Below are positions 1-64,000 of a stretch of 64,000 nucleotides of DNA, piece after piece. The notes under the pieces were generated by a model, which was given only the letters and a program-made list of their open reading frames with translations, searched no databases and had not been told where the DNA came from. This stretch comes from a virus, in the IMG/VR virus record IMGVR_UViG_3300028920_000050, positions 1-64,000 of that record, one strand, 5' to 3'. Made by a program: the position numbers and the translations under genes. The number at the start of each line of letters is the position of its first letter. Within the stretch, counting starts at the first letter, position 1.

Positions 1-72
1 TCATCCGCTAAACAGTAACACTAAAATCATATCAATATAATCACGAATAAATAGTCTTAATTCTAATGACAT
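1..72 (-). CDS. 23-aa hydrophobic small ORF
   Basis: A complete ATG-to-TGA frame of 23 codons. Its start overlaps the stop of the gene above by 10 bases, and GAGGA lies about 5 bases before the ATG. The peptide starts MSLELRLFIRDYID and ends in a hydrophobic run, so it could be a short membrane peptide. The overlap and good ribosome binding site argue for translation; the tiny size argues for caution. Confidence 0.4.
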   Translation of the reverse strand: MSLELRLFIRDYIDMILVLLFSG

Positions 73-1445
73 TTCTTCCTCTTTATTTTATACTTTTTAA
101 TAAAATAAACTATAATAACAACCACCATCCCTGTAGCAAGTATAATAATAATACACAGTACAAAAATTAATGATATAAGTGCCGCCTTCTTACGTTTTGT
201 AACCTCTTCATTCCTTAGTTCAGCAGCTATGCCTTTGAATATACTGAAGCCCTCTTTGAAAACAAGCTTCCATAATTTTTCTCCGCTTTTACCAAGACCA
301 ATAAGCTTACGATACTCATCATCAACCATTCTATGTTTTTCTCGTAACAATTTATAGTCAGCTGTCTGTTCTATATAATACTCATTAGTCATAGCAATAT
401 AGGCTGTCTCCCGCTTTTCCATACGGTCAGCTATGAAGATCATTTTCTTTACATACTTATGTGTATAAATAAAGTTCCACTCCATACGGGAACACTCCGC
501 CTCATACCGAACAAGCCAGGACTTGTCTATGTAAACTTTCGTGGTAAACTTCTCAAACTGACTGTTGTATGCGTTCCACACTCCATAATAGTTAAGGGGA
601 TCACGTGCAAACTCTTCCGGTGTACCTTTGTTAAATCTGAACTCTTCTGGCAGAGGAACTCCTGCCAAGTAGTAATCATAGATCCTACCTATACCCCAAT
701 GAATTGCGGGGATATACCATGATGGATCATTATTAAACTTAATACGAGCATCCCATAGAAGGATATACATTACCTTTAGTGCATTTAAGGGATCAAACAT
801 ATCCTCGATACTACTATATTTAAAACCAAATACTTGTGCAAGATGTGGAGGCATGTCTTTAGTAACTACCAACCAAGCATGGTCGATAGCCTCTCTTCTA
901 AACTGAAATACTCCTGCTTCAAGTATCATGTAATACTCATACTTAGTTATGGGTCCAACCTTCACCTTAACAGTCTTTGCAAGATAAGGAGTATCCGCAT
1001 TTTCCAGTTTTTTATAAGTACGAGCATTTGGCGCTCCACCTGTCTCTTTTACAGCAAAAGTTATTGCTTGAAAAGGCGGACATGAAATAAGACGAGAATA
1101 CCTTATGTTTAATCTCCAGAACTCAGTCTGTACAGTATGGTGCATACCCTGCTCGTTATAAAACTTTGGCTTACCTACAAAACTCTTAGTATATTTTTTA
1201 CAATGATCAGCAAAGATCTCACTGCTCATTTTATATACCCTATTATAACGGTCAGCTGAGCTTAGTATCTGTGCCAGTGTTCTTTGGTCATCTACATAGT
1301 GATATTTATCAACTACCATCTTCACTCTATCCCCACCATCCTTATGAAAATATACTGCAAGGAAAGTAGAGAACAAGAACATAAAAAAGAAACATACTGC
1401 ACAAACAAATGTTATTGTCAGTAATCTACGGAAGTTTAACTGCAT
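63..1445 (-). CDS. Membrane-anchored lytic-transglycosylase-like protein
   Basis: 460 aa with a strong transmembrane segment at about residues 10-33 and another at about 422-450, so the middle domain is probably outside the cytoplasm. Residues 120-260 carry what look like degenerate SLT lysozyme-fold motifs: a catalytic-type Glu at 134 in A-V-K-E-T-G-G, an F-D-P-L-N-A motif near 218, and P-A-I-H-W-G-I-G-R near 246, like the family's A-A-Y-N-A-G-x-G-R. Peptidoglycan cleavage is inferred from these motifs only. Enzymes of this type serve in lysis or DNA entry, but this one sits at the end of the replication block, far from the endolysin. A membrane protein of unknown function is the alternative. 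Confidence 0.5.
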   Translation of the reverse strand: MQLNFRRLLTITFVCAVCFFFMFLFSTFLAVYFHKDGGDRVKMVVDKYHYVDDQRTLAQILSSADRYNRVYKMSSEIFADHCKKYTKSFVGKPKFYNEQGMHHTVQTEFWRLNIRYSRLISCPPFQAITFAVKETGGAPNARTYKKLENADTPYLAKTVKVKVGPITKYEYYMILEAGVFQFRREAIDHAWLVVTKDMPPHLAQVFGFKYSSIEDMFDPLNALKVMYILLWDARIKFNNDPSWYIPAIHWGIGRIYDYYLAGVPLPEEFRFNKGTPEEFARDPLNYYGVWNAYNSQFEKFTTKVYIDKSWLVRYEAECSRMEWNFIYTHKYVKKMIFIADRMEKRETAYIAMTNEYYIEQTADYKLLREKHRMVDDEYRKLIGLGKSGEKLWKLVFKEGFSIFKGIAAELRNEEVTKRKKAALISLIFVLCIIIILATGMVVVIIVYFIKKYKIKRKKCH

Positions 1446-1474
1446 ACCTACTACCTATTATAATGGAAAACTTA

Positions 1475-2830
1475 TCAAAAGTCCACTTCATCATCTGACT
1501 TATTAGCCTGCTCTATGGCCTGAAGTGTTTCTTCACCTTCTATCTCACCAATAGTCTGATCGAAGTTCATCTCATTAAGATGCCAATTAAAGGTAACTGA
1601 AACAATAGGACACTCCCTAGCTACAATACTTATAAGTTGGTTCTGCCCTCCAAGTCTTAGTTCCTCAGACCTATTAAGTGCAAACACTATATCGGGATCT
1701 TGCAGATAGGATACTGTACCGCCTATGTCCTTGTCCTGCGGTTTATATCCCTTCTTCTTTTTACCCATACTGCCCCGGCCCATCTGAACAGTTGCTACTC
1801 CAATCTTATTTGTTTCAAGCATAAAGTTCTTCATGGCTCGTGAGTTCTGTTGCAGATCCCTCCACCCGCCATGATCTATAGGTGTATTGGCTTCCAGTAA
1901 ATAAAGACCATCGATCCATAGCAGATCCGGGTCGTGCTTCTTGACCAGATACTTTATCCAGTTCATATTGTAGCTTCCGGTAAACTCAGAAGAAGCAGCT
2001 GGTGACTCAAACCGAAACCAGTTCTTCTTCTTCTTCAGTTTATTTTCAAGTGCTCTGAAGATGGCTTTCAGCTCTCTCGGTGTATACTCCTTACGGGTCC
2101 ACTTTGTATAATGAGCATCCACCAAGCACGCATAGTGTCTGGTCTGCATTTCATACTCACTCATCTCAAGTGGTACGCATAGTACATTCTGTCCATGAAG
2201 ATCGTATGCCTGTGTGCAGTCCTCCATAGCAGTAAAGGTCTTACCTGCTTTAGATATACCTGTGTACATAATAAAGTTACCAGGATGCTTCCCTCTCGTT
2301 GCCTTTGTAATAGTTGGCCAGGGGTAAGGAACCCCCATAGTAGTATCACGATACTTACTCTCATAGTCAGGCAGACTCTCCGCAGTAGTCTTACCCGTAG
2401 TCGGACTGTATACCGTATTAAACCTGTCTATAAAAGATACAGCCTGCCTTCGTATCTCCACAAAATGATCATTCTGCAAAGACATCTCTGCTTTCTCAAT
2501 AAAAGAAACAGTCTCCCGTTCCTCATACATTCTACGGAAAGCATCATAGTAATACTGTACTGTTTCACCTGACTTTCTTAATTCTATATTCGGGAACTCA
2601 AGTGTAAATGTTTTTATACTTGGCAGCTTATTATACTTAAGTCTGTGATCTATTATAAACTGCATCTCCCTGTGATACTCCCCCAACAACTTCGTGTTGA
2701 AATTTCTCTCAAGCAGGTAGTCTACTGCCTTTTTATCTTTTAAGCATAACGATACAGCTTCTAGTTCTACGTCACCGCCTCTGTGGATCAGTGCTTCTTC
2801 TTCTGGTTTCTTCCTTTTTCGTTTAGCCAT
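1475..2830 (-). CDS. DnaB-like replicative helicase (SF4)
   Basis: 451 aa. Residues 15-130 form an N-terminal helical region like the DnaB primase-interaction domain. The RecA-like ATPase core follows, with Walker A G-I-S-K-A-G-K-T at 191-198 and a Walker B strand L-L-W-I-D-G near 305. The length matches DnaB and phage gp41-type helicases (about 450 aa). It would unwind DNA at the fork as a hexamer on the lagging strand. Start chosen at an ATG preceded by AGGAGAT. It is followed by the small gene 2839..3228 and a possible loader, and belongs with the primase at 16430 and polymerase at 10186. Confidence 0.88.
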   Translation of the reverse strand: MAKRKRKKPEEEALIHRGGDVELEAVSLCLKDKKAVDYLLERNFNTKLLGEYHREMQFIIDHRLKYNKLPSIKTFTLEFPNIELRKSGETVQYYYDAFRRMYEERETVSFIEKAEMSLQNDHFVEIRRQAVSFIDRFNTVYSPTTGKTTAESLPDYESKYRDTTMGVPYPWPTITKATRGKHPGNFIMYTGISKAGKTFTAMEDCTQAYDLHGQNVLCVPLEMSEYEMQTRHYACLVDAHYTKWTRKEYTPRELKAIFRALENKLKKKKNWFRFESPAASSEFTGSYNMNWIKYLVKKHDPDLLWIDGLYLLEANTPIDHGGWRDLQQNSRAMKNFMLETNKIGVATVQMGRGSMGKKKKGYKPQDKDIGGTVSYLQDPDIVFALNRSEELRLGGQNQLISIVARECPIVSVTFNWHLNEMNFDQTIGEIEGEETLQAIEQANKSDDEVDF

Positions 2831-2838
2831 TATATCTC

Positions 2839-3228
2839 CTAAAATAATTCGTCAAGAAGATTATACCACCCTTTAAACTTAATACCTGTACTTAACTGGA
2901 GATCAGTCTGGTGGACAATATAATCTATATCATACATCTTACTAAAAAAATCAGCACGCATACCTTTCTCATAAGTTAAATAATTAAAGATAGGATAATC
3001 AACTGCTTTAAAAAAATCCTGCTCTCTATCATTCAACTTACGATTAAAAGTTATAACAAAAATAGTATACAAATAGTTCCAAGATATTGTATATAAAACC
3101 TTCCTGGCGCCAAGCACCGGACGGTACTTTGAAAACTTCCATATACCTTTTTTGTCATAAAAGCACTCAGCCTGTATAGCTATAGAGTGCTGCGCTGTAT
3201 TTAAACCTTTTATTTCACCACGTATCAT
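2839..3228 (-). CDS. Hypothetical protein between helicase and loader-like gene
   Basis: 129 aa, no family recognised. Mixed alpha/beta composition with many aromatic residues in the middle (Y-L-Y-T-I-F-V-I-T-F). The start overlaps the stop of 3225..3773 by 4 bases, an ATGA-type junction pointing to translational coupling. Sitting between a loader-like gene and the DnaB-like helicase suggests a replication role, by context only. Confidence 0.7.
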   Translation of the reverse strand: MIRGEIKGLNTAQHSIAIQAECFYDKKGIWKFSKYRPVLGARKVLYTISWNYLYTIFVITFNRKLNDREQDFFKAVDYPIFNYLTYEKGMRADFFSKMYDIDYIVHQTDLQLSTGIKFKGWYNLLDELF

Positions 3229-3773
3229 AGTGGGACTTTAGTAGTTATGTCCAAGCACCCTAATATAAACTTTGCAAAAGGATTATCTTCATCAGCTTCA
3301 AGAGCTTCTGTAAAATCACTACTATGAAACTCTACAAGTGTGATCTTTTTAGAACCTATTCGCTCAAGAAGTATAGAAGCTATAGTTGTTAGAACTTGCT
3401 TAGGTACAAGGTGATTTACAACCAGAAGATCCGCAAACTCCATAATGAGAAAGTCTGCCCCCTGTAATCTTTCCAAACCATCGTTTTCAAACTTAACAAA
3501 CATATTCATATTTGATATTTGAATGGTTTTGTGACCTTCGTACTTCACAAGGAAGTATTTGACTACGTATGCATTTAACATACATATTGATTTGATAATA
3601 TCTTCTGTCTGAGAGGTAGGCTTAAGCACACAAAGGCCCTCCGCAGCCTTAATGCGGTCCAGTGCCCTTGCTATATGTTTTGGAATATCCTTCATGTGCA
3701 CATCAAGGTATTCCTCACGCACCCCCCGATAAAGAAGTGACTCGTGTGATAATATTAAATCAGTACTCGGCAT
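3225..3773 (-). CDS. Possible helicase-loader-like protein lacking a Walker A motif
   Basis: 182 aa. The segment A-D-F-L-I-M-E-F-A-D-L-L followed by a helix and L-L-E-R-I-G-S-K-K-I-T-L-V-E-F resembles the Walker B/sensor layout of DnaC/IstB ATPases, but no P-loop is present. It lies two genes upstream of the DnaB-like helicase, where a loader would be expected. Loader-like function is inference; hypothetical protein is the safe label. A palindromic operator at 3801-3812 lies just before it. Confidence 0.6.
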   Translation of the reverse strand: MPSTDLILSHESLLYRGVREEYLDVHMKDIPKHIARALDRIKAAEGLCVLKPTSQTEDIIKSICMLNAYVVKYFLVKYEGHKTIQISNMNMFVKFENDGLERLQGADFLIMEFADLLVVNHLVPKQVLTTIASILLERIGSKKITLVEFHSSDFTEALEADEDNPFAKFILGCLDITTKVPL

Positions 3774-3800
3774 AATTACTCTCCGTTGCTTGCTTCAAAT

Positions 3801-3812
3801 GTAAGATCTTAC
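3801..3812. promoter_or_regulatory. Operator-like palindrome, perfect copy
   Basis: GTAAGATCTTAC. It overlaps the TAA stop of 3809..4807 and lies 28 bases upstream of the start of 3225..3773. Confidence 0.75.
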
Positions 3813-4807
3813 TTTACTACAGAATATTTAATGTTAACATGAAAAAGCCTTTTCTCGTTAATCATGTTCTGTATAATTTTCTTCATATCTGCCTGTTTGT
3901 ACCCTTTTATGGGCAATATGCAGATATTCAACTCCTCGTCCCGCAAAAAAGACTCAATCAGTTTACGGTAAACCACTTCCCGGATCTTATCGTTAAGTGT
4001 TATTTTAAAGAGAGGTTGCTTAACATCAAACTTAATTGTCTTTGTCGGAGTTTTTTCAGTTATTAACTGATAGTCCCCCCACACATTAAGCATATTGAAA
4101 CAAGCAGTACATGCATTACACCACTTGGCCTTACGGTCTGACTTTGAACTGCACACTTTACGTGGTAGGGTCTTGGCACCAAGATGTTTATTAATAATAG
4201 ACATCTTATTAAGAGCATCCTTCTGCATATCAGGATCTGCTTTTATCAACTGTTCCTTCCATGTATTATCATTCTTGTTTTCTTTTATCAGAATGATCTC
4301 CTTTTTACCCTTCATCATCATATACACCTGTGCCTGATAAGCATACTCAGGCCATAGATTAGGATTATCGTAAGACCGCCAGTTCATACTCTTTATTTCA
4401 ATAAGGTAGACCTTCCCGTCATTAAGTGTAATACTGCCGTCAAGTTGTGCTACAATATTCTTGAACTTGTGAAGCCTTTTATCCGCAGCGTCCACCGCCT
4501 TCACCTGTTCCTCAAAAACACAGCTCTTAATCTTACCCTCTTCCTTGGCAAGCTGAATGTAGCCCTGTATCCTGTCATGAGTATCATCCCCGTTATGAAA
4601 TTTGCGGAAGGTGTCAGCAGAAAAAGGATCTAACTCTACATTTAACATCATAAGCACCTGCTTACGCAGACACCCGCCAAGCTGTGACGGATAGATCCCC
4701 ACATGCCTCATACGGTTATGCGTAAAGAAATCTACTATAACCCTGTCAAGTATAGGCAATAACTTCTCATCCGCTTTTGCTTTCTTCATTATTGAATTGA
4801 TACTCAT
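3809..4807 (-). CDS. Cas4/RecB-like PD-(D/E)XK nuclease
   Basis: 332 aa. Asp123 (L-D-G-S-I) and E137-I-K139 form the PD-(D/E)XK active site, followed by the A-Y-Q-A-Q-V-Y helix typical of RecB-type nucleases. Cys46 plus a C-terminal cluster C219, C230, C233, C236 match the spacing of Cas4/AddB iron-sulphur nucleases. The likely role is exonuclease processing of DNA ends in recombination with the RecA-like protein at 8314. No CRISPR array or other cas gene is seen, so this is a phage recombination nuclease rather than an adaptation protein. The last 90 residues are an added, unrecognised domain. Confidence 0.8.
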   Translation of the reverse strand: MSINSIMKKAKADEKLLPILDRVIVDFFTHNRMRHVGIYPSQLGGCLRKQVLMMLNVELDPFSADTFRKFHNGDDTHDRIQGYIQLAKEEGKIKSCVFEEQVKAVDAADKRLHKFKNIVAQLDGSITLNDGKVYLIEIKSMNWRSYDNPNLWPEYAYQAQVYMMMKGKKEIILIKENKNDNTWKEQLIKADPDMQKDALNKMSIINKHLGAKTLPRKVCSSKSDRKAKWCNACTACFNMLNVWGDYQLITEKTPTKTIKFDVKQPLFKITLNDKIREVVYRKLIESFLRDEELNICILPIKGYKQADMKKIIQNMINEKRLFHVNIKYSVVK

Positions 4808-4817
4808 TACTTTCTCC

Positions 4818-5150
4818 TTATCTCTTTAAATTATTGACACGTTTAATTACATCATCAAGTTCACTGGCAGAAACTACATGACAATCCCACGCCATAGTGG
4901 TTATCTTAAGTCCCTCAATAGGCTTACAGTCTTTAGAGAACATCTGCTGCATAATCCACTCTGCCCCCTTGATATCCATAACCTCAACCGTGAGGATTAA
5001 TCTCTTCTTATCAAGTATGTCCTGTGTTGCTTTCTTGTGCATAGCTTCTATTTTCTTAATAGCATCCTCACCTGGATCTTTAGCCTTTTTTTTCATAGAA
5101 CCTGTCTTTTTACCTATACCTTTATCTTTACCTTTAATTTTTCCCGGCAT
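4818..5150 (-). CDS. Hypothetical Lys-rich protein
   Basis: 110 aa. The first 25 residues are very basic (repeated G-K-K, K-K-K-A-K); the rest is a small alpha/beta domain ending in a helix (E-L-D-D-V-I-K-R-V). No family recognised. A strong AGGAGG ribosome binding site precedes the ATG. The basic tail suggests nucleic-acid contact. Confidence 0.7.
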   Translation of the reverse strand: MPGKIKGKDKGIGKKTGSMKKKAKDPGEDAIKKIEAMHKKATQDILDKKRLILTVEVMDIKGAEWIMQQMFSKDCKPIEGLKITTMAWDCHVVSASELDDVIKRVNNLKR

Positions 5151-5406
5151 CTTTTTCCTCCTGTACCTTTTTAATAATTGAAAGTGACCTATTTATCTGT
5201 TCCTGCCACCTTCCACGATCATTTATACCGTGATCCTTATAGAAGTCTGTTATATAAACAATCTTCCCTTTGAGATTAAAAATCAAAACAGACGTATCAT
5301 CATCACTATCCATAAGTAGTTCTTCTTTTGCTTCTTTAAGTGTAGGATACCCCTGCACCTTGGGACACCCGAACCTGTAACATAGTGTAAAAAACTTACG
5401 TTTCAT
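5134..5406 (-). CDS. Hypothetical protein
   Basis: 90 aa, no family recognised. It begins M-K-R-K-F-F-T-L-C-Y and ends in a charged helix. The 3' end overlaps the next gene by 17 bases, and GGAGG precedes the start. Part of a tightly packed run of small genes between nuclease and methylase. Confidence 0.65.
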   Translation of the reverse strand: MKRKFFTLCYRFGCPKVQGYPTLKEAKEELLMDSDDDTSVLIFNLKGKIVYITDFYKDHGINDRGRWQEQINRSLSIIKKVQEEKDAGKN

Positions 5407-5730
5407 TTATTCCTCCACAAGTGTTACTTTAAGTTTTAAGTTATACTTTTTAAAATCAAGCAACAATACAGGGTTCACCCCTTGTGCGTATGCTTGGCCT
5501 TGGAGCTTGTTCCACATTTCGACAGTAACTGAGATACTTTTTTTATCTGTCGATTTAATGTCATACATATTCTGATCGTCCTTAAGATCACCTTTATCAA
5601 ATGGAGTCGCCCCGCTGTTCTTTGTCTGCTTCAGCCCTAATTTCTTCGACAACTCTTTCTCTCTTCGATTTGCAGTCCGCTTCACTGTATTTCTTTTTCT
5701 TCGTCCAGAAAAGCCCGTACTCTTTGTCAT
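5407..5730 (-). CDS. Putative PD-(D/E)XK-like Holliday junction resolvase/endonuclease
   Basis: 107 aa from the ATG at 5730; a longer frame upstream lacks a good start. A basic N-terminus is followed by R-R-E-K-E-L-S-K-K-L-G, then G-D-L-K and Y-D-I-K-S-T-D-K-K-S-I-S-V, as in small phage endonucleases whose core reads G-D-V...E-C-K-x-T...S-x-S-V. The usual Glu of the E-x-K pair appears as Asp (D-I-K). Its first 134 bases overlap 5597..5992 in another frame. DNA-branch cleavage is inferred. Confidence 0.6.
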   Translation of the reverse strand: MTKSTGFSGRRKRNTVKRTANRREKELSKKLGLKQTKNSGATPFDKGDLKDDQNMYDIKSTDKKSISVTVEMWNKLQGQAYAQGVNPVLLLDFKKYNLKLKVTLVEE

Positions 5731-5992
5731 AGAACCACTCCCACCATTTTTTCTTAAGAAACAGGAAGTCACATCCTGCTGCCACATAGCTTCTGAGTTC
5801 CTCTGCCATACTTGGAGTAAGCTTTCCCCAAAAGTAGACATCAATATAGATCTTTACACGCTGAAGTGCCTTGAACTTATACACCTTTATCTTGGCAGCC
5901 CGAAAATACTTCTTTACTATTTTGCGGAACTCCTTGGTAGTAACAGGTGTTGTGTTAAGACCTATCTCACCCTGATTTATTGATTGCTTCAT
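5597..5992 (-). CDS. Hypothetical protein overlapping the resolvase-like gene
   Basis: 131 aa, no family recognised. Rich in Lys and aromatic residues (K-K-K-W-W-E-W-F-Y-D). The start has an excellent GAGGAGG and overlaps the stop of the small membrane protein 5989..6135 (ATGA). Its last 45 codons share DNA with the start of 5407..5730 in a different frame; both products are very basic there. Confidence 0.65.
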   Translation of the reverse strand: MKQSINQGEIGLNTTPVTTKEFRKIVKKYFRAAKIKVYKFKALQRVKIYIDVYFWGKLTPSMAEELRSYVAAGCDFLFLKKKWWEWFYDKEYGLFWTKKKKYSEADCKSKRERVVEEIRAEADKEQRGDSI

Positions 5993-6135
5993 TCATCCTC
6001 CTCATCCTTCATTGTTTTAACAGTAATAAAAAATAAAATAAGGCCGGAAGCTGACCCAATGCCTAAGCCTATAATTATCCACTTTATTATTCTTATTAAC
6101 TCTTTAGGAACATAGTTAATTATGTTGTGTACCAT
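5989..6135 (-). CDS. 48-aa single-span membrane protein
   Basis: An intact frame from an ATG with GGAGG six bases upstream to a TGA that overlaps the next ATG. The protein begins M-V-H-N-I-I-N-Y-V-P, has a hydrophobic span W-I-I-I-G-L-G-I-G-S then G-L-I-L-F-F-I at about residues 19-37, and ends K-D-E-E-D-E. One transmembrane helix with an acidic tail; function unknown. Start overlaps the cupin gene by 20 bases. Confidence 0.65.
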   Translation of the reverse strand: MVHNIINYVPKELIRIIKWIIIGLGIGSASGLILFFITVKTMKDEEDE

Positions 6136-6475
6136 TAATGCCTCCGCAGTCTTTACGAATTATATCACTTGATATTGGCTCAGTGTAATAAATCTCAAGT
6201 GCATAAGTTTCTTCAAGTGCTTCAAACTTATGAAACTGTCCTGGCTTCACACTAGTTTTCTGCCCAGGCAATAGTATAGTAGTATCAGTAAGCTTGTAAT
6301 CTGTTTTCTCTACAGTTACTCTAAGATGACCGCTATCAACATAAAACAGATTGTGCTTATGCTCGTGCTTGTGCATAGAACAGAACCCACCTTTTCCTAT
6401 AAAGATCCTGTGTACCTCACAATTACTATTCTTGAATATCAGTTCTGTGGTTCCCCACACTTTCCCCTCTATCAT
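6116..6475 (-). CDS. Cupin-fold protein (sugar isomerase-like)
   Basis: 119 aa single-domain cupin. H-K-H-E-H-K-H in the first cupin motif and P-G-Q-F-H-K-F in the second give a plausible metal site. It resembles the cupin part of mannose-6-phosphate isomerase/mannose-1-phosphate guanylyltransferase-like proteins. Substrate unknown; sugar or small-molecule binding is inferred. A second cupin lies at 38326. Overlaps its neighbour by 4 bases (ATGA). Confidence 0.75.
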   Translation of the reverse strand: MIEGKVWGTTELIFKNSNCEVHRIFIGKGGFCSMHKHEHKHNLFYVDSGHLRVTVEKTDYKLTDTTILLPGQKTSVKPGQFHKFEALEETYALEIYYTEPISSDIIRKDCGGINGTQHN

Positions 6476-6810
6476 GCCTTATCTCCATTTACAGAAAAGA
6501 TCCGCCTTTCTTCTACAGGTAACCCAATACTCTCAGAATACTTTTTGGCAGCAAGCATACCTTCCGAGTACCCATAATCAATATAGAACACATGCTTGGT
6601 AGCTACAAGAAGCCAAGCAAGCCCTGCCCGTATTCCATGCTTTCTCTCTTCTGGTACATTGTCATCAAGTATACCTTCCTGTGTATAAAGAAGATGAGAA
6701 GCAATAGGTGCTTCCCCTCTCATCAGGCTGTTACGCACACACAGTCTTGCGTACTTTACATTTTTCTCCACAGCCCCCGCATAGGGACTCTCAAGAACCA
6801 CTAGTTCCAT
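6472..6810 (-). CDS. DUF7768/deoxyribosyltransferase-like protein
   Basis: 112 aa. Pattern L-E-S-P-Y-A-G, N-V-K-Y-A-R-L-C, R-G-E-A-P-I-A-S-H-L-L-Y-T-Q, then A-G-L-A-W and D-Y-G-Y-S-E-G-M. This is the small Rossmann-like phage family related to nucleoside 2-deoxyribosyltransferases (DUF7768). Nucleotide or nucleoside binding is likely; the reaction is not known. It fits a nucleotide-metabolism role beside the methylase. GGAGG precedes the ATG. Confidence 0.75.
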   Translation of the reverse strand: MELVVLESPYAGAVEKNVKYARLCVRNSLMRGEAPIASHLLYTQEGILDDNVPEERKHGIRAGLAWLLVATKHVFYIDYGYSEGMLAAKKYSESIGLPVEERRIFSVNGDKA

Positions 6811-7141
6811 TACTACCTCCAGTTTCCTTTAGTGCTTTACCTAAGTCATAAGTAAGACCTTCTATCCTTTGTACATGATCATGGTTGACAGTATCGTGCA
6901 TTATAGTCCTGTATTTACTAAGTGACTTTATTGCCTTCTTAATAATTGACTTTAGTATCTTCTTGTGAAGCCTAAGCTTTTCAATTATACCTCTTGCTTC
7001 ATCCCCGCCAACTGCATCATACTTGATTTGTAAGATCTTACATTTATTCTCAAGCTTTTTAATAAGGCAAGGTGCACAGAGACCTGCTCCATGCACTTCG
7101 CCTTTACAACCCGATGTACCACACTGATATCTAGCTACCAC
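6791..7141 (-). CDS. Zinc-finger hypothetical protein
   Basis: 116 aa starting at GTG with AAAGGAGT upstream. C-G-T-S-G-C then C-A-P-C in residues 7-25 form a small zinc finger; the rest is a basic coiled-coil-like helix. Family not recognised; nucleic-acid binding is inferred. An exact operator palindrome (7030-7041) lies inside the reading frame. Confidence 0.65.
   Translation of the reverse strand: MVARYQCGTSGCKGEVHGAGLCAPCLIKKLENKCKILQIKYDAVGGDEARGIIEKLRLHKKILKSIIKKAIKSLSKYRTIMHDTVNHDHVQRIEGLTYDLGKALKETGGSNGTSGS
7030..7041. promoter_or_regulatory. Operator-like palindrome, perfect copy inside a gene
   Basis: TGTAAGATCTTACA at 7029-7042 lies wholly within 6791..7141, so the copy is kept in coding DNA. 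Confidence 0.6.
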
Positions 7142-7283
7142 ATCTGTACTCCTTTCGATCTATTAAATCAAGTATCCTTTGAAGCCACTCTCGATACATT
7201 ATACCTAATTTAAAAGGTATGGCATACCGCTTGTGAACCTTTTTACATATAGGACACTCCCACCCTGTAAGTAAACTCTTCAT
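7131..7283 (-). CDS. 50-aa zinc-knuckle small protein
   Basis: ATG at 7283 overlaps the TGA of the methylase gene (ATGA), with AGGAAGGGAAG upstream. The product begins M-K-S-L-L-T-G-W-E-C-P-I-C-K-K-V-H-K-R, giving one C-x-x-C plus H, and a further Cys near the end. Its 3' end supplies the ribosome binding site for the next GTG start. Function unknown; possibly an RNA- or DNA-binding knuckle. Confidence 0.65.
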   Translation of the reverse strand: MKSLLTGWECPICKKVHKRYAIPFKLGIMYREWLQRILDLIDRKEYRCGS

Positions 7284-7810
7284 CTTCCCTTCCTGAACTC
7301 TACTATTAATGATGGAAATGTAGCAGGGTTTTTCTTCTTCGTGCCGTAAAGCTTATTAAACTTACCGTCAAGCTTCTTCTGCTTCCATACCCACCGCCAG
7401 TATTTATCCGTACCGAACACCAGCCGGCCAGGAACAAACTGAATGTACTTGACATGCGGACGGAACTTAAGCTTCTTTGCATCCCACACGTAATTATGAT
7501 ACCACTTGGTATCTGTGCGTGCAGCAATAAGGAGAACGGCCACTTTGCACCCGTTCTTCATCACTTCATCATAGGCTTTCTTAACCCACTTCCCCACATC
7601 TTTAAAAGGCGGGTTAATAAAAACCTTCTTACCTTTCCATGACTGCTTAAGACCGTCCTGTTTCTCATTGAAGTATGTTTTACATACTGCATTGTCTTTC
7701 TCAGCACAGGGATCTAAAGTAAACTTGTACTTCTTATTGAGTTCCCGAAACAGATCTCTTGGTGTAGCCCACGCTTGATTTTTACTACTGAACATTAACT
7801 CTTTATTCAT
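7280..7810 (-). CDS. dam: Phage Dam-family DNA N6-adenine methyltransferase
   Basis: 176 aa, the usual length for the phage Dam family (phage_N6A_met). W-A-T-P-R-D-L-F at 14-21, L-D-P-C-A at 32-36 and the catalytic N-P-P-F at 66-69 are all present. It transfers a methyl group from S-adenosylmethionine to adenine N6. Many members recognise GATC, but specificity cannot be read from this sequence. If it is GATC, it would modify the centre of the exact operator copies in this window. A strong AAGGAG precedes the ATG. Confidence 0.88.
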   Translation of the reverse strand: MNKELMFSSKNQAWATPRDLFRELNKKYKFTLDPCAEKDNAVCKTYFNEKQDGLKQSWKGKKVFINPPFKDVGKWVKKAYDEVMKNGCKVAVLLIAARTDTKWYHNYVWDAKKLKFRPHVKYIQFVPGRLVFGTDKYWRWVWKQKKLDGKFNKLYGTKKKNPATFPSLIVEFRKGR

Positions 7811-7813
7811 TAC

Positions 7814-8131
7814 TTACTCCTTATCTAAGTCACACTTACAAGTGGGACACTTATGTTTATAAAAATCCGCAGTTGCCTGATCACACTTAAGCTCACAGTT
7901 ACAACATCTGTAAACATCTTCAACCTCAGATACACTTAAAAGAATAATCTTAAGGGCAATAGACTTGTTCGGCCTGTTTGACAGTTTAAAATAATTATCA
8001 ACACATAGCTCATTCTGAACTCTAAGTATTCCTTTCTCAGTTTTATAGTTGAAATCTATATCCTCTATAAAATTGGAACACCCAGCCACCCCGTCCTGAG
8101 CATGAAAATGATATGATATAAATACCTTCAT
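7814..8131 (-). CDS. Hypothetical protein with C-terminal zinc ribbon
   Basis: 105 aa. The N-terminal half (M-K-V-F-I-S-Y-H-F) is like a small conserved phage protein; the C-terminus has C-C-N-C-E-L-K-C and C-P-T-C-K-C, a likely zinc ribbon. Function unknown. The start overlaps the stop of 8128..8310 by 4 bases and has GAGGAG upstream. Confidence 0.65.
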   Translation of the reverse strand: MKVFISYHFHAQDGVAGCSNFIEDIDFNYKTEKGILRVQNELCVDNYFKLSNRPNKSIALKIILLSVSEVEDVYRCCNCELKCDQATADFYKHKCPTCKCDLDKE

Positions 8132-8310
8132 GATTTACTCCTCTTTAAAGTATGTTTTCCCCACACTACAAAACCTTTACCTTTCTTGATAAACGGACCG
8201 TGACATTTACTAAGTGACATTTGATTATCAAACTTGCCGTTCTTTGCACAATTCTTATTGTAATGTCTGCTATAAAAGCACTCTCTACAATGATCATAAA
8301 CTACTGGCAT
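8128..8310 (-). CDS. Cys/His-rich 60-aa protein
   Basis: Y-D-H-C-R-E-C-F-Y-S-R-H-Y-N-K-N-C and a later K-C-H give a probable zinc site; the tail is basic. No family recognised. AAGGAG precedes the ATG. It sits directly downstream of the recombinase gene. Confidence 0.6.
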   Translation of the reverse strand: MPVVYDHCRECFYSRHYNKNCAKNGKFDNQMSLSKCHGPFIKKGKGFVVWGKHTLKRSKS

Positions 8311-8313
8311 GCT

Positions 8314-9672
8314 TTACTCCTTCTTTAATAGTTGAGATTTAATTTCTTTAAAGTGGCGCTTGTTTTTTAGGAGCCAGGCATATAGCTTTTCTTTGCCTTG
8401 GAACTTATGCCCCTTGTACTTAAACCAGCCACCGCTTTGTCCGAACACGTCACACTGAAGGCCGACATCAAATATTTCAGAGTTCTCATCAATCTGGTAT
8501 TTCTTGATACCCAAGGAGGGTATATCTTGAGTATAGATATTGAAGTTGAACCAGTTGAAAGGGAGTCCCTGCTTGTCTTTATATATCTCAACGTTAGTCG
8601 AAAATCCAACGAACTTTTTGTTGTGCTTGAGTCGCTCAGGATTTTTAAACTTAAGCCTTTCAAGTGCCATATATCCCACCCCAAGCCCTCCAGTAGCTTT
8701 GAGATTATTGTCAGCAAAAACCTTAACCATACGGAGATCAGTACTAAGCTGATTAATAAGCATGAGACAGCACCACGCAATATTATTCTCATCAGTTAAA
8801 CTCCCTTCATTAAATCTTGTTACGATCTTTCGCACAAGTTTATTATTCATTCTGGCCTTTACCGCCATTGAGTGCTCAGTAAACTGCTTGGACATTTCCT
8901 CCCCGGTAAGAGAGGCGGCAATACTGTCGTACACAATAAAGTTGGCTATCTTCTGCGTGATTAGATCATCAAGTATCTGGTAGCCCTCCTCACTGTCGCG
9001 TGGGCGGTGGTATAGTAAACGGGAAATGTCTACACCCATCTCAATGAAGAACTTCATAAGGACAGACTGTTTCTTTTTAGCATCCCCGCCTTTAAATGAG
9101 ATCCACCCTTCCTTTGACAGAGCAGATAGAGCAGAGTTCTCAGCATCAAGAAAAGCACACACACGTTCTTCGTAGTCACCACAGCTAGGGCAGATCCGCT
9201 TATTACCTTCTATCTTAAATGGAGTATTACACCTATTACACAACCTCTGGTTTACAGCTATGTTCTTTATACACCACCAAGTCTTACCGCACTGGTTCGG
9301 TCCGGTGATCTCAATGATACCGCCCATATAGGTTCCCCCGCCCATTACAACGTCATGAGCAAAAGAACAGGTAGGTATCCTACGGATCGTTACCGCACGT
9401 ACATCCTTAGCGAGAGCAATAGTCCCTTCGCCGAACTTATCGTTCAGCTTTTTAAGATGTTTCGCAAGGTTTTTAGTACCGTCAGGATTAACCGGCTTAT
9501 TGGAGATTTTTGTTTCCACAACATCTGTTGATACTTCTCCTTCCTCCGCTGTTCCCTTCGACTTAACCTCTTGGGTCTTAGTTTTCGTTGCCTTTGCTTC
9601 CTTTCCCTTCGACTTTTTCTTCGCTGCACGCTTTTTCTCCTTCTTTTTTGTTACCACGAACTTCCTTGGCAT
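8314..9672 (-). CDS. RecA-like recombinase with inserted zinc ribbon
   Basis: 452 aa. Residues 1-45 are a Lys-rich tail. The core starts near 66 (N-L-A-K-H-L-K-K-L-N), with Walker A G-P-N-Q-C-G-K-T at 124-131, a Walker B strand I-V-Y-D-S near 238, an L-I-N-Q-L-S segment like RecA loop L2, and a RecA-like C-terminal motif with G-G-W-F-K-Y-K-G. Between Walker A and the next strand is an insertion with C145, C148, C161 and C164, a zinc ribbon that ordinary RecA lacks. It should form strand-exchange filaments in phage recombination and replication restart. An operator copy lies 17 bases upstream of the start. Confidence 0.87.
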   Translation of the reverse strand: MPRKFVVTKKKEKKRAAKKKSKGKEAKATKTKTQEVKSKGTAEEGEVSTDVVETKISNKPVNPDGTKNLAKHLKKLNDKFGEGTIALAKDVRAVTIRRIPTCSFAHDVVMGGGTYMGGIIEITGPNQCGKTWWCIKNIAVNQRLCNRCNTPFKIEGNKRICPSCGDYEERVCAFLDAENSALSALSKEGWISFKGGDAKKKQSVLMKFFIEMGVDISRLLYHRPRDSEEGYQILDDLITQKIANFIVYDSIAASLTGEEMSKQFTEHSMAVKARMNNKLVRKIVTRFNEGSLTDENNIAWCCLMLINQLSTDLRMVKVFADNNLKATGGLGVGYMALERLKFKNPERLKHNKKFVGFSTNVEIYKDKQGLPFNWFNFNIYTQDIPSLGIKKYQIDENSEIFDVGLQCDVFGQSGGWFKYKGHKFQGKEKLYAWLLKNKRHFKEIKSQLLKKE

Positions 9673-9688
9673 AAGGTTCCCTCCAAAT

Positions 9689-9700
9689 GTAAGATCTTAC
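9689..9700. promoter_or_regulatory. Operator-like palindrome, perfect copy
   Basis: GTAAGATCTTAC just upstream of the recombinase start. It contains the TAA stop of the small gene 9697..9855. Confidence 0.75.
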
Positions 9701-9855
9701 TTTTCACTTTCTTCTTTGCAGTGGAAAAGATACTGCTTGAACAAACAGAACAGAGAACAGAACTTAAGTCCTGGAAAACTTTTATGTGCGATCCATATTT
9801 TCTTCTTAATGTTTAGATATTCTACGCACTTTTTGTAGCTACATTTAACTTTCAT
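9697..9855 (-). CDS. 52-aa Cys-rich small protein
   Basis: ATG at 9855 to a TAA embedded in the operator palindrome. The product begins M-K-V-K-C-S-Y-K-K-C-V-E-Y-L and has C-S-L-F-C and a late H-C, so one zinc site is plausible. Overlaps the gene above by 11 bases; GGAGGG lies about 15 bases before the ATG. Function unknown. Confidence 0.55.
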   Translation of the reverse strand: MKVKCSYKKCVEYLNIKKKIWIAHKSFPGLKFCSLFCLFKQYLFHCKEESEK

Positions 9856-10189
9856 TGTCCCGTTTTCCCTCCATCTTTAATATTATCTTTGACATGACTT
9901 CTTCCATTTTACTGTAAGCCCCGCCATAGATAGCACCTACATAGTAGTCACAGTCCTTATGGATCTGTTTCTGAAATGCAGGCTTGTGATTTGAGAACCG
10001 TACCTTAACAGTCTGGTCCTTGTAAGTAACATAAATGTACTTGCTAACTGTAGTCTTGGCAGGATGTAGCTGTACCTTATATCCACGCTTAAGAAGTTCA
10101 ATACAGAACCTCCCCCACTTGGGCATAGGGTAATTGCCTTTGTACCTTGCATGATAGTTCTTAACAAACCTTTCTGTTACTTCAATCAT
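9845..10189 (-). CDS. Hypothetical protein downstream of DNA polymerase
   Basis: 114 aa from the ATG at 10189, which follows GGAGGCGAAAGG and overlaps the polymerase stop by 4 bases. V-S-K-Y-I-Y-V-T-Y then V-K-V-R-F-S-N-H-K-P and D-C-D-Y-Y-V-G suggest a small beta-rich fold seen in other phages, but no function is known to me. Coupled translation with the polymerase suggests a replication accessory role. Confidence 0.65.
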   Translation of the reverse strand: MIEVTERFVKNYHARYKGNYPMPKWGRFCIELLKRGYKVQLHPAKTTVSKYIYVTYKDQTVKVRFSNHKPAFQKQIHKDCDYYVGAIYGGAYSKMEEVMSKIILKMEGKRDNES

Positions 10190-12030
10190 CCTTTCGCCTC
10201 CCCCCAACTACGGGATACCTTTCCGTCAACACAGAAATCTAAAGGCATTTTAGACTTAATAACCTTGGACATACACTTACGCAATAGTGCCTGAGCTTTC
10301 TTAGCATCTTTTTTCTTCACATCAATAACAATCTCATCATGAACCTGCATGATTAATTTAGCATCAAGCTTGGCTTTATCACGTTCACGCTGAAAATGGA
10401 TCTGTGCGAGCTTGGTCATATCACCACCTGTACCTTGTACTGGAGTGTTATAACTCTTACGTTCATCCCCGCTTCTTAAGAAACCATCTGAACTGAGTAT
10501 GTTATTAAGGGGTCTCCTTCTTTTAAAAAGAGTTTCACAATAACCGTGGGAGCGTGCAAAGGAAACAGACCTCTGCATGAAATTAAATACACCCCTGAAC
10601 CTTGTTTTAAAGTTCTCAATATACTCACTGGCCGTGCTTGGTGTTATCCACTTACCTGTGGCTTGAAAGATCTGCTCCACCAAGCTGTCCCGCCCCATGC
10701 CATAAAGCACACCGAAGGACACTTTCTTCGCTTCATCACGTGAGCAGTTACACATGTCCGCAACCGTCTGATGTATATCTTCATTGTTATTAAAGGCAGA
10801 GAGCATTACAGGGTCTTTTGACAAGACCGCCGCGATCCTTAGTTCCAGCTGAGAATAGTCCTCCACGTCCAAAATCCGACCCTTGGCTGCAACGAATATT
10901 TTCCTGAAGCCGTACTCATCACGTGCAGGAATATTCTGGAGGTTAGGATCAGAACTTGACAGTCTACCTGTTCTGGTTCCCACAGCTTTGTATCCACCAT
11001 ATATTTTTCCATCATTAGTCCGCTCAAGCTGTTCTGCAATTCCATCTACAAAGTCTCCCTTTAGTTTCTGCAAGCTTTTATATTTAATTAACTCCTCAAC
11101 ACCCTTATGCTTTTTACCAAGCTTCTTGAGTGTTTTCATATCCGTTTTCGGTGTGCCCTCATCAGTGTAAGCAGGACACTTAATCTTAAGCACACCATAA
11201 AGATGTTCACCTAACTGCTTAGTACTTTTCAGATTAAACTGACGGCTTACCTTTAGTAACCGTCTGCACTTTCTTTCTATATTAACAAGATCTTCATTAA
11301 CAAGATCCCGCACCTTTTCAAGCCGGTCCTCATCAATACTTACACCCTCACGTTCCATCTCAATGACAACATAGGTGTAAGGCTTATCTATTTTATCATA
11401 TACCTTTTTAAGGACAGGGCTTTTTGCAAGGCGGGGCTTGTACTTGTCATAAAGTCTGAGCGTATACACAGCATCATCAATAGCATAACTGCACACTTCA
11501 GGATAAGGCACGTCCCGTATATCCCGCTTTCCTACAACGTCCTTAAACTTCTCTGCCCTCTCCCCAAGTTCAACCTGAGCGAGTTTCTTAAGAGAGTTCC
11601 CTTCCTCAGAGTCCAAGACATAATGCATAAGCATTGTGTCCTCAAAGTCAATCTTTATAGGAAGCTGATACTTTTCAAGTACGTGAAAGTCATAAGACGC
11701 ATTATGAAAAATAACCTTCTTCCTCTTAATAACAGTCGTCAGCCTTTTATGTACATCAGTCACCCGAAGGAATGGGTGCTCTGATCCTACATTAAACATA
11801 AAGGGAATAGCGGCACCTTCATACCTCTTACCTTCTCTCCATGCAAAAGAGATCACAACAACTTCCAGTAGCTTTCGCTTAAGTGAAGTTGTTTCCGTGT
11901 CAAGCGAAAATTCCTTGACTTTGCTCAGTTTACTCATCAACCAGGTAAACTGTTCTTTTGTCTGTATTATATTTTTATGCTTAGTGTATTCAAAGAAATC
12001 AAAAAGCGATCTTGTTTGTAAAGTTCTCAT
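10186..12030 (-). CDS. polA: Family A DNA polymerase with 3'-5' exonuclease
   Basis: 614 aa. The exonuclease domain has S-L-D-T-E-T near residue 40, F-H-N-A-S-Y-D-F and Y-A-I-D-D-A-V-Y-T. The polymerase domain has motif A D-Y-S-Q-L-E-L-R, motif B R-D-E-A-K-K-V-S-F-G-V-L-Y-G and motif C Q-V-H-D-E-I-V. The O-helix residue matching Klenow 762 is Phe, and the neighbouring Asn is replaced by Ser. No 5'-3' exonuclease domain, as is normal in phage replicative polymerases. It should copy the phage genome with the helicase and primase here. GGAG precedes the ATG, and a hairpin (12055-12087) sits just upstream. Confidence 0.95.
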   Translation of the reverse strand: MRTLQTRSLFDFFEYTKHKNIIQTKEQFTWLMSKLSKVKEFSLDTETTSLKRKLLEVVVISFAWREGKRYEGAAIPFMFNVGSEHPFLRVTDVHKRLTTVIKRKKVIFHNASYDFHVLEKYQLPIKIDFEDTMLMHYVLDSEEGNSLKKLAQVELGERAEKFKDVVGKRDIRDVPYPEVCSYAIDDAVYTLRLYDKYKPRLAKSPVLKKVYDKIDKPYTYVVIEMEREGVSIDEDRLEKVRDLVNEDLVNIERKCRRLLKVSRQFNLKSTKQLGEHLYGVLKIKCPAYTDEGTPKTDMKTLKKLGKKHKGVEELIKYKSLQKLKGDFVDGIAEQLERTNDGKIYGGYKAVGTRTGRLSSSDPNLQNIPARDEYGFRKIFVAAKGRILDVEDYSQLELRIAAVLSKDPVMLSAFNNNEDIHQTVADMCNCSRDEAKKVSFGVLYGMGRDSLVEQIFQATGKWITPSTASEYIENFKTRFRGVFNFMQRSVSFARSHGYCETLFKRRRPLNNILSSDGFLRSGDERKSYNTPVQGTGGDMTKLAQIHFQRERDKAKLDAKLIMQVHDEIVIDVKKKDAKKAQALLRKCMSKVIKSKMPLDFCVDGKVSRSWGEAKG

Positions 12031-12054
12031 TAGTTTTCTCCATGTAGTAAAAGA

Positions 12055-12087
12055 GCAGGGATTGCCTTCCCTCTACGCAATCCCCAC
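12055..12087 (-). terminator. Hairpin upstream of the polymerase, terminator-like
   Basis: Arms GGGATTGC/GCAATCCC extended by GAG/CTC, followed on the minus strand by TTTTAC. It lies between the ssDNA-binding protein gene and the polymerase. It may be a weak terminator, attenuator or mRNA-stabilising hairpin; the T run is short. Confidence 0.5.
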
Positions 12088-12123
12088 TCTCATTTACTGA
12101 TTTTCTACAGTAATTGCAGCTAC

Positions 12124-12876
12124 TTAATCGTAGTCTACGTCCTCACCTTCATCAGAGTCATCTACCTCAGCGCCATCCCCATCACCCGATGCTTCACCAG
12201 CATCAAGTAGTCCGTTGACACGCAGTATAGCCTGTACCTCTGAGGCGGGAGGCAGAGCAAAGAAAGCTTCCCACGTAAAAGCCTTTATGAGTTTAAGGAG
12301 TTCCTTTTCCTCTTTAGACTCACCAAGTTTTTTAATCTTGGGAGCACTGGCCTTTTCAATATGGTAAGCAGTGTCCGTATTGGAACCTGTGCGATAGAAC
12401 TCCCACGTTAATTGCAGGAAATCCTTTTTAAACTTATCATACTTCTTTTCAATCAGAGGTATTGACTTCTGACCTACCATCAGCACGAAAAGCGTTCCTC
12501 CACGTTTAGTCATCGTGATCTTGGTACTCTTATAGTTACCATTACGGTCCTTGATCGTTTCAAACTTACGTCTGTCGATCACCAGATAAGCGTTCTGGTA
12601 AGTGGGCCTGTGACCACGTGAACACATGATGCACGTTGAGTTTGGATCATCCTCATCAATAGTACAGACAATCCAAGCCCAATAAAAGTTTCCTTTCTTG
12701 GACTTTTTACGAACCTTATGGACATAGACACCTGTTGGTTCTTCGTGCGTAAACACGATTTTGGTCTCTTCATCCTCCTTAAGAAGCAACTGCTTTACAC
12801 GAGCTGACTTCTGCCGGTCAAGGTTTTTCTTATGCTCTTTTCTGGCGACTTCTCGCCCTTGTTTAATGAATCCCAT
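12124..12876 (-). CDS. Single-stranded DNA-binding protein-like, acidic C-tail
   Basis: 250 aa. A beta-rich body contains C-I-M-C-S-R-G-H-R, a possible zinc site, and the protein ends in a very acidic tail (D-D-S-D-E-G-E-D-V-D-Y-D) preceded by a Gly/Asp linker. Basic core plus acidic tail is the layout of phage ssDNA-binding proteins such as T4 gp32 and T7 gp2.5. Placement directly before the DNA polymerase fits. A second, short OB-fold SSB is at 36313. The ssDNA-binding role is inferred. Confidence 0.65.
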   Translation of the reverse strand: MGFIKQGREVARKEHKKNLDRQKSARVKQLLLKEDEETKIVFTHEEPTGVYVHKVRKKSKKGNFYWAWIVCTIDEDDPNSTCIMCSRGHRPTYQNAYLVIDRRKFETIKDRNGNYKSTKITMTKRGGTLFVLMVGQKSIPLIEKKYDKFKKDFLQLTWEFYRTGSNTDTAYHIEKASAPKIKKLGESKEEKELLKLIKAFTWEAFFALPPASEVQAILRVNGLLDAGEASGDGDGAEVDDSDEGEDVDYD

Positions 12877-12902
12877 ACGAGATCTCCTTATTAATATTTA
12901 TT

Positions 12903-12915
12903 TCCCCAACGGGGA
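12903..12915. other. Small GC hairpin before ssDNA-binding protein gene
   Basis: TCCCCAACGGGGA, a 5-bp stem with a 3-base loop, 27 bases upstream of the ATG at 12876. One of several hairpins placed just before ribosome binding sites here. Confidence 0.45.
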
Positions 12916-12934
12916 TGTTTTGATCCTAACGGAT

Positions 12935-13255
12935 CTATCCGTCCAGGACATCCTGGGCATTTGCCCACCTATCTAAATGATCAGTGAGCAACTCATCCAT
13001 AGCATTGAATGTGCTGTCTATCTCCTCTCCTTTCTGAAGGTCACGAGAGATGCCAACATCCATCTTGGCTGAGTTATAGTTACCAAGATTAACAGTTCTT
13101 CCACGATTAATGTGGAGACGAACATCACCCTTCTTGAAATCAATATCAGAGGGTGTCTCAGTCTCGGAACTTTTCTTGGTAACTCGTCTTTTCTTTTCAG
13201 ACGGCTTCTCCGTCTTTTTTGCTTTCGTTGTCTTGCTACGATAATTTTTAGGCAT
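12935..13255 (-). CDS. Hypothetical basic protein with conserved C-terminal domain
   Basis: 106 aa. Residues 1-40 are Lys/Arg/Ser/Thr-rich; the rest has V-N-L-G-N-Y-N-S-A-K-M-D-V-G, a motif I associate with small phage replication-cluster proteins of unknown function. AAGGAG precedes the ATG. It follows a long structured leader (13282-13396). Confidence 0.65.
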   Translation of the reverse strand: MPKNYRSKTTKAKKTEKPSEKKRRVTKKSSETETPSDIDFKKGDVRLHINRGRTVNLGNYNSAKMDVGISRDLQKGEEIDSTFNAMDELLTDHLDRWANAQDVLDG

Positions 13256-13281
13256 TACTTACTCCTTGTAATATTTTTTAA

Positions 13282-13396
13282 GATGCCATTAGGGGGAGAG
13301 GATGTTCATGGCCATGCCACCCTCAACCGATTGCCTTATTCAGTCAGGTCGTCTGTAGTGCCTACAGCTGATAGACCCTCCCCCCTTAATGGCACC
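13282..13396 (-). ncRNA. Large structured leader RNA upstream of 12935..13255
   Basis: Outer arms at 13282-13301 and 13376-13396 pair over about 17 bases (GCCATTA/TAATGGC plus G-rich/C-rich runs). Inside is a perfect hairpin CTGTAG-TGC-CTACAG at 13353-13367. The structure ends about 27 bases before the start codon. It could be a riboswitch-like or processing element; no known class recognised. Confidence 0.5.
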
Positions 13397-13497
13397 TTTA
13401 TAATCCAAAGTAGCTGGCCCCTTGATGTCTCACTGTCGGATTTATATAGTACTACTTTACCGCCCAGATACCATCTATCTTTATTAGTTCCCGTCAT
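13336..13497 (-). CDS. Possible 53-aa protein inside structured leader
   Basis: ATG-to-TAA frame beginning M-T-G-T-N-K-D-R-W-Y-L-G-G-K, with a beta-strand-like pattern. GGTGA lies 9 bases before the ATG, a weak ribosome binding site. It runs through the 5' arm of the hairpin at 13376-13396. Either a short gene or chance. Confidence 0.3.
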   Translation of the reverse strand: MTGTNKDRWYLGGKVVLYKSDSETSRGQLLWIIKVPLRGEGLSAVGTTDDLTE

Positions 13498-13582
13498 ACT
13501 TGTCACCGTTATGCGGAGGGACCGCTACTACTCCAACACGAGTCGGAGCTTCTTACCTCCTTAAACTTATATGAGGCTCTAT

Positions 13583-13671
13583 GCGCCAGGCAGGACTTGA
13601 ACCTGCAGATGCCTTCCCATGTTCTTTCCCTCCCGGTACTCCCATGAAACATATCCGTGAATAACTGGCGA
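13583..13671 (-). ncRNA. tRNA-like element (T arm and acceptor stem only)
   Basis: On the minus strand GCAGG-TTCAAGT-CCTGC is a perfect T stem-loop, followed directly by CTGGCG, which pairs with CGCCAG 75 bases upstream. Length (about 89) would suit a long-arm tRNA, but I find no anticodon stem or D arm. It may be a degenerate tRNA or a tRNA mimic. Confidence 0.3.
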
Positions 13672-13721
13672 CCCATCATGCGACCACACGGAGTCTGGTC
13701 TATTTACGGGCTGTGTTTACA

Positions 13722-14474
13722 TCAATTTTCCACCACTGGCGCTAATAACTTATCTGTTACTACACTCACTCCTCTTTTTTGAATTACCTGTGAAGTACAT
13801 TCCTGTGCATATTCAATAGATACCCTTACATCCTTGTACTTCATAAAATGTATAGCAAAAGCTGCCATAAAAGTATCTCCTGCTCCTGCTATATCTATTG
13901 TTTCAAACTTGTGGGGAGCAGGATAGTGGTCACCCAAAAATACACAGCCATCTGGTCCTACGGTAACAATTAATTTATCTATGTAATCCCCTGTTGTACT
14001 TTTAGTTAATTCATACTCAAGTTTATTTATTTTTATAAACCTTACGCTGTCGGCCCACTTCCCAATACGTTTCTTAGTATCAACAAATACATTCGGGTTA
14101 TCGTTTGCAATACGTACTATATCACTCTCTTCTAAAAACCCCTTACAGTAATCCGCTATAAGTATTGCATCATACTTTTTATAACTCTTAAGGTGTTTAA
14201 TTCGTTCACATGCATCATACTCATCCACCCTCAAAAGTAATGTATTACTTCTGCTGTCTATGTACCTTTTTTTAATAATTAACTCTGGATTGGTTTTTAA
14301 TTCACACTTACATCCTAAAGCTATTACATTGGCATGTACATTTCCAGCCATGCCAGGATTATCAATCTCATACTTCGGTTTTAATACAGGAGCAGGACCT
14401 TCTGGACAAAGACGGTCACACGACCCATAAACAAATACATCTTTACAACTATCACCAACAACTAAGATTTTCAT
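13722..14474 (-). CDS. PfkB-family sugar kinase, HldE/RfaE N-domain-like
   Basis: 250 aa, somewhat short for PfkB kinases (about 300). C-P-E-G-P-A-P-V near residue 24 and P-G-M-A-G-N-V-H-A-N match the HldE D-glycero-heptose-7-phosphate kinase signature; D-I-A-G-A-G-D-T-F near 194 is the catalytic PfkB signature with Asp as base. It would phosphorylate a sugar phosphate, possibly heptose for a surface glycan. The ATG has no ribosome binding site; an operator palindrome lies 5 bases before it. Confidence 0.82.
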   Translation of the reverse strand: MKILVVGDSCKDVFVYGSCDRLCPEGPAPVLKPKYEIDNPGMAGNVHANVIALGCKCELKTNPELIIKKRYIDSRSNTLLLRVDEYDACERIKHLKSYKKYDAILIADYCKGFLEESDIVRIANDNPNVFVDTKKRIGKWADSVRFIKINKLEYELTKSTTGDYIDKLIVTVGPDGCVFLGDHYPAPHKFETIDIAGAGDTFMAAFAIHFMKYKDVRVSIEYAQECTSQVIQKRGVSVVTDKLLAPVVEN

Positions 14475-14478
14475 AAAT

Positions 14479-14490
14479 GTAAGATCTTAC
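14479..14490. promoter_or_regulatory. Operator-like palindrome, perfect copy
   Basis: GTAAGATCTTAC occupies the place of the ribosome binding site of the sugar kinase and abuts the stop of the nuclease gene. Confidence 0.75.
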
Positions 14491-14492
14491 AA

Positions 14493-14900
14493 TCACCACT
14501 TGGGCTTTGTACCTCCGTCATATTCCTTGGCAAGTCCACTTAACAACATGATCTCCGCCACACTCACTCCGTCAACATATACATCAGCTACTATCCTGAA
14601 ATACTTACCACGAACAGGATTACGTAGTTCAATAACCTTTGCTGACCTAAGATGTGCTTCAAGTATCTCCTTTGCTTTACGTGCAAGCTTCTTGATCCTT
14701 GGTGGTGTTCCTCTCTTCTCAGGAGTATCTATACCGTTTATTCTTATACCAATATTCTCCCCAAGGATCGCGGGGAACCCTTCTATATTTATATAGAAAG
14801 TATCTCCGTCATACACACGAATTATTTCTATCTTATTAGTTATGTCGTCATAAGCTGACAGACCCATAATAAATAAGATCACAAACAGTAACTTTTTCAT
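14493..14900 (-). CDS. Secreted thermonuclease-like (SNase) protein
   Basis: 135 aa. Residues 1-17 form a signal peptide (M-K-K-L-L-F-V-I-L-F-I). The SNase core has Y-D-G-D-T-F, the catalytic R-I-N-G-I-D-T-P-E and a second Arg in G-K-Y-F-R-I-V-A-D-V, matching R35, D40, E43 and R87 of staphylococcal nuclease. It would cleave DNA or RNA outside the cytoplasm with calcium. The length is normal for the domain. AAGGAGG precedes the ATG. Confidence 0.87.
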   Translation of the reverse strand: MKKLLFVILFIMGLSAYDDITNKIEIIRVYDGDTFYINIEGFPAILGENIGIRINGIDTPEKRGTPPRIKKLARKAKEILEAHLRSAKVIELRNPVRGKYFRIVADVYVDGVSVAEIMLLSGLAKEYDGGTKPKW

Positions 14901-14910
14901 GATAACCTCC

Positions 14911-15492
14911 TTATACCCCGAATGGATGTTCTATATCTTCAACATCTATATCGTCAAATGCTCCCCAGGTTCCGTCCTCTTTTCTTCTTTTTTCAAACTC
15001 CTCTTTATTGCGTTCATAACGCTCAACATTATTTTCTTTACGAGAAGTCCACGCAAGATTACTCACCACACAGTTATACCTATCAGGTAGTATGTGCCCG
15101 ACCTCATAAGTTTCATACTGAGGATCTACTGGAAGCCAAGCATGAGCTACTACCTGATGTAAACAAAAATGCTTTTTCTTTGAAGGACTCGACCCTACAA
15201 GTCTAACTCTGAAACTAGGATAATCCTGTCGTGGCTGTTTACCTCTCGGCACTATCTTAACAAGTAAATGAGATTTAATGTGACGTACCTTTGCACTTGC
15301 ACTCACTTCATAATTTGTATCAGGTATTTGTTTCCAACATTCAATTTGCAACATAATTAATCCGAGTATAAAAACGTACTTAGCTACAAGTACTCCTACT
15401 ATAGTAATAACTAATATTAAAAAGAAAAAATCAGTCAATAAAATCTTGACCCATGACCAAATGTAAGATATTACTTTTTTACCAGACACCAT
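14911..15492 (-). CDS. NUMOD4/HNH endonuclease-like protein with hydrophobic N-terminus
   Basis: 193 aa if started at the ATG at 15492, which has CGGAGATAG upstream and overlaps the previous stop. Residues 20-47 are then a transmembrane segment. From residue 47 it reads M-L-Q-I-E-C-W-K-Q-I-P, the typical NUMOD4 opening, then H-Q-V-V-A-H-A-W-L-P and V-G-H-I-L-P-D-R-Y-N-C...N-L-A-W, an HNH site in which the central Asn/Asp is altered. An alternative start is the ATG at 15354, which would leave the operator at 15463 in non-coding DNA as elsewhere. Likely a homing-type nuclease. Confidence 0.7.
   Translation of the reverse strand: MVSGKKVISYIWSWVKILLTDFFFLILVITIVGVLVAKYVFILGLIMLQIECWKQIPDTNYEVSASAKVRHIKSHLLVKIVPRGKQPRQDYPSFRVRLVGSSPSKKKHFCLHQVVAHAWLPVDPQYETYEVGHILPDRYNCVVSNLAWTSRKENNVERYERNKEEFEKRRKEDGTWGAFDDIDVEDIEHPFGV
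15463..15474. promoter_or_regulatory. Operator-like palindrome, variant
   Basis: GTAAGATATTAC, one change from the consensus and lacking GATC. It is in codons 7-10 of 14911..15492 if the upstream start is used, or in a 124-base gap if the later start is used. Confidence 0.65.
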
Positions 15493-15943
15493 CTATCTCC
15501 GCTTCGATCCATTTTCGTTTAAGCAATCTACGAAAGGCATCTGTGTATTTTTTCTTGCCACACACAGTACGTGCAGCATCAAAACAGTTTTTGATTAATT
15601 CCCGCATAGGTCGTGGGTAAAGACGGTCATGCCCCTTGCCACGATCCTTACCTTTAAACGGAGTTGGCATAAGTATACCTTTGTTCTCCATAAGGCGGAT
15701 CGTAGCAACAGTCATTCCGAGATCCTGTGCAATATGTTGCACCCTAAAAAACTCAACAAGCTTTCCATTGATAACTTCAAAAATAGGAGGAGGGGTCTTA
15801 CGTCTGCGGATCTTAACTCTCTCTTTGAGAGTAATTGCGTTACGTAGATAATAGTCATGGTTACGCTTCTTCCGCTTCGCCCCGATGTCACCCTTTCGGA
15901 TCTTCTTCTCTATGGCTTTTTCAGTATCAAGATCTCGTATCAT
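15479..15943 (-). CDS. MerR-like helix-turn-helix DNA-binding protein
   Basis: 154 aa. After a basic N-terminus, residues 65-115 read F-R-V-Q-H-I-A-Q-D-L-G-M-T-V-A-T-I-R-L-M-E, the MerR winged-helix pattern, followed by a wing-like G-K-G-H-D-R-L-Y. MerR proteins bind palindromes between -35 and -10, so it is one candidate reader of the repeated operator. No effector domain is evident. No clear ribosome binding site; a parS-like palindrome covers the gap before the ATG. Confidence 0.75.
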   Translation of the reverse strand: MIRDLDTEKAIEKKIRKGDIGAKRKKRNHDYYLRNAITLKERVKIRRRKTPPPIFEVINGKLVEFFRVQHIAQDLGMTVATIRLMENKGILMPTPFKGKDRGKGHDRLYPRPMRELIKNCFDAARTVCGKKKYTDAFRRLLKRKWIEAEIDGVW

Positions 15944-15959
15944 AGTTTCACGTGAAACT
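15944..15959. promoter_or_regulatory. parS-like centromere palindrome
   Basis: AGTTTCACGTGAAACT, a perfect 16-bp palindrome. Its inner 14 bases are identical to the bacterial ParB-binding parS consensus (TGTTTCACGTGAAACA). It lies exactly between the stop of 15959..16348 and the start of the MerR-like gene. Confidence 0.7.
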
Positions 15960-16348
15960 TATTTTACATATAAAGAAAATACCGGGAACTGCATTTCTGC
16001 AAGTACGTCCTTGGAAACCTCTCCGTTTAAAACGGCTGTCTCAAGGGCTTCTTCGTCAACAACCTCTATCTTCTTGATACACCCCTTTACCTTATGAGCT
16101 TTAAGGACTGCAACCATTTCTGATTGTGACTTATTTTTCATTGACTTACGCAACTCACACTGCGCATCAGGTGTGGCGAGATCAAAAGAACCTTTTTCAT
16201 TCTTCCCGCCCTTGGCTTTTATGAAAGCTTTAATTGAAGGCTTAAGTTTTTCAACTATTTTTTCATATAACTTAACTTGTGTATTGGCTTTTTTGTATTC
16301 TTTTGTTGCTTCTTCAAAACCTTTCTTCGTTAAAAGTTTTTCTGGCAT
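15959..16348 (-). CDS. Hypothetical helical protein
   Basis: 129 aa, strongly helical with a coiled-coil-like first half (E-A-T-K-E-Y-K-K-A-N-T-Q-V-K-L-Y-E-K), and a C-terminal E-E-A-L-E-T-A-V-L-N-G-E-V-S pattern seen in small phage host-nuclease-inhibitor (Gam-like) or similar proteins. Not firmly recognised. It has its own sigma70 promoter at 16389-16417, unlike most genes here, and AGGAG before the ATG. Confidence 0.65.
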   Translation of the reverse strand: MPEKLLTKKGFEEATKEYKKANTQVKLYEKIVEKLKPSIKAFIKAKGGKNEKGSFDLATPDAQCELRKSMKNKSQSEMVAVLKAHKVKGCIKKIEVVDEEALETAVLNGEVSKDVLAEMQFPVFSLYVK

Positions 16349-16388
16349 TACTTTCTCCTATAAATTAAGATCACTGTGTTGCACATAG

Positions 16389-16417
16389 ATCTTACCATGA
16401 TATAAGGTTATTGTCAA
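16389..16417 (-). promoter_or_regulatory. Sigma70-type promoter
   Basis: Minus strand: TTGACA (16417-16412), 17-base spacer, TAAGAT (16394-16389). The -10 is also the left half of the operator motif (GTAAGATCT). TCATGG directly precedes the -10, as in the promoter at 24752. It would drive 15959..16348. Confidence 0.8.
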
Positions 16418-16429
16418 GTATAGATTTTC

Positions 16430-17314
16430 TCACACTTTGAAACAAAGCTTAGGCTTGACAAACCTTTTCCGTATTTCTTCCAACTCCATATCGCCCGGAT
16501 CTCCATACGGTTCAAGATCCACACGATACTTTATACAACCAACAAACGCTTTAAATAAATTAACTGTTGCTTCCATTCCTCCTTTATCGTTATCCATAGC
16601 AAAACAAACTCTGCTTGTAACTGCTTTAATTTTTTTTACCTGCTTCGGACCAAAGTTTGTACCGAAAACTGAAACCACATTAGCAATACCTGCCTGTTTC
16701 ATCCACGCTACATCCTTGGGTGACTCTACTATAATGATTGTCTTTCCTCTTTCCGCATTGTCCAGGTTATACACATACTTCTGCCTGTCGAAGTCATCAT
16801 TGTACCAGTAGTCCCCTTCATCAAAGGGGTTCCGGTACATCATGCCTACAAGCTTGCCACCTTCCCTGACCGGGAAAAGTAAACGCTTATCCTCATCATT
16901 ATAGAAGATCTCGAACTCTTTAAGTATCTCTTTAGTGAAGCCTTTATGCTTCGTCATGTATTTTGCGTACTGTCCCCTGTAGTATTCAAGTTCTTCAGAC
17001 AACTCCCGCACTTTTCGTGATTGAAAGTTCCTTTTGCCAGAACTAACAGATGTTCCTTTGCCTGTGTAATTTCTGTCCAGTTCTTTTCGGATAAGTGTGA
17101 GTGCTTCGACCTTGCTAATGCTTCTAACTTTTTGAATAAGTTTATAAAGGGGCATTTTACCACAGACGTAACACTTGGCAACAAGTGTTCGCCTGTGTAC
17201 ACCAAACGACCTTCTCCTTTCATCATGCGTGGGGCAGTAGCTGTTAACCCACTCTTCTGTCTCAGATATTCCTGATAGTCCAAGATACTTCTCAAGAAAA
17301 TCAGCTAGATCCAT
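16430..17314 (-). CDS. DnaG-like primase (zinc and TOPRIM domains)
   Basis: 294 aa. The zinc-binding domain uses C27, H30, C48 and C51. The TOPRIM domain has I-I-I-V-E-S-P-K-D near 195, with the catalytic Glu, and A-M-D-N-D-K-G-G near 237, with the metal-binding Asp pair. It would make RNA primers for the lagging strand together with the DnaB-like helicase. Shorter than bacterial DnaG because the C-terminal helicase-interaction domain is missing. The gene overlaps the small membrane gene by 14 bases. Confidence 0.88.
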   Translation of the reverse strand: MDLADFLEKYLGLSGISETEEWVNSYCPTHDERRRSFGVHRRTLVAKCYVCGKMPLYKLIQKVRSISKVEALTLIRKELDRNYTGKGTSVSSGKRNFQSRKVRELSEELEYYRGQYAKYMTKHKGFTKEILKEFEIFYNDEDKRLLFPVREGGKLVGMMYRNPFDEGDYWYNDDFDRQKYVYNLDNAERGKTIIIVESPKDVAWMKQAGIANVVSVFGTNFGPKQVKKIKAVTSRVCFAMDNDKGGMEATVNLFKAFVGCIKYRVDLEPYGDPGDMELEEIRKRFVKPKLCFKV

Positions 17315-17582
17315 TTTCTTCTGGATAACCCTTATCAGCGGTCTTGTCTACATACGCTTTATCTAAAGCCTGTTTATACTTAGACTGAATATCCTCAAGC
17401 TGTTGCTTTACCTTATCAATCAACTCAGCACGCATAGCATAGTTTTTTTCTGTCTCAGCTGCATACATCTTAGCCTTTGCAAAATCCTTCAGAGCACCTG
17501 CCCATAAGCGAACTCCTGTAAGAAATAAAGCAAACGCTAAAATAATGTTAACCCATAATGGTAAATTAAGATCAACCTTCAT
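17301..17582 (-). CDS. Small single-span membrane protein with coiled coil
   Basis: 93 aa from the ATG at 17582, which follows GGAGGAAAAAG. Transmembrane segment L-P-L-W-V-N-I-I-L-A-F-A-L-F-L near residues 7-26, then a coiled coil to the acidic C-terminus. The layout resembles spanin or anchor proteins, but it lies in the replication block, so function is unknown. Confidence 0.6.
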   Translation of the reverse strand: MKVDLNLPLWVNIILAFALFLTGVRLWAGALKDFAKAKMYAAETEKNYAMRAELIDKVKQQLEDIQSKYKQALDKAYVDKTADKGYPEENGSS

Positions 17583-17871
17583 CTTTTTCCTCCGGTTTAT
17601 TATTATGTTGTAAGTTCGCAAGTTCCTCCTGTCGCTTACGAACCGTTTTAAGTATACTATCAAATACTTCATCAGTATACTTAAGCTTACTAGCCTCTAT
17701 ATCGAAGCCGTCAAAAGACTCAGTTTCCTCCCGCATACCTTCAAGCTGTCTAGTCATAACACCAACAAGGTGCGGGCTGTTAATAAGAACATTATCTATT
17801 ATCTTAAGTATCGGTATAACGACACCCTGTACTACTGTCATAGCCTCATTAACTTCATTATTTTCTGACAT
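17572..17871 (-). CDS. Hypothetical acidic protein
   Basis: 99 aa, no family recognised. Hydrophobic patch T-V-V-Q-G-V-V-I-P-I-L-K-I-I-D at 12-26, probably a packed helix rather than a membrane span, and a charged C-terminus. GGGAGGGAG precedes the ATG; it overlaps both neighbours. Confidence 0.6.
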   Translation of the reverse strand: MSENNEVNEAMTVVQGVVIPILKIIDNVLINSPHLVGVMTRQLEGMREETESFDGFDIEASKLKYTDEVFDSILKTVRKRQEELANLQHNNKPEEKDEG

Positions 17872-18337
17872 CTACTCCCTCCCCCATTTTTTCTTCATCA
17901 GCTGTAGCCTTATAACACTTGCCATCATACACCCGAAGTAACTTATTTAATTTAGGTGAATAACAGTAACCCTGGAACTTCTTGTCCTGCTCATAGTGAT
18001 TAAAAAAGTTAAGTTCATTACGGGCCGATGTTACTGCCAAAGTTACAATAACTGCATCCTTAAAGTACTTCCTCCCCTTAACAGAATGTGCCGGCACTCC
18101 GTCAATAAGATCAATAGGTTTAAGGCGCTTTATCCCGCGGCCTACTCCAATAATCTTCTTCTTTTTGTGAGCCTCTTTAACTCCCTCCACGTAGATCTCT
18201 TTAAGATGCTCCTTGGGGTAAACTACTACAGACTCGTCTGTATCGACCTCCTCCCCAAGATCAGGCTTGTCAGGTGTGTACTTCGGTCTTTCATTCAACT
18301 TCCTATGTAAGATATTACTTTCTGCTTTGCTCTGCAT
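17858..18337 (-). CDS. Hypothetical protein
   Basis: 159 aa from the ATG at 18337, chosen because AGGAG lies 8 bases upstream; a longer frame starts at 18376. No family recognised. Contains I-G-V-G-R-G-I-K-R-L-K-P-I-D-L-I-D-G-V-P-A and a small beta-rich C-terminus. A variant operator lies in codons 7-11. Confidence 0.6.
   Translation of the reverse strand: MQSKAESNILHRKLNERPKYTPDKPDLGEEVDTDESVVVYPKEHLKEIYVEGVKEAHKKKKIIGVGRGIKRLKPIDLIDGVPAHSVKGRKYFKDAVIVTLAVTSARNELNFFNHYEQDKKFQGYCYSPKLNKLLRVYDGKCYKATADEEKMGEGVDVRK
18307..18318. promoter_or_regulatory. Operator-like palindrome, variant inside a gene start
   Basis: GTAAGATATTAC inside codons 7-11 of 17858..18337 and just beyond the stop of 18315..18611. 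Confidence 0.55.
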
Positions 18338-18611
18338 TAGTATTGCTCCTTTTATCTTTTTTAATCCATATCTCAACCGGATGCCCTTTATAGAAAGTGG
18401 CTTCCTGATTAAGTCTTAGAAACTTTGTTTCTTCTACACTTCGCAGATGTTGTATACTCCCCCTCATCACATCAAGCTCCCGCTGTAAACTATCTATCTT
18501 AGCTTGATACCCCTCAATAACTTTATTAAGATTACGGTGGCCTATATGAAGATGTACATAAAACATCACCCACACAGTAAATAGTATGTATATGTAAGCT
18601 TTAAATGTCAT
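18315..18611 (-). CDS. Membrane-anchored coiled-coil protein
   Basis: 98 aa. N-terminal transmembrane segment (Y-I-Y-I-L-F-T-V-W-V-M-F-Y-V) and a coiled coil to about residue 65. Together with 17301..17582 this makes two small anchored coiled-coil proteins three genes apart. Function unknown. GAGGAAAACAGC precedes the ATG. Confidence 0.6.
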   Translation of the reverse strand: MTFKAYIYILFTVWVMFYVHLHIGHRNLNKVIEGYQAKIDSLQRELDVMRGSIQHLRSVEETKFLRLNQEATFYKGHPVEIWIKKDKRSNTNAEQSRK

Positions 18612-19111
18612 GCTGTTTTCCTCTTATCATATAATGCAAGCCTTCTGGAAGCCCCACCATAGGTGTCAAGGTACTCCTCAAGCTGTTCAATAAGAAACTC
18701 ATTAAACTTGATCTGCTTAACTACCTTCCTATACCCGTTATCTGTTGCGAGTATCTTATCAAGATGTTTCTGCCCCTTCTCTTTAAGTATGCGATTTTTA
18801 TTCCTTGTTATATTGGATCGCATCCTTCTATTTTTGTTTTTATAATCCGAAATAAAATGATCAATCCAATACTTAAGGCAACTCGCTTCAGTTTTAAAAA
18901 GCTTGCTAAACTTTGGATCAAACGTAACAGGACAACTACACCCGCTGTATCCAAAACTAAAATTGTAACCTCCCGACCACTTTCCTTCGTGCTCACCAAC
19001 TCGGATAATAAGGTGATCGCACCATCCTTTATCATCCGCTTTGTATATGGTATGAGAAGTTGGTTCAACGCAAACCCCATGGTCGTTCACTTTGAATTTC
19101 TTGTTCTTCAT
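18608..19111 (-). CDS. Hypothetical protein, W-S-G-G-Y domain
   Basis: 167 aa. The N-terminal domain has H-L-I-I-R-V-G-E-H-E-G-K-W-S-G-G-Y and C-S-C-P-V, followed by K-T-E-A-S-C-L-K-Y-W, a pattern I associate with small phage proteins of unknown role. The C-terminal half is a long basic helix. TAGGAG precedes the ATG. Confidence 0.65.
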   Translation of the reverse strand: MKNKKFKVNDHGVCVEPTSHTIYKADDKGWCDHLIIRVGEHEGKWSGGYNFSFGYSGCSCPVTFDPKFSKLFKTEASCLKYWIDHFISDYKNKNRRMRSNITRNKNRILKEKGQKHLDKILATDNGYRKVVKQIKFNEFLIEQLEEYLDTYGGASRRLALYDKRKTA

Positions 19112-19313
19112 TGATTGCTCCTACTCTCCACTTGGCTGCTTTATGAGTAAATATATCAAACATCTTCTTCGGCATGCAAATGATATCCTTTACTGCCATC
19201 TGCATTATACAAGAAGGATCAGACACCCTTTTAATGTATACAAAATAATCTTTGAACTTGCCCTTCTTAATAATACCTTTTGTAGCTTTAACAAACTCGT
19301 CTAGTCTGTTCAT
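19065..19313 (-). CDS. Hypothetical 82-aa protein
   Basis: No family recognised. Basic, with one hydrophobic patch (M-A-V-K-D-I-I-C-M). AAGGAAGTC precedes the ATG. It overlaps the next gene by 47 bases in another frame. Confidence 0.5.
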   Translation of the reverse strand: MNRLDEFVKATKGIIKKGKFKDYFVYIKRVSDPSCIMQMAVKDIICMPKKMFDIFTHKAAKWRVGAINEEQEIQSERPWGLR

Positions 19314-19747
19314 TTAGACTTCCTTGTTATAGTAAACCGCCCCCTAGTCTCCTTTACCTTTATCTTTTTCTTTTCAGACTTTCCTTTAGGGATTATAGGA
19401 GCCGACTCAGTATTACTTGCCCTTCTTCGTTTCTCAGCTTCTTCAAGGATACCACTGAACTCTTCTCGTAATCGTTCCTCTCCTTTGTAGTTAGCAGCAT
19501 GCACACTGTTATCATCAAACAAACACTTGAAGCATAGACCCTTCGGACCTTTTGACGAGAAGCCTACACAATCTGCCTGTCTTGTTTTACAAGAATAACA
19601 CCAGACCTTCTTTCCATTTTTATCAACAAGCTTACCTTTCTCCTCTCTGTATTCAGTATATGGTGCAGGCTTATGCTTTTCCTGTTTTACTTTTTTTGCT
19701 ACGTTTTTTTTCTTTGTTACTTGCTTTTTTACTTGCTTCTTTGGCAC
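19310..19747 (-). CDS. Basic protein with C-x-x-C zinc motifs
   Basis: 145 aa from the GTG at 19747, which follows GAGGAGGAAGG; the frame is open further up but without a ribosome site. N-terminus is Lys-rich, then W-C-Y-S-C and L-C-F-K-C form a zinc ribbon, then a helical basic tail. DNA or RNA binding is inferred. The 5' end overlaps 19671..20141 by 77 bases. Confidence 0.6.
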   Translation of the reverse strand: MPKKQVKKQVTKKKNVAKKVKQEKHKPAPYTEYREEKGKLVDKNGKKVWCYSCKTRQADCVGFSSKGPKGLCFKCLFDDNSVHAANYKGEERLREEFSGILEEAEKRRRASNTESAPIIPKGKSEKKKIKVKETRGRFTITRKSK

Positions 19748-20141
19748 GACCTTCCTCCTCTGTATATATTTTGTCACAATGTTCACAGTACCAACTATCT
19801 CCCCCACAATAATGTGGAAGCTTATCACCACATACAGGACAAGGTGGATACTTACTTTTCCTCACCCGCCTTCGATCATTTAATAATTCGTGCAAACTAA
19901 TCTTATTATTTATGAAATAAATAAACATAGCAAGACAGGCAATATCAACTTCCTGACCCTTTCGGCTTTCTATCTGCCGTTTTACATGTTCTTGTAACAT
20001 CACGTGGATTACACCCTCAAGTTCAGGCTGATCCCATCCACATGCCCCCTCATCTGCTTTCTTGAAAAGCTTCTCCTTCATTTTCTCGGCAAAGATGTCT
20101 ATAACTCTAGCCAGCTTTTTTTTCTCAGTAACTGCTTCCAT
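19671..20141 (-). CDS. Possible MazG-like nucleotide pyrophosphohydrolase with zinc finger
   Basis: 156 aa. The first 85 residues (M-K-E-K-L then G-W-D-Q-P-E-L...H-V...E-V-D-I-A-C-L-A-M-F-I) resemble the all-alpha dATP/dGTP pyrophosphohydrolase-like phage family related to MazG. A zinc finger follows (C-P-V-C, C, C-E-H-C) and then a Lys/Ser-rich tail. A nucleotide-pool or dNTP-cleaning role is inferred. GGAGGAAAA precedes the ATG. Confidence 0.6.
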   Translation of the reverse strand: MEAVTEKKKLARVIDIFAEKMKEKLFKKADEGACGWDQPELEGVIHVMLQEHVKRQIESRKGQEVDIACLAMFIYFINNKISLHELLNDRRRVRKSKYPPCPVCGDKLPHYCGGDSWYCEHCDKIYTEEEGRAKEASKKASNKEKKRSKKSKTGKA

Positions 20142-20144
20142 TAT

Positions 20145-20423
20145 TTATTTTCCTCCATCTTTTCTGTCCTTCATTAACTGATCTATAAAATTAATTATAT
20201 CCAGCATACACGACTTACTGAACACAAGATCAACAGAACCGGCAGGATAAAAACAGTAGCATCTCCAATGCGAGAACCATTTTATAGTTCCTAAAGGAAA
20301 CCCTCTATTTTTATTCAGCACCTGCCACTTTGTTGTCTTTCCGGTGAAGTCATAACACTCCATCCGTATAAAATCATATTCAGTTTTCAAATTAATACCC
20401 GTAAAGTTTAAATGCCTCATCAT
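20145..20423 (-). CDS. Conserved-looking phage protein of unknown function
   Basis: 92 aa if started at the ATG at 20423 (20420 also possible); the open frame extends upstream to 20474. Core: W-Q-V-L-N-K-N-R-G-F-P-L-G-T-I-K-W then H-W-R-C-Y-C-F-Y-P and C-M-L-D-I-I-N-F-I. I recognise this as a common small phage domain without known function. No strong ribosome binding site; overlaps the gene above by 32 bases. Confidence 0.6.
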   Translation of the reverse strand: MMRHLNFTGINLKTEYDFIRMECYDFTGKTTKWQVLNKNRGFPLGTIKWFSHWRCYCFYPAGSVDLVFSKSCMLDIINFIDQLMKDRKDGGK

Positions 20424-20673
20424 CACATGGAACAAGTTTCTTAATATTCTGCTCACTTGTAACCTTGTCACCATGTCTTTTTATATAGTAGTCACTGTGC
20501 TCTTCCCAATGTATGTAGATACACCAATCAAAAGGACCGCTCCTCCTTTTAGCGATCCACCTTAACTTCCGCCCTGAACCTACCATGTTAATTCCGTCCG
20601 GAGAGTCCACACAAGTACCTCTGGCAAAGATACTGTCTGGTTCCATATCTATAAGTTTCTTTTTTGTTAACAT
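20392..20673 (-). CDS. Hypothetical protein
   Basis: 93 aa from the ATG at 20673, chosen because AAGGAGC lies 8 bases upstream. Aromatic and basic (R-W-I-A-K-R-R-S-G-P-F-D-W-C-I-Y-I-H-W). No family recognised. Confidence 0.6.
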   Translation of the reverse strand: MLTKKKLIDMEPDSIFARGTCVDSPDGINMVGSGRKLRWIAKRRSGPFDWCIYIHWEEHSDYYIKRHGDKVTSEQNIKKLVPCDDEAFKLYGY

Positions 20674-20683
20674 TACTTGCTCC

Positions 20684-20905
20684 TTAAACCCCAACAACCA
20701 GTTGCCTCTTCTTAATTGCTTCTACATCAGTATCAGGATCTATAGTAAACACATACTGACGCGCGTAGTGAAGCTTAACAATAACACTGTACTCCACAGA
20801 AAACCTCTTCGCTTCATCAACTGCTGCCCGCCAATTACCACGATAACCATCAGTAAGCTTTACATCCATACGTAATGTGATATATTCATACTTCAGTTTA
20901 CTCAT
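20684..20905 (-). CDS. Hypothetical 73-aa protein
   Basis: Small beta-alpha protein (Y-I-T-L-R-M-D-V-K-L), not recognised. AGAGGA precedes the ATG; it ends 11 bases before the next start. Confidence 0.6.
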   Translation of the reverse strand: MSKLKYEYITLRMDVKLTDGYRGNWRAAVDEAKRFSVEYSVIVKLHYARQYVFTIDPDTDVEAIKKRQLVVGV

Positions 20906-21163
20906 TTAAAAATCCTCTAAACTTACTCCGTAAAGAGCCTTCGTGCTTGGACGAGCAATAATCTGTCGGCACTGGTTCTTCATTTTAAGATCTTCATACC
21001 AGATCTGGTTTATGCACATTACCACTCCCCTTGGAGAGATGATCATGTTCTCAAACCCTGCCCCGCACTTAGGGCATTTAATTTTCTTTGGATTTATTTT
21101 AAGAAGCTCAAGGTATTCTTTCCTGTCATACTTACCAAGGATCTTCTGCATAGAGCCTGACAT
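20906..21163 (-). CDS. Zinc-ribbon hypothetical protein
   Basis: 85 aa. C-P-K-C-G-A-G-F near residue 30 with later Cys residues (M-C-I-N and Q-C-R) suggest a zinc ribbon. Its ATG overlaps the stop of the two-span membrane protein gene (TAATG), pointing to coupled translation. Function unknown. Confidence 0.6.
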   Translation of the reverse strand: MSGSMQKILGKYDRKEYLELLKINPKKIKCPKCGAGFENMIISPRGVVMCINQIWYEDLKMKNQCRQIIARPSTKALYGVSLEDF

Positions 21164-21297
21164 TACTTCTTCCTTACTTCAAGGTAAATAAGCATTACCC
21201 AAAATAATATAGGTAAACTAAAATCACTGCCTGGTCTTAACAACCCTACAATAAAGAATGACATAGTTGCTATAAAAGCTTTTGCTGTATTAGACAT
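21163..21297 (-). CDS. 44-aa two-span membrane protein
   Basis: ATG at 21297 to TAA at 21163. Two hydrophobic segments, F-I-A-T-M-S-F-F-I-V-G-L-L and L-P-I-L-F-W-V-M-L-I-Y-L, split by R-P-G-S-D, and a basic end. It overlaps the initiator stop by 8 bases. Holin-like topology, but the location suggests a membrane accessory of unknown role. Confidence 0.55.
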   Translation of the reverse strand: MSNTAKAFIATMSFFIVGLLRPGSDFSLPILFWVMLIYLEVRKK

Positions 21298-22507
21298 AAT
21301 CAAACACCTTTTCATTACCCTTGAGATATTTATCAGGAAGTGATTTAAGTGTTAATCTAGGTTTAGCAATCAACTCAGGAAGTACCTTATCAAGAACACC
21401 ATCACGGATCAACTCTCCCACAATTACTTCAAGATAGAAAGCAATCGCATGCCGGTACTTCTTGTCCGCCATCTTTTCAGGATCAAACTTGCCATTTTCA
21501 ATAATGTAAGATATTACATTTCCATCGTTAATCCTGGCTTTACCGTTTCCACCAGATTTTTTTCTGGCCCTCTCTTCCATCCTGTTTATCACCTTGACAA
21601 TATTGGATGGATGCAAAACAGAAAACGGATTATATTTATAATCCAAATCACGATTAAATAAATAACCGATACAGCTGTCAGTATTGTACTTCTTCGGGTT
21701 CTCATACACATCAATAAGGGCGGGGATTATCTGAGCACAATTCCCTACTATATACTTCTTAAGCTGAACAGATAGTACCTTGTATGTATAGGAGTGCTTG
21801 TACTTCTTCTGGTGGAACATGCCTATAAGTAACCGTGCAACATCTCCCGCCTTCATGTTGTCCCACTCGTTGAAGCTATCCTCAGTAACATACCCGTAGA
21901 ACAATACACAGTCTGTTCCCCCGCCTATCTTGGGTGGCTTGCCGCTTTTGAGGTATCCCTCCGGATAAGCAATACCACACAACTCCGACCTGCGAAGTTT
22001 CTTAGTCTCAGTAGTAAGACCAGGATGTTTCATAGATCCTCCTTTAGAAGAAGAAACATGCTCCGAAGGAGCCATATTGTTTTCTTTCTTTTGTTTTCTT
22101 TTATTGTTTTCTTTTAATGGGTCCAATTTTTGAACCGGATCTGGTCCAATTTTTGAACCGGATCTGGTCCAATTTTTGGACCGGTTCAATTTTTGAACCA
22201 GTGGTTTTTTCCAGTTAATATCGAAGTGCCGTATCCCTCTCGGCCCTGTCTTAACTACTTTTATAGACTTCTTATTAAGAAGTCCGTTTACTGCAGTAAT
22301 AACTGTTCCCTTGGCCATCCCCAATTTCTGCATGAAGTATACAACTGCAAATTGTTTGTTGGGTTGAGTGTAACCAATGTTCTTTCTTACCATCAAGTTT
22401 AATATCTTGCACTCGGCAGCAGTAAAGTGTATTAAGTTATCCAGTATGCAGTTTGGGAAGCGTGTCCAGTTTTCCGTTGGTCTATCTATAGGTATTCTTT
22501 TCGTCAT
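21290..22507 (-). CDS. Lambda O-like replication initiator
   Basis: 405 aa. Residues 12-105 (N-W-T-R-F-P-N-C-I-L-D then A-A-E-C-K-I-L-N-L-M-V-R-K-N-I-G-Y) match the N-terminal winged-helix domain of phage replication protein O. Residues 105-140 are encoded by four near-identical palindromic iterons, so the protein contains repeats of V-Q-K-L. The C-terminal part is a helical domain that in O-like proteins recruits the helicase. It should bind the iterons in its own gene and open the origin. An operator lies 19 bases before the start. Confidence 0.83.
   Translation of the reverse strand: MTKRIPIDRPTENWTRFPNCILDNLIHFTAAECKILNLMVRKNIGYTQPNKQFAVVYFMQKLGMAKGTVITAVNGLLNKKSIKVVKTGPRGIRHFDINWKKPLVQKLNRSKNWTRSGSKIGPDPVQKLDPLKENNKRKQKKENNMAPSEHVSSSKGGSMKHPGLTTETKKLRRSELCGIAYPEGYLKSGKPPKIGGGTDCVLFYGYVTEDSFNEWDNMKAGDVARLLIGMFHQKKYKHSYTYKVLSVQLKKYIVGNCAQIIPALIDVYENPKKYNTDSCIGYLFNRDLDYKYNPFSVLHPSNIVKVINRMEERARKKSGGNGKARINDGNVISYIIENGKFDPEKMADKKYRHAIAFYLEVIVGELIRDGVLDKVLPELIAKPRLTLKSLPDKYLKGNEKVFDYV
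21506..21517. promoter_or_regulatory. Operator-like palindrome, variant inside initiator gene
   Basis: GTAAGATATTAC in the coding sequence of the replication initiator (V-I-S-Y-I region). Confidence 0.55.
22080..22200. other. Replication origin with four iterons inside the initiator gene
   Basis: Four copies of a 17-bp inverted-repeat iteron, GGTCCAATTTTTGAACC, at 22120-22136, 22143-22159, 22166-22182 (GGACC end) and 22183-22199 (GGTTC start). The first three are 23 bp apart, about two helical turns, separated by GGATCT. An asymmetric T-rich/A-rich tract (22080-22115) flanks them. This is the layout of the lambda origin in gene O. Confidence 0.8.
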
Positions 22508-22525
22508 TTACATTCCCCCATGATT

Positions 22526-22537
22526 GTAAGATCTTAC
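22526..22537. promoter_or_regulatory. Operator-like palindrome, perfect copy
   Basis: GTAAGATCTTAC overlapping the TAA stop of 22534..22716, 19 bases before the initiator start. Confidence 0.75.
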
Positions 22538-22716
22538 TTTTTCTTTTTAAGATCAGCCAGGGTAATGTTACGTAGATGATCCTGTGAAGTTTTACCTATA
22601 CACTTACACTTATAGTTTAGTTCAAGTGCTTCGTCAATGGTCAGATAAAATGTTATTATCTTCTTTTCGCCTTTAGGCAGCTTCCGCAGTTCTTTTCCTG
22701 TTAAGGGCTTTGACAT
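22534..22716 (-). CDS. Hypothetical 60-aa protein
   Basis: K-K-I-I-T-F-Y-L-T-I-D-E-A-L-E-L-N-Y-K suggests a beta strand and helix as in small ribbon-helix-helix proteins, but this is not certain. AAGGAGG precedes the ATG. A candidate small DNA-binding protein next to the initiator. Confidence 0.55.
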   Translation of the reverse strand: MSKPLTGKELRKLPKGEKKIITFYLTIDEALELNYKCKCIGKTSQDHLRNITLADLKKKK

Positions 22717-22870
22717 TTTTAACCTCCTTCAGTTCCTTGAGTCCAAGAGATATAGCTATCTCGTACAGTTCTACCTTTGATACACCAAGCTTGTTACTTA
22801 ACTTGGAAAACTCCAGGTTCTCTTTGGGAGTTATTTTGGGATGTATGTTTACGGTCCTGTCGTTACCCAT
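22673..22870 (-). CDS. Hypothetical 65-aa protein, possible RHH-type
   Basis: Contains I-H-P-K-I-T-P-K-E-N-L-E-F-S-K-L-S-N-K-L-G-V-S-K-V-E; the strand then helix-turn-helix-like order hints at a small DNA-binding protein. Overlaps the next gene by 44 bases and has AAAGGAGG before its ATG. Confidence 0.5.
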   Translation of the reverse strand: MGNDRTVNIHPKITPKENLEFSKLSNKLGVSKVELYEIAISLGLKELKEVKNVKALNRKRTAEAA

Positions 22871-24326
22871 CGGTTCCTCCTTTTATGGAAATAACTTTCT
22901 TTTCCACGTGGTATCTAAGTTCCTTTATCATTACGATCTTAGCTTTTCGCTTAAGACCTTGTGACAGTCCAATGAACTTATCAAACACGTAGTAAACTTC
23001 CGGTTGGGGTTTATTCTTCATTACACGTTCTATGCGGCCAACCGCCTGTTCTACATCTGTTTTCTTCGCAATAGGTGTGGCTATAAAAAGAGTATCTAGC
23101 CTGTCAAAATCCCACCCAAGCTTAAGCTTCTGGTAGGTGGCTATGATTAAATTACCACGCTCCTGTGCGAGTGATTTGCCATGAAATATAAGTGGCTTAT
23201 GTTTTTTTAATAATTCACCTAAATGCTCAGCATGTGCTACTCTGTGTGTTAGAATGGCTACATACCTTCCTGCCTTTAATCTTCTGTCAGCTACAACTTT
23301 TATAGCATGGTTTCTTCTCTTATCATTTGTAATCCAGTGACAGAAATCATTAAAGGAGTTCATTTTGTAGTTCTTTACATTAACTACCTCTCCCTGTTTG
23401 TTATACACAGGCATAAGATCTACACCACGCACAGGGTTACGTGTTAAACACTCAATAAGTATCATTGTAGGTTTATACCGCCCAGGTTGCTTCATAACAA
23501 CTTCACGTTTGCCTACATGAAATTTTTGTATATTTATATTATCAAGCCTGTCTGATGATGCAGTGATCCCGAGCCGGCGGAGAGCAGGGAACATAGCACC
23601 TGCTTTTTGGAACTCAAGTGCACCATGTATATGTACCTCATCCAGTATAACCAGACCAAAAGCCTTTGCCCATCTAGGGTAATCACATGAGTCTCTACTA
23701 AGTGAAAGTATAGACTGAACAGTTCCGATAACTACCTTGCCTACAATTCTCTGACCAGCAGATATAATACCTATGTCACTTGCCCTGAGATCTGTAAACT
23801 TAAGCAAAGCTTCTTTCCATTGTTTTGCAAGTACAAGTGTATTTACAAGAACAATAGTCATTCGTTTAAGTTTACATATTATTTTTATGCCTACTACTGT
23901 CTTTCCTGATCCGGGTTCTGCTAGGATCATATCAACTTTGTTCTTAGCAAACAATTCAACTGGTTCTTTTTGATAGTCACGCAGTTTGATACTGTCTGTT
24001 ATAGCGATCTTTCTACCAGTTGTTCGCTGGTCAATAAACCCGCCACGTTTTTCAAGTTCTTCTATTGAATAGTAACCACGGGGAAGTAATATACGGTTAT
24101 TATCTTCCCTGTACAGTTTGATTTTCGGTGGGATAGGTACTATAGTAGTACGACCATTAACTTTACGTTTAACTATAGGGCGATACCCCAAGCGTACACA
24201 TTCTGCATGCTTGGGGTTCGCTACTGTTAGCTTTTTGAAAAGAGATCGTGCTACTCTGCTTTTGTCTACACTTAAGTAGTTTGATAAGATGGCTTTGTCA
24301 GCCTTTTCCTTTACCGCCTTTGCCAT
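22863..24326 (-). CDS. SF2 DEAD/DEAH-type DNA helicase (UvsW-like)
   Basis: 487 aa from the ATG at 24326, preceded by AAGGATC; the frame extends to 24380. Motif I A-E-P-G-S-G-K-T-V, motif Ia V-N-T-L-V-L, motif II L-D-E-V-H, motif III I-T-A-S, and motif VI Q-A-V-G-R-I-E-R-V are present. Y-D-Q-type entry K-L-R-D-Y-Q precedes motif I, as in UvsW/XPB-like helicases. It should remodel branched DNA or R-loops in recombination-dependent replication. Confidence 0.88.
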   Translation of the reverse strand: MAKAVKEKADKAILSNYLSVDKSRVARSLFKKLTVANPKHAECVRLGYRPIVKRKVNGRTTIVPIPPKIKLYREDNNRILLPRGYYSIEELEKRGGFIDQRTTGRKIAITDSIKLRDYQKEPVELFAKNKVDMILAEPGSGKTVVGIKIICKLKRMTIVLVNTLVLAKQWKEALLKFTDLRASDIGIISAGQRIVGKVVIGTVQSILSLSRDSCDYPRWAKAFGLVILDEVHIHGALEFQKAGAMFPALRRLGITASSDRLDNINIQKFHVGKREVVMKQPGRYKPTMILIECLTRNPVRGVDLMPVYNKQGEVVNVKNYKMNSFNDFCHWITNDKRRNHAIKVVADRRLKAGRYVAILTHRVAHAEHLGELLKKHKPLIFHGKSLAQERGNLIIATYQKLKLGWDFDRLDTLFIATPIAKKTDVEQAVGRIERVMKNKPQPEVYYVFDKFIGLSQGLKRKAKIVMIKELRYHVEKKVISIKGGTDG

Positions 24327-24726
24327 TTTCTGATCCTTCATCTTCATCAAGTTCTTCAGCCGGTGGTGGTTTATTGTCACCGTGCGGAGGTACTAGCTTC
24401 TGACCGTGAGCCGTTGTAGCAGCCCTTGGGTCTGGTATTAATTGTTCTTCTGGACCACCGAACATAAGTTCGTTAAGTATATTCAACAGTTTTGAGAAAG
24501 AGTCAATGTACTCAGAATTGACATTAACGACTTGAAACTCTTTTTTTGTTTCAATACTTATAGTGAAAAGTGACTCATCAACCAACTGGTGCTGGAGTAC
24601 AGCACTGCCGTCAGGCATAAGGGTTTCGGATAATCTTACCACTGCGTTTTCTGCAACGTCTTTACTTTCAGCTTCCCAAGCTTTGATCTTGAGTTCATAC
24701 TTTTCAAAAGGTTTATCTTTGGACAT
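24298..24726 (-). CDS. Hypothetical protein with acidic/Gly-rich tail
   Basis: 142 aa from the ATG at 24726, which has GGAGGAAATT upstream. A beta-alpha body (Y-E-L-K-I-K-A-W-E-A) and a Pro-, Glu-, Gly- and Lys-rich tail. No family recognised. It is the first gene after a strong promoter and operator at 24740-24780, heading a replication operon. Confidence 0.65.
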   Translation of the reverse strand: MSKDKPFEKYELKIKAWEAESKDVAENAVVRLSETLMPDGSAVLQHQLVDESLFTISIETKKEFQVVNVNSEYIDSFSKLLNILNELMFGGPEEQLIPDPRAATTAHGQKLVPPHGDNKPPPAEELDEDEGSENGKGGKGKG

Positions 24727-24739
24727 AATTTCCTCCAAT

Positions 24740-24751
24740 GTAAGATATTAC
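24740..24751. promoter_or_regulatory. Operator-like palindrome, variant, at promoter start site
   Basis: GTAAGATATTAC directly after the -10 box of the promoter at 24752-24780, covering the expected transcription start and ending before GGAGG. Placement suits repression. Confidence 0.75.
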
Positions 24752-24780
24752 ATCCTACCATGAGGGAAAGATTTTGTCAA
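24752..24780 (-). promoter_or_regulatory. Sigma70-type promoter for the helicase/initiator operon
   Basis: Minus strand: TTGACA (24780-24775), 17-base spacer ending TCATGG, TAGGAT (24757-24752). The operator copy abuts the -10. Confidence 0.8.
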
Positions 24781-24781
24781 A

Positions 24782-25681
24782 CTATGTTTTTATTAGATTA
24801 ATATGGTTAATCATGTAGTACTTATCCAAGAAGTAGATATAAGCATCTTCACCATATTTGATTTCAATTTTCTGTTTCTCTTTCAGATCTTCATCGTACT
24901 TTATGATGTTCATAAGATCTGCTACAGGTATGACAATATCAAACATATCCATAGGTGTAGAGAGAAGTTTGTGCTTTAGTTTCTGTTTTTCAATAAGTCT
25001 ACCGTCCTCTTCAATGTACCATGTTATATTTTTAAGGTCGAGCCTTACATAAGAGTATTTTTCTTTCTTGTAGAACCTAGTTATTTCTGATACAAACTTA
25101 TCAAATGTAAGAAAGTTTTCTACCTTGTACTTACGAGAACAGTTAACACCGAATGATGTTCTGTACTTAGAGGGTACAGCCAGATCCTCCCCGCCCGTTT
25201 CATAAAAGAGAGTGACACCAGGACGGAAGGTAATCTTAGTACAACTCATTCCTACTTCAACTTTAAATGTGGCGGGCATACGGCCAATAGTATCCATGAT
25301 CTTATACAGGAACTCAGCACAGTGAGCAGGCATAACAAAGTCTTTATCTATTTTAGTAGGAAGAAAGAAACCCATTATATCTGTAGCATAGTAGATACCT
25401 TTCTTTGCTTTGAAATAGATCCATTCAGTAGCGTAGTGTATTGATGTCTTTCCCTGGCGGGGCAGTACTTTATTAATATATAGAAGAGCAGACGTAAATG
25501 CATTAGCATTTATTTTTACTGTTTTTGGTTTTATACAACGGGGAAGCTTAAACATATCTTCCTTTACAACGGTCCCGCCTTCAAGTTTGATCTTTTTATC
25601 AAAGATTACAACACTATTCTCCAGTACAACCATTGTCTCTTTTTTTTGTTTATAGATTTTATATTTCTTTCCTATTTTCAT
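24782..25681 (-). CDS. Sliding-clamp-like protein (tentative)
   Basis: 299 aa, beta-rich throughout. Y-Y-A-T-D-I-M-G-F-F, V-M-P-A-H-C-A-E-F-L-Y-K-I-M and a C-terminal Y-Y-M-I-N-H-I resemble beta-clamp domain patterns (strand-T-D, P-A-x-x-L helix). Length is shorter than DnaN (about 370) and longer than PCNA or gp45 (about 230-260). A clamp for the family A polymerase is the best guess; other beta-rich replication proteins are possible. AAAGGAG precedes the ATG. Confidence 0.6.
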   Translation of the reverse strand: MKIGKKYKIYKQKKETMVVLENSVVIFDKKIKLEGGTVVKEDMFKLPRCIKPKTVKINANAFTSALLYINKVLPRQGKTSIHYATEWIYFKAKKGIYYATDIMGFFLPTKIDKDFVMPAHCAEFLYKIMDTIGRMPATFKVEVGMSCTKITFRPGVTLFYETGGEDLAVPSKYRTSFGVNCSRKYKVENFLTFDKFVSEITRFYKKEKYSYVRLDLKNITWYIEEDGRLIEKQKLKHKLLSTPMDMFDIVIPVADLMNIIKYDEDLKEKQKIEIKYGEDAYIYFLDKYYMINHINLIKT

Positions 25682-25692
25682 TTGCTTCTCCT

Positions 25693-26085
25693 TTAAAATT
25701 CTGAAGGTGGTTCTTCTAATGGCTTCCAGGCAAGAACCATATCTTGTTGATCTAAAATATTGTTACCCTGCATCCACAACCCACGTTTCGACCAATTAAG
25801 TATGATCCACTTATGCACTGGTGTTGTACATAGATAACATCCTGCATATAATCCCTCAGGTATTGGTGGTAATTTATCTTTTGTTTTTGTCCAACTTATA
25901 CCATTAATTATAGAAACTGCATGATAAGTACACGGAGGTACTATGTTAGCTACTGCATTACCTGTTTTTTTATCAATTTTTACAGTTAAAGCTATTTTTT
26001 TGTTTGTTTCAATATCTTCAAAGGTTAAGTCTAGCTCATCTGTTCCAGGAAAATATCCTGCTGATATTTTATGTGTCGCTTCCAT
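25693..26085 (-). CDS. Hypothetical protein
   Basis: 130 aa. The C-terminus (D-M-V-L-A-W-K-P-L-E-E-P-P) is like the W-x-P-L-P-E-P-P end of DUF551-type phage proteins, and the middle has Y-A-G-C-Y-L-C. Function unknown. It lies directly upstream of the clamp-like gene. Confidence 0.6.
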   Translation of the reverse strand: MEATHKISAGYFPGTDELDLTFEDIETNKKIALTVKIDKKTGNAVANIVPPCTYHAVSIINGISWTKTKDKLPPIPEGLYAGCYLCTTPVHKWIILNWSKRGLWMQGNNILDQQDMVLAWKPLEEPPSEF

Positions 26086-26117
26086 TCATTACTCCTTTTA
26101 CTTTTTTAATGGCCTCG

Positions 26118-26396
26118 TCAATAATCAATAAGTTCATCATCTTCCTCTCTTACAACCAGCCCTATAGAATACTTATAATCCCAGTCTTTTTGTTCGATAC
26201 TTTTCTTTGTTTGAATACACTCTAACAAAGGACAATCTGCACCCTCAATTCCCCACGATGTATAAATATATGGATTCGGTTTCCCTAATTTAATGTCACC
26301 ATCAGGACAGGTACAACTAGAAAATGGTTTTAACCTGTGTTCCCTGTATATTGTCCCAAAGACATGCTTATCGGTTGGTACCCATTTTACTTTCAT
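26118..26396 (-). CDS. Hypothetical Cys-containing protein
   Basis: 92 aa, Cys at S-C-T-C-P-D and D-C-P-L-L-E-C, perhaps a zinc site. Not recognised. AAAGGGGGAG precedes the ATG, and a GC hairpin (26435-26458) lies upstream. Confidence 0.6.
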   Translation of the reverse strand: MKVKWVPTDKHVFGTIYREHRLKPFSSCTCPDGDIKLGKPNPYIYTSWGIEGADCPLLECIQTKKSIEQKDWDYKYSIGLVVREEDDELIDY

Positions 26397-26434
26397 AACT
26401 CCCCCTTTACTTTTTTAATATATCATTTATCCAA

Positions 26435-26458
26435 GCCCCCGACCGGATTGTCGGGGGC
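26435..26458 (-). terminator. Strong GC hairpin (terminator or leader hairpin)
   Basis: Perfect 9-bp stem GCCCCCGAC/GTCGGGGGC with a 6-base loop. After it the minus strand reads TTGGATAAAT, so the T run is weak. It may stop or stabilise transcripts between 26477..26986 and 26118..26396. Confidence 0.55.
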
Positions 26459-26463
26459 ATTAT

Positions 26464-26475
26464 GTAAGATCTTAC
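26464..26475. promoter_or_regulatory. Operator-like palindrome, perfect copy
   Basis: GTAAGATCTTAC between the stop of 26477..26986 and the GC hairpin. Confidence 0.75.
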
Positions 26476-26476
26476 T

Positions 26477-26986
26477 TTACGCAGCGAACTCTTTTTCGTC
26501 AAGGTTGCTGGCAAAGAACTTTGCCTTGGCAAAGCACTCTTTAATTGTCCAGAAGAAAGGAAATTCTTCAGCTTTCCCTGGCTTATCTGAAAGTGCGAGA
26601 CCTTTTGATGACATATCAAAGTACAGGTTCTTACCGGCATGCCCGCTTACCTCACCATGAAGCTTAGTGAACTTGGCTATGCTGTCTTTCCTGCAAGCTT
26701 CGTGTACTTTTTTCATCATACCCTTGTCACCCTCAAAGGTAACGAACTCAATGGCAGCTTCCCTCAGCCGTTCCATTGTTTTTTCGTCAACCGTCCTGCG
26801 TACAATAACCTTTTTGGGTTCAGGTTTCTTGTACGGAGCCTGTTTCTTTTCTTCAGGCTGTTTAGCTACAGCTTTACTGTCATCTTTTTTTACTTCCGGT
26901 TTCTTGGCTGCCGGCTTTTTTGCTGAAGCTTTTGCTTTGCCCTTTTTCTGAGCCTTGGGCTTGGCTTTTGTTTTTGTTTTTGGCAT
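26477..26986 (-). CDS. Histone-H1-like Lys/Ala/Pro-rich protein
   Basis: 169 aa from the ATG at 26986 (AAGGAGC upstream). Residues 1-60 are a low-complexity Lys/Ala/Pro tail; the rest is a helical domain (E-K-T-M-E-R-L-R-E-A-A-I-E-F-V). Similar basic tails occur on the recombinase and on 54343..54594. DNA or RNA binding is inferred. Confidence 0.65.
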   Translation of the reverse strand: MPKTKTKAKPKAQKKGKAKASAKKPAAKKPEVKKDDSKAVAKQPEEKKQAPYKKPEPKKVIVRRTVDEKTMERLREAAIEFVTFEGDKGMMKKVHEACRKDSIAKFTKLHGEVSGHAGKNLYFDMSSKGLALSDKPGKAEEFPFFWTIKECFAKAKFFASNLDEKEFAA

Positions 26987-27275
26987 CACGTGCTCCTTCG
27001 TATTTACTATATTTGTTGCAACTTTTTATGATCATGCTGATGTCAAACTTAATGTCAGACACCTGAGCGAAGTCCTTTATTTCTGCAATAATGCCTTCCT
27101 TCTTCATGGACCTGAAGGAAGAAAAAATACTGCAACTTTCATTATGTATGCAGACTTCACATAATCCTACTTGTTCTTTGTAATATTTATCTTCGAGTTT
27201 CCGCCACGCATCATTTCTTATTATGTTTTCTTGATCCACACCTGTTATAGCTTCATATAGTTCTTCTATGAGCAT
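26880..27275 (-). CDS. Hypothetical Cys-containing protein, overlapping
   Basis: 131 aa. The N-terminal 95 residues have L-C-E-V-C-I-H-N-E-S-C, a possible zinc or Fe-S site. The last 36 residues are low complexity (Lys/Ser/Gln/Gly) because they read the neighbour's basic-tail DNA in another frame, a 107-base overlap. GGGAGG precedes the ATG. Confidence 0.6.
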   Translation of the reverse strand: MLIEELYEAITGVDQENIIRNDAWRKLEDKYYKEQVGLCEVCIHNESCSIFSSFRSMKKEGIIAEIKDFAQVSDIKFDISMIIKSCNKYSKYEGARDAKNKNKSQAQGSEKGQSKSFSKKAGSQETGSKKR

Positions 27276-27733
27276 GTCATTAACCTCCCGCCTATTTTAC
27301 GTGTGCCTACCTTCTCTTCTTGAAGAAGGCGGGCAACATAGTGGTGAAAAAGATGATTGTGTGTAAGAGAAGCACCTGTACACCACTCAATAGTATCATC
27401 AAAAGCTTGTTCGTGTAGTTCATCTTTAAGATGATTTTTGTACTTGAACTCCGCACCTTTTTTGATCCATTTCTTTTTTGTTTTGTCTACATTTTTAAGG
27501 GTATCCAGATAGGCTTTTTCTTCCCTAGTTATGAGATCAGTGAGATTAGGAGTCAGACTACCTGCTTTCTTTTTGAAATAACAACTGTCGTAGAACTCCA
27601 TCCACTGTTTGTCTTTTTTTATTCTAGGGAGAGACTGTTTGGCCTCCTTCTTTATATCCTCCAGTGTAGGATACTCTTTAGACAACAGATAAAACCAACA
27701 GTGGCCGGTATCATATTCTGTATTGTTTTTCAT
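27266..27733 (-). CDS. Hypothetical protein
   Basis: 155 aa, basic and aromatic, with L-T-H-N-H-L-F-H-H-Y near the end. No family recognised. AAGGAGTT precedes the ATG; overlaps both neighbours slightly. Confidence 0.6.
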   Translation of the reverse strand: MKNNTEYDTGHCWFYLLSKEYPTLEDIKKEAKQSLPRIKKDKQWMEFYDSCYFKKKAGSLTPNLTDLITREEKAYLDTLKNVDKTKKKWIKKGAEFKYKNHLKDELHEQAFDDTIEWCTGASLTHNHLFHHYVARLLQEEKVGTRKIGGRLMTCS

Positions 27734-28137
27734 TTGAATAAACTCCTTAATCTCCCTACTACCCCCTGTCTTTTTTTGTCAGCTTTTTTAAATGGAACTG
27801 CTCTGCTTTTATCAGGATAGTATAATTTCCGATCATCTGCTTCCTCTTTCATTTTTTCAAGAAACAAACGATTAGTTTCAGTATCTAATTTAGAAAATCG
27901 TTTCATTCGTCTATCTAAAAATGCAATAGTATTAAGTAAATGATTGTTTGTCATGTTCTTTAATGAGACTACCTTTCCATCTTCGGTCTGCCAATAAAGA
28001 TTACTACTGTCCGCCTTCCTTATGTCCGATGGAGTGGTTTTATGACGAAAAAGTTCAGGACAAAATTCCTTTATGAACTCTTCGTCTGTCACATCATCTA
28101 ACCAGTGATCAAACATCATGTCTGCTATGTCACCCAT
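27730..28137 (-). CDS. Phage protein with W-x-T-x-D-G-K domain
   Basis: 135 aa. W-Q-T-E-D-G-K-V-V-S-L-K-N-M-T-N-N-H-L-L-N-T is a small domain I recognise from many phage early proteins, with unknown function. The C-terminus is basic. Overlaps the Gp88-like gene by 8 bases. Confidence 0.65.
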   Translation of the reverse strand: MGDIADMMFDHWLDDVTDEEFIKEFCPELFRHKTTPSDIRKADSSNLYWQTEDGKVVSLKNMTNNHLLNTIAFLDRRMKRFSKLDTETNRLFLEKMKEEADDRKLYYPDKSRAVPFKKADKKRQGVVGRLRSLFK

Positions 28138-28831
28138 TGATTAACTCCAGCATTTTTTTCTTGTACATCTCTCCGAAAAGAGACTGTTGACCTGTCGCCA
28201 ACGTCTTTTTAAAAAGAGTTTTAAGACAAGCCATCCGTGCAGCCATATTGTTATAAAAAACAATGTTATGTTTTGTTTTCCAACAATGACTGCACGAATG
28301 GCAGTGTGAATTACACACGAAACCATTTTTATGTGGTGCCATGTGCTTCACAATACCTGTAGAATGAGTGTCGAGTGTTGAAGTCAACTTACAGGATTTG
28401 TTGATCTTCTGAGTACTCTCGTCTACAGAGAAGAAAATATTGAAATTCGCGGGGGCTTTGGAGAAATCAATATCTGTATTCCTTGTATAAGCCAGGAATA
28501 GGATCTTCGGGAACTCCTTGGCCGCTTTTACCCACGCATTGTAATATCTTACATTATAAAACTCACCAGAACTGTGCAGACGTATCCTTTTAACTCCAGT
28601 CTCAAGGATCGCTTCTTCGATCTGAGAACATAGATTTTGTGCAAAGTTACTACTCTGGCTCCACTCCATATTTCTCTGGAGAGCATCCTTGGTTGTCTTA
28701 TAGCAAAACCGCCCACGTTTCGCATAGCAGTTTTTGTTGCATATTGGGGTCCGGTATTTCTCACATGTACTTCTCGGTAAATTGAAACACCAAACATATT
28801 TACCTAGTTTACTTACATAGTTGGTCAGCAT
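28130..28831 (-). CDS. Gp88-like (radical-SAM-related) phage protein
   Basis: 233 aa. N-terminal C-F-N-L-P-R-S-T-C...C-N-K-N-C-Y-A-K-R-G-R, then L-H-S-S-G-E-F-Y and R-N-T-D-I, and a C-terminal C-N-S-H-C-H-S-C-S-H-C cluster. This matches the phage/mobile-element Gp37/Gp88 family with Cys clusters, thought related to radical SAM enzymes; its reaction is not known. An operator variant lies inside the gene. GGAGGG precedes the ATG. Confidence 0.7.
   Translation of the reverse strand: MLTNYVSKLGKYVWCFNLPRSTCEKYRTPICNKNCYAKRGRFCYKTTKDALQRNMEWSQSSNFAQNLCSQIEEAILETGVKRIRLHSSGEFYNVRYYNAWVKAAKEFPKILFLAYTRNTDIDFSKAPANFNIFFSVDESTQKINKSCKLTSTLDTHSTGIVKHMAPHKNGFVCNSHCHSCSHCWKTKHNIVFYNNMAARMACLKTLFKKTLATGQQSLFGEMYKKKMLELING
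28541..28552. promoter_or_regulatory. Operator-like palindrome, variant inside a gene
   Basis: GTAATATCTTAC on plus (GTAAGATATTAC on minus), in the V-R-Y-Y codons of the Gp88-like gene. Confidence 0.5.
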
Positions 28832-29324
28832 GATCTGTATCCCTCCACCAGTTTGAAAAGTTATCTACTTCTATTATAACACCGTGCCTATTCATAAGAT
28901 CATATCTTATGAAGTACCTGTCAAGCGTGTTACGTCTTGCCTTACGTACTATAAAAGGATGTTTCTTTTTTCCTTTTATAATGACTGTGTTCCTCTGAAG
29001 AGGCACGGTTTTTCTACTCACTTCCTGTTGCAATATATTATGCAGTGCGTTCTTGTACTCATAGAACTCGTGTATGTCCCTGTAAGTAAAATGTTTATCG
29101 AGATAAAAAGTATCAAATGCTATGTTCTTTGTCCCTTTCTCCTGATGTTTGATCAGATGAAGGGCGGAACTTAGGCATTGATAAAACCTTTTATGTACAG
29201 GAGTCCACTGAAGTTCATTCATACTAAAGAGCGCATCGATCTTATTGCACAGGTTGATAACTTCCGCTGCATTTTCGGGTTTCAGTTCTGACACATCAAT
29301 TTCAAAACCTTCCCTTGTTCGCAT
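28809..29324 (-). CDS. Hypothetical protein
   Basis: 171 aa, no family recognised. Helical N-terminal half, basic C-terminal half (I-I-K-G-K-K-K-H-P-F-I-V-R-K-A-R-R). CGGAGGG precedes the ATG. Overlaps the Gp88-like gene by 23 bases. Confidence 0.6.
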   Translation of the reverse strand: MRTREGFEIDVSELKPENAAEVINLCNKIDALFSMNELQWTPVHKRFYQCLSSALHLIKHQEKGTKNIAFDTFYLDKHFTYRDIHEFYEYKNALHNILQQEVSRKTVPLQRNTVIIKGKKKHPFIVRKARRNTLDRYFIRYDLMNRHGVIIEVDNFSNWWRDTDHADQLCK

Positions 29325-29342
29325 TATCCCTCCGTTACATAT

Positions 29343-30548
29343 TCAGAAGTCAATTATTATACGGCTTACCCGCCCGTCTTTTATTTCTGCGGTCACAGGA
29401 TATACACCATCACCATAACCTGATGAGAAGGCAACACCTGCTCCTGCATGCCCTTTTTTGTAATTAAGCTGACCACCTGGACCTCTTAAAGTCTGGCTAC
29501 AGCAACCGGCATAACTGAACTCTTTTAGATCAGGCATTTCTTCTTCCTTAAGTATACCCTTTTCAATCGCATCACTGTAGGTCATGCCGTCACGGTACTT
29601 ACTTCCGAAGTTTATATCTTCGTGTGCTCGTTTTCGTGGACTTATTACTTTCTTGTTTTTTTCTGTATCAAAATAGTCAGGACTAGGTACTTTCTGATTA
29701 TCCCTCCATTCACTTGCAATATAGCATGGGTCACAGATCATTAACTGCCCACTATCCACCCCGACTTCTCCTAATCGTACAGTTTCTACAGGTTTATCTT
29801 CTTCACTTTCATCATCATCTGGAAATGGATCGTGATCTTCATCCTCTTCTTCTGGCTCAGGTTCGGGGGAGAAGTGAATAAGCTCGTCCATCATTTCCCA
29901 TACAGTAGAATGGTATACGTTTAGAAGTTGAGATATAGTTCCTGTATTGCCTGATGGGAAAGTGAACTCTTTATCGAAAACCTTGTCAGGGTCCATCCAC
30001 CCACTGTCAGGGCTGAAGTCGAGTGCACCTTCTTTTATATTTACATCAATAAGCATGGCAGCGTAGGCAAGGTCGTCCGCCCGCCCTCGATCATAGCACT
30101 CGAAGTGTGTCATTTGTAAATAAGAAAGAAACTTGTCAGAATAGTCCTTCCTTGTTTTATCTGCTTCCTTATCGTCTTTAAAACAATCTGTGATCTTAGG
30201 AGGAACAAAAACAGACTTTTCATCTGGTATTTTCTTTTTATCTTCAATCATTTTAAGTAGATCACTGTACATATCAGCTGACTGTTTATAGTACTCATAG
30301 TCCTTTTCACCTTTCCTGTAGTTACAGCGAGTATTGTCGCTGGCATTATTAACCACAGCACTTGCAAGTATAGTGTGTGAAGCATAATTGCCTATGAACC
30401 CATGAATATTTGTGTGAGCAATAAACCCTGACTTAATGTGTATCCACCTGTAGGCATACTTGTTAAGCTTATGTATGTTCTCTGTACAGGCAAGAGCCAA
30501 GCTCCTTAATATTCTGTTTTTGTGTCCTTTACTCATTGGTTGTAACAT
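29343..30548 (-). CDS. Large conserved phage protein of unknown function
   Basis: 401 aa from the ATG at 30548, which has AAGGAG upstream; the frame extends to 30617 across the operator. The N-terminal domain has C-T-E-N-I-H-K-L-N-K-Y-A-Y-R-W and I-A-H-T-N-I-H-G-F-I. An acidic linker follows, and a C-terminal domain has V-D-S-G-Q-L-M-I-C-D-P-C-Y and S-G-Y-G-D-G-V-Y-P-V. Both domains are familiar from phage early regions; function unknown. Confidence 0.7.
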   Translation of the reverse strand: MLQPMSKGHKNRILRSLALACTENIHKLNKYAYRWIHIKSGFIAHTNIHGFIGNYASHTILASAVVNNASDNTRCNYRKGEKDYEYYKQSADMYSDLLKMIEDKKKIPDEKSVFVPPKITDCFKDDKEADKTRKDYSDKFLSYLQMTHFECYDRGRADDLAYAAMLIDVNIKEGALDFSPDSGWMDPDKVFDKEFTFPSGNTGTISQLLNVYHSTVWEMMDELIHFSPEPEPEEEDEDHDPFPDDDESEEDKPVETVRLGEVGVDSGQLMICDPCYIASEWRDNQKVPSPDYFDTEKNKKVISPRKRAHEDINFGSKYRDGMTYSDAIEKGILKEEEMPDLKEFSYAGCCSQTLRGPGGQLNYKKGHAGAGVAFSSGYGDGVYPVTAEIKDGRVSRIIIDF

Positions 30549-30586
30549 TTTAATTCTCCTTTTTATTTTAATTTGTAAGATCTTAC
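30549..30586 (-). promoter_or_regulatory. Operator plus conserved A-rich leader
   Basis: GTAAGATCTTAC at 30575-30586, then on the minus strand AAATTAAAATAAAAAGGAG directly before the ATG. The same unit recurs before 31967, 34782 and 36272. Confidence 0.75.
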
Positions 30587-30588
30587 TT

Positions 30589-31473
30589 TCAGAATGAGAA
30601 AGTAAGTTCCTTTCCACACCGCCGGCAATATACCTTCGATTTGCTTGTATCGACTTTGCCGTCAGTCATACCGACTACAACTTTAAACCTTTCATACGGA
30701 AAGCTTGTAAAGTCATTAAGCATTTCCAGAGAGGGAAGAGGTACACCTTCCATTCGCATCTGATCCGGGTGTAGCATACCTTCGGGGTCTGTACCCTGGC
30801 TTTCCCACCTGTACCCTGCACTCCATGATGTCCAGTTCTCACAGCCACAGGCCATGTTAACTATATTATTATCATGTAGACGTTCATCTGCACTGACTTC
30901 AAAGAGTTGAGGCCATGTGTACCCACCACGTACATCACATCCTTGGTGGATCATAATAAATACGTACTGAGTCAAGCCTATATCTATTCTTCTATACCAT
31001 AGAGTTTGTGATAAGGCATCTTCTCCGTTGTAGGTATTAACAGCTTCTTTGCTCAGGTCAAAATCCTCTGTATCAAAGATTTCCTTAAGTTTTTTCTTAA
31101 GTATATCAATGTCCTTTTTGAATAGATCATCAAGGTCACCTTCATACTCATGTAAAAACTTATTGAATTGAGCACAGTCGTCATTATACAGAAGAGACTC
31201 ATAAAGAAAATGATATATGTTTATAGATACCTCTACCTCAAACGTTTTGTTTGACATATCATTTTCTTCTTTAAGATCTTCATCATCACTGCCATTTATG
31301 TGTACAGATACTCTTGGGAGATCTTCAAAGTTACCCCCCGCCTCAAGGAACTTTTTGTTACGTTCCCAATGCCGACCATAAGCACCACCACTGTCACATA
31401 AGGCAGCACCTGTACTTGTACCTAAAAGCTCCACAAGTTTTTTATGGAGCGGATCTATTACTTTAGTTTCCAT
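30589..31473 (-). CDS. Conserved phage protein with C-terminal zinc site
   Basis: 294 aa. A-L-C-D-S-G-G-A-Y-G-R-H-W-E-R-N near residue 24, Q-G-C-D-V-R-G-G-Y-T, then C-G-C-E-N-W and a final V-Y-C-R-R-C-G-K. I recognise this as a phage early-region family without known function; the Cys pairs suggest zinc. GAGGTATAATC precedes the ATG. Confidence 0.7.
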   Translation of the reverse strand: METKVIDPLHKKLVELLGTSTGAALCDSGGAYGRHWERNKKFLEAGGNFEDLPRVSVHINGSDDEDLKEENDMSNKTFEVEVSINIYHFLYESLLYNDDCAQFNKFLHEYEGDLDDLFKKDIDILKKKLKEIFDTEDFDLSKEAVNTYNGEDALSQTLWYRRIDIGLTQYVFIMIHQGCDVRGGYTWPQLFEVSADERLHDNNIVNMACGCENWTSWSAGYRWESQGTDPEGMLHPDQMRMEGVPLPSLEMLNDFTSFPYERFKVVVGMTDGKVDTSKSKVYCRRCGKELTFSF

Positions 31474-31475
31474 GA

Positions 31476-31967
31476 TTATACCTCTACAAACTCAAGGTAT
31501 CTGAAATGACGTTTAATCAACTCGATGTTAAAATGTTTGCATGCAGTGGGTATGTCGGTAGCCACATGTACCCACCCTTCTCTGAACTTCTCTGTTAGAC
31601 TACCAATATTGTAATTTGGAAACTCACCATCTTCTGTCATAAAAGTTACACCGTTAGGTGTTACGTGGGTCACTACCATAAGCTTTCCGCCACGGTGAGG
31701 TGGTTTATAATAAAGCATGAGACCCGCATTAACTCCTTTACGCAGTATACTATTTCCGTTCAGTTTGTCACTAAGATTACAGTCAGTAACCTCTTCAATA
31801 AGCGATATTACACTTCTCTCATAACAACCGAACTTTCCTCTTATTTTTTGAAGAAGGCGGGATGCTTTATCAGTAATGGGTTCTTTCTTGACCCAATGAT
31901 TGATCTCCAGAAAGTATCCTGATGATCGGTCTACAAACATTATAAACTTTGCAAAAAATATGTCCAT
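31476..31967 (-). CDS. Hypothetical protein
   Basis: 163 aa, no family recognised. Beta-rich middle (K-L-M-V-V-T-H-V-T-P-N-G-V-T-F-M) and a basic C-terminus. AAAAAAGGAG and the operator-leader unit precede it, so it may head a transcription unit. Confidence 0.6.
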   Translation of the reverse strand: MDIFFAKFIMFVDRSSGYFLEINHWVKKEPITDKASRLLQKIRGKFGCYERSVISLIEEVTDCNLSDKLNGNSILRKGVNAGLMLYYKPPHRGGKLMVVTHVTPNGVTFMTEDGEFPNYNIGSLTEKFREGWVHVATDIPTACKHFNIELIKRHFRYLEFVEV

Positions 31968-32009
31968 TTTGTTTCTCCTTTTTTATTTTAGTTTAATGTA
32001 AGATCTTAC
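31968..32009 (-). promoter_or_regulatory. Operator plus conserved A-rich leader
   Basis: GTAAGATCTTAC at 31998-32009, then on the minus strand ATTAAACTAAAATAAAAAAG and GAG before the ATG. The operator also encodes the last residues (K-I-L) of 31993..32367. Confidence 0.75.
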
Positions 32010-32367
32010 TTGAGGAGGGCCAGCCGCCCCATCCGCCCCAAGAACCAATCTCGTTTTTATATTGGATATTGTTGTTTTTCATGACAATATCAACCACGAA
32101 ACTAACGGGCTTGTTGTGTAGCGTAAGTAATAAGTTTATACAATACACAACATGCCCGCAGTTTTTAGTGACCCCTTTTGCATAAGGGCCTTTCATTTTT
32201 ATTTTAGTTACCCAGGCAACTGCCTGGACCCTGCTCTTTGGTTTTTTCCAACAGCGCATGTCCCAAAGATACAGATCATTTATTATCCTGTCCTTAAGCT
32301 TTGCTACAGGGAAAGATTTACGCTCATCTTCCTGCCGGCTTTTTTTAATCTCATTCCAGATAGCCAT
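31993..32367 (-). CDS. Hypothetical protein with Gly/Trp-rich end
   Basis: 124 aa. Core I-I-N-D-L-Y-L-W-D-M-R-C-W and V-A-W-V-T-K-I-K; ends G-S-W-G-G-W-G-G-W-P. No family recognised. Its last codons are made by the operator palindrome. Confidence 0.6.
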   Translation of the reverse strand: MAIWNEIKKSRQEDERKSFPVAKLKDRIINDLYLWDMRCWKKPKSRVQAVAWVTKIKMKGPYAKGVTKNCGHVVYCINLLLTLHNKPVSFVVDIVMKNNNIQYKNEIGSWGGWGGWPSSSKILH

Positions 32368-32369
32368 GC

Positions 32370-32606
32370 CTAATCCTTGCGAACAGGCGGGAGTAGTCCG
32401 AGCTTAGCCTGCCTTGTATACTCGGTATAATCAAAACAAAACATTTTATCGTGACTATTACATCCTATATCAAACCCCCACACTCTACAGCGTAGTTTAA
32501 ACTCGTCCTTTTCAAGACGAGTGAAAGCCTTGCTTCCTTCTGAACCGTAAGTGTACACCAGAACTGGTGACCCATTCTTTGTAAATATTGATATTGGCTT
32601 TGCCAT
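32370..32606 (-). CDS. Hypothetical 78-aa protein
   Basis: Basic, beta-rich (P-V-L-V-Y-T-Y-G), not recognised. CAGAGGAG precedes the ATG. Confidence 0.6.
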   Translation of the reverse strand: MAKPISIFTKNGSPVLVYTYGSEGSKAFTRLEKDEFKLRCRVWGFDIGCNSHDKMFCFDYTEYTRQAKLGLLPPVRKD

Positions 32607-32609
32607 AAG

Positions 32610-32828
32610 TTACTCCTCTGTTATAAGAAATTCTTCTTCGTCAATATATTCTGACAGTTGTTCTACTGTGCCCCTGTGCTGCTCACAGGTATCGAGTTGT
32701 TCAATAGTATAGATCCTTCCATCAGGCTCCCACACTATTGCAGAAGATCCATTTTTAAGTTTTAAAATCTGACCTTCATGAAACTTGACATCTTCGTACC
32801 TTTTGTACCTTTTAACGTGTTGCGACAT
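32610..32828 (-). CDS. Hypothetical 72-aa protein
   Basis: Small beta-barrel-like pattern (I-L-K-L-K-N-G-S-S-A-I-V-W) and an acidic C-terminus. No ribosome site; it overlaps the previous gene by 17 bases and is probably translationally coupled. Confidence 0.55.
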   Translation of the reverse strand: MSQHVKRYKRYEDVKFHEGQILKLKNGSSAIVWEPDGRIYTIEQLDTCEQHRGTVEQLSEYIDEEEFLITEE

Positions 32829-33525
32829 CAGGTAGTAATTTATTTCTAAGGTAAGATCTTACACAATCTACAACTCGGTCCCGAAACATATGAAAAATCA
32901 CACCAATCTGTCTATTCTGGTAACCCTTGTACCTCATAGCGTTTACAAAAAGTGAACCATGATAGTAATGATCCTTTACGTGCTGGTATAGATGGTCATT
33001 ATTTTTGAGGGCTTCGCCAAGAGTATTGCCTTCCTTCGTGTTCATACAACAATACCAGCAATCACCTGATGATGGTTCGGGAAGTTTTTCCAGTTTCTTC
33101 ATTCCATCACAGTAGGACTTGATCATTTTATTGATCTTTTTAATTTTAGCCCAATCAGGATCCCGCTTTTCTGTGAGGAGTTTTCCTTCGTATGAGAACT
33201 TAATACCATCATAGAACATGAAGTGCTCTTCCTCTCCGTCTATACACACATACCATTGTCCTTTTTCCTGATAAATACCGAAGTTAGAGGGTAGATAATC
33301 ATTAAGTCTTTTCTTTGTTGTAATAGATCTCCACCCACCTGAATTAAGTACTATGTGGTCTTTGTGCCTTTCCAGAATTATTGTCTGGTGGTGTTTAAGG
33401 TAGTGTACTATTTCACCGTTTACACCTTCATCCCACGATACTGTAGAGTGGGCTTCTTTTTTTATATTGGTCTTACCTGTTTTGTCAGGCAGTAATTCTT
33501 TAATAGGTATATCTCTTCCCATCAT
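32812..33525 (-). CDS. Conserved-looking phage protein with C-W-Y-C-C motif
   Basis: 237 aa from the ATG at 33525 (GGAGGAAAAA upstream). The C-terminal half has S-G-D-C-W-Y-C-C-M and H-V-K-D-H-Y-Y-H-G-S-L-F-V-N-A-M, a pattern I associate with phage early proteins of unknown role. An exact operator copy is in its last 17 codons. Confidence 0.6.
   Translation of the reverse strand: MMGRDIPIKELLPDKTGKTNIKKEAHSTVSWDEGVNGEIVHYLKHHQTIILERHKDHIVLNSGGWRSITTKKRLNDYLPSNFGIYQEKGQWYVCIDGEEEHFMFYDGIKFSYEGKLLTEKRDPDWAKIKKINKMIKSYCDGMKKLEKLPEPSSGDCWYCCMNTKEGNTLGEALKNNDHLYQHVKDHYYHGSLFVNAMRYKGYQNRQIGVIFHMFRDRVVDCVRSYLRNKLLPDVATR
32851..32862. promoter_or_regulatory. Operator-like palindrome, perfect copy inside a gene end
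   Basis: GTAAGATCTTAC within the last codons of 32812..33525, 23 bases before the start of 32610..32828. Confidence 0.65.
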
Positions 33526-33670
33526 TTTTTTCCTCCATTTTTTCTTTCTCAAAACATTCTTTGCAGATATCATCATTATTAATATCTACATTTGTTTTTC
33601 CGCACTCCCTGCAAAACTCTCCGTCTCTACCATAAGCAGCTACAATAAAAGTTTCAGTATTATCTGACAT
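33500..33670 (-). CDS. 56-aa zinc-ribbon protein
   Basis: From the ATG at 33670 (GGAGGTTTAGC upstream). F-C-R-E-C-G-K and I-C-K-E-C-F form a two-knuckle zinc ribbon; acidic tail. Function unknown. Confidence 0.6.
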   Translation of the reverse strand: MSDNTETFIVAAYGRDGEFCRECGKTNVDINNDDICKECFEKEKMEEKNDGKRYTY

Positions 33671-33671
33671 G

Positions 33672-33914
33672 CTAAACCTCCGTATATTCAAGTATTTTTT
33701 TAATAAGATCTTTTTTAGTTGAAAAAGTACAAACTACTGATGGTTCTATGTAGTCAGCACCTTCACCGTAAGCTTCGTTTTTCATTTTATAAATAACTTC
33801 ATCTATACCTTCTTTATCAAGAACATCACGAGCAGACACTTTTCTCCAATGTATAGATCCATGTTCCTGATCGGGCATTTTTAATGTATACATTACAAAT
33901 AAATATAAATACAT
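33672..33914 (-). CDS. Hypothetical 80-aa protein
   Basis: No family recognised; a later ATG at residue 8 or 13 is possible. AAAGGAG precedes the ATG, and a GC hairpin ends 15 bases upstream. Confidence 0.55.
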   Translation of the reverse strand: MYLYLFVMYTLKMPDQEHGSIHWRKVSARDVLDKEGIDEVIYKMKNEAYGEGADYIEPSVVCTFSTKKDLIKKILEYTEV

Positions 33915-33929
33915 AGCTTACTCCTTTAC

Positions 33930-33959
33930 GTCCGCCCCCAAAAAAAAGAGGGGACGGAC
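33930..33959 (-). other. GC hairpin before ribosome binding site
   Basis: Arms GTCCGCCCCC and GGGGACGGAC (9 of 10 pairs) with a loop of mostly A on plus (T on minus). It sits between the operator at 33966 and the AAAGGAG of 33672..33914, so it would form at the 5' end of the message. Confidence 0.5.
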
Positions 33960-33965
33960 AGAATT

Positions 33966-33977
33966 GTAAGATCTTAC
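33966..33977. promoter_or_regulatory. Operator-like palindrome, perfect copy
   Basis: GTAAGATCTTAC just after the stop of the DUF932 gene and before the GC hairpin. Confidence 0.75.
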
Positions 33978-33978
33978 T

Positions 33979-34782
33979 CTACACTCCGAGAAAGACCTTG
34001 TTAAACAGAGAAGTAATAAGCATATCCTTCTTCTGCTTTGTGCCTACCTGGATCTTCTTATTGGTGTTCAGGTACGTGAACTCGTTATAGAGTTCCCAAG
34101 CATTTTCGCCCTTGTGCATTTTGAAGTTATCAAATGCTTTACTCACCATGATGTTCTCACCTTTTTTATCAATAGTGATGATATGCTCTTTGTGCTCTTT
34201 CTTTACCTTGAGATTTACAAGCTTATTGTAATACTCAACGTAGGTTTCCCTGTAACGCTCTATTTCCCCGCCGAGCTTATGAAGATCTTCCATATTGAGC
34301 GTTCCTTTCATGTGTATCCCGCCAAGCTGTATTGCCGGCTGCATGGCATACATCAGGTTGGTGCAGATCAACCGGAGTACATTAAGCATACCTGAGAACC
34401 TGCGCGATCCATCAAAAGAATTGATACTGTCAAATGCAATCTTGGCAGTTTCATTCTTTTTGTTGTAAGGAACAATGGCATTTGTATTTAAAAGAAAGCG
34501 GGTATAGAATTTTCCACCGGCAAACTGTGTGCTGATAGAAAACTCCCCTGCAACTTCTTCAAGTTGGCGGTAGACGGGAATGATACTGTCTTTGAACTGT
34601 ACAATCTCGTACTGGTCTGAGACAATACCTAACCGCTGTCCTGTGTCGGACCTGTAGTTTACAAACCGCTGAGGGTCTGTAGTAAGTATTCCCTTTTGTG
34701 TTTTGAACTGTACTGGTGCTTGCAGTACATCAAACTTTAACCCCGCCCTTTCAAGCACCTGGGTGTCTGTTAACTTTTGCAT
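33979..34782 (-). CDS. DUF932 phage/plasmid-like protein
   Basis: 267 aa, close to the usual length of DUF932 (TIGR03299) proteins. R-F-V-N-Y-R-S-D-T-G-Q-R-L-G-I-V-S-D-Q-Y, F-T-R-F-L-L, S-F-D-G-S-R-R-F and L-R-L-I-C-T-N fit the family. The role of DUF932 is unsettled; it is common on phages and plasmids. Operator plus A-rich leader lies before AAGGAG and the ATG. Confidence 0.85.
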   Translation of the reverse strand: MQKLTDTQVLERAGLKFDVLQAPVQFKTQKGILTTDPQRFVNYRSDTGQRLGIVSDQYEIVQFKDSIIPVYRQLEEVAGEFSISTQFAGGKFYTRFLLNTNAIVPYNKKNETAKIAFDSINSFDGSRRFSGMLNVLRLICTNLMYAMQPAIQLGGIHMKGTLNMEDLHKLGGEIERYRETYVEYYNKLVNLKVKKEHKEHIITIDKKGENIMVSKAFDNFKMHKGENAWELYNEFTYLNTNKKIQVGTKQKKDMLITSLFNKVFLGV

Positions 34783-34822
34783 AGATTTACTCCTTTTTAT
34801 TTTAATTTATGTAAGATATTAC
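34783..34822 (-). promoter_or_regulatory. Operator (variant) plus conserved A-rich leader
   Basis: GTAAGATATTAC at 34811-34822, then on the minus strand ATAAATTAAAATAAAAAGGA and G before the DUF932 start. Confidence 0.75.
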
Positions 34823-35406
34823 ATTTCAATATATTTTACTGCTTTGATCGGTTTGTGATTATTAGGACAACCAGTTGTATATACAAGTCTTGCTATCACG
34901 TGTTCCTGTGACAGATCATTAAAGGCTAGGTAGGCACATGTAATTGCTCCGCTAAGATACCATTCTCCCTTTTTTGGACACCGTTTTTCTCCTGCCTTTA
35001 CTGCACCTAATCCATACTTATGACCATCTTTACATTTTATAATTATGTGATGAGCATCACTATGATTAACAGGGTACACTACTTTGTCTGCAAGATTTTC
35101 CTGTGGCTTTTCATTCTCCTTGTTATACCAGTTAATAAACTGGACAACTTTTTTATACACAGCTTCAATCTTTGACTCTCCGTGTACTGATGGTGGGCTA
35201 CCATTAATATAGCAGGATGTTCCTACGATATAAAAAGTATATCCACCAAGCTGTTCAATGTATTCTACAACTGGCATTAACCAATCCCAAGAAGAGTGGT
35301 ATTTAAGTTCATCATGTAAACAACCGTTTTCATCTTCCCAAGGTTGTTCCCAATCCTCATTATAAGTACAGCCCATAAACTCAGCTATTAGTTTATTGGT
35401 TTCCAT
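34819..35406 (-). CDS. Conserved-looking phage protein of unknown function
   Basis: 195 aa from the ATG at 35406 (GGAGAAAGAC upstream). L-I-A-E-F-M-G, W-D-W-L-M-P-V-V-E-Y-I-E and S-K-I-E-A-V-Y-K-K-V-V-Q-F-I-N-W-Y-N form a domain familiar from phage early regions. No reaction known. Confidence 0.65.
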   Translation of the reverse strand: METNKLIAEFMGCTYNEDWEQPWEDENGCLHDELKYHSSWDWLMPVVEYIEQLGGYTFYIVGTSCYINGSPPSVHGESKIEAVYKKVVQFINWYNKENEKPQENLADKVVYPVNHSDAHHIIIKCKDGHKYGLGAVKAGEKRCPKKGEWYLSGAITCAYLAFNDLSQEHVIARLVYTTGCPNNHKPIKAVKYIEM

Positions 35407-35593
35407 TGTCTTTCTCCATTTCATCCCGCTTTTTTTCGAGTTCACATACGTTCACACAGGGGCCGGGGCAAATAGAACAGGGGAGTATCCGTTTGCCACA
35501 GGAAGGACACTTCTGTACTTCCATTACGGCCTTTAGTTCAACCTCAGTGTCACATTCAGCACACCACTCAACTGTTTTTTCTTCTGTAGTCAT
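35393..35593 (-). CDS. Zinc-ribbon protein
   Basis: 66 aa from the ATG at 35593. W-C-A-E-C, K-C-P-S-C-G, C-S-I-C-P-G-P-C and V-C give at least two zinc sites. Overlaps both neighbours. Function unknown. Confidence 0.6.
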   Translation of the reverse strand: MTTEEKTVEWCAECDTEVELKAVMEVQKCPSCGKRILPCSICPGPCVNVCELEKKRDEMEKDNGNQ

Positions 35594-36272
35594 TGATATC
35601 CACCATAAGGTTATCAAGTTCGATAATGGTCTGCTCAAAAGCGTCTCTCAGATCATCTTCTTCAGCAGTATCCTCAACAGGAACCTCTGTATGAGCTTCA
35701 TATATTGTTTTTAGACTATTCCTCACCCTCTCCACGCTTGAGTACAGATCTTCCTGCAAAGGAACATTCACAGGCTTTTCCGGAAGAAAATACTGGACAT
35801 CCTCTTCCTTTACTCCGAGACCTACCTGATAGTCGTGTACTATCAGCCTGTACAGATCCCGGTTACTGTCCCTGGCACTCCGCAGTTCATTCTGTGTGAG
35901 GTATCCCCACGAACGGGGATAGAAATGACAAAGGCGGGCAGCACCATAGATATGTCCTATAAAAAGAGCAAGCATACCCATCTCATTAATAGCAAAGAGA
36001 CCAAGCCTTGCTTTATTATTGTCTTTAACTTTTGCCATTGTTTTCATTTTGTTCTCTTTTTTTACAAGTTTATTTAGTTTATTCTCTGCATACTCACTTA
36101 CTCTATACTTGTGATGCTTACTGAGAACCATCTCAGCCCTGACAAGTTCAGCTTCTTCTTTACTGTGATAGTGTGTGGGTATACCATTAGTATATGAAGA
36201 TGGTTTCCACTCATCATTATCTTTATTATATACTTCGATAACAAATGATCTTTCTTTTGTTTTTGTTGTCAT
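35568..36272 (-). CDS. Hypothetical protein, possibly with membrane-associated helix
   Basis: 234 aa. M-G-M-L-A-L-F-I-G-H-I-Y-G-A-A near 100-115 is hydrophobic; the C-terminus is acidic and helical. No family recognised. It has the operator-leader unit before AAAAAAGGAG. Confidence 0.6.
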   Translation of the reverse strand: MTTKTKERSFVIEVYNKDNDEWKPSSYTNGIPTHYHSKEEAELVRAEMVLSKHHKYRVSEYAENKLNKLVKKENKMKTMAKVKDNNKARLGLFAINEMGMLALFIGHIYGAARLCHFYPRSWGYLTQNELRSARDSNRDLYRLIVHDYQVGLGVKEEDVQYFLPEKPVNVPLQEDLYSSVERVRNSLKTIYEAHTEVPVEDTAEEDDLRDAFEQTIIELDNLMVDINDYRRKNS

Positions 36273-36310
36273 TTTTTACTCCTTTTTTATTTTAGGTTGT
36301 AAGATCTTAC
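36273..36310 (-). promoter_or_regulatory. Operator plus conserved A-rich leader
   Basis: GTAAGATCTTAC at 36299-36310, then on the minus strand AACCTAAAATAAAAAAGGAG and the ATG. TAAAAT four bases after the palindrome could be a -10 box, which would put the operator in the promoter spacer. Confidence 0.75.
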
Positions 36311-36312
36311 AC

Positions 36313-36612
36313 TTAGCTTTTTTTATCAGGGGACAGAAAATTAACTTCCTTGCCTACAATATACACGTAATTATCTGCCTTACTAAGTCTCCCCGACACA
36401 AGTACCCTTGAGTTTTTCTTGAGGTACTTATTACAGGTTTCAGCCAGCCTTCCAGTAGTTATAATATCAAAGGTAGTTACCTCTGTTATCTTATTGCCAG
36501 CTTTATTAGTATAGGCTCTGTTACTTAAGACTAACATCCTGCACTTTCCGTCTTTAAAAGCGGGGTCTGCCTTAAGATGACCTTCTATCACAGAGAAATT
36601 AAAGTCACTCAT
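36313..36612 (-). CDS. ssb: Single-stranded DNA-binding protein (short OB-fold)
   Basis: 99 aa, just the OB fold without the usual acidic tail. F-S-V-I-E-G-H-L-K-A-D-P, V-L-S-N-R-A-Y, T-T-F-D-I-I-T-T-G-R-L-A-E-T-C-N-K-Y-L and R-V-L-V-S-G-R-L match bacterial-type SSB. It would coat ssDNA; the missing tail means it may not recruit host partners. GGAGG precedes the ATG. Confidence 0.85.
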   Translation of the reverse strand: MSDFNFSVIEGHLKADPAFKDGKCRMLVLSNRAYTNKAGNKITEVTTFDIITTGRLAETCNKYLKKNSRVLVSGRLSKADNYVYIVGKEVNFLSPDKKS

Positions 36613-37085
36613 GATTTAACCTCCACTATACGATAATCCTCTCTAGGGTGCTTCATGATGTCACACACTTCATCAATTTCCTTTTGGGCTTCCGCTTTAC
36701 TTCGGAAAACCATAGGTTCACCTTCTTCTGTCCAAGGTGCATTATCCCATCCGTAAATGAAATGAAGCTGAACTTTATAGTAAGAAACCGGTGGTGTGTA
36801 ATGTACTTGAGGACACTTTAGCAGATCATCACTGTCTGTTATTTTCTTACCGTCTGCATCAGTCAGTACATATCCGCAGTGGTGACACTGGAACCGATCA
36901 ACCAGACCACCTGTTACCTGTTCCTCTGTAGGACTGTATTCAACAGATGCGTACCTTCCGTTATTGTTTTCATTATTTTCAACATGAATGATATCTATAA
37001 CGGTAGAGTGTGTGGCATCTACAACAACCTCTTCAACCCGCCTTTGCTTGTTACAGTTAGGACAATTAAATACTGCTTCTTCCAT
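36609..37085 (-). CDS. Zinc-finger phage protein
   Basis: 158 aa. F-N-C-P-N-C-N-K near residue 7 and F-Q-C-H-H-C-G-Y near 65 form a split zinc ribbon; the C-terminal half is alpha/beta. Overlaps SSB by 4 bases and is preceded by an operator. Function unknown. Confidence 0.65.
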   Translation of the reverse strand: MEEAVFNCPNCNKQRRVEEVVVDATHSTVIDIIHVENNENNNGRYASVEYSPTEEQVTGGLVDRFQCHHCGYVLTDADGKKITDSDDLLKCPQVHYTPPVSYYKVQLHFIYGWDNAPWTEEGEPMVFRSKAEAQKEIDEVCDIMKHPREDYRIVEVKS

Positions 37086-37099
37086 GTCATTACTCCTTT

Positions 37100-37111
37100 G
37101 TAAGATCTTAC
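37100..37111. promoter_or_regulatory. Operator-like palindrome, perfect copy
   Basis: GTAAGATCTTAC spanning the stop of the RadC-like gene, four bases before AAAGGAG of 36609..37085. Confidence 0.75.
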
Positions 37112-37545
37112 AATAAGCTATTCTTTTTAAAAGAATAGTAGTCGTTCCCAGGACCCCCTACAATGATATGGTCAAGTATAGTGAGTCCAAGGAGTTCCGC
37201 TGCTTTTTTAACCCTCTTGGTAAATAGTATATCCTCTTCTGATGGGGACGCATTTCCCGAAGGATGATTATGTATCATAATGAAGCTCCTGCAATTTGTC
37301 TTGAGCAAAAGTATAAATAAATCAGCAGGAGGAACTTCAATAGTCCTGTGACCACCTGTAGCTACTTTCTTTTTTATAAGTAATTTGTTTTTATTGTCAA
37401 CTCCAATTATAATGATACTCTCATTGTGCTCGAAATCGTTTTTTACTAAATCAAACACATTATCTGGAGATGTTATATAAGGAGCGTTTAGCTCAGCAAG
37501 CTTTAGGTAGAAATACTTTACTTTAAACTTATCCTTGTACTTCAT
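37108..37545 (-). CDS. radC: RadC-like JAMM/MPN protein
   Basis: 145 aa from the ATG at 37545 (GAGGTGGAAA upstream). The metal-site motif H-N-H-P-S-G-N-A-S-P-S-E-E-D near residue 99 is complete, with an upstream Glu in the N-E-S-I segment. It lacks the N-terminal HhH domain, as do phage and plasmid forms. RadC proteins have no settled biochemical role; a DNA-repair or host-defence link is often assumed. Confidence 0.85.
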   Translation of the reverse strand: MKYKDKFKVKYFYLKLAELNAPYITSPDNVFDLVKNDFEHNESIIIIGVDNKNKLLIKKKVATGGHRTIEVPPADLFILLLKTNCRSFIMIHNHPSGNASPSEEDILFTKRVKKAAELLGLTILDHIIVGGPGNDYYSFKKNSLL

Positions 37546-38197
37546 TTTCCACCTCTTCTTCATCTTCTTCGTACTCCCAAAAGCCAAAGTCAGATCCGTC
37601 ACCTTCATGCGCTCCGAAGGTTGTACCATAAGGAGCAATTTCATTCATCTTATCCCAAATGACTTCATTTAACATTTCAGACGCTTCACTTTCCTTGCCT
37701 ATCTTTACAAGGTGTATAACATCCTTGCAATACCTTAGCAGGTTAGTGAGCCGGTGAGGTTCTACAGAATGTGGCGGAGTAATACTTATAAAAGAACCTA
37801 TAGCTTCCGCAATATCTTCTGGTTTATGTGTTGCACGAGAAACAGAATAATTAACGAAGCAGTTAGGGAGGCACTCCATATGCATATCGTTGTCTATCAT
37901 GGCCAGTTGACGAGAATTAATTGTGCACCAAACACCATTTATTTCCATAACCTTTTCTATGGTCTGCGGGGCCATTGGAATGATAAGGTAATTGTGCAGA
38001 TCCATGAACTCGGAAAAAACAATGTACGTGTCATATACGGCGGAACATACAATGTACCATACACATGTGCCTACTCCTTCACCAGACATGTAGATATACA
38101 TAGGCATACTGTCTGTGCCAACCATTACATCAGCACTATCTACTAATCTATGTTTGCAGGACATTATTGTCCCAAGATTTTTTGTATACTTGTTCAT
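37529..38197 (-). CDS. Hypothetical protein with acidic tail
   Basis: 222 aa, no family recognised. Beta-rich N-terminal half (M-Y-I-Y-M-S-G, C-V-W-Y-I-V-C-S-A-V), helical C-terminal half, and a tail E-Y-E-E-D-E-E-E-V-E. Preceded by the A-rich leader and a structured element (38231-38296) instead of an operator. Confidence 0.6.
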   Translation of the reverse strand: MNKYTKNLGTIMSCKHRLVDSADVMVGTDSMPMYIYMSGEGVGTCVWYIVCSAVYDTYIVFSEFMDLHNYLIIPMAPQTIEKVMEINGVWCTINSRQLAMIDNDMHMECLPNCFVNYSVSRATHKPEDIAEAIGSFISITPPHSVEPHRLTNLLRYCKDVIHLVKIGKESEASEMLNEVIWDKMNEIAPYGTTFGAHEGDGSDFGFWEYEEDEEEVENEVQG

Positions 38198-38230
38198 AAA
38201 TGAACTCCTTTTTTATTTTAGGTTAAAGGC

Positions 38231-38296
38231 AAGTCTGCAACTCCTGGGAGGACACCCGCCATCAACAAGGGTGTACCAGAATGGAGCTGCAGACTT
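38231..38296 (-). ncRNA. Structured leader element
   Basis: Outer stem AAGTCTGCAACTCC (38231-38244) with GGAGCTGCAGACTT (38283-38296), 13 of 14 pairs plus one wobble; inner stem ACACCC/GGGTGT (38252-38257 with 38269-38274). It lies just upstream of the A-rich leader and AAGGAG of 37529..38197. Confidence 0.55.
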
Positions 38297-38325
38297 ACCT
38301 GCTTAACTAACAGATTGGTTATGAA

Positions 38326-38721
38326 TTAGCAAGCCTTTTTGTAAGATCTTACTTTTCTACTTTTTTCGTAGCGGTAAGTATCTTTATCTTTATGAGTGGA
38401 AGAGGACTCAACAATAATACTATCCCTGAACCATGTAACACCTGTAAACCTGTGTACATCTCCGGGCTTTACTCTCATGTAGTCTCCCTTGCGGAGAACA
38501 TATATTTTATTATTGAGTTCCATGCGGACCTTGCCGCAAAGAATGATGAATACTTCATCTTTTAATTTATGATAGTGCAGACTGCACTGAAAACCTGATT
38601 TTAATACAAGTACTTTCGTACAATAGTCACTATTAACTATAAATCCTTCGAGACCCCACACTTTACGTGCGATCTCTATAAAGAAGTTTTCTTTAAATTG
38701 ACGTTTAAGATTTTTCCACAT
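38326..38721 (-). CDS. Cupin-fold protein (second copy)
   Basis: 131 aa. V-W-G-L-E-G-F-I-V-N-S, C-S-L-H-Y-H-K-L-K-D-E metal motif, and P-G-D-V-H-R-F second motif: a mannose-6-phosphate-isomerase-like cupin, related in layout to 6116..6475 and with a better preserved metal site. Sugar-phosphate handling is inferred. The last codons contain an operator palindrome. Confidence 0.75.
   Translation of the reverse strand: MWKNLKRQFKENFFIEIARKVWGLEGFIVNSDYCTKVLVLKSGFQCSLHYHKLKDEVFIILCGKVRMELNNKIYVLRKGDYMRVKPGDVHRFTGVTWFRDSIIVESSSTHKDKDTYRYEKSRKVRSYKKAC
38341..38352. promoter_or_regulatory. Operator-like palindrome, perfect copy inside a gene end
   Basis: GTAAGATCTTAC in the last ten codons of the second cupin. 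Confidence 0.65.
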
Positions 38722-38740
38722 AATAATTTCCTCTAAAAAG

Positions 38741-38796
38741 GGGTTTCCGTACCAAACGGTATCTGCTGGTCGGATGCGTGCAAGGCACGGAAACCC
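38741..38796 (-). ncRNA. Structured leader element
   Basis: GGGTTTCCGTACC (38741-38753) pairs with GGCACGGAAACCC (38784-38796) over 12 to 13 bases with a 30-base loop. It ends just before GAGGAAATT of the second cupin gene. Confidence 0.5.
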
Positions 38797-38823
38797 GTTT
38801 ACCTAAAATGTTTTGGAGTTGAA

Positions 38824-39207
38824 TTAGCTTACCGTAACAGTATTCATGTTCCGGTAAATCCGTGTACGCTGTTTGTATTGTTTGTTTCTCTCGTTGATAA
38901 ATGCACCAAGCAGTTTGCCAAGTGATTTACGGAGAGCTGTCCACCCTTCTTTTGGCTTAGGGTGGTTAGCAAGATAAAGAAGATCATTCTTTGCGGCAAT
39001 AGGCAGTGTGGAGATAGAATAGACAACGGCAGCAAGCTTCTTTGCATGAGCGTCCTTTGCTTCTCCCATATCTTTTCTGGCCTTGGTTATTTCCTTCACA
39101 AGGTTATCCTTCCGTGTTTTAATTATTGACTGGACTTCCTTTTCCGGCTTTTCACCTTCAACTGAAGCAAGCTCCAGTTTAATTAATCTTATCGCTTCAT
39201 CACGCAT
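38824..39207 (-). CDS. Hypothetical helical protein
   Basis: 127 aa, all helical and basic at the end. K-P-K-E-G-W-T-A-L-R-K-S-L-G-K-L resembles a DNA-contact helix but is not a known motif. AAGGAG precedes the ATG. It lies below a non-coding stretch with two operators. Confidence 0.6.
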   Translation of the reverse strand: MRDEAIRLIKLELASVEGEKPEKEVQSIIKTRKDNLVKEITKARKDMGEAKDAHAKKLAAVVYSISTLPIAAKNDLLYLANHPKPKEGWTALRKSLGKLLGAFINERNKQYKQRTRIYRNMNTVTVS

Positions 39208-39500
39208 GATGTACTCCTTAAAGTAAAATAAAGGCAGCCTAGCTACTCAACTGCCGGGGTAGTTTTCAATATAGTGGAGCGGGGGGCCGTGCCAGTATTC
39301 CTGACACTGCAGCCTTTGGTGACCGCTTCCCAGGGGGCATTATTTTCGCAACTTAAGAGGACTCACTGGCATAACGTTCCGTCTTAAGACTACCTTTCCT
39401 CTCCCTGCCCTACCAGAGGGCGGGGTTTGCAGGAGGCTCCGCAACTTGCAAGTCTGTATAAAAAAGAGTGTAAGTATAAAGTCATTGGTCAAAAAATAAA

Positions 39501-39520
39501 TGATGTAAGATCTTACATCA
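39501..39520. promoter_or_regulatory. Operator-like palindrome, extended to 20 bp
   Basis: TGATGTAAGATCTTACATCA is a perfect 20-bp palindrome around the 12-bp core (39505-39516), in non-coding DNA. Confidence 0.8.
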
Positions 39521-39547
39521 GGCGACTGAACCGTTACAGGCCCCAAC

Positions 39548-39559
39548 GTAAGATCTTAC
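39548..39559. promoter_or_regulatory. Operator-like palindrome, perfect copy
   Basis: GTAAGATCTTAC 43 bp from the previous copy. A TATAAT at 39578-39573 on the minus strand would put the start of transcription just before it; its -35 (TTCCGA) is poor. Confidence 0.75.
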
Positions 39560-39573
39560 ATCTGCGCGGCTAA

Positions 39574-39735
39574 TTATACCCTGTAAAGTCCGCTATCGGA
39601 ACAGGGTGACGGAATTTCAGGATCAAAAGCATCCCGGAGTATCCGTAGATGTTTTCTCCCTAGCCGTGTCCGCTTGCGGAGAGTATTAAGCTGATCTTGC
39701 TTCTTCTTTTTCTTTGGTTTCTTCTGCTTTTTCAT
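39574..39735 (-). CDS. Possible 53-aa very basic protein
   Basis: Frame from the ATG at 39735, with GAGGGGGC upstream, starting M-K-K-Q-K-K-P-K-K-K-K-K and continuing R-T-R-L-G-R-K-H-L-R-I-L. The 5' end overlaps 39686..40129 in another frame. Could be real or a by-product of the Lys-rich neighbour. Confidence 0.35.
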   Translation of the reverse strand: MKKQKKPKKKKKQDQLNTLRKRTRLGRKHLRILRDAFDPEIPSPCSDSGLYRV

Positions 39736-40129
39736 TGGAAGCCCCCTCAGCTTTTTTAGCTTTATCCTCAAGGCGCTTCTTTTTAGCGGCCTCAAGCTCA
39801 ACCTTTTTAGCTTCTTTCCGTTTGATAAGCTCGTCCTCTATGCGCTGAACAGTATCAACACTGTGATACTCTCCCGGTTTCCATAAAGGGTGCTCAACAT
39901 TACCGGTAATTCGGAGGTCCGTGGTGAGTTTACCGGCTGTATGGAACTCCTCAGTAAGAACTTTCTCAATGAGATCGAGCTTACCGACATAGATACGCTT
40001 GCGGATACCTGTAGTACCGCTGCCCTTGGTAAAGGCAATACGGACGGCAGGTTTACCGTAGTGGCTGACGTTTTGGATGTTGACATGAACACACTTGATG
40101 TTCATTTCTTCGATAATTTTATCTTTCAT
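39686..40129 (-). CDS. Hypothetical protein with Lys/Glu coiled-coil tail
   Basis: 147 aa. Beta-rich N-terminal domain (V-H-V-N-I-Q-N-V, V-R-I-A-F-T-K-G), then a charged helix (R-K-E-A-K-K-V-E-L-E-A-A-K-K-K-R). No family recognised. CAAGGAG precedes the ATG. Confidence 0.6.
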   Translation of the reverse strand: MKDKIIEEMNIKCVHVNIQNVSHYGKPAVRIAFTKGSGTTGIRKRIYVGKLDLIEKVLTEEFHTAGKLTTDLRITGNVEHPLWKPGEYHSVDTVQRIEDELIKRKEAKKVELEAAKKKRLEDKAKKAEGASNEKAEETKEKEEARSA

Positions 40130-40340
40130 CTTTTTTGTCTCCTTGTTTATTATTATAGTAACACTGTTGGTGGTGGACTATTAATTTGTCTACCTCATGT
40201 TCAGGTAACTTCCGTAGGGTAGTACCTGTATTGGAGTTCTTGTATTTCTTGCACCGTTTTAATGGACAATCTTTTTTAGGGGTGGGGCACTCTGTAAGGT
40301 AGGTCTTTATCATGTGCATAGATACAAGCATATCTATCAT
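40119..40340 (-). CDS. Small Cys-containing hypothetical protein
   Basis: 73 aa. C-P-T-P-K-K-D-C-P-L-K-R-C and a late H-H-Q-Q-C may bind a metal. GGGAG lies 7 bases before the ATG; overlaps both neighbours. Confidence 0.55.
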   Translation of the reverse strand: MIDMLVSMHMIKTYLTECPTPKKDCPLKRCKKYKNSNTGTTLRKLPEHEVDKLIVHHQQCYYNNKQGDKKDER

Positions 40341-40600
40341 CCCCTAACTCCCGCAAAGAAGGAATACACTTTAAACTTAAACTTCCGCCAAGTCATTTTC
40401 TTTTTCCAGTATGCGATCCTGTCAAGCACCTTTTTTTCAAGATCTTTATAATAGTCGATCTGCTCACAGCTGTCCGGACATGTCTTGCGGTCGGCGGACC
40501 GAAGGCGGAAGCCCTGGCAATTATTGCATATCGTATCACACGCTTCATTAAGAGCGTTGGACATCTTGACATGCAGGTCGTCATACTTTTTAGGTTTCAT
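40337..40600 (-). CDS. Hypothetical protein with Cys cluster
   Basis: 87 aa from the ATG at 40600 (TTGGAGTAATT). C-D-T-I-C-N-N-C and C-P-D-S-C-E suggest a metal site; the C-terminus is a basic helix. First gene after the 40.8 kb promoter and its 226-base leader. Confidence 0.6.
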   Translation of the reverse strand: MKPKKYDDLHVKMSNALNEACDTICNNCQGFRLRSADRKTCPDSCEQIDYYKDLEKKVLDRIAYWKKKMTWRKFKFKVYSFFAGVRG

Positions 40601-40617
40601 AATTACTCCAAAACAAA

Positions 40618-40661
40618 TGTGAGGAGACCTACAATACCTCAGCGTTACAGATCTCCTCACA
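40618..40661 (-). other. 10-bp leader hairpin
   Basis: TGTGAGGAGA pairs with TCTCCTCACA across a 24-base loop, ending just before TTGGAG of 40337..40600. Confidence 0.55.
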
Positions 40662-40832
40662 ATAATTAGCTAGATTATTTGCTTGTATAATAATTTGTTT
40701 TTATATTAGGTATTTTGTGTAGCTACCGCATAACACCCCCTTGCCTACTCTCAGGCGGTCCGGTTGTTTTTTGGTTGGCATACTTGCCGCTAAAGGTTTA
40801 AATATAAGGTTTGTGTTTCCACATGAAATACT

Positions 40833-40860
40833 ATTATACAATAAATGTAACATCTTACAA
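40833..40860 (-). promoter_or_regulatory. Sigma70-type promoter with operator in the spacer
   Basis: Minus strand: TTGTAA (40860-40855), 16-base spacer, perfect TATAAT (40838-40833). The variant operator GTAACATCTTAC (40846-40857) overlaps the -35 and spacer. It would drive 40337..40600 and the genes below. Confidence 0.72.
40846..40857. promoter_or_regulatory. Operator-like palindrome, variant
   Basis: GTAACATCTTAC, one change from the consensus, inside a promoter. A weaker two-mismatch copy, GTAAGACCCTAC, is at 40915-40926. Confidence 0.7.
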
Positions 40861-40964
40861 GTCCCCTCTATGTAACAGAGAAAAAAGAGCAGTTGTAATT
40901 AAGCAAAAATAAAAGTAAGACCCTACACCCTGAACTGCAGCTGGGAGGCCCCGCGATCCAGAAT

Positions 40965-40997
40965 GTAAGATCTTACAATTTATAATATTTGTGGCAA
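40965..40997 (-). promoter_or_regulatory. Promoter whose -10 is the operator
   Basis: Minus strand: TTGCCA (40997-40992), 16-base spacer, TAAGAT (40975-40970), which is the half-site of the exact operator GTAAGATCTTAC at 40965-40976. Confidence 0.6.
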
Positions 40998-41056
40998 GGC
41001 GCCACCACCCTTCCCTACTCTTTCTCCAAAATTTTATTTTAATACTTGCAGTAAAA

Positions 41057-41099
41057 ATCTGCGGGGACCGCCAACCTTGTCCAGGCGATCCCCACAGAT
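41057..41099 (-). terminator. Intrinsic terminator (minus strand)
   Basis: Arms 41057-41072 and 41084-41099 pair over 14 of 16 bases (ATCTG, GGGGA, CGCC blocks) with an 11-base loop, followed on the minus strand by ATTTTTAC. Confidence 0.75.
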
Positions 41100-41284
41100 G
41101 TTATTTACGTATACCGGATATAAAGGAAATTAAGACCGGACACACATAAACCAGTAAACAGTTATTTGCTAAAGCATAAGAGCTTTAAGCCGTAAATAAA
41201 AAACATAAATGTAAGTTCCCCCATAACAGAAATAAAAGAGATATTAAAACAAATAGTACAGGCCCATATTGATTAGGCCAAAAA

Positions 41285-41327
41285 AATACCCGGAAAGGAT
41301 TATTATTTTTAATCCCTTCCGGGTATT
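41285..41327 (-). terminator. Strong intrinsic terminator of the regulator gene
   Basis: AATACCCGGAAAGGATT pairs with AATCCCTTCCGGGTATT (16 of 17), 9-base loop, then TTTTTTTGG on the minus strand. It ends the transcript of 41388..42284. Confidence 0.9.
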
Positions 41328-41332
41328 GTAAT

Positions 41333-41344
41333 GTAAGATCTTAC
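41333..41344. promoter_or_regulatory. Operator-like palindrome, perfect copy (tandem 1)
   Basis: GTAAGATCTTAC between the regulator gene and its terminator, 22 bp from the next copy. Confidence 0.75.
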
Positions 41345-41354
41345 AATCGAAATT

Positions 41355-41366
41355 GTAAGATCTTAC
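41355..41366. promoter_or_regulatory. Operator-like palindrome, perfect copy (tandem 2)
   Basis: GTAAGATCTTAC. The 22-bp offset is about two helical turns, so both copies face the same side of the DNA. Confidence 0.75.
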
Positions 41367-41387
41367 ATTTAGCAGGAAATGAAATGA

Positions 41388-42284
41388 TTATTTTTTTAAC
41401 TTGCGGGTAATGGTGCGCTCATAATTTTCGGTAACCTTTTTGATATAATCAGTACAGGATTTTTCAACCTGTTTCAATTTATCTTTACCGATTTTGATCT
41501 TTAAAATGTCAGATACAATGTCAACAGCATTTTCAGCCAATAACATTTTACAGATCATTTCTTTTTGATCATTAGATTTTTTGTTTTCCTTTTTGATACT
41601 GTCTCGGTCAATTTGTTTTGACATTTCACTGATCATTTTTTCACGTTCTAAAATTGCATTGTGCTGTTTATCAATTTTTTCACGTTCTTTATTATCGGTG
41701 ATTTTTGCCGTATTTGGTAATAGATTTACTTCTTTTTTTGCCTGATCTATTCCGAGCTTGCAAATATACTTTTTATATTTGCTATCATCTTTTAAATTGC
41801 CGTTACCACTTGCAATATAGGTGATCAGCTTTTTGATGCTATCATCATTTAACTGATTTTTCTTGACCGTCTTTGCTAAGTTCATTAGAACCGAGTACGG
41901 TACATTTGTACCAAGTTCAATCTGAAAATTAGCAAAATACCCGGCTGAAATTAATTTCATTACTGCATTTTGTTTGACATGTAAACGGCTGAAATATTCT
42001 TTCCAGTATTCATCCACGACCGAAGATATTGACGGTTTTTTGGAATAATTGTCAGGATTTTTTTTATAATCTGTTAACTTTTCTGTCAACAGATCAGCAG
42101 TAAAATTATGTAACATGGCATGGTACACGATTTTACTTGCATTTTCATATTTTGACATGGTAATGATCTTTTTGAATTGATCATTACGATTGTTAACTAC
42201 CGTTAACATATTGCCCATGTCAATAGATGATTTAAAGATTTTGTCCGTGTCGGATTTTGATACGATTGTTTGATTTTTATTCAT
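41388..42284 (-). CDS. Candidate phage regulator, Lys/Asn-rich DNA-binding-like protein
   Basis: 298 aa, richer in Lys, Asn and Ile than its neighbours, so probably more A+T-rich. Residues 95-150 (W-K-E-Y-F-S-R-L-H-V-K-Q-N-A-V-M-K-L then Y-S-V-L-M-N-L-A-K) resemble the HTH-bearing part of plasmid/phage DNA-binding proteins of the DUF3102/Rep-associated type; the C-terminal half is coiled coil. It stands alone between two long control regions, with its own promoter (42399-42426), operators on both sides and a strong terminator. Autoregulation and control of the operator network are inferred. Confidence 0.65.
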   Translation of the reverse strand: MNKNQTIVSKSDTDKIFKSSIDMGNMLTVVNNRNDQFKKIITMSKYENASKIVYHAMLHNFTADLLTEKLTDYKKNPDNYSKKPSISSVVDEYWKEYFSRLHVKQNAVMKLISAGYFANFQIELGTNVPYSVLMNLAKTVKKNQLNDDSIKKLITYIASGNGNLKDDSKYKKYICKLGIDQAKKEVNLLPNTAKITDNKEREKIDKQHNAILEREKMISEMSKQIDRDSIKKENKKSNDQKEMICKMLLAENAVDIVSDILKIKIGKDKLKQVEKSCTDYIKKVTENYERTITRKLKK

Positions 42285-42318
42285 AATATTTTTCCTTTTA
42301 TTTTAATTTAGTTAAAAT

Positions 42319-42330
42319 GTAATATCTTAC
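42319..42330. promoter_or_regulatory. Operator-like palindrome, variant
   Basis: GTAATATCTTAC in the leader of the regulator gene, followed on the minus strand by the A-rich leader and AAAAGGAAA before the ATG. Confidence 0.7.
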
Positions 42331-42349
42331 ATTCTATATAAAAAATAAA

Positions 42350-42363
42350 ATGTAATATTACAT
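42350..42363. promoter_or_regulatory. Shortened operator-like palindrome
   Basis: ATGTAATATTACAT, 14-bp perfect palindrome with the same GTAA/TTAC arms but a 2-bp shorter centre. Confidence 0.5.
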
Positions 42364-42370
42364 TTTTACA

Positions 42371-42390
42371 GGATCACAACATGCTGATCC
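42371..42390 (-). other. Small hairpin in regulator leader
   Basis: GGATCA-N8-TGATCC just after the expected transcription start of the regulator promoter. Confidence 0.45.
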
Positions 42391-42398
42391 TATTCTTA

Positions 42399-42426
42399 AT
42401 TGTATCATGATTATAGTTTTTGTCAA
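42399..42426 (-). promoter_or_regulatory. Sigma70-type promoter of the regulator gene
   Basis: Minus strand: TTGACA (42426-42421), 16-base spacer ending TCATGA, TACAAT (42404-42399). Operators lie on both sides, at 42443 and 42350/42319. Confidence 0.78.
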
Positions 42427-42442
42427 GTTTAATTTTTATCAA

Positions 42443-42460
42443 TTTTGTAATATTACAAAA
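42443..42460. promoter_or_regulatory. Shortened operator-like palindrome upstream of -35
   Basis: TTTTGTAATATTACAAAA, an 18-bp perfect palindrome with GTAA/TTAC arms, 17 bp upstream of the -35. Confidence 0.5.
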
Positions 42461-42473
42461 ATCCGATACAGTA

Positions 42474-42539
42474 ACCCGGAACCGTGATCCCGGTACTGGA
42501 GATTGAAGGACACCCCCGACGCCGTCAGAGGGTCCGGGT
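42474..42539. ncRNA. Candidate structured RNA
   Basis: ACCCGGA (42474-42480) pairs with TCCGGGT (42533-42539); small inner hairpins (GAC-GCC-GTC and CCG...CGG) suggest a branched fold of about 66 bases. No family recognised and the strand is uncertain. Confidence 0.35.
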
Positions 42540-42642
42540 CCCTATGTACTTGAAGCTGAGAACTTTAAAGGATTTAGATTTTAAGTTAGCAATACATAAA
42601 CATATCCAACACACTTTAAAACACACTTTGCAGCACACTCTT

Positions 42643-42704
42643 ACTACTACTCTTATATAGGGTAATGTTAGAGGGCTTTCGGGCCTGGCTCCCGCCGGTT
42701 TTTA
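42643..42704. repeat. Degenerate 60-bp module, copy A
   Basis: Shares ACTACTCTTA, TGTTAG, GGGCC and CTCCCGCC-GTTTTTA blocks with copy B (42812-42872); more distant from copy C (43061-43124). Confidence 0.45.
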
Positions 42705-42811
42705 AAGCTGTATTATAGGAGCAAAAAATAATTCGGATCTTTGGAAATACAATATATAGCGTGCTTTGAACAATACCTGCTGCATAGAACGCACGTAATA
42801 CAGGATCTTTG

Positions 42812-42872
42812 TACTACTCTTACTATGTGTACTGTTAGTGTACTTGTTGGGCCGTTCTCCCGCCCGTTTTTA
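42812..42872. repeat. Degenerate 60-bp module, copy B
   Basis: TACTACTCTTA, TGTTAG, GGGCC, CTCCCGCCCGTTTTTA in the same order as copy A, 169 bp away. Confidence 0.45.
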
Positions 42873-42875
42873 GAT

Positions 42876-42954
42876 CTTGACACTTAAACAATAATACAAT
42901 GTAAGACCTTACATAATAGGTATGTATACCTATAAAGTATGTCTAAGTGTCAAG
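42876..42954. repeat. Inverted repeat flanking an operator and a second palindrome
   Basis: CTTGACACTTA (42876-42886) and TAAGTGTCAAG (42944-42954) face each other across an operator variant and ATAGGTAT-GT-ATACCTAT (42916-42933). Both arms contain TTGACA, but no good -10 lies 16-18 bp away. Confidence 0.55.
42901..42912. promoter_or_regulatory. Operator-like palindrome, variant
   Basis: GTAAGACCTTAC inside the inverted repeat. Confidence 0.65.
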
Positions 42955-43060
42955 TGTTGATCGCTGTCATGATGTGCTTAGAGATCCCGATTATATGCGT
43001 AATACCACTGTGATCATGTTAAATAATAGGGTAGATCTGCTGTGGATCTGAGGGCAATAC

Positions 43061-43124
43061 ACTACTACATAGGTCTCTATATAGGGGGCATGTAGAGGGG
43101 TTTACCCGTATTCCCCCGCCCTGG
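43061..43124. repeat. Degenerate 60-bp module, copy C
   Basis: ACTACTACAT, ATATAGGG, GAGGGG and CCCCCGCCC in the order of copy A, less similar and lacking the TTTTTA end. Confidence 0.35.
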
Positions 43125-43188
43125 CTACACAGAGGCTTTCTATGGGACGTTCTCAGGGAGGGTCTGCATATTGGGCCTACATACAGAA

Positions 43189-43230
43189 AAACCCTCTGTG
43201 CTGAAGCCGTATAAACAGCACAGAGGGTTT
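43189..43230 (-). terminator. Strong intrinsic terminator of the basic-protein cassette
   Basis: Perfect 15-bp stem AAACCCTCTGTGCTG/CAGCACAGAGGGTTT, 12-base loop, then TTTTTCTG on the minus strand, 38 bases below the stop of 43268..43669. Confidence 0.92.
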
Positions 43231-43267
43231 CATGAGTGTACCCATAATTAGGAGGAACTTAAATAGC

Positions 43268-43669
43268 CTATCTGCCACGCACCTGTCTTAGAAATATCTG
43301 GTTTCCCTGTGGATTACGTTTACCTATCCTTGGCTTACGCTTACCTGTAGATAAGAAGCTTTCACCAAACCACCCCTCCATTTTTTTGATATAGGCAGTT
43401 CGGCTTTTTATATGAAGCTTCTTTTTATACATGCTTATAGCAAGGTTGGCTTTCTGAGGATCTGTTAAATGCGGATTATAGTAGTACTCGTGTATTCCCT
43501 TGGTGTGTATACCAATATCCTTTCTCAGAGCTTTTACTTTTCCAAGTAACTTTGCTCTTTGATCCCCGCTTAATTTTGCACGTGCCCATCTGTGGGCTTT
43601 ATTTAGAACGTACTTTCTGCCCCGTATAAGCTTAGTCATTCCTACACGGAGCAACTGTTTTTTAGGCAT
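43268..43669 (-). CDS. R-W-E-R family small basic protein
   Basis: 133 aa, strongly basic, no membrane span. Near residues 8-29 it carries the shared motif G-M-T-K-L-I-R-G-R-K-Y-V-L-N-K-A-H-R-W-A. The rest is helical with Lys/Arg runs and a basic end. Last gene of the 47-43 kb cassette; no ribosome site, so probably coupled to 43675..44127. A virion-internal or nucleic-acid-binding role is inferred. Confidence 0.65.
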   Translation of the reverse strand: MPKKQLLRVGMTKLIRGRKYVLNKAHRWARAKLSGDQRAKLLGKVKALRKDIGIHTKGIHEYYYNPHLTDPQKANLAISMYKKKLHIKSRTAYIKKMEGWFGESFLSTGKRKPRIGKRNPQGNQIFLRQVRGR

Positions 43670-43674
43670 TAATA

Positions 43675-44127
43675 TTATGCTTTTCTTTTACGGACAGCTA
43701 TTCTGTGACCAAGACGATTAATTGCTATAGATCCCACAGTGAGAGTAGCCAATGCTGCAATTCCTTTTCCTGATGTCATCAAACCGGCAGATCTTCCTGC
43801 TATCCTCATACTTCTCTGTGCTTTCCTGTACATGGAAGCGCCTTTTATTAAACTGCCTCTTTTAAGCATCCGTTTGGCTTCACCACTCATACGTACTGCA
43901 CGTTTTAACTCAACATGGTGCATAATACGTGCTCCGCTTTCCACTGCCAAATGTGCTCCGCCAGTAATAGCACCAATAGCTCCAACACCTGCAGTTATCC
44001 CACCTGCAAGCTGTCGGCCCACACCAGCACGTTCCCATCTGGATGTTTTACCTAATTTATAGGTTCTTCCTTTTACTGTTTTGGTCATTCCATGTTGAAG
44101 CTTTCGTCTTTGTTTCATACGAGCCAT
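43675..44127 (-). CDS. R-W-E-R family protein with hydrophobic segments
   Basis: 150 aa. Motif H-G-M-T-K-T-V-K-G-R-T-Y-K-L-G-K-T-S-R-W then E-R, residues 12-33. Two weakly hydrophobic Gly/Ala-rich segments follow (L-A-G-G-I-T-A-G-V-G-A-I-G and I-A-A-L-A-T-L-T-V-G-S-I-A) and a basic end. It may insert into or lie on a membrane. AAGGAGGG precedes the ATG. Confidence 0.65.
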   Translation of the reverse strand: MARMKQRRKLQHGMTKTVKGRTYKLGKTSRWERAGVGRQLAGGITAGVGAIGAITGGAHLAVESGARIMHHVELKRAVRMSGEAKRMLKRGSLIKGASMYRKAQRSMRIAGRSAGLMTSGKGIAALATLTVGSIAINRLGHRIAVRKRKA

Positions 44128-44129
44128 AG

Positions 44130-44477
44130 TTAAGCCCTCCTTCTCTTTATTTTCTTTTTTTCTTTGATAACCATTATAAAACTGGCAATAGCACCAAGGC
44201 TTGTGGCTATCTGCTGTATATAATCAAATATCATTGATACTATTGACTTCTTCTCAGCTGTTGTATTGGTAACACGTGAGTCCCTTCTTGGGCGCCGAGT
44301 TGTCCGATCTGCGGTTGCAGGAGCAGATCTCCTGTATACAAATGTGGAGTTATCAGTTTTAGCTTGTATGGAGAAATTAACAAGTTTCCTTCTTATAAAT
44401 GAAAGTGCAGCAAGAACAATAAATACAATACAGACTGTTGTTAATACTTTTAATTTAATATCTTTTATTTTACGCAC
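44130..44477 (-). CDS. Two-span basic membrane protein
   Basis: 115 aa from a GTG with GAAGGAGGATAC upstream. Transmembrane segments V-L-T-T-V-C-I-V-F-I-V-L-A-A-L-S-F near 11-27 and I-A-T-S-L-G-A-I-A-S-F-I-M-V-I near 91-105; an Arg/Thr-rich loop between and R-R-R-A at the end. It lacks the R-W-E-R motif. Overlaps the gene above by 8 bases. Confidence 0.65.
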   Translation of the reverse strand: MRKIKDIKLKVLTTVCIVFIVLAALSFIRRKLVNFSIQAKTDNSTFVYRRSAPATADRTTRRPRRDSRVTNTTAEKKSIVSMIFDYIQQIATSLGAIASFIMVIKEKKKIKRRRA

Positions 44478-45012
44478 GTATCCTCCTTCTCCTCGGCCTT
44501 CTGTAATTGGAAGCAGTAAGGTGAGTAGCTATTCCACGTTTCCGCAGATTTTCCATTGTACTTGGTTTCGTATCAAAAGATATACGAGATCCAGGCTTTA
44601 AGTCTCTATTCATCTGTGCAGTAATTAGAGTATTTACTACACCGAGCCTTCTTTCAGAAGCAGCTCTCTCCCGCTTTCTTGCTGACATCTTAACCAAGAG
44701 TCCACTTACAAAAGCACCTGCACTTGTAGCAACTAAAGCCTTGTGTACTTTATAAGGTGCTTTCTTAAGTAACTTTGTTTTCTTACTGAGTGCTAAATAG
44801 CTGGCAGCTAGACCCAAACCAACCATACTCATGCGTTTTCCTAGACGGCCACGACTACTATAATCAAAACCTTCTATGTTCCTCTTACCTGTACGTTCCC
44901 ACCTATAGTTTTTATTCAGTTCATAGGTTATTCCGCTTACTGTTTTCTGTTGACCTATTTTAGCCTTTGCTTCTTTGGCATTTTTTCTGGCTCGTCTCTT
45001 GGTTGTTGGCAT
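44470..45012 (-). CDS. R-W-E-R family protein with hydrophobic segments
   Basis: 180 aa. Motif Q-K-T-V-S-G-I-T-Y-E-L-N-K-N-Y-R-W-E-R near 22-41. Hydrophobic stretches M-V-G-L-G-L-A-A-S-Y-L-A-L and A-L-V-A-T-S-A-G-A-F-V-S-G-L-L could be two spans. Very basic at both ends. Preceded by AAGGAGGAG and the 44-bp palindrome. Confidence 0.65.
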   Translation of the reverse strand: MPTTKRRARKNAKEAKAKIGQQKTVSGITYELNKNYRWERTGKRNIEGFDYSSRGRLGKRMSMVGLGLAASYLALSKKTKLLKKAPYKVHKALVATSAGAFVSGLLVKMSARKRERAASERRLGVVNTLITAQMNRDLKPGSRISFDTKPSTMENLRKRGIATHLTASNYRRPRRRRIRA

Positions 45013-45030
45013 GCACTCCTCCTTAAATTA

Positions 45031-45074
45031 AATGAAAGAGATAAATGTAAGAACTTACATTTATCTCTTTCATT
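45031..45074. promoter_or_regulatory. 44-bp palindrome built around an operator copy
   Basis: 21-bp perfect arms (45031-45051 and 45054-45074) around AA. The centre is the operator variant GTAAGAACTTAC (45046-45057). On RNA it would be a near-loopless hairpin just before the AAGGAGG of 44470..45012. Confidence 0.85.
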
Positions 45075-45097
45075 GTTCTGTCATTGTCGCAGTGACG

Positions 45098-45286
45098 TTA
45101 TGACATCTTGACAGGGCCGATACCGTTGTGTGCCTTCGGTGCAGGATACTTTCCTTTGTATTTGTCAATCTTATCTTTTGCACCGGGAGCCTTAGACGGA
45201 CCAATCCCATTACGGGCAAGCCCTGGCCGGCCAACCTGGTGTTTCGCACCTTTGTTCTTCGTGTTTTTTGGAAATGTTGCTGCCAT
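45098..45286 (-). CDS. Small protein with two N-G-I-G-P-x-K repeats
   Basis: 62 aa from the ATG at 45286 (AGGAGGAAAAC). Gly/Lys/Pro-rich with R-N-G-I-G-P-S-K and H-N-G-I-G-P-V-K. Unstructured and basic; no family recognised. Confidence 0.6.
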   Translation of the reverse strand: MAATFPKNTKNKGAKHQVGRPGLARNGIGPSKAPGAKDKIDKYKGKYPAPKAHNGIGPVKMS

Positions 45287-45314
45287 AGTTTTCCTCCTGT
45301 TTAATATATTAAAC

Positions 45315-45773
45315 CTATAGTAGTCCGAGTTCTTTTTGAACTCGTTTACGTACACGACCTAGAGCTTCCCTTGTACGTTTAGCCTCAGGTGTATTGACTG
45401 TACCATGTCGTTTGTGTGCCTCGTACACACTACTTAATTTCATATATCTTTTTCTTACTCCCGGATTTACTCGTCTAATCCCCTGCCTGAAAGATGACTT
45501 GGCCCTTACAGTAACTTTACGAGTAGACAATATAGCAAGTGTAATAAAACCAGCAGTAATAGCTGCACCCTTGGCATACGCTTTAAGCCTCATTCTTCTT
45601 CTGTATTTTTCATAACTTATGGTTGGACCGGAAAAATATGCAGACTCTTTTAGCGGAACCTTTATATAATCTCTTTCCCATCTTGAAGTACGACCAAGTT
45701 TATACCTCTTTCCTCTAACTGTTTTTGTAGCCCCTGGTCTTATACGTTTTTGATCATACTTCTTTCTTGCCAT
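45315..45773 (-). CDS. R-W-E-R family protein with one hydrophobic segment
   Basis: 152 aa. Motif P-G-A-T-K-T-V-R-G-K-R-Y-K-L-G-R-T-S-R-W then E-R near 12-33. Hydrophobic segment G-A-A-I-T-A-G-F-I-T-L-A-I-L near 70-83, then a basic helical region. Closest in motif to 43675..44127. Confidence 0.65.
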   Translation of the reverse strand: MARKKYDQKRIRPGATKTVRGKRYKLGRTSRWERDYIKVPLKESAYFSGPTISYEKYRRRMRLKAYAKGAAITAGFITLAILSTRKVTVRAKSSFRQGIRRVNPGVRKRYMKLSSVYEAHKRHGTVNTPEAKRTREALGRVRKRVQKELGLL

Positions 45774-45792
45774 AATGAAATCCAGATATTAA

Positions 45793-46227
45793 TTATTTAT
45801 TTCTTTTTCTTCGTTTATATGTAGAGTGTGCGATCTTTGTAGTAACAGCTGTACCTAATGCTACAGCCACACCTTTCTTACCGTGTTTAGCAATAGCTTT
45901 GCTTAGGGGCTTACTGGCTTTTCGTATAGCTGCTCCTGCTCTGCTTATTGTTTTACTTGCTTTACCTGCCTTATGAGAACTACTCTCTACTCTTTTACCG
46001 AAGCGTTTAACCTCTTCGCCAGCTTTCTTCCCCGCAGTTTTAAAACCGCGGTCTACTGCTTTGTTTAGACCTTTAGCCTTACCGACTGCTCCTGTCTTTT
46101 GTACCTTGACCCACCGCACAACTCCTTTGCGGATCTCTGTCAAACGGAGCATAGCACCAGCTGCTCCTTTCTTCATAGCACCGATTTTCTGGCCGGCAGC
46201 TTTCTTTATTCTTTTCATTCTTGCCAT
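45793..46227 (-). CDS. Very basic Ala/Lys-rich protein
   Basis: 144 aa, rich in Lys, Ala and Gly, with K-G-V-V-R-W-V-K-V near 34, possibly a worn form of the family motif, and a mildly hydrophobic G-V-A-V-A-L-G-T-A-V near the end. Histone-like composition. AGGAG precedes the ATG. Confidence 0.6.
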   Translation of the reverse strand: MARMKRIKKAAGQKIGAMKKGAAGAMLRLTEIRKGVVRWVKVQKTGAVGKAKGLNKAVDRGFKTAGKKAGEEVKRFGKRVESSSHKAGKASKTISRAGAAIRKASKPLSKAIAKHGKKGVAVALGTAVTTKIAHSTYKRRKRNK

Positions 46228-46249
46228 TTGTTATCTCCTGTTTTTTATA

Positions 46250-47158
46250 TTAACGCTCTCTTCGCTGATACTCATAATCACGAAGAGCACGTTCAGTGTA
46301 ATACCGTCTTTCCATAAGTGTTTTACGTATCCTATAGTATGTAATGCCAGATAGAATACCTAAAGCAACTCCGTAAGTAGGTCTCTTTTGTATAAACTTA
46401 AGACCAGATAAAGCAGAGTTATTAAAATGATATGTAAATCGTTTTGCTCCCCGGAACTGAAATCCCATCTTATTACCTATGGGAACCTTCTTCGCCAAAG
46501 CCTGAGCCATAGTTTTAGTTCTGGTTATTTTCTGTGCTCTTTTTATCTGATTTAGATGTAATGACTGCAGTGGCTTGGCTACCCTGGCTGTCATGTTAGA
46601 TATTCCCTGATGAACTGTTTTCCAAGGTTTAGACTTACGTATTCTATCAAGCTCAAGAACTTTAACAAGATTATTACGGAAGCCACCAAATCCTGTACCT
46701 CTCCTTCCCTTCCGTCCAATACTTACAGCTGCACCATAGATACTACCAACTACCCACAGACTCCTCTCCCTCCTGGTTAAAGCCGCACGCTTGAACATAT
46801 AATCTTCACGTAATTCTGATTTTGTTTTTCCGTGGTATGTCTTTACAGCAGATACTCTCTTTAGTCCCTTAACTGCTTCTGGATTACCTGGAGTTTCTTT
46901 GAAGAAATCTGATTTTGGATTTTTATGAATAAAACCTGACCTGTCCTCTGCTACACTTACAAGATCCTGCTGTTCTTTTGGACGGACAATAGGAGGTGCA
47001 TGATCCTCCATTACTGGAGGTTTATTATTTGGAAGCCTGTAGTCACGTTCCCACCTGTGGGATCTCCGCCTGAGTTTGTACCTTAGACCTTTTATAAATC
47101 TTATTGTTCCCAGCCTGGGTTCTTCTTTCTTTTTTGTTCGCTTCCTACCATTTGACAT
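46250..47158 (-). CDS. Largest R-W-E-R family protein
   Basis: 302 aa. Motif L-G-T-I-R-F-I-K-G-L-R-Y-K-L-R then S-H-R-W-E-R near 15-38. Then a Pro-rich stretch, a basic helical body, and a hydrophobic segment Y-G-V-A-L-G-I-L-S-G-I-T-Y-Y near 268. First gene of the cassette, with a promoter and operator directly upstream; AAGGAG precedes the ATG. Confidence 0.65.
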   Translation of the reverse strand: MSNGRKRTKKKEEPRLGTIRFIKGLRYKLRRRSHRWERDYRLPNNKPPVMEDHAPPIVRPKEQQDLVSVAEDRSGFIHKNPKSDFFKETPGNPEAVKGLKRVSAVKTYHGKTKSELREDYMFKRAALTRRERSLWVVGSIYGAAVSIGRKGRRGTGFGGFRNNLVKVLELDRIRKSKPWKTVHQGISNMTARVAKPLQSLHLNQIKRAQKITRTKTMAQALAKKVPIGNKMGFQFRGAKRFTYHFNNSALSGLKFIQKRPTYGVALGILSGITYYRIRKTLMERRYYTERALRDYEYQRRER

Positions 47159-47175
47159 ACAGACTCCTTGCTAAT

Positions 47176-47187
47176 GTAAGATCTTAC
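47176..47187. promoter_or_regulatory. Operator-like palindrome, perfect copy
   Basis: GTAAGATCTTAC about 60 bases after the expected start of the promoter at 47254-47282 and 17 bases before the ATG of 46250..47158. Confidence 0.8.
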
Positions 47188-47253
47188 ATTCAGTTAATAA
47201 AATGGGGTTCTTCGTGCAGGACAGCGTTATATAATACGGATCGTCTTACTATT

Positions 47254-47282
47254 ATTATAATGTAAAATCTCAATTATTTCAA
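47254..47282 (-). promoter_or_regulatory. Sigma70-type promoter of the basic-protein cassette
   Basis: Minus strand: TTGAAA (47282-47277), 17-base spacer, perfect TATAAT (47259-47254). The -35 lies at the end of the upstream gene. Confidence 0.8.
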
Positions 47283-48308
47283 ATTAAATCTCCTCTTTAT
47301 AATCGAAGATCCCTCTTTTAGCGTATGAAATCCACCATATACGCTCTGGTAATTTACAATAAAATCAATATACCTGTGCCTAAGCTTCTCATCTATGGGC
47401 CTGTTCAAGTAGTCATTTATGATAAATGATATATCATCTATGTACCCCACCTCTTTATAGTTAACAGACGGTATCCGATAACCAAGCCCAAGCGGAGTAA
47501 CTACCGGCAAATTACTGAAGTACAGTACTTTCTTATTACTGAGTATGGCTTCAGCCAGGGAGGATGAATTGAAAGACACAACTATCTGTGCTTCTCGTAT
47601 GTGTGTAAAATGATTTGCATTTTTATTAAACACAACTCGCTTGTCTTTAATAGGCACATAGTCATAAGTGAATCCACGCTTTTTATTATAGGCACTTGGA
47701 TGTGGTTTCACCACCAGAATAAAATCAGTATAAATATTTTTTATTATATTAAATACTGTGCGAACCATATCATTTGCTCTGTAAGGGTGTCCACCAACAG
47801 ATGTAATTGATTTATCTGTTGATTTCTGTAGTGGAAAATAAATAAGGGGTACTTTGTAGTTAGCCAAGGTCCCGTTCTTGTCATTATTATGTGCTACCCA
47901 ATGCAGTTCAAACAAACTCACAAGCTTGTTTACTTTATACGGATAATTATTGAATGTCATATCCGTAGTATGACTGTTGAACATAGACATAGGAGCAAGC
48001 AGAGATCCACAATACTTATTATGATCCTGCCTGTCAATAAACTGATTGAACCTGAATGGTGACCTTTCAACAAATAGCATATTTCTGTAAGTACTCTTTT
48101 TCATCAAGTCTACAAAAGATGATGGTATATTTCCTTTCTGATTGAAGAACTTTTTATAACACAAGTATCTATTCTTCTTCCCCTTATCCTTTAAATAAAT
48201 AGAATAGAAGTCATCAGTTGATACGTGTTCTATTTTTAAACCGAGTGGTTTAAGGTACGTATCAATTATATTGAACTCACAATTATAGATATTAGAATAT
48301 ACTTTCAT
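47274..48308 (-). CDS. KpsC-like capsule gl(ycosyl)transferase-like protein, copy 2
   Basis: 344 aa. C-terminal half has V-V-K-P-H-P near residue 200, a sugar-nucleotide-site pattern, then I-V-V-S-F-N-S-S-S-L-A-E-A-I-L and K-V-L-Y-F-S-N. These motifs occur in KpsC/LpsZ-type Kdo transferases and other GT-B capsule enzymes. Same length as and clearly related to the next gene. Probably acts on surface glycan; donor and acceptor unknown. Starts overlapping the other copy's stop by 4 bases. Confidence 0.7.
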   Translation of the reverse strand: MKVYSNIYNCEFNIIDTYLKPLGLKIEHVSTDDFYSIYLKDKGKKNRYLCYKKFFNQKGNIPSSFVDLMKKSTYRNMLFVERSPFRFNQFIDRQDHNKYCGSLLAPMSMFNSHTTDMTFNNYPYKVNKLVSLFELHWVAHNNDKNGTLANYKVPLIYFPLQKSTDKSITSVGGHPYRANDMVRTVFNIIKNIYTDFILVVKPHPSAYNKKRGFTYDYVPIKDKRVVFNKNANHFTHIREAQIVVSFNSSSLAEAILSNKKVLYFSNLPVVTPLGLGYRIPSVNYKEVGYIDDISFIINDYLNRPIDEKLRHRYIDFIVNYQSVYGGFHTLKEGSSIIKRRFNLK

Positions 48309-49339
48309 AAGCCTAACTTCTTAACAAGAAAAATCTTAAGATCTTTTCTTGCTGTAAAATTGTTAAAGAAAGACATCTCATTGATTATAAAATAAACATA
48401 CTTGTTGTACGCTTCAGTATCTATATCTGTCATAAGATAGTCTCTTATAACCATAGCATTTTCATTTAGAAACCTCCCACCCGCATAATTCCATGACGGT
48501 ACTCGGTATCCTATATCATTACAGTCCACTACAGGCATGTTTGAGAAATATAATATCTTTTTATGAAGAAGTGCTGCTTCTGCTAAAGCAGATGAATTAA
48601 AACTCACAACTACTTTGGCTGCAGTGAGCAGTGCATAGTGTGATATGGAACTTGTAGTTATAACACGATTATCATCAAAATCAAATATATATTTATAGTT
48701 TCCTCTATGGTACGGATGCTCACGCACTACAATAACAAAATCATTGTACATACGTGCAAACAATTTATAGATGACATTTATCATCTCATTAACAGGATAG
48801 GTCTCTGCTCCTCTGGATCTGAGTGATATATCCTGTGGTAATTGTAGCGGAAGGTAAACAAGGTTTCTTGTTTTTGGTATGTCTCCTGTGTCTTTATTTA
48901 AACCTAACCAGTGCTTCCTGAACCTTGACACAGTAGCATTCATGTCAGCTTTATATGTGAACTTATTGAACTTATGTAAATTACTATAATTCACAAAAGA
49001 ACTTATGTTGGCAAGCATTACTCCGCAGTTCCTGGAATTAATATTATCATCAGTTCCCTGTTTAAAACGAAATGGTGGTTTCTCAATAAAAAGTAAATGT
49101 CTAAAATCATCGAGCCTGAAAATCTCCCTGAAGTGATCGTAGGTCTTTACTTTAGTTCCATGCAGGAAGGTCTTACCCATTACATACATGTTTTCTTTGT
49201 CCTTGGCAGCTCTCCTATACAAATCCTCCCCCGCCGGCGGACGTTCAATGTCAACAGGCAACTTCAGTCTCTTAACATTACGTTCTAAGAGAGTGGCCTC
49301 CTCACTCTCTGAGTATATCATTATAAGCTTTTTCTTCAT
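48305..49339 (-). CDS. KpsC-like capsule glycosyltransferase-like protein, copy 1
   Basis: 344 aa, a tandem paralogue of 47274..48308. V-V-R-E-H-P near 206, V-V-V-S-F-N-S-S-A-L-A-E-A-A-L and K-I-L-Y-F-S-N-M-P-V-V, then G-Y-R-V-P-S-W-N-Y. GT-B-fold transferase acting on a surface polymer is the best reading; capsule export protein is an alternative. The pair probably arose by duplication and may add sugars in turn. Confidence 0.7.
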   Translation of the reverse strand: MKKKLIMIYSESEEATLLERNVKRLKLPVDIERPPAGEDLYRRAAKDKENMYVMGKTFLHGTKVKTYDHFREIFRLDDFRHLLFIEKPPFRFKQGTDDNINSRNCGVMLANISSFVNYSNLHKFNKFTYKADMNATVSRFRKHWLGLNKDTGDIPKTRNLVYLPLQLPQDISLRSRGAETYPVNEMINVIYKLFARMYNDFVIVVREHPYHRGNYKYIFDFDDNRVITTSSISHYALLTAAKVVVSFNSSALAEAALLHKKILYFSNMPVVDCNDIGYRVPSWNYAGGRFLNENAMVIRDYLMTDIDTEAYNKYVYFIINEMSFFNNFTARKDLKIFLVKKLGL

Positions 49340-49914
49340 TCAGCCACCTGACACACATACAACCTGTACGAATAATGTCTAGGATTAGGATGTCTCTGAT
49401 TTATTTCGTATCTCTTTATGAGACCAATCCTGTTAACAAGCTCAAGCATGCTGTCAACAGTTATATTAAAATGTTTATGATAATGATTTCTCATCTTAGT
49501 TTCATTGTCAGGATGTGAGAATATAACAAGACCACCTGGTTTAACACTGTTCTTAAATAAGAATAAAGTGCTCTCAAGTGATCTATCAAGATGTTCAATA
49601 GTTTCGAGAGAAACAACAGCATCGAAACCACCATTACCTATCCTTCCCTTTACCTTATTTAGATCTACAACATCATAAGCTATGGCTTTACTATGATTGA
49701 AATGCTTAATAGCGTGACTTATTGCTTCCTTGGAGTTATCAATACCAACAACACTTCTGGCTGTCTCAGCAAGTATTGTGCTTCCGTATCCTACTCCACA
49801 TGCAGCATCAAGTACGTGCATGCCTCTACAAAATGAGCTGGCAATATAATACCTCTCCTTGTGTAGCTTCTCTATTTTTTCAAGTGCTGTTGCATCCTGT
49901 CTTTCTCTGGCCAT
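49336..49914 (-). CDS. SAM-dependent methyltransferase (class I)
   Basis: 192 aa. V-L-D-A-A-C-G-V-G-Y-G at 34-44 is motif I; V-V-G-I-D-N-S-K-E-A-I, Y-D-V-V-D-L and V-V-S-L-E-T-I-E-H-L follow. Probably a small-molecule or sugar methyltransferase given the glycan-like neighbours. GAGGT precedes the ATG. Confidence 0.85.
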   Translation of the reverse strand: MARERQDATALEKIEKLHKERYYIASSFCRGMHVLDAACGVGYGSTILAETARSVVGIDNSKEAISHAIKHFNHSKAIAYDVVDLNKVKGRIGNGGFDAVVSLETIEHLDRSLESTLFLFKNSVKPGGLVIFSHPDNETKMRNHYHKHFNITVDSMLELVNRIGLIKRYEINQRHPNPRHYSYRLYVCQVAE

Positions 49915-49915
49915 G

Positions 49916-50929
49916 TTACCTCACTCTCATATCTGCCTTGATCAGATCTCGACCATCATAAAACTTTGTACCAGTAAACGGCTTAAAAGTATAGTGACCC
50001 ATGATCTTCATCTTTCCTTTATTCCTGTGTATAAAAGCACGTGTAAGTTTCCTGTCCTCTTCTGTCTCCCCCGGAAGTTTAAACATAAAAGAAGCGCCTA
50101 CAGTTAGATTTATACTGTTACAAATATCGACTACTCTCTGATGATTTGCTACTGTAGTTCGTTTATTGAGAAGTTTAAGCATACGGTCACTACCACTCTC
50201 CGCCCCGAACCTGACACTGCTAAACCCCATTTCCTTCATCATAATAGCAATTTCCTTATCGAAATTACTAGACCGAATAAATCCTCTGAGTGAAAAGCGT
50301 CTATTATAATCACGGAACATCCACATCTCGTGGATTTCCCGCAACCTCTTCTTATTAAATACGAATAAATCATCAAGTATGTATATTTCTTTTGCTTGAG
50401 GTTCTGTTCTTCTTATGAACTCTACCTCATCAATAAAGTAATCGGAGCTGTGAAACCTGACCTTTTTCCAAAAAACAGAACTGCTACAAAAATGACAGTC
50501 ATAGGGACACCCTCTCGCACTGATAATAGGAATAGACTTACCACACTTTCCTCTTATTGGGTATGGTAAATCATCTATGTTATCAATCTGTCCCGCCAAG
50601 GGATTAAATCTGCCATCAATTAAAGATTGAAACGGAAGTTCACCTTCTCCCTTTACAACATAATCAAAGCCTATATTATCGATCTTGGGCCACTGAGTTC
50701 CTTGACCACCTACACACACAGGTATATCTGTACTATTTAATATTTCATAAGCCTCCTTCATTCCGTGGTCATTGGTATACAGTCCTATCAAATCACAGTT
50801 ATTAAGTTTATTCCTATCCTGTACAATGGTTATCTTTGCTCCCTTACTGTAAGCAGCAAGGTAGCCTAAACCTAGAGGGTATTGAGATACTGGTCTCTCT
50901 CCCCCACACATGTACAGTTTTATTTTCAT
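49916..50929 (-). CDS. B12-binding-type radical SAM enzyme
   Basis: 337 aa. N-terminal half has the Rossmann-like cobalamin-domain layout (Y-P-L-G-L-G-Y-L-A-A, C-V-G-G-Q-G-T), then the radical SAM site R-G-C-P-Y-D-C-H-F-C-S-S near 142 (C-x3-C-x2-C), followed by Y-I-L-D-D-L-F-V-F and F-G-A-E-S-G-S. Such enzymes methylate or rearrange inert carbons, often in lipid, sugar or antibiotic pathways. Here it probably modifies a glycan or lipid. Confidence 0.85.
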   Translation of the reverse strand: MKIKLYMCGGERPVSQYPLGLGYLAAYSKGAKITIVQDRNKLNNCDLIGLYTNDHGMKEAYEILNSTDIPVCVGGQGTQWPKIDNIGFDYVVKGEGELPFQSLIDGRFNPLAGQIDNIDDLPYPIRGKCGKSIPIISARGCPYDCHFCSSSVFWKKVRFHSSDYFIDEVEFIRRTEPQAKEIYILDDLFVFNKKRLREIHEMWMFRDYNRRFSLRGFIRSSNFDKEIAIMMKEMGFSSVRFGAESGSDRMLKLLNKRTTVANHQRVVDICNSINLTVGASFMFKLPGETEEDRKLTRAFIHRNKGKMKIMGHYTFKPFTGTKFYDGRDLIKADMRVR

Positions 50930-51411
50930 TTTGTTGCTTTTAGTTCAATGTCACACTCACGGCAATTAATAAGTTCAGTTACCTTAAAACCATTCACATT
51001 AAAAAACTCAACTAAAGATTTAGATGTATAGCCCCAATAATGATAGTAGTTCTCTCCCTTTCTCTGCCACCCAAAAAAAGCAGCCATAGCATGTTCAAAG
51101 TTACTGGCCTTTACAAATGGAGACTTCCCTGGCATGAGTAACTGCTTGGCATGGAACTCAAGATTAGGAACAATAACGTGTATAATACCCTTGGGCATGA
51201 GTACACGTCTCCATTCTTTTAGCGTGATGATAGCTAAGTCAGGAGTTAAATGCTCCAGAAAATGACGAGCATATATCTCCTCAAATGTGTCTGCTTCTTC
51301 AGGAATCTTCCACGCAGGATAGGGATACTCAACGTGTAGTGCTTTAGGATCTATATCAAGGTGCTGGTATCCCTCTCTCGGTTTCTTCCCTGAACCTATT
51401 TCAAGTTTCAT
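50926..51411 (-). CDS. SAM-dependent methyltransferase-like protein
   Basis: 161 aa. Starts M-K-L-E-I-G-S-G-K-K-P-R-E-G-Y-Q-H-L-D-I-D, a shortened motif I, then A-R-H-F-L-E-H-L and L-M-P-K-G-I-I-H-V-I-V-P-N. Typical of small methyltransferases in polysaccharide clusters. Overlaps the radical SAM gene by 4 bases. Confidence 0.8.
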   Translation of the reverse strand: MKLEIGSGKKPREGYQHLDIDPKALHVEYPYPAWKIPEEADTFEEIYARHFLEHLTPDLAIITLKEWRRVLMPKGIIHVIVPNLEFHAKQLLMPGKSPFVKASNFEHAMAAFFGWQRKGENYYHYWGYTSKSLVEFFNVNGFKVTELINCRECDIELKATK

Positions 51412-51683
51412 CCTATTGCTCGTTTAAGTATTTCCTTAGCTTGAGATTTGTTTGCGCAGATGTATTTATCGTTATAACTTTTTCCGTCCCCGACCTGCAG
51501 ACCTTTCTTGTTCATCTTGGGCGGAATGTAACCAGAGACTGTAGCTATAACTCCGTTCTTCGCCTTATCAATGCTGAAGTTACTGTGCTCCATAGGTCGC
51601 TTTGTAACTCTCGGTATCTTTATACTTGGAGAGATTTTACTGATACCTGCCGAAACTCCTCTGCTCATTTTTCTTTTAGCCAT
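51408..51683 (-). CDS. Small basic protein
   Basis: 91 aa. Ser/Lys-rich N-terminus, then a small alpha/beta domain with K-N-G-V-I-A-T-V-S-G-Y-I-P-P and a C-terminal helix. Not recognised; a virion-associated role is possible from its place. GGAGG and a leader hairpin precede it. Confidence 0.6.
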   Translation of the reverse strand: MAKRKMSRGVSAGISKISPSIKIPRVTKRPMEHSNFSIDKAKNGVIATVSGYIPPKMNKKGLQVGDGKSYNDKYICANKSQAKEILKRAIG

Positions 51684-51704
51684 TTTGTTTTCCTCCTATT
51701 AAAT

Positions 51705-51734
51705 AAGGAGAGCCAAGTTTCCCTGGCTCTCCTT
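51705..51734 (-). terminator. Perfect 11-bp hairpin after SH3 gene
   Basis: AAGGAGAGCCA-AGTTTCCC-TGGCTCTCCTT. On the minus strand it is followed by ATTTAATAGG, so it is a weak terminator or a leader hairpin before 51408..51683. Confidence 0.6.
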
Positions 51735-51772
51735 TGTGATTAGTACCTTATTATATTTTTATTATTGTAAAA

Positions 51773-52234
51773 TCACTCCAACTGAACATACCCAGGCACG
51801 CAGGTAATCCATCCGGTTGATCCATTTTGGAGTTTAACTTCATACTTTTCTACGGTGTACTCAAGTATTTTAAGTACAGCCCCAGGTAGCATAAAGCCTA
51901 TTTTGTTTTTATCATTTTTAGCAGGGGAGCCTCTTATAACACAACCTTCACCATTTATAGTACCGGTCTCACCGGTCTTATCAACGTCAAGGTATGTACT
52001 ATAAACCCACCCCGTCTTACCTATCCACTTACTTCCTTTTTCAACGGTCCCCTTATAATAACCGATCTTCTCACCGACAACTTCAAACTCCTCACCGGGA
52101 GCGGCGGTCCTGATTAACTCAGCACCATTGTCGGGAGCGTTACGGATATTAATATGCTTCACGATCCGCAGGTTCTCCGTATAAAGGAAGCTTGTGAATA
52201 AAATAAGCACAATGAATGTAGTTATTTTTTTCAT
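51773..52234 (-). CDS. Secreted bacterial-SH3 domain protein
   Basis: 153 aa. Signal peptide M-K-K-I-T-T-F-I-V-L-I-L-F at the start, then two SH3b-like repeats (I-N-I-R-N-A-P...W-V-Y-S-T-Y-L and G-C-V-I-R-G-S-P...G-S-T-G-W-I). SH3b domains bind peptidoglycan or wall peptides, so it likely acts outside the cytoplasm. Start overlaps the previous stop (ATGA). Confidence 0.8.
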   Translation of the reverse strand: MKKITTFIVLILFTSFLYTENLRIVKHINIRNAPDNGAELIRTAAPGEEFEVVGEKIGYYKGTVEKGSKWIGKTGWVYSTYLDVDKTGETGTINGEGCVIRGSPAKNDKNKIGFMLPGAVLKILEYTVEKYEVKLQNGSTGWITCVPGYVQLE

Positions 52235-52380
52235 CTTTTTTTCCTCTTGTTGGATTTTTTATGAGGACTTTTGTATCCACTCGCATGAGCTGCCCTCTGG
52301 ATTTGAAGTGCTTTTGCTTTTGTTTTGAAAGGGCCACGTGACCCCCAATACCATCCGTTTGCTTTTTTAACTACCGGCAT
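52231..52380 (-). CDS. 49-aa conserved phage protein (M-P-V-V-K-K-A-N-G-W-Y-W-G)
   Basis: ATG at 52380 (GGGAGAATGAAATA) to TGA overlapping the SH3 gene start. M-P-V-V-K-K-A-N-G-W-Y-W-G-S-R-G-P and Q-R-A-A-H-A-S-G-Y form a short domain I recognise from other phages next to terminase. Basic tail. Function unknown. Confidence 0.7.
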   Translation of the reverse strand: MPVVKKANGWYWGSRGPFKTKAKALQIQRAAHASGYKSPHKKSNKRKKR

Positions 52381-52568
52381 TATTTCATTCTCCCTATGGG
52401 TCCTCTCCCTTTTCCCACACCAAGTCCCATTCCTCTCCCCCTACTCCTTATTTTACCTCCGGGGCAACACTCCCATCTGTGATTTTTATTTAAACGATAT
52501 AACTTATTATTAATCCTTTTAGTAGTTCCTACTTTAAGTCTAATATCTTTGTGTTTATTTCTAAGCAT
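52380..52568 (-). CDS. R-W-E-R family protein next to terminase
   Basis: 62 aa, almost only the family motif: V-G-T-T-K-R-I-N-N-K-L-Y-R-L-N-K-N-H-R-W then E-C-C, plus a Gly/Arg-rich tail. It is about 5 kb from the main cassette. Its start has AAGGAG and its stop overlaps the next ATG (TAATG). Confidence 0.65.
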   Translation of the reverse strand: MLRNKHKDIRLKVGTTKRINNKLYRLNKNHRWECCPGGKIRSRGRGMGLGVGKGRGPIGRMK

Positions 52569-52580
52569 AACTTCTCCTTA

Positions 52581-54308
52581 CTATTTTACTCTCTCATATA
52601 CTGATGTCGGAGCACGAGAAAGCTTTCTACCAAAAGCATCCCTCTCATCTCTCACGACTGTTTGAACTGGACCTCTACGTCTGAAATCATTAACTACCAG
52701 TTCTTCATTCTTGATCTCTTCTACCTCTCCCATTTCTGGAATATAGGCTGCCCAGGTCATAAGGCTGAGACCATCAAAATAGTCATCGTGTGCACCCTTG
52801 CGCTCCGGGTGGGCGCAGACAATATATTGATTTTTAGTTTTCTTCTCGATAGTTACTACTTCCTTGGCAAGTTCCTTTACCTCTTTATCTACTCGTGCTG
52901 TTCTACTCCACGGTATCCATACACGTCCGCCCTTCATTTCAACAATAAGGTTCTTGGCAAGTTTACTCTTCATGGGTATGCTGTATACAATGGGTTCCAT
53001 CTCCATTTCGTATTCATACTTATTTACAAACCTGTCACCTATGGCATCCCCTACACCAGTACTATCGTATGCCATCTTTATAGGTATTCCACGTGACTCT
53101 CTTATAAAGTCATCAATGACATCACAGATTTCATAAAACTGAGTATCATAGTCTGTTCCTCGCCAAGAATAAATACCTAACACCTGCTTAGGTGGGGCAA
53201 TAGTAAGATCTACTCTCAAGTTCCAGTGCTTAGTTCCTATAACAAGTACTGTCTTGTCGTCCTTCTTGGCAAAGTCCAAGCCGAAGTACAGTTCTGCTCC
53301 ACGCTTAACTACATGCCACCCAAGTTCAAGCTCTGTTTTCTTGTTCTTGTTAAGCATCTTGTCATCAATAGCCATCCCGCCTTCAAACAGCCATTTAAGA
53401 CAGTAAGACTTCTGGAACTCGTCACTGTCCTCACCAAGTTCTTTCTTCTTTTTATCTATGTACGCTTTATAGTATGGGTTCTCGCGGATACCATCTTTGT
53501 AGTCAGACACAAAGGTACATCTTTTATATCCCCTCACTTTCTTTCTTCGGGCCTCTCCATTGGTAATAAGCTTCCAGAACTTGTTCTTTGTTTCTCCCGC
53601 CACACCAAAAAAGAACTCAGAAGCGTTCCACGCAGCACCCATAGGTGAAGCATCAGCATCATAACGAGCAGTGTCTATGTCTTGCGCTTCATCATATTGA
53701 AGTACTTTAAACGTACCAGACTCTACTTTTGCCTGTGGGTGCAGTGAGTACCACTGCATAATAGATCCGTTTGTAAGTTTTATCTTGTCATTTATTTTAC
53801 GCTTGCCTACGTTGATAGCTTTATCAGCCATTATCATCTCAGCATATTCAGTCTCAAGGATCTTATACGTACCTTCCCACACTGCAAGTGCTTGGTACTC
53901 GATGTTAGACATGTGACCTATCCACACACCGTTATTTTTTGGAAAATCAGGATTATAAAACTTAAGAAGTGGTTTGTGTACTGTATGAAAAAGCTTTGCT
54001 ATGATTGGAATGAACAGCATAGCTGCGGCATCAAGGGACCTGAACAGCTCAGTCTTACCTCTCTGCCTTGAGAAAGAAATACCAACAGATGCCGGCTCAT
54101 CGTTAAGCAGGATCTCAAAGAACCTGTAAGCTATCTTTTTTTGGAGGGGGTAAAGATAAGGAAGTCCACTGAACTGCTCTGTTACCGTGACAAGTCTGTC
54201 ACATATCTCTCCAAGATTGAACTTCGTTATTTTAATTCGATCTTTTAAGACATATTGTTCATCATCAGTCAGTGCTTCTTTCATGTCAGCTACATCAGAT
54301 TGCTTCAT
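52581..54308 (-). CDS. terL: Terminase large subunit
   Basis: 575 aa. ATPase: Walker A S-F-S-R-Q-R-G-K-T-E at 78-87 (Arg in place of the first Gly, as in many TerL) and Walker B V-L-Q-Y-D-E-A-Q-D at 202-210. RNase-H-like nuclease: G-L-D-F-A-K-K-D-D-K-T near 360, Y-D-S-T-G-V-G-D near 425 and H-D-D-Y-F-D-G near 520, giving the metal-binding Asp triad. It cuts and packages DNA into the prohead. A variant operator is 20 bases upstream. Confidence 0.95.
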   Translation of the reverse strand: MKQSDVADMKEALTDDEQYVLKDRIKITKFNLGEICDRLVTVTEQFSGLPYLYPLQKKIAYRFFEILLNDEPASVGISFSRQRGKTELFRSLDAAAMLFIPIIAKLFHTVHKPLLKFYNPDFPKNNGVWIGHMSNIEYQALAVWEGTYKILETEYAEMIMADKAINVGKRKINDKIKLTNGSIMQWYSLHPQAKVESGTFKVLQYDEAQDIDTARYDADASPMGAAWNASEFFFGVAGETKNKFWKLITNGEARRKKVRGYKRCTFVSDYKDGIRENPYYKAYIDKKKKELGEDSDEFQKSYCLKWLFEGGMAIDDKMLNKNKKTELELGWHVVKRGAELYFGLDFAKKDDKTVLVIGTKHWNLRVDLTIAPPKQVLGIYSWRGTDYDTQFYEICDVIDDFIRESRGIPIKMAYDSTGVGDAIGDRFVNKYEYEMEMEPIVYSIPMKSKLAKNLIVEMKGGRVWIPWSRTARVDKEVKELAKEVVTIEKKTKNQYIVCAHPERKGAHDDYFDGLSLMTWAAYIPEMGEVEEIKNEELVVNDFRRRGPVQTVVRDERDAFGRKLSRAPTSVYERVK

Positions 54309-54328
54309 TGAACTTCCTTATCTAAAAT

Positions 54329-54340
54329 GTAATATCTTAC
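54329..54340. promoter_or_regulatory. Operator-like palindrome, variant
   Basis: GTAATATCTTAC just before the terminase start, the only copy in the 47.2-63.6 kb late region. Confidence 0.7.
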
Positions 54341-54342
54341 AT

Positions 54343-54594
54343 TTATGCCTGGGAGTAGAACTCCATAACGGCAGATGTTACATCAACATGCTCATCAACA
54401 GGTTTACCTGTATTAAGCTTTTTGTTGACGAAGGCTATTAACCTCATTGTCCCTTTCGGGGGGCCTTTTTTAGCAGGCGCTTTTTTAGTAGCCGATTTCT
54501 TCTTTACTTTAGCTTTAGGTTTAGCTTTTCCTTTCAGCTTATCCTTAACCTTGGCTACTACACTTTTCTTTTTTTTTGGTTTTGCTTTCGCCAT
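54343..54594 (-). CDS. Basic protein upstream of terminase
   Basis: 83 aa. Residues 1-48 are Lys/Ala/Pro-rich, then a short domain (R-L-I-A-F-V-N-K-K-L). It sits where a terminase small subunit is expected, but no HTH is seen. DNA binding is inferred. Confidence 0.55.
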   Translation of the reverse strand: MAKAKPKKKKSVVAKVKDKLKGKAKPKAKVKKKSATKKAPAKKGPPKGTMRLIAFVNKKLNTGKPVDEHVDVTSAVMEFYSQA

Positions 54595-54605
54595 AGCTTT
54601 CCTCC

Positions 54606-54902
54606 TTATAGTCTTTTAGTAAGTTCATCAATGCCTTCACTCATACCCACATCAATAAGCTTATCAACAGCAGGGTCAATAGCTCCGGCATTAATCCTCT
54701 TCTTCAGTCTGTCTGCAAGACGGGGTGCAAGCTCATTTTTGATCTTGCTTTTAATCATGGGCTTACCCCACGTAAGCAGAGCGTAGCCAACACGTTTAAA
54801 AAACCCTTTAAACTTGGCTCTCCATCCAGTTGACCACCGCTCCTTACGAGCGGCTCTGCGTGCTGCACGTGCGGCACGTCTTTCTTCTCTTGATCTTCCC
54901 AT
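54606..54902 (-). CDS. Arg/Ala-rich basic protein
   Basis: 98 aa. Arg/Ala repeats (R-R-A-A-R-A-A-R-R-A-A-R-K) then W-R-A-K-F-K-G-F-F-K-R-V and a helical end. Possibly an internal or DNA-binding virion protein. GGAGGAAATAAAT precedes the ATG. Confidence 0.6.
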   Translation of the reverse strand: MGRSREERRAARAARRAARKERWSTGWRAKFKGFFKRVGYALLTWGKPMIKSKIKNELAPRLADRLKKRINAGAIDPAVDKLIDVGMSEGIDELTKRL

Positions 54903-54904
54903 AT

Positions 54905-55072
54905 TTATTTCCTCCTAATGGTTAGTCCAGTACTTTCATCTTGTTTATTACCGATAGGTGCAATATGTATACTCCCACATCTAGGACAGCAGGCTTCACT
55001 CATTTTCCTGTCCCACTCGTACCTGCATGATGTACATTTGTATCTTCGTGTTTTCGGATTATATATCGGCAT
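54905..55072 (-). CDS. 55-aa zinc-ribbon protein
   Basis: ATG at 55072 to TAA. C13-T-S-C16 and C29-P-R-C32 form a standard zinc ribbon (a further Cys at 28). Start overlaps the previous stop (TAATG), so it is probably coupled. Role unknown. Confidence 0.65.
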   Translation of the reverse strand: MPIYNPKTRRYKCTSCRYEWDRKMSEACCPRCGSIHIAPIGNKQDESTGLTIRRK

Positions 55073-56073
55073 TATGACGTGTATTCTGGAAGATCAATAA
55101 ACTCGGCTTCAAGCGTTCCTTTCGGTATCTTAAACTTCTTTTCATACCGACCGATCTTCAATATATAATACACATCTTCTCCGGTGTCTGCTGTCATGGT
55201 ATCTGTTTCAATAAGATCCACTTCAGCTACTCCATCCCCGTCAAGATCAAGAACAAAGTCCTTGTCCCTTCTGACCTGGGCATTTCCATACCATGCCCAC
55301 TCACGATTAATGTAAACCAGTGACTCTTTTTCTGCGTAGTTCTCACCAAGCATGTTTACAATATCAAAGCGCACCTTACAGGTTTCCTTTTCCTTGGGAG
55401 TAATACCTACACTTACCTTCCTTACGTAGAATGGAAGAATAAAAGCAGTTTCGTCACCACCCGCCTCTGGTATTAAATATACTTTGTCGTAATAAAGCTT
55501 GGCGAGAGTAATAGCATTTGCAAGCTGATACCCGAACCTCCCTGTTATAGATCCATGAGGAGTTATTGATGTTATTGTTTCAAGGGGAACACCGACACCA
55601 TAGTCCTTTTTAGCTTCATCAATGTCATCATATATTTCAACTCTGACAACACTATCAGGATTTAAGGCTATTTTATTTTTAAAGAACTGGGCAGAAAGTA
55701 CAAGCGGAGTATCCTGTACAGTAAGATCAAAACGATCTACACCAGTACCAAGTAACTCATATATAGTATCGAGTTCTTCATTTATATCAATCTCATCATA
55801 TCCAAAGTAATCCTCCCCGTCTTTTTGGGAAGTATACTTAACTTTGTACTGTGCTGCACCTAAAGGCGGAGTCCAGTTATAAAAATACTCTCCGTCAACA
55901 TCTTCATTCATACCGTCAACAGAAAGTATTAACTCTACAGTATCATCCCCATTCATACGATAGAGATCCAATTTCGGATAATTTGCCGGCTGATCTACAA
56001 TTTTACTATCGTGCCCTATAGTGAAAGCATGAAGCGTAATACGTTTTCCTGCTGTAGCTCTTATCCTTGCCAT
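55072..56073 (-). CDS. Tail structural protein with Ig-like domains (tentative)
   Basis: 333 aa from the ATG at 56073 (AGGAGGAGGGC). Beta-rich throughout, with D-G-E-Y-F-Y-N-W-T-P-P near 82 in the style of immunoglobulin-like phage domains. The final third has D-G-D-G-V-A-E-V-D and strand repeats. Position after the fibre genes suggests a tail or baseplate component. Confidence 0.6.
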   Translation of the reverse strand: MARIRATAGKRITLHAFTIGHDSKIVDQPANYPKLDLYRMNGDDTVELILSVDGMNEDVDGEYFYNWTPPLGAAQYKVKYTSQKDGEDYFGYDEIDINEELDTIYELLGTGVDRFDLTVQDTPLVLSAQFFKNKIALNPDSVVRVEIYDDIDEAKKDYGVGVPLETITSITPHGSITGRFGYQLANAITLAKLYYDKVYLIPEAGGDETAFILPFYVRKVSVGITPKEKETCKVRFDIVNMLGENYAEKESLVYINREWAWYGNAQVRRDKDFVLDLDGDGVAEVDLIETDTMTADTGEDVYYILKIGRYEKKFKIPKGTLEAEFIDLPEYTS

Positions 56074-56759
56074 TAAGCTGCCCTCCTCCTGTATCCTAAA
56101 CACAAATCTCCCGAATCATCAAACTCAGGAGTACCCGATATAAAATCAGCATCATTATCAGCGTCAGTTATATCAGTTACCAAATTACTTGTTATTACAG
56201 TCCCCGGTTCTCTTTCAAAAAAAGTCCACCGTAAAATATTACTTAAAACATTTCCGTCTCGTCCCCTAGCGGTATACATTAATTCAATTTCCTCTACAGG
56301 TAAAACACGGGAATAACAACGAGGATCACCATATACACCTGTAAATGTATTTCCTGTTTCTCCTAAATGAAAACCATCATCCGTACTAAACGTAATACTT
56401 GTACTGTTAGTAGCTACCTCAACAGCATTTACATACATACGCACAGTACTTCCATCCCAAGTAAGAGTAATAAAAATTGGATCAAGTGCTGACGTTAAAA
56501 CATCTACTTCCCGACAATGATGTGTACTACCTGTACTATCCTGAAAAAAACCGTCAAGCCTATCACTACTACCTGCTTCCTCTCGTATCTGTGCTATAGG
56601 ATAAGGTGATCCTGTCCACAAACACATACGAAGATTTCCAGTAGTAAAATCCTGATCGGGTATAAGCCAAAAAGAAATAGAGCAAGTATTACTTCCGCTT
56701 ATACCTAAAGCAGAAGAAGTACGGATACGATCTCCCGTTGAAATAATACAGGCTGACAT
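56073..56759 (-). CDS. LamG/concanavalin-like tail protein
   Basis: 228 aa. I-S-F-W-L-I-P, I-T-L-T-W-D-G-S-T-V-R-M-Y-V-N, and the C-terminal C-Y-S-R-V-L-P-V-E-E-I match the LamG/laminin-G-like fold. Such domains bind sugars and are common in tail fibres. One-base overlap with both neighbours. GGGGGAC precedes the ATG. Confidence 0.8.
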   Translation of the reverse strand: MSACIISTGDRIRTSSALGISGSNTCSISFWLIPDQDFTTGNLRMCLWTGSPYPIAQIREEAGSSDRLDGFFQDSTGSTHHCREVDVLTSALDPIFITLTWDGSTVRMYVNAVEVATNSTSITFSTDDGFHLGETGNTFTGVYGDPRCYSRVLPVEEIELMYTARGRDGNVLSNILRWTFFEREPGTVITSNLVTDITDADNDADFISGTPEFDDSGDLCLGYRRRAA

Positions 56760-59413
56760 TATAAGTCCCCCGTATTTGTAAAGAATACTTCGACCCCGGC
56801 AAACTTTACATTATAAGAAAAAGTATTACTGCCATTATCATGATCCCGTACCAAACAAAACTGAGCCTTATTTCCTGCTACCAACGTAGAAGAAAAATCA
56901 TCAAAATTAATCTTACCAAAAGTATCACTTTCAAGATTTACAACCTGCCAAGCAAGACTTGAAGGAAGTGTTATTACACCTACAGTTAAAGCACTCGTCC
57001 ATGCCGACCATGTTCCATTATGAGCCTTTTGTCTCATATATAATTGAAATACAAAGTTTCCACCTGTTCCACCCCCGCCATTGGCATTTTTAACTTCAAC
57101 CCGCATTACCATAGCATTTGAGTTTTCATGTACCGGGACAGTAAAACCTATCGCTTCACTTTCAGTATTCCTAAATCGTGCAACTTTTACTGCAAAGTCA
57201 TCACCGTCCGCAATAACACCTACGGGATTATTTACCGCCCAATCATTTACATTACACGGCTCCATTTGATCCGGCTGAAAATAATATCGCCTTGCACTTG
57301 CCCCCGCACCTATAGGAGTTAAAGAAATATCATCCCACCACATTTCATGGCTTGTAGTCATATTTGTCAAAATACGAAGCGTAAGTGAAGTATGCTCTCG
57401 ACTATCATAATAAGTTTCTGCTGTCTGCCATTGATCAAGAACTGAATTAGAGGTATTTATTGTAAACTCACCATCACTATCGTTAAGATCAAGGGCTGAA
57501 GTTGCAGGTACTTCCCCTGTTTTTTTATAAAACCAAATCTTAATTCTGTACCTAGTATATGGCTGTACTGAAATTGTACAGTTCAAAGTCTGTACTGAAC
57601 CATTCCCCGTATGCTTCATAGACCATGTACCTATATTAGACCTGTCATTCACCCGTGTATATGAACTATGCTGTGTCCATCCGTCAGCAGATATACCTGT
57701 GCCTGCTTCAAAAGATGGATTGCCTATTATATTCTCAGGACTATAAGCAGGATCATGATAATGATAAGGGTCGGCAGATACTCCATTGAGTATTGACAAT
57801 GGAACCCATGCTCCGCCATAATAAATAACCGGATAACCTAGTGTAGTATCATTTACTATAAACCCTGCTTTAGGAGCATTTATCTGACCTCTTTGTGTAG
57901 TTGTAAGCTGTGGAGGTTGATCCATAACGGTATTTGTACCGTTGTCTACTATATCATCTGCAAAATTACCGTAAAGTACATTACCTGTTGATCCAGATGC
58001 TATATTAATCTCATCAACAAGATGTCCCTGTATATAGTTGCCAGCAATAACGCAGTTATCAGCACCATCAATTTCTATACCATAGTCACTCGTACCTGTT
58101 ATGTGATTATTACATATAACTGAATTATTGCAGGCAGCAGAAAGTGTTATACCGTTAGTTTCGTTCGTTCCTATAGTATTATTTACTATTTCAAGATTGG
58201 CCCCCGTTCCATCTATCCCTTGTGAGGCATTATTAGTTATAGTACACCCACGTATCTTTACCCCTGCCCCTACATCACATCCTTTGTTATCATTACTGTT
58301 TATTGTGCATCCTATTAAAGATATACGTACAGCACCATCAACTACTTCAACACCATCCCCGTCATTAAAAAGAGAATGACACATATTAAGTGTAAGGTCA
58401 GCACATGTTGCTCTTATGTTGTAACCACTTGTTCCATTACTATGGCTTATAGCAGACACAACCCGTATAGCACTTGATTCTGCAAAACGAAAACCACCTG
58501 TTGTGCAGTTTTCTGCATAACAATTATCATCAATAGATCCGCTATGACTATCTACAATATTGAAACCGTTGGCTCCTGTGTTTCTCATAGCACAATGACT
58601 TAAACTAAAATTACAGCAGTCCCGGATCTCAATCCCGTTATCCGAACTATTACTGACATCTACATTCTCAAGCTTAAGACCAACTACTCCACGAATAAGC
58701 ACAGCTTCAAGGACAGAGTTTATAACTGTTACATTTTCTATCTTAACTCCAGTGTACATAGGACGACTGTACATACTCTGTCCAGAAATATTATCTCCTT
58801 TCCAGTTATATTTAATGTTAAGAAGTAGGTCAGTTGGTATAGTGTCAATCTCAACGTATGCTGACCCAAGTAGAATGTAGTCACCAGGACTTAGGTTTGT
58901 AAAAGAAGTACCAACTCCATTTACAATAGTAGATCCGCTGTTTACAGAAACTGTACCTGCGGTTTCAGGAGATATACCTGAAGAACATAGTATGTGATAA
59001 GATGCATTATTAAAATCAATAATGGTTCCTTTCTCACATATAAGCTGTCCTCCATCGGGTATTACTACATCAGCTGTTTCTGTGTAAGTTGATTTGCGTA
59101 CAAATACAGTTTTATGTCCTGCGGTATATGCAGCAGCTACTGAGGTGTAATGCCCTGCCTGTCCAGCAGGTGCTACAATAGCATCATAGCCTATACGAAG
59201 AGATCTCTCTGTAACGAACTTTGTCCAATCGTTGTCTCCATTTCCGTATTTAAGCCATGCTAATGCTTCTGCTTCAGAGGTATCAAGTACAACAACACCT
59301 TTTACAGCTGATTGCCCCATAGGGGTAGAGGTATCCTCGTTAAAGACACCCGCTTTATCATTGAAAGATATGCCCCTCTTAAAATGAGAAGCTCGTCCTA
59401 CATTAAAAGACAC
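56759..59413 (-). CDS. Beta-helix tail fibre / tailspike-like protein
   Basis: 884 aa from a GTG with GGAGTTAGC upstream. N-terminus attaches to the virion; residues about 220-490 form a parallel right-handed beta helix with repeats such as G-I-E-I-R-D and G-Y-N-I-R, as in pectate-lyase-like fibres. Residues about 530-700 hold a carbohydrate-binding-module-like domain, and the end is another beta-sandwich. Receptor recognition or depolymerase action on a glycan is inferred; catalytic residues are not assigned. Confidence 0.85.
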   Translation of the reverse strand: MSFNVGRASHFKRGISFNDKAGVFNEDTSTPMGQSAVKGVVVLDTSEAEALAWLKYGNGDNDWTKFVTERSLRIGYDAIVAPAGQAGHYTSVAAAYTAGHKTVFVRKSTYTETADVVIPDGGQLICEKGTIIDFNNASYHILCSSGISPETAGTVSVNSGSTIVNGVGTSFTNLSPGDYILLGSAYVEIDTIPTDLLLNIKYNWKGDNISGQSMYSRPMYTGVKIENVTVINSVLEAVLIRGVVGLKLENVDVSNSSDNGIEIRDCCNFSLSHCAMRNTGANGFNIVDSHSGSIDDNCYAENCTTGGFRFAESSAIRVVSAISHSNGTSGYNIRATCADLTLNMCHSLFNDGDGVEVVDGAVRISLIGCTINSNDNKGCDVGAGVKIRGCTITNNASQGIDGTGANLEIVNNTIGTNETNGITLSAACNNSVICNNHITGTSDYGIEIDGADNCVIAGNYIQGHLVDEINIASGSTGNVLYGNFADDIVDNGTNTVMDQPPQLTTTQRGQINAPKAGFIVNDTTLGYPVIYYGGAWVPLSILNGVSADPYHYHDPAYSPENIIGNPSFEAGTGISADGWTQHSSYTRVNDRSNIGTWSMKHTGNGSVQTLNCTISVQPYTRYRIKIWFYKKTGEVPATSALDLNDSDGEFTINTSNSVLDQWQTAETYYDSREHTSLTLRILTNMTTSHEMWWDDISLTPIGAGASARRYYFQPDQMEPCNVNDWAVNNPVGVIADGDDFAVKVARFRNTESEAIGFTVPVHENSNAMVMRVEVKNANGGGGTGGNFVFQLYMRQKAHNGTWSAWTSALTVGVITLPSSLAWQVVNLESDTFGKINFDDFSSTLVAGNKAQFCLVRDHDNGSNTFSYNVKFAGVEVFFTNTGDL

Positions 59414-59424
59414 TTGCTAACTCC

Positions 59425-61224
59425 TTACAGTACTTTCCTCCGCACAATACGCACCCCGGCATTTACGTCAGACGTAAGCTTAAGCCGTAAGTCATTACCA
59501 TTCTTGTCTGCATCAATAACTACATTTGGAGGAGTTCCGATATCTTCCCAGTTATCATCAGAAAGATCCACTGTAACAGAATCTTTATGTGCAAGACAAG
59601 TTATCTCAGCAGCAGTCGCATCTGTGTCATCAGCAGTAGACCATACTGTTATATCCCACTTGTAACGATGAATGGCACTAAGAGTAATAGTATCAACAAC
59701 CTTCTCTACAGTAGCAGCCAGGGTATCATTAATCTCAATACCAAGTCTATCAACTACATTAAGAAGATCCTGAATGTTCTGTTTAATATCTTCGTTGTCC
59801 GTAATACGTTTAGGGATCTCAGTACTGTTCTCTTGAGTATAAGTACCCATATGAATATTACTCTGAGCATAATTGGCAGTTCCTGTAAGAATAGATCCTA
59901 TGTTATCTATATTGCCGTCAAGTTTAGCAATACAGGTCTCAAGATCATCACTTGCCAGTATGTTCCCCGCACTTGCTGCATACCCGACAGATAGTCGCAC
60001 AGCCTGGGCAGCCGCAATAAGTATGCGAATAAGAAATACAAGGTCAGACCCATTGTGCCTTATAACAGTAACTGTCTCTGATGTATCTGGATCAGAAGTG
60101 AGATCGAACTGTACAAAGAATACATCATTCTCTACAAGCTGATCTACTCCTGCGGTAGTTACTTTTAAAGTACCAGCGTCATCATATACCCTGAATACTT
60201 TATGAGTGTCAGTACCATTATCACGTGATACCAGAAGGTCTCCATCTGAAAAGAAACCAATAGGTAATTGTGTAGGTGCGGCATCATCATCAAAATAACC
60301 AACCTGAGATCCTGCATCAAGAATACTTGCAAGGGTAGTACCATTACTTGCTGCTCTTAGTGAAGCGTCATCTGTCATGACTACAGGTGTTTCTTTATAC
60401 CAATTCATACCTGTAGTGAGTGCCGCAATATTATCAACATTGGTTTTCATCTGACCATCAAGGTCACTCAGATTTTTAAGCAGTTGCTCCGCTTTACTCC
60501 AATAGTTCTCATTCGTAACTACACTATCGGGTCCGATTGCACTATCAAGATCATCAATGTGTTTACGTATCGCTTCGGTATTTACAAGTTGATTATTAGA
60601 TCTTACCTGCGGTGTTACAACGGCTCCTACTTTTGTATCAAGCTTTCCAATGGCAGCTTCAAGATCATCACTGTTTGCCACTACAAATGTAGATGAGTAA
60701 GACGGCAATTCATTTCCAACCGCCCCCTTCCCGATAAAAGCGTTAACGTAAGGAACATCTGCATCCAGTTTTCCGATTGCAGTTACAAGACTATCGTTGT
60801 CTGCTACTACATTAGTGTTATCATAGTCGGGCATACTATTGCCGGCAGACTTGCCCATGAAAGAAAGAGAATACCCTGCTTCAGCATCAAGCTTACCACA
60901 AGCCTCTTCAAGGCTATCTCCGTCAGTAATTATATTCTCTGATGTATAATCAGGAATATCACTTCCAGCTGATTTACCCATAAAAGTGTTCTGGTAACCA
61001 TCCTCAAGTGATCCGCTACCAGAAGATACCTTTACCCAATCAGTATTTCCTGCTCCTGTCTTTCTCCACTTCTCAGCAGTGCCTCCGTTGTTTCTCCATA
61101 ACTCAGATCCTATGTTGGCGGCATACCCACCGCCTGCACTCGGATCAATATCGTCTGGAATTAATGACGGACCGTTTCTAATCTCAAGACCAGCTGCACC
61201 TATTTTTGATTTTGTTGAAGGCAT
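59425..61224 (-). CDS. Tail fibre with three tandem 40-residue repeats
   Basis: 599 aa. Residues 40-70 hold a small adaptor motif (E-L-W-R-N-N-G-G). Residues 77-198 consist of three repeats of about 40 residues, each with F-M-G-K-S-A-G...D-Y...A-I-G-K-L-D-A. A coiled-coil-like region and a beta-rich C-terminus follow. Probably a trimeric fibre. AAGGAG precedes the ATG. Confidence 0.8.
   Translation of the reverse strand: MPSTKSKIGAAGLEIRNGPSLIPDDIDPSAGGGYAANIGSELWRNNGGTAEKWRKTGAGNTDWVKVSSGSGSLEDGYQNTFMGKSAGSDIPDYTSENIITDGDSLEEACGKLDAEAGYSLSFMGKSAGNSMPDYDNTNVVADNDSLVTAIGKLDADVPYVNAFIGKGAVGNELPSYSSTFVVANSDDLEAAIGKLDTKVGAVVTPQVRSNNQLVNTEAIRKHIDDLDSAIGPDSVVTNENYWSKAEQLLKNLSDLDGQMKTNVDNIAALTTGMNWYKETPVVMTDDASLRAASNGTTLASILDAGSQVGYFDDDAAPTQLPIGFFSDGDLLVSRDNGTDTHKVFRVYDDAGTLKVTTAGVDQLVENDVFFVQFDLTSDPDTSETVTVIRHNGSDLVFLIRILIAAAQAVRLSVGYAASAGNILASDDLETCIAKLDGNIDNIGSILTGTANYAQSNIHMGTYTQENSTEIPKRITDNEDIKQNIQDLLNVVDRLGIEINDTLAATVEKVVDTITLSAIHRYKWDITVWSTADDTDATAAEITCLAHKDSVTVDLSDDNWEDIGTPPNVVIDADKNGNDLRLKLTSDVNAGVRIVRRKVL
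60631..60996 (-). repeat. Three in-gene repeats of the fibre
   Basis: Tandem coding repeats of about 120 bp each for residues 77-117, 118-157 and 159-198 of the fibre, ending G-K-L-D. Confidence 0.75.
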
Positions 61225-61235
61225 ATTAAATCTCC

Positions 61236-61631
61236 TTAAATAAAGTTACGCACCACCTTACAGGTGATCGTATGTATTTCATTATTCTGTACATACAAGT
61301 TTATGTATGTGCCATCAAATGTTATATTTATAACGTGCGGAATCTCTGGTCCTACAATATCCCAAGTTTGATAATCGGGATTGGTTGCATCTACATGTGC
61401 TACTACTAATTTGTATTGCAGATATTTTTTAAGTGTTGGATCTTCAATATAGACCCACCACTCTACTGACTTATTGAGAGCGACTTCAAACTTATCGACA
61501 AGAGAGTTTACAGAAGCATTTATATTTACTTCAGACTTCTGACTTACCTCCTCCTCGATCTGTTCTTCAATATATTCCTCAAGTCCGTCAATATGTTCGG
61601 GAGGTATTTTACCAGTTAGTATAATAGCCAT
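61236..61631 (-). CDS. Tail/fibre accessory protein
   Basis: 131 aa. N-terminal I-L-T-G-K-I-P-P-E-H-I-D-G-L-E-E-Y-I-E resembles the coiled-coil neck seen in fibre N-termini, then a beta sandwich (W-W-V-Y-I-E-D). Located between fibre and endolysin. Not recognised further. Confidence 0.6.
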   Translation of the reverse strand: MAIILTGKIPPEHIDGLEEYIEEQIEEEVSQKSEVNINASVNSLVDKFEVALNKSVEWWVYIEDPTLKKYLQYKLVVAHVDATNPDYQTWDIVGPEIPHVINITFDGTYINLYVQNNEIHTITCKVVRNFI

Positions 61632-62233
61632 TAAAAACTAACCCTCCGCATCCAGCTTCTCCAGAAGATCTCCTGACTAGGATCTTTCTTTATGATCTTC
61701 TTATATCGTATATATTGTTCCCCGTTTAGAGCCTTCATAAGTGGCCCCTCGTCCCTTGGAAGAAGCATATTGGCTGCATTTAGTGTTTTCATCCCTATTT
61801 TACCATCTACAACCAAATCTGCGTAGAGTCTGCTGTCATTGTTCCTATTAAGTGTATTTAGGGCCTCCTGAAGCACTCTGACGGCCCCTGAGATCCCGCA
61901 ATTCACTCCTGTATCAAATAACTCGTGCTGGACCTTCTCAGAGGCAACAGAGCTTAATCTGAGGGCTTCCCAATATTCCTTGTCATAAAAGGCTTCTATC
62001 TTCTTTCTAAGGAACTGGTGCTTATCGAGAACTTTACTGAACTCTTTCCATTCAGCTTTTGTCGTAAGCTTCCGCCCGTCCTTGAGCATATCAATAGTTT
62101 TCCACCCTTCCCAGGATGGGTGCTTCTTCCGGGCAATCCCGCAGTATGTTTCGCCCCCACGATCTTTCTTGTGGTTACAGTAGCCACCTTCAAACTTCTC
62201 GACTACTTCACCAATAATATCCTGTTTAGTCAT
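61631..62233 (-). CDS. GH108 endolysin with peptidoglycan-binding domain
   Basis: 200 aa from the ATG at 62233 (AGGAGAAAGAAG). E-K-F-E-G-G-Y near 12-18 contains the catalytic Glu15 of glycoside hydrolase 108 (N-acetylmuramidase), followed by G-E-T-Y-C-G-I-A and F-Y-D-K-E-Y-W. The C-terminal half matches PG_binding_3 (V-D-G-K-I-G-M-K-T-L-N-A). It degrades peptidoglycan for host lysis, with the holin-like protein next door. Confidence 0.9.
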   Translation of the reverse strand: MTKQDIIGEVVEKFEGGYCNHKKDRGGETYCGIARKKHPSWEGWKTIDMLKDGRKLTTKAEWKEFSKVLDKHQFLRKKIEAFYDKEYWEALRLSSVASEKVQHELFDTGVNCGISGAVRVLQEALNTLNRNNDSRLYADLVVDGKIGMKTLNAANMLLPRDEGPLMKALNGEQYIRYKKIIKKDPSQEIFWRSWMRRVSF

Positions 62234-62280
62234 CTTCTTTCTCCTATTGAATAGTTTTGAAAGAAACATAACGTACACCT

Positions 62281-62724
62281 TTATTTTGAAAATAGTTTCA
62301 ACAGTAATGTAAAAAATAAACCTACGGTAGCTCCTGAACCTATAGCAAGTCCAACGAGTTTCCATATTGATAAAGATACTTTCTCAAGTTTTCCTTCTGC
62401 GATAGAAACACGTTTGTCAATCTCTTTTCCGTATTTCTTCTCAGACTCCTTGAAGTCGATTAACTCTTTAGCTTGATTTGCAATCTCCTGTTCTATCTTT
62501 ATAATTTTATCGTGATCCTTCTGCCAGTTATCCTTAAGTTCTGTCATTGTATTCTCAAGACGACTTATATCATTTTTAATATTTGTATAATTATGTTTTA
62601 CTAAAGTAGCTACAGATCCTATATCCTTGCTCAGCGACCCTGTGACAGATTTTATATTTTCTCTGATGCCCTCAAACGCTGATTTGAGCATCTCATCCAT
62701 GACAACTTTAACTTCATCAGGCAA
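62281..62724 (-). CDS. XhlA-like holin/lysis accessory protein
   Basis: 147 aa starting at TTG with GGAGGG upstream. Long coiled coil (residues about 15-115), then a C-terminal transmembrane segment L-V-G-L-A-I-G-S-G-A-T-V-G-L-F-F-T-L-L near 123-141 and a short basic end. This is the layout of XhlA-type hemolysin/lysis proteins next to endolysins. It may form or regulate the lysis pore. Confidence 0.7.
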   Translation of the reverse strand: MPDEVKVVMDEMLKSAFEGIRENIKSVTGSLSKDIGSVATLVKHNYTNIKNDISRLENTMTELKDNWQKDHDKIIKIEQEIANQAKELIDFKESEKKYGKEIDKRVSIAEGKLEKVSLSIWKLVGLAIGSGATVGLFFTLLLKLFSK

Positions 62725-62736
62725 TTTAATTCCCTC

Positions 62737-63660
62737 CTAAATAAGTAGCTCCGGTAAAAAGCTATTCGCCCACTGCTCTCCTATTATCTTGTAGGTTTGA
62801 AGATATTTGTTTTTAACTTTATCGAGATCCATCAGTTTATTCGGTATTCTCCCGTCTACCCTGAAAACATTAAGACCAAGTTCCTCTGCATCATTAACCT
62901 GTTCCCATATAGCCTGCTCACGTGCTATCGGTAAGAAGTTTTTTATCTGACGTATAAACCCTTGTCTCTCTTCTGTTCCAAGATTAGTATAGCCACACCC
63001 ACAGGAGAGTATAAAATAATTAGATCCTGCTTTAAGCCTTCTGGTTTCTATGTAAGCTTGCATAAGTGTACAACTTTGTGTACCACATCCGCCATCTGTC
63101 CATATACCACCCTCTTTATCTCCGGACTTAAGAACATCTTTTTTGTCCTCAAAGTACCCAAAATAAGTCGGCGCTGAATATGTTGCCATAACAGGAAAGG
63201 CAGTAATAATATCTTTATACTTTTTCTTATAAGATTTAAAAAAATGAGTAAGCTTAGAGTCCTTCATATTAATTCCAGTAACAACAAGCTTTATCTTTGC
63301 TTTATTCATAGGAAAATGAAGATACTTTAACATAAGAGCATCAGCGTACCCACGCTTGTACCTAGATCCTGTAAACCATGTTGCAGGATTAAAAAGCCCA
63401 AGAAATCTCTTCTTAAATATCTTTTTAAGTTCCTTAAGATACATATCTAAGATCTTTGATGCAGGCATACCCGAAGCAATAAGAGCAGCGGTTATTCCTC
63501 CGGTAGATGTGCCTATAACCAGATCAAATATCTTGTGACATGGTTTACCCAGTGCTTTTTCAAGTCTTGAAAGAAAAGCAAGAAACATTACACCCTTCGC
63601 CCCGCCACCGTCAAGCTGAAGTACTTTTAACTTTTTATTATATTTAGATTTTAATTTCAT
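62737..63660 (-). CDS. Patatin-like phospholipase
   Basis: 307 aa. Oxyanion loop D-G-G-G-A-K-G at 17-23, nucleophile G-T-S-T-G at 50-54 with Ser52, and the catalytic Asp in T-D-G-G near 193 make up the patatin Ser-Asp dyad. It hydrolyses acyl chains from phospholipids. It has no signal peptide, so it may act on the inner membrane or be exported with the holin. Immediate neighbour of holin and endolysin, so a lysis role is inferred. Preceded by an operator and AAGGAG. Confidence 0.9.
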   Translation of the reverse strand: MKLKSKYNKKLKVLQLDGGGAKGVMFLAFLSRLEKALGKPCHKIFDLVIGTSTGGITAALIASGMPASKILDMYLKELKKIFKKRFLGLFNPATWFTGSRYKRGYADALMLKYLHFPMNKAKIKLVVTGINMKDSKLTHFFKSYKKKYKDIITAFPVMATYSAPTYFGYFEDKKDVLKSGDKEGGIWTDGGCGTQSCTLMQAYIETRRLKAGSNYFILSCGCGYTNLGTEERQGFIRQIKNFLPIAREQAIWEQVNDAEELGLNVFRVDGRIPNKLMDLDKVKNKYLQTYKIIGEQWANSFLPELLI

Positions 63661-63676
63661 TCTTTACTCCTTAAAT

Positions 63677-63688
63677 GTAAGATCTTAC
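63677..63688. promoter_or_regulatory. Operator-like palindrome, perfect copy
   Basis: GTAAGATCTTAC between the stop of the upstream tail gene and the patatin start. Confidence 0.75.
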
Positions 63689-63691
63689 ATT

Positions 63692-64000
63692 TTAATAATA
63701 TATTGTATTAAGATCATGAATACTACTGCCACCCCCTGCCTGTCCTATTGCCATGTCTGCTGCACGCACAACAAGATCAGCTTGCGTATAAGAAGAGCCT
63801 TTGTACACACTTCCATTTCTTGCTATATGTATGTACGAATTATTTCCATTGAAAGCAGTTATAAATGCAGAACGGATATAAGCAAGTGGAAGCTTTCCTT
63901 GTGATCCATAAAAAGTTATCCACTGTATACCATCAAACTCTGCTCCCGCAAAAGTATCCCAATTACGGGGAGAAGGATGTGTCATACTAGGTCCAGGACT
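63692..64000 (-). CDS. Tail-associated protein, C-terminal part
   Basis: The frame is open to the window edge (S-P-G-P-S before the first internal Met at 63985), so at least 102 residues of a longer protein are present. Gly/Ser/Thr-rich beta pattern (I-T-F-Y-G-S-Q-G-K, G-N-N-S-Y-I-H-I-A-R-N-G-S-V-Y-K-G-S-S) like a fibre or receptor-binding tip. Product name uncertain. Confidence 0.55.
   Translation of the reverse strand, partial: SPGPSMTHPSPRNWDTFAGAEFDGIQWITFYGSQGKLPLAYIRSAFITAFNGNNSYIHIARNGSVYKGSSYTQADLVVRAADMAIGQAGGGSSIHDLNTIYY

Follow-up and report, generated by a model that had tools for sequence, protein, structure and literature searches.

The genome described here encodes a DNA methylase of the Dam family and carries many copies of a short palindrome, most of which have GATC at the centre. 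The question raised by this locus is whether the phage enzyme marks the GATC-containing copies only, and so divides the palindromes into two classes of operator, as the original prediction proposed. The window (64,000 nucleotides) corresponds to bases 1–64,000 of a viral contig of 101,394 bp (IMG/VR record IMGVR_UViG_3300028920_000050), and the remaining 37 kb of the contig were also analysed. The minus strand carries nearly all the genes. Family matches include contractile-tail proteins, a portal, a major head protein, a family A DNA polymerase, a RecA/UvsX-like protein and a DnaB-like helicase.

The methylase and its predicted specificity

The 176-residue product of the minus-strand ORF 7280–7810 matches the Dam family PF05869 with an E-value of 2.9e-26 (92.6 bits, compared to a Pfam gathering cut-off of 28.1), which bears out the statement that the phage encodes a methylase of this family. 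The protein also matches PHROG 111 (DNA methyltransferase, E-value 1.8e-43), and its catalytic motif IV, of the type (N/D)PP(Y/F), reads INPPF and aligns with the NPPY of phi93. The score against NCBIfam TIGR01712 (74.8 bits) misses the equivalog cut-off of 97.05, and the enzyme is therefore filed under the Pfam family only. A search of solved structures with the methylase gave no match.

The methylase is 39% identical to Phi93_04 from Lactococcus phage phi93 (E-value 6e-43), in a co-linear alignment over the whole length. The Phi93_04 gene adjoins that of the large terminase, which matches the published position of M.Phi93DAM; the second methylase of phi93, the neighbour of Phi93_04, gives no meaningful alignment with the enzyme of the window. 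SMRT sequencing of phi93 DNA revealed G6mATC, which is absent from phages that do not have the gene, and DNA exposed to the cloned M.Phi93DAM is resistant to DpnII and sensitive to DpnI, which indicates methylation of GATC (PMC4190342). The homology to M.Phi93DAM thus strengthens the premise of the original prediction: the enzyme of the window is likely to be specific for GATC, and at this degree of identity the marking of GATC in the phage DNA is plausible. However, it has about 30 additional residues near the C-terminus, so that its specificity could differ from that of M.Phi93DAM. Some phage-borne adenine methylases, such as M.EcoGII, are non-specific.

GATC occurs 509 times in the contig, compared to 364 expected, and 22 of these 509 occurrences lie within the palindrome array. 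This over-representation is consistent with there being no need for avoidance. Among the tetranucleotides of the whole contig, CTAG and CGCG are avoided (0.43 and 0.48 of expected, respectively) and GATC is over-represented (1.40).

The start of the methylase gene is not accompanied by an array site. The first site upstream of it is 9689, ahead of the RecA-like gene, and the methylase gene is four genes downstream of that site. The interval 7280–7810, given with the original prediction, is the methylase ORF and contains no copy of the palindrome, the nearest sites being 7030 and 9689.

Sequence and placement of the palindrome

Twenty copies of the exact palindrome GTAAGATCTTAC lie in the window, which confirms the number claimed earlier, and 22 in the contig; none appears in 20 order-2 Markov simulations. 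A search with TGTAAGATCTTACA, allowing up to two mismatches, gives 31 matches where 0.45 are expected. The more general form GTAA-N4-TTAC is found 40 times in the contig, compared to 4.3 expected from Markov simulation, and the runner-up among pairs of 4-bp arms spaced by 4 bp, TTAT, is far behind with 17. Four of the 40 (14237, 56231, 59487 and 66529) lie within genes in a coding-like context; this is about the number expected by chance, and they were excluded as likely chance occurrences. The resulting set consists of 36 sites, of which 31 lie in the window, between 3801 and 63688 (Table 1), and the rest in the remaining contig.

The GTAA and TTAC arms are invariant in this set, as defined, and variation is confined to the central four bases: GATC in 22 sites, TATC in 7, GATA in 4, and GATG, GGTC and GTTC in one each. 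The sense-strand consensus of the 36 sites, AA(T/A)-GTAA-[G/T]AT[C/A]-TTAC-ATT, is an 18-bp palindrome, which can be shortened to (A/T)GTAA[G/T]AT[C/A]TTACA. Twenty-two sites are perfect palindromes. Only 12–18 bp are conserved per copy, and no conservation beyond the 18-bp palindrome was detected within 80 nt on either side of the sites. On the sense strand the two flanks differ, with A at position -1 in 10 of the 36 sites and T at position +1 in none (p=0.001).

The sites track the ends of genes. When sense ORFs of at least 60 codons are considered, 18 of the 36 sites start between -4 and +6 nt of a stop codon, compared to 0.6–0.8 expected from genome or local shifts. The TAA of GTAA is itself the stop codon in 6 of these 18 sites, and in most of the others the stop codon ends 1–4 nt ahead of the site. 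The following start codon is at a variable distance (4 to more than 50 nt); many sites are 13–30 nt from a start codon, with a Shine-Dalgarno sequence in between. The density is highest from about 25 to 43.5 kb, where half of the sites (18/36) are located, and the gene-poor stretch at 39–43 kb holds the tandem pairs 41333/41355 and 39505/39548 in noncoding DNA. Some sites, such as 7030, 21506, 28541 and 32851, are within genes.

In two cases, 45047–45058 and 91740 of the contig, an array site forms the precise apex of a long perfect inverted repeat.

Searches for close relatives, with the DNA polymerase, RecA, terminase and two further proteins against IMG/VR and with several proteins against phage records, returned about 30% identity or nothing. 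In more distant relatives the motif is absent and there is no comparable palindrome. The 16-mer ATGTAAGATCTTACAT has 3 matches in IMG/VR and 13 in GTDB genomes from unrelated taxa, which is the chance level and gives no clue to the host. A search with the motif combined with a Shine-Dalgarno pattern returned 0 matches.

Table 1. Methylase gene, candidate regulator genes and array sites of the window.
Feature	Coordinates	Strand	Remarks
Dam-family (PF05869) N6-adenine methyltransferase, 176 aa	7280..7810	-	NPPF motif; predicted GATC specificity
MerR-like HTH protein of 154 aa, speculative candidate for DNA binding	15479..15943	-	MerR_1 match, E 3.4e-4; weak CadR/PbrR match
298-aa ORF	41388..42284	-	own predicted promoter (42426-42399); palindromes on both sides
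Palindrome, centre GATC	3801..3812	-	ORF ahead of it ends in the TAA of the site
Palindrome, centre GATC	7030..7041	-	within ORF 6791-7141
Palindrome, centre GATC	9689..9700	-	upstream of RecA-like gene 8314-9672; provides the preceding stop codon; closest upstream site to the methylase gene
Palindrome, centre GATC	14479..14490	-	
Palindrome, centre TATC (sense)	15463..15474	-	directly past the stop codon of the MerR-like ORF
Palindrome, centre TATC	18307..18318	-	ORF overlap
Palindrome, centre TATC	21506..21517	-	in gene
Palindrome, centre GATC	22526..22537	-	
Palindrome, centre TATC	24740..24751	-	immediately past promoter-like TTGACA-17-TAGGAT
Palindrome, centre GATC	26464..26475	-	stop codon on one side, G+C-rich hairpin on the other
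Palindrome, centre GATA	28541..28552	-	in gene
Palindrome, centre GATC	30575..30586	-	past stop codon
Palindrome, centre GATC	31998..32009	-	gene end
Palindrome, centre GATC	32851..32862	-	in gene
Palindrome, centre GATC	33966..33977	-	past stop codon, then hairpin
Palindrome, centre TATC	34811..34822	-	provides stop codon
Palindrome, centre GATC	36299..36310	-	past stop codon
Palindrome, centre GATC	37100..37111	-	provides stop codon
Palindrome, centre GATC	38341..38352	-	close to 3' end of cupin gene
Palindrome, centre GATC	39505..39516	-	paired with 39548
Palindrome, centre GATC	39548..39559	-	paired with 39505; TATAAT-like sequence upstream of site
Palindrome, centre GATG	40847..40858	-	
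Palindrome, centre GATC	40965..40976	-	
Palindrome, centre GATC	41333..41344	-	tandem with 41355; intrinsic terminator (41327-41285) right after
Palindrome, centre GATC	41355..41366	-	tandem with 41333
Palindrome, centre GATA	42319..42330	-	leader of 298-aa ORF
Palindrome, centre GGTC	42901..42912	-	
Palindrome, centre GTTC	45047..45058	-	apex of long perfect hairpin
Palindrome, centre GATC	47176..47187	-	
Palindrome, centre GATA	54329..54340	-	past stop codon, ahead of terminase gene
Palindrome, centre GATC	63677..63688	-	past stop codon

GATC and non-GATC sites compared

The original prediction started from the presence of GATC in all 20 exact copies. This is true and circular, because the 12-mer that was searched itself includes GATC. 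It also stated that most of the variants lose GATC; the loss is real, and it concerns every one of the 14 variants rather than most of them.

The comparison of the two groups lends no support to the proposal that methylation sets two classes of operator. The GATC and non-GATC sites are coupled to stop codons to a similar extent (12/22 and 6/14, respectively, p=0.73), and they do not differ in their presence in the dense region of the genome (p=0.31) or in their location within genes (p=1.0). A single symmetric change, G to T with its mirror C to A, accounts for 11 of the 14 variant centres (p=6e-7 on the assumption that the 12 possible changes are used equally), and neither G to A nor C to T, the transitions that arise most often by mutation, is seen at the outer positions of the centre. 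Selection to escape methylation could have used any of the 12 changes, and the predominance of one rather resembles the profile of a binding specificity. The outer arms are better in the non-GATC sites, with 5.36 of 6 flank positions compared to 4.32 in the GATC sites (permutation p=0.0025), a relation that is kept when 66529 is added (p=0.0099) and lost when all four excluded sites are added (p=0.24). This suggests that centre and arms trade off, as they do when binding energy is additive. Binding to the 22 sites with a GATC centre may still be sensitive to methylation.

A methylation switch, in which the phage Dam would alter the binding of a regulator at the 22 GATC sites, the 14 others being constitutive, could provide either two classes of sites or a timing signal after replication. 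The relation of the methylase to a proven GATC enzyme and the position of GATC at the exact dyad of 22 of the 36 sites speak for it, and there is a precedent, since Dam methylation of a GATC within the Fur box of sci1 reduces the affinity of the repressor (PMC3145626). In pap and agn43, as in sci1, GATC also lies within the site of the regulator. However, these are single promoters whose methylation-sensitive regulator is known, whereas the array described here is dispersed and its regulator is presumed. Moreover, one in 16 palindromic tetramer centres would be GATC a priori, and the methylase gene, four genes away from site 9689, lacks a site at its start. Together with the likeness of the two groups, the single symmetric change and the compensating arms, this makes the switch highly improbable. 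The chance is slimmer still that the methylase tunes a silencer array at gene ends, with hemimethylated or unmethylated new copies binding the silencer differently and the 14 GATC-less sites being blind to methylation. Thus, the premise of the original prediction is reinforced and the epigenetic switch itself is speculative; nothing in the sequence indicates that the palindromes fall into two functional classes according to their methylation. Should methylation modulate the array after all, this would be, to our knowledge, the first case of a dispersed array under epigenetic control encoded by a phage.

Possible functions of the array

The sites are more reminiscent of stoperators, arranged as an array for a dimeric DNA-binding protein, than of operators at promoters. 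One such protein, from the phage or from the host, would occupy the approximately 36 palindromes and hinder RNA polymerase at gene junctions, as a roadblock or a silencer. A trailing ribosome is known to suppress the pausing and termination of RNA polymerase (PMC10135430). Behind a stop codon the polymerase would travel without a trailing ribosome, which may be the reason for the placement of the sites. GATC would be the best-fitting recognition centre, and good outer arms would allow TATC or GATA in its place. Methylation by the Dam-like enzyme probably extends to GATC in the whole genome (509 sites), mainly for protection against restriction, and the 22 array sites would be marked incidentally. 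This account as a whole, with a protein acting at gene junctions rather than on promoters and with incidental methylation, is held tentatively, at a little under an even chance. The palindrome, the in-gene sites and the spectrum of the centres make a dimeric protein on DNA preferable to a role in RNA. The asymmetry of the sense-strand flank counts against a dimer, since a purely symmetric site leaves it unexplained. No integrase, resolvase, ParA or HTH_3 repressor was found in the contig, so that nothing points to a temperate phage in which a silencer would serve lysogeny.

Classical operators, at which a repressor would block promoters that overlap the palindromes in the manner of P1 C1 or lambda, are unlikely. 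Promoter-like sequences do adjoin a few sites: 24740, directly behind TTGACA-17-TAGGAT, is the best example, and others are 39548 and the surroundings of 42319, where the 298-aa ORF has its promoter and leader. Site 24740 is, however, an exception, and the label of operator is not established. With the motif itself excluded, there is no enrichment in sigma-70 promoters upstream (p=0.71) or downstream (p=0.53) of the sites, bearing in mind that host promoters may differ from sigma-70; an initial enrichment was an artefact of scoring the TAAGAT within the motif as a -10 box and vanished with this exclusion. No motif occurs at a fixed distance from the sites, and many sites are separated from a start codon by 13–30 nt and a Shine-Dalgarno sequence. 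Unlikely as well is an RNA element, in which GUAA-N4-UUAC would form a stem-loop in the mRNA past the stop codon and act as a processing site, a protector of the 3' end or a translational operator. Such an element would explain the sites at the apex of hairpins (45047 and 91740), several sites next to terminators, the position between stop codon and Shine-Dalgarno sequence, the strand-asymmetric flank and the loop-like variability of the centre alone. However, many sites have only four A/U-rich pairs in the stem (about -0.8 kcal/mol), the stem probability in a 60-nt context is below 0.1 for about a third of the sites, several sites lie within genes, and an Rfam search gave no match. The arms, being invariant, provide no covariation signal for an RNA stem. 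A non-regulatory repeat, either marking the boundaries of recombining modules or mobile by itself, is improbable: it would account for the placement at gene junctions and for the near identity of the copies, but the conservation is limited to 12–18 bp, the centres are constrained, several copies are within genes, and the two tandem pairs lie in noncoding DNA.

The stoperators of Cluster A mycobacteriophages (L5, Bxb1) are the closest functional analogy for the protein-bound array. They consist of 20 to more than 30 near-identical short sites throughout the genome, many of them in short intergenic gaps and most of them not associated with promoters (PMC6550527; PMC9283540). Similarly, the 36 sites described here are dispersed and nearly identical, 18 of them at stop codons, and they may likewise block elongation. 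However, the stoperators are asymmetric sequences of 13–14 bp that follow the direction of transcription and bind a monomer, whereas the array is made of palindromes with GATC or TATC centres that hug stop codons; with 22 perfect palindromes, it has only a weak asymmetry in the flank. The Rep-type repressor, integrase and ParA of the stoperator phages were not found in this contig. If confirmed, the array would represent a stoperator-like control outside the mycobacteriophages, built on symmetric sites.

Other phages share some of these features. P1 has 22 dispersed C1 repressor sites in one genome (PMC8546580) and also encodes a GATC methylase, the methylation affecting packaging (PMC4190342), so that dispersed sites and a phage-encoded Dam coexist there as they do here. 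However, the P1 operator is an asymmetric 17-bp sequence without GATC, the methylation acts on packaging and not on the C1 operators, and P1 is temperate. In SPbeta, a large phage, a conserved short element (SPBRE) found at several intergenic or promoter positions is bound by the master repressor MrpR (PMC10516654). Unlike the array, it has about 10 sites that are linked to promoters and share a 15-bp motif. The fold of MrpR is that of a tyrosine recombinase, and a sequence search of this contig gave no PF00589 match. The SAS/ESAS of Cluster K mycobacteriophages are also dispersed repeats at gene junctions, whose binding partner is not known (PMC3203893), but SAS track start codons whereas the array tracks stop codons, with a variable distance to the start.

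No array-binding protein was identified in the contig, where two ORFs stand out. The MerR_1 match came from a batch of small ORFs and probably belongs to the ORF 15479–15943, to judge from its sequence and from the weak CadR/PbrR match; this MerR-like protein is a speculative candidate for binding the array. The 298-aa ORF, equally speculative as a regulator, has a predicted promoter of its own (TTGACA-16-TACAAT) and no family or phage match; its structure prediction was uninformative (pLDDT 38). The ORF is unusually A+T-rich (31% GC) and GATC-rich, and a second palindrome, GTAATATTAC, is present in two copies (42352 and 42447), one on either side of its promoter. A 65-aa ORF (22673–22870) was considered as a ribbon-helix-helix protein and rejected, the model having no strand and no match in the PDB.

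Elsewhere in the window, matches to glycosyltransferase family 9, Capsule_synth, radical SAM and a small methyltransferase point to a probable sugar or capsule gene cluster, which appears to be located at 47274–51683. The very basic proteins encoded at 43268–46227, 46250–47158 and 52380–52568 have in common a short motif resembling T..I.G..Y.LNK.HRWER, a repeated domain.
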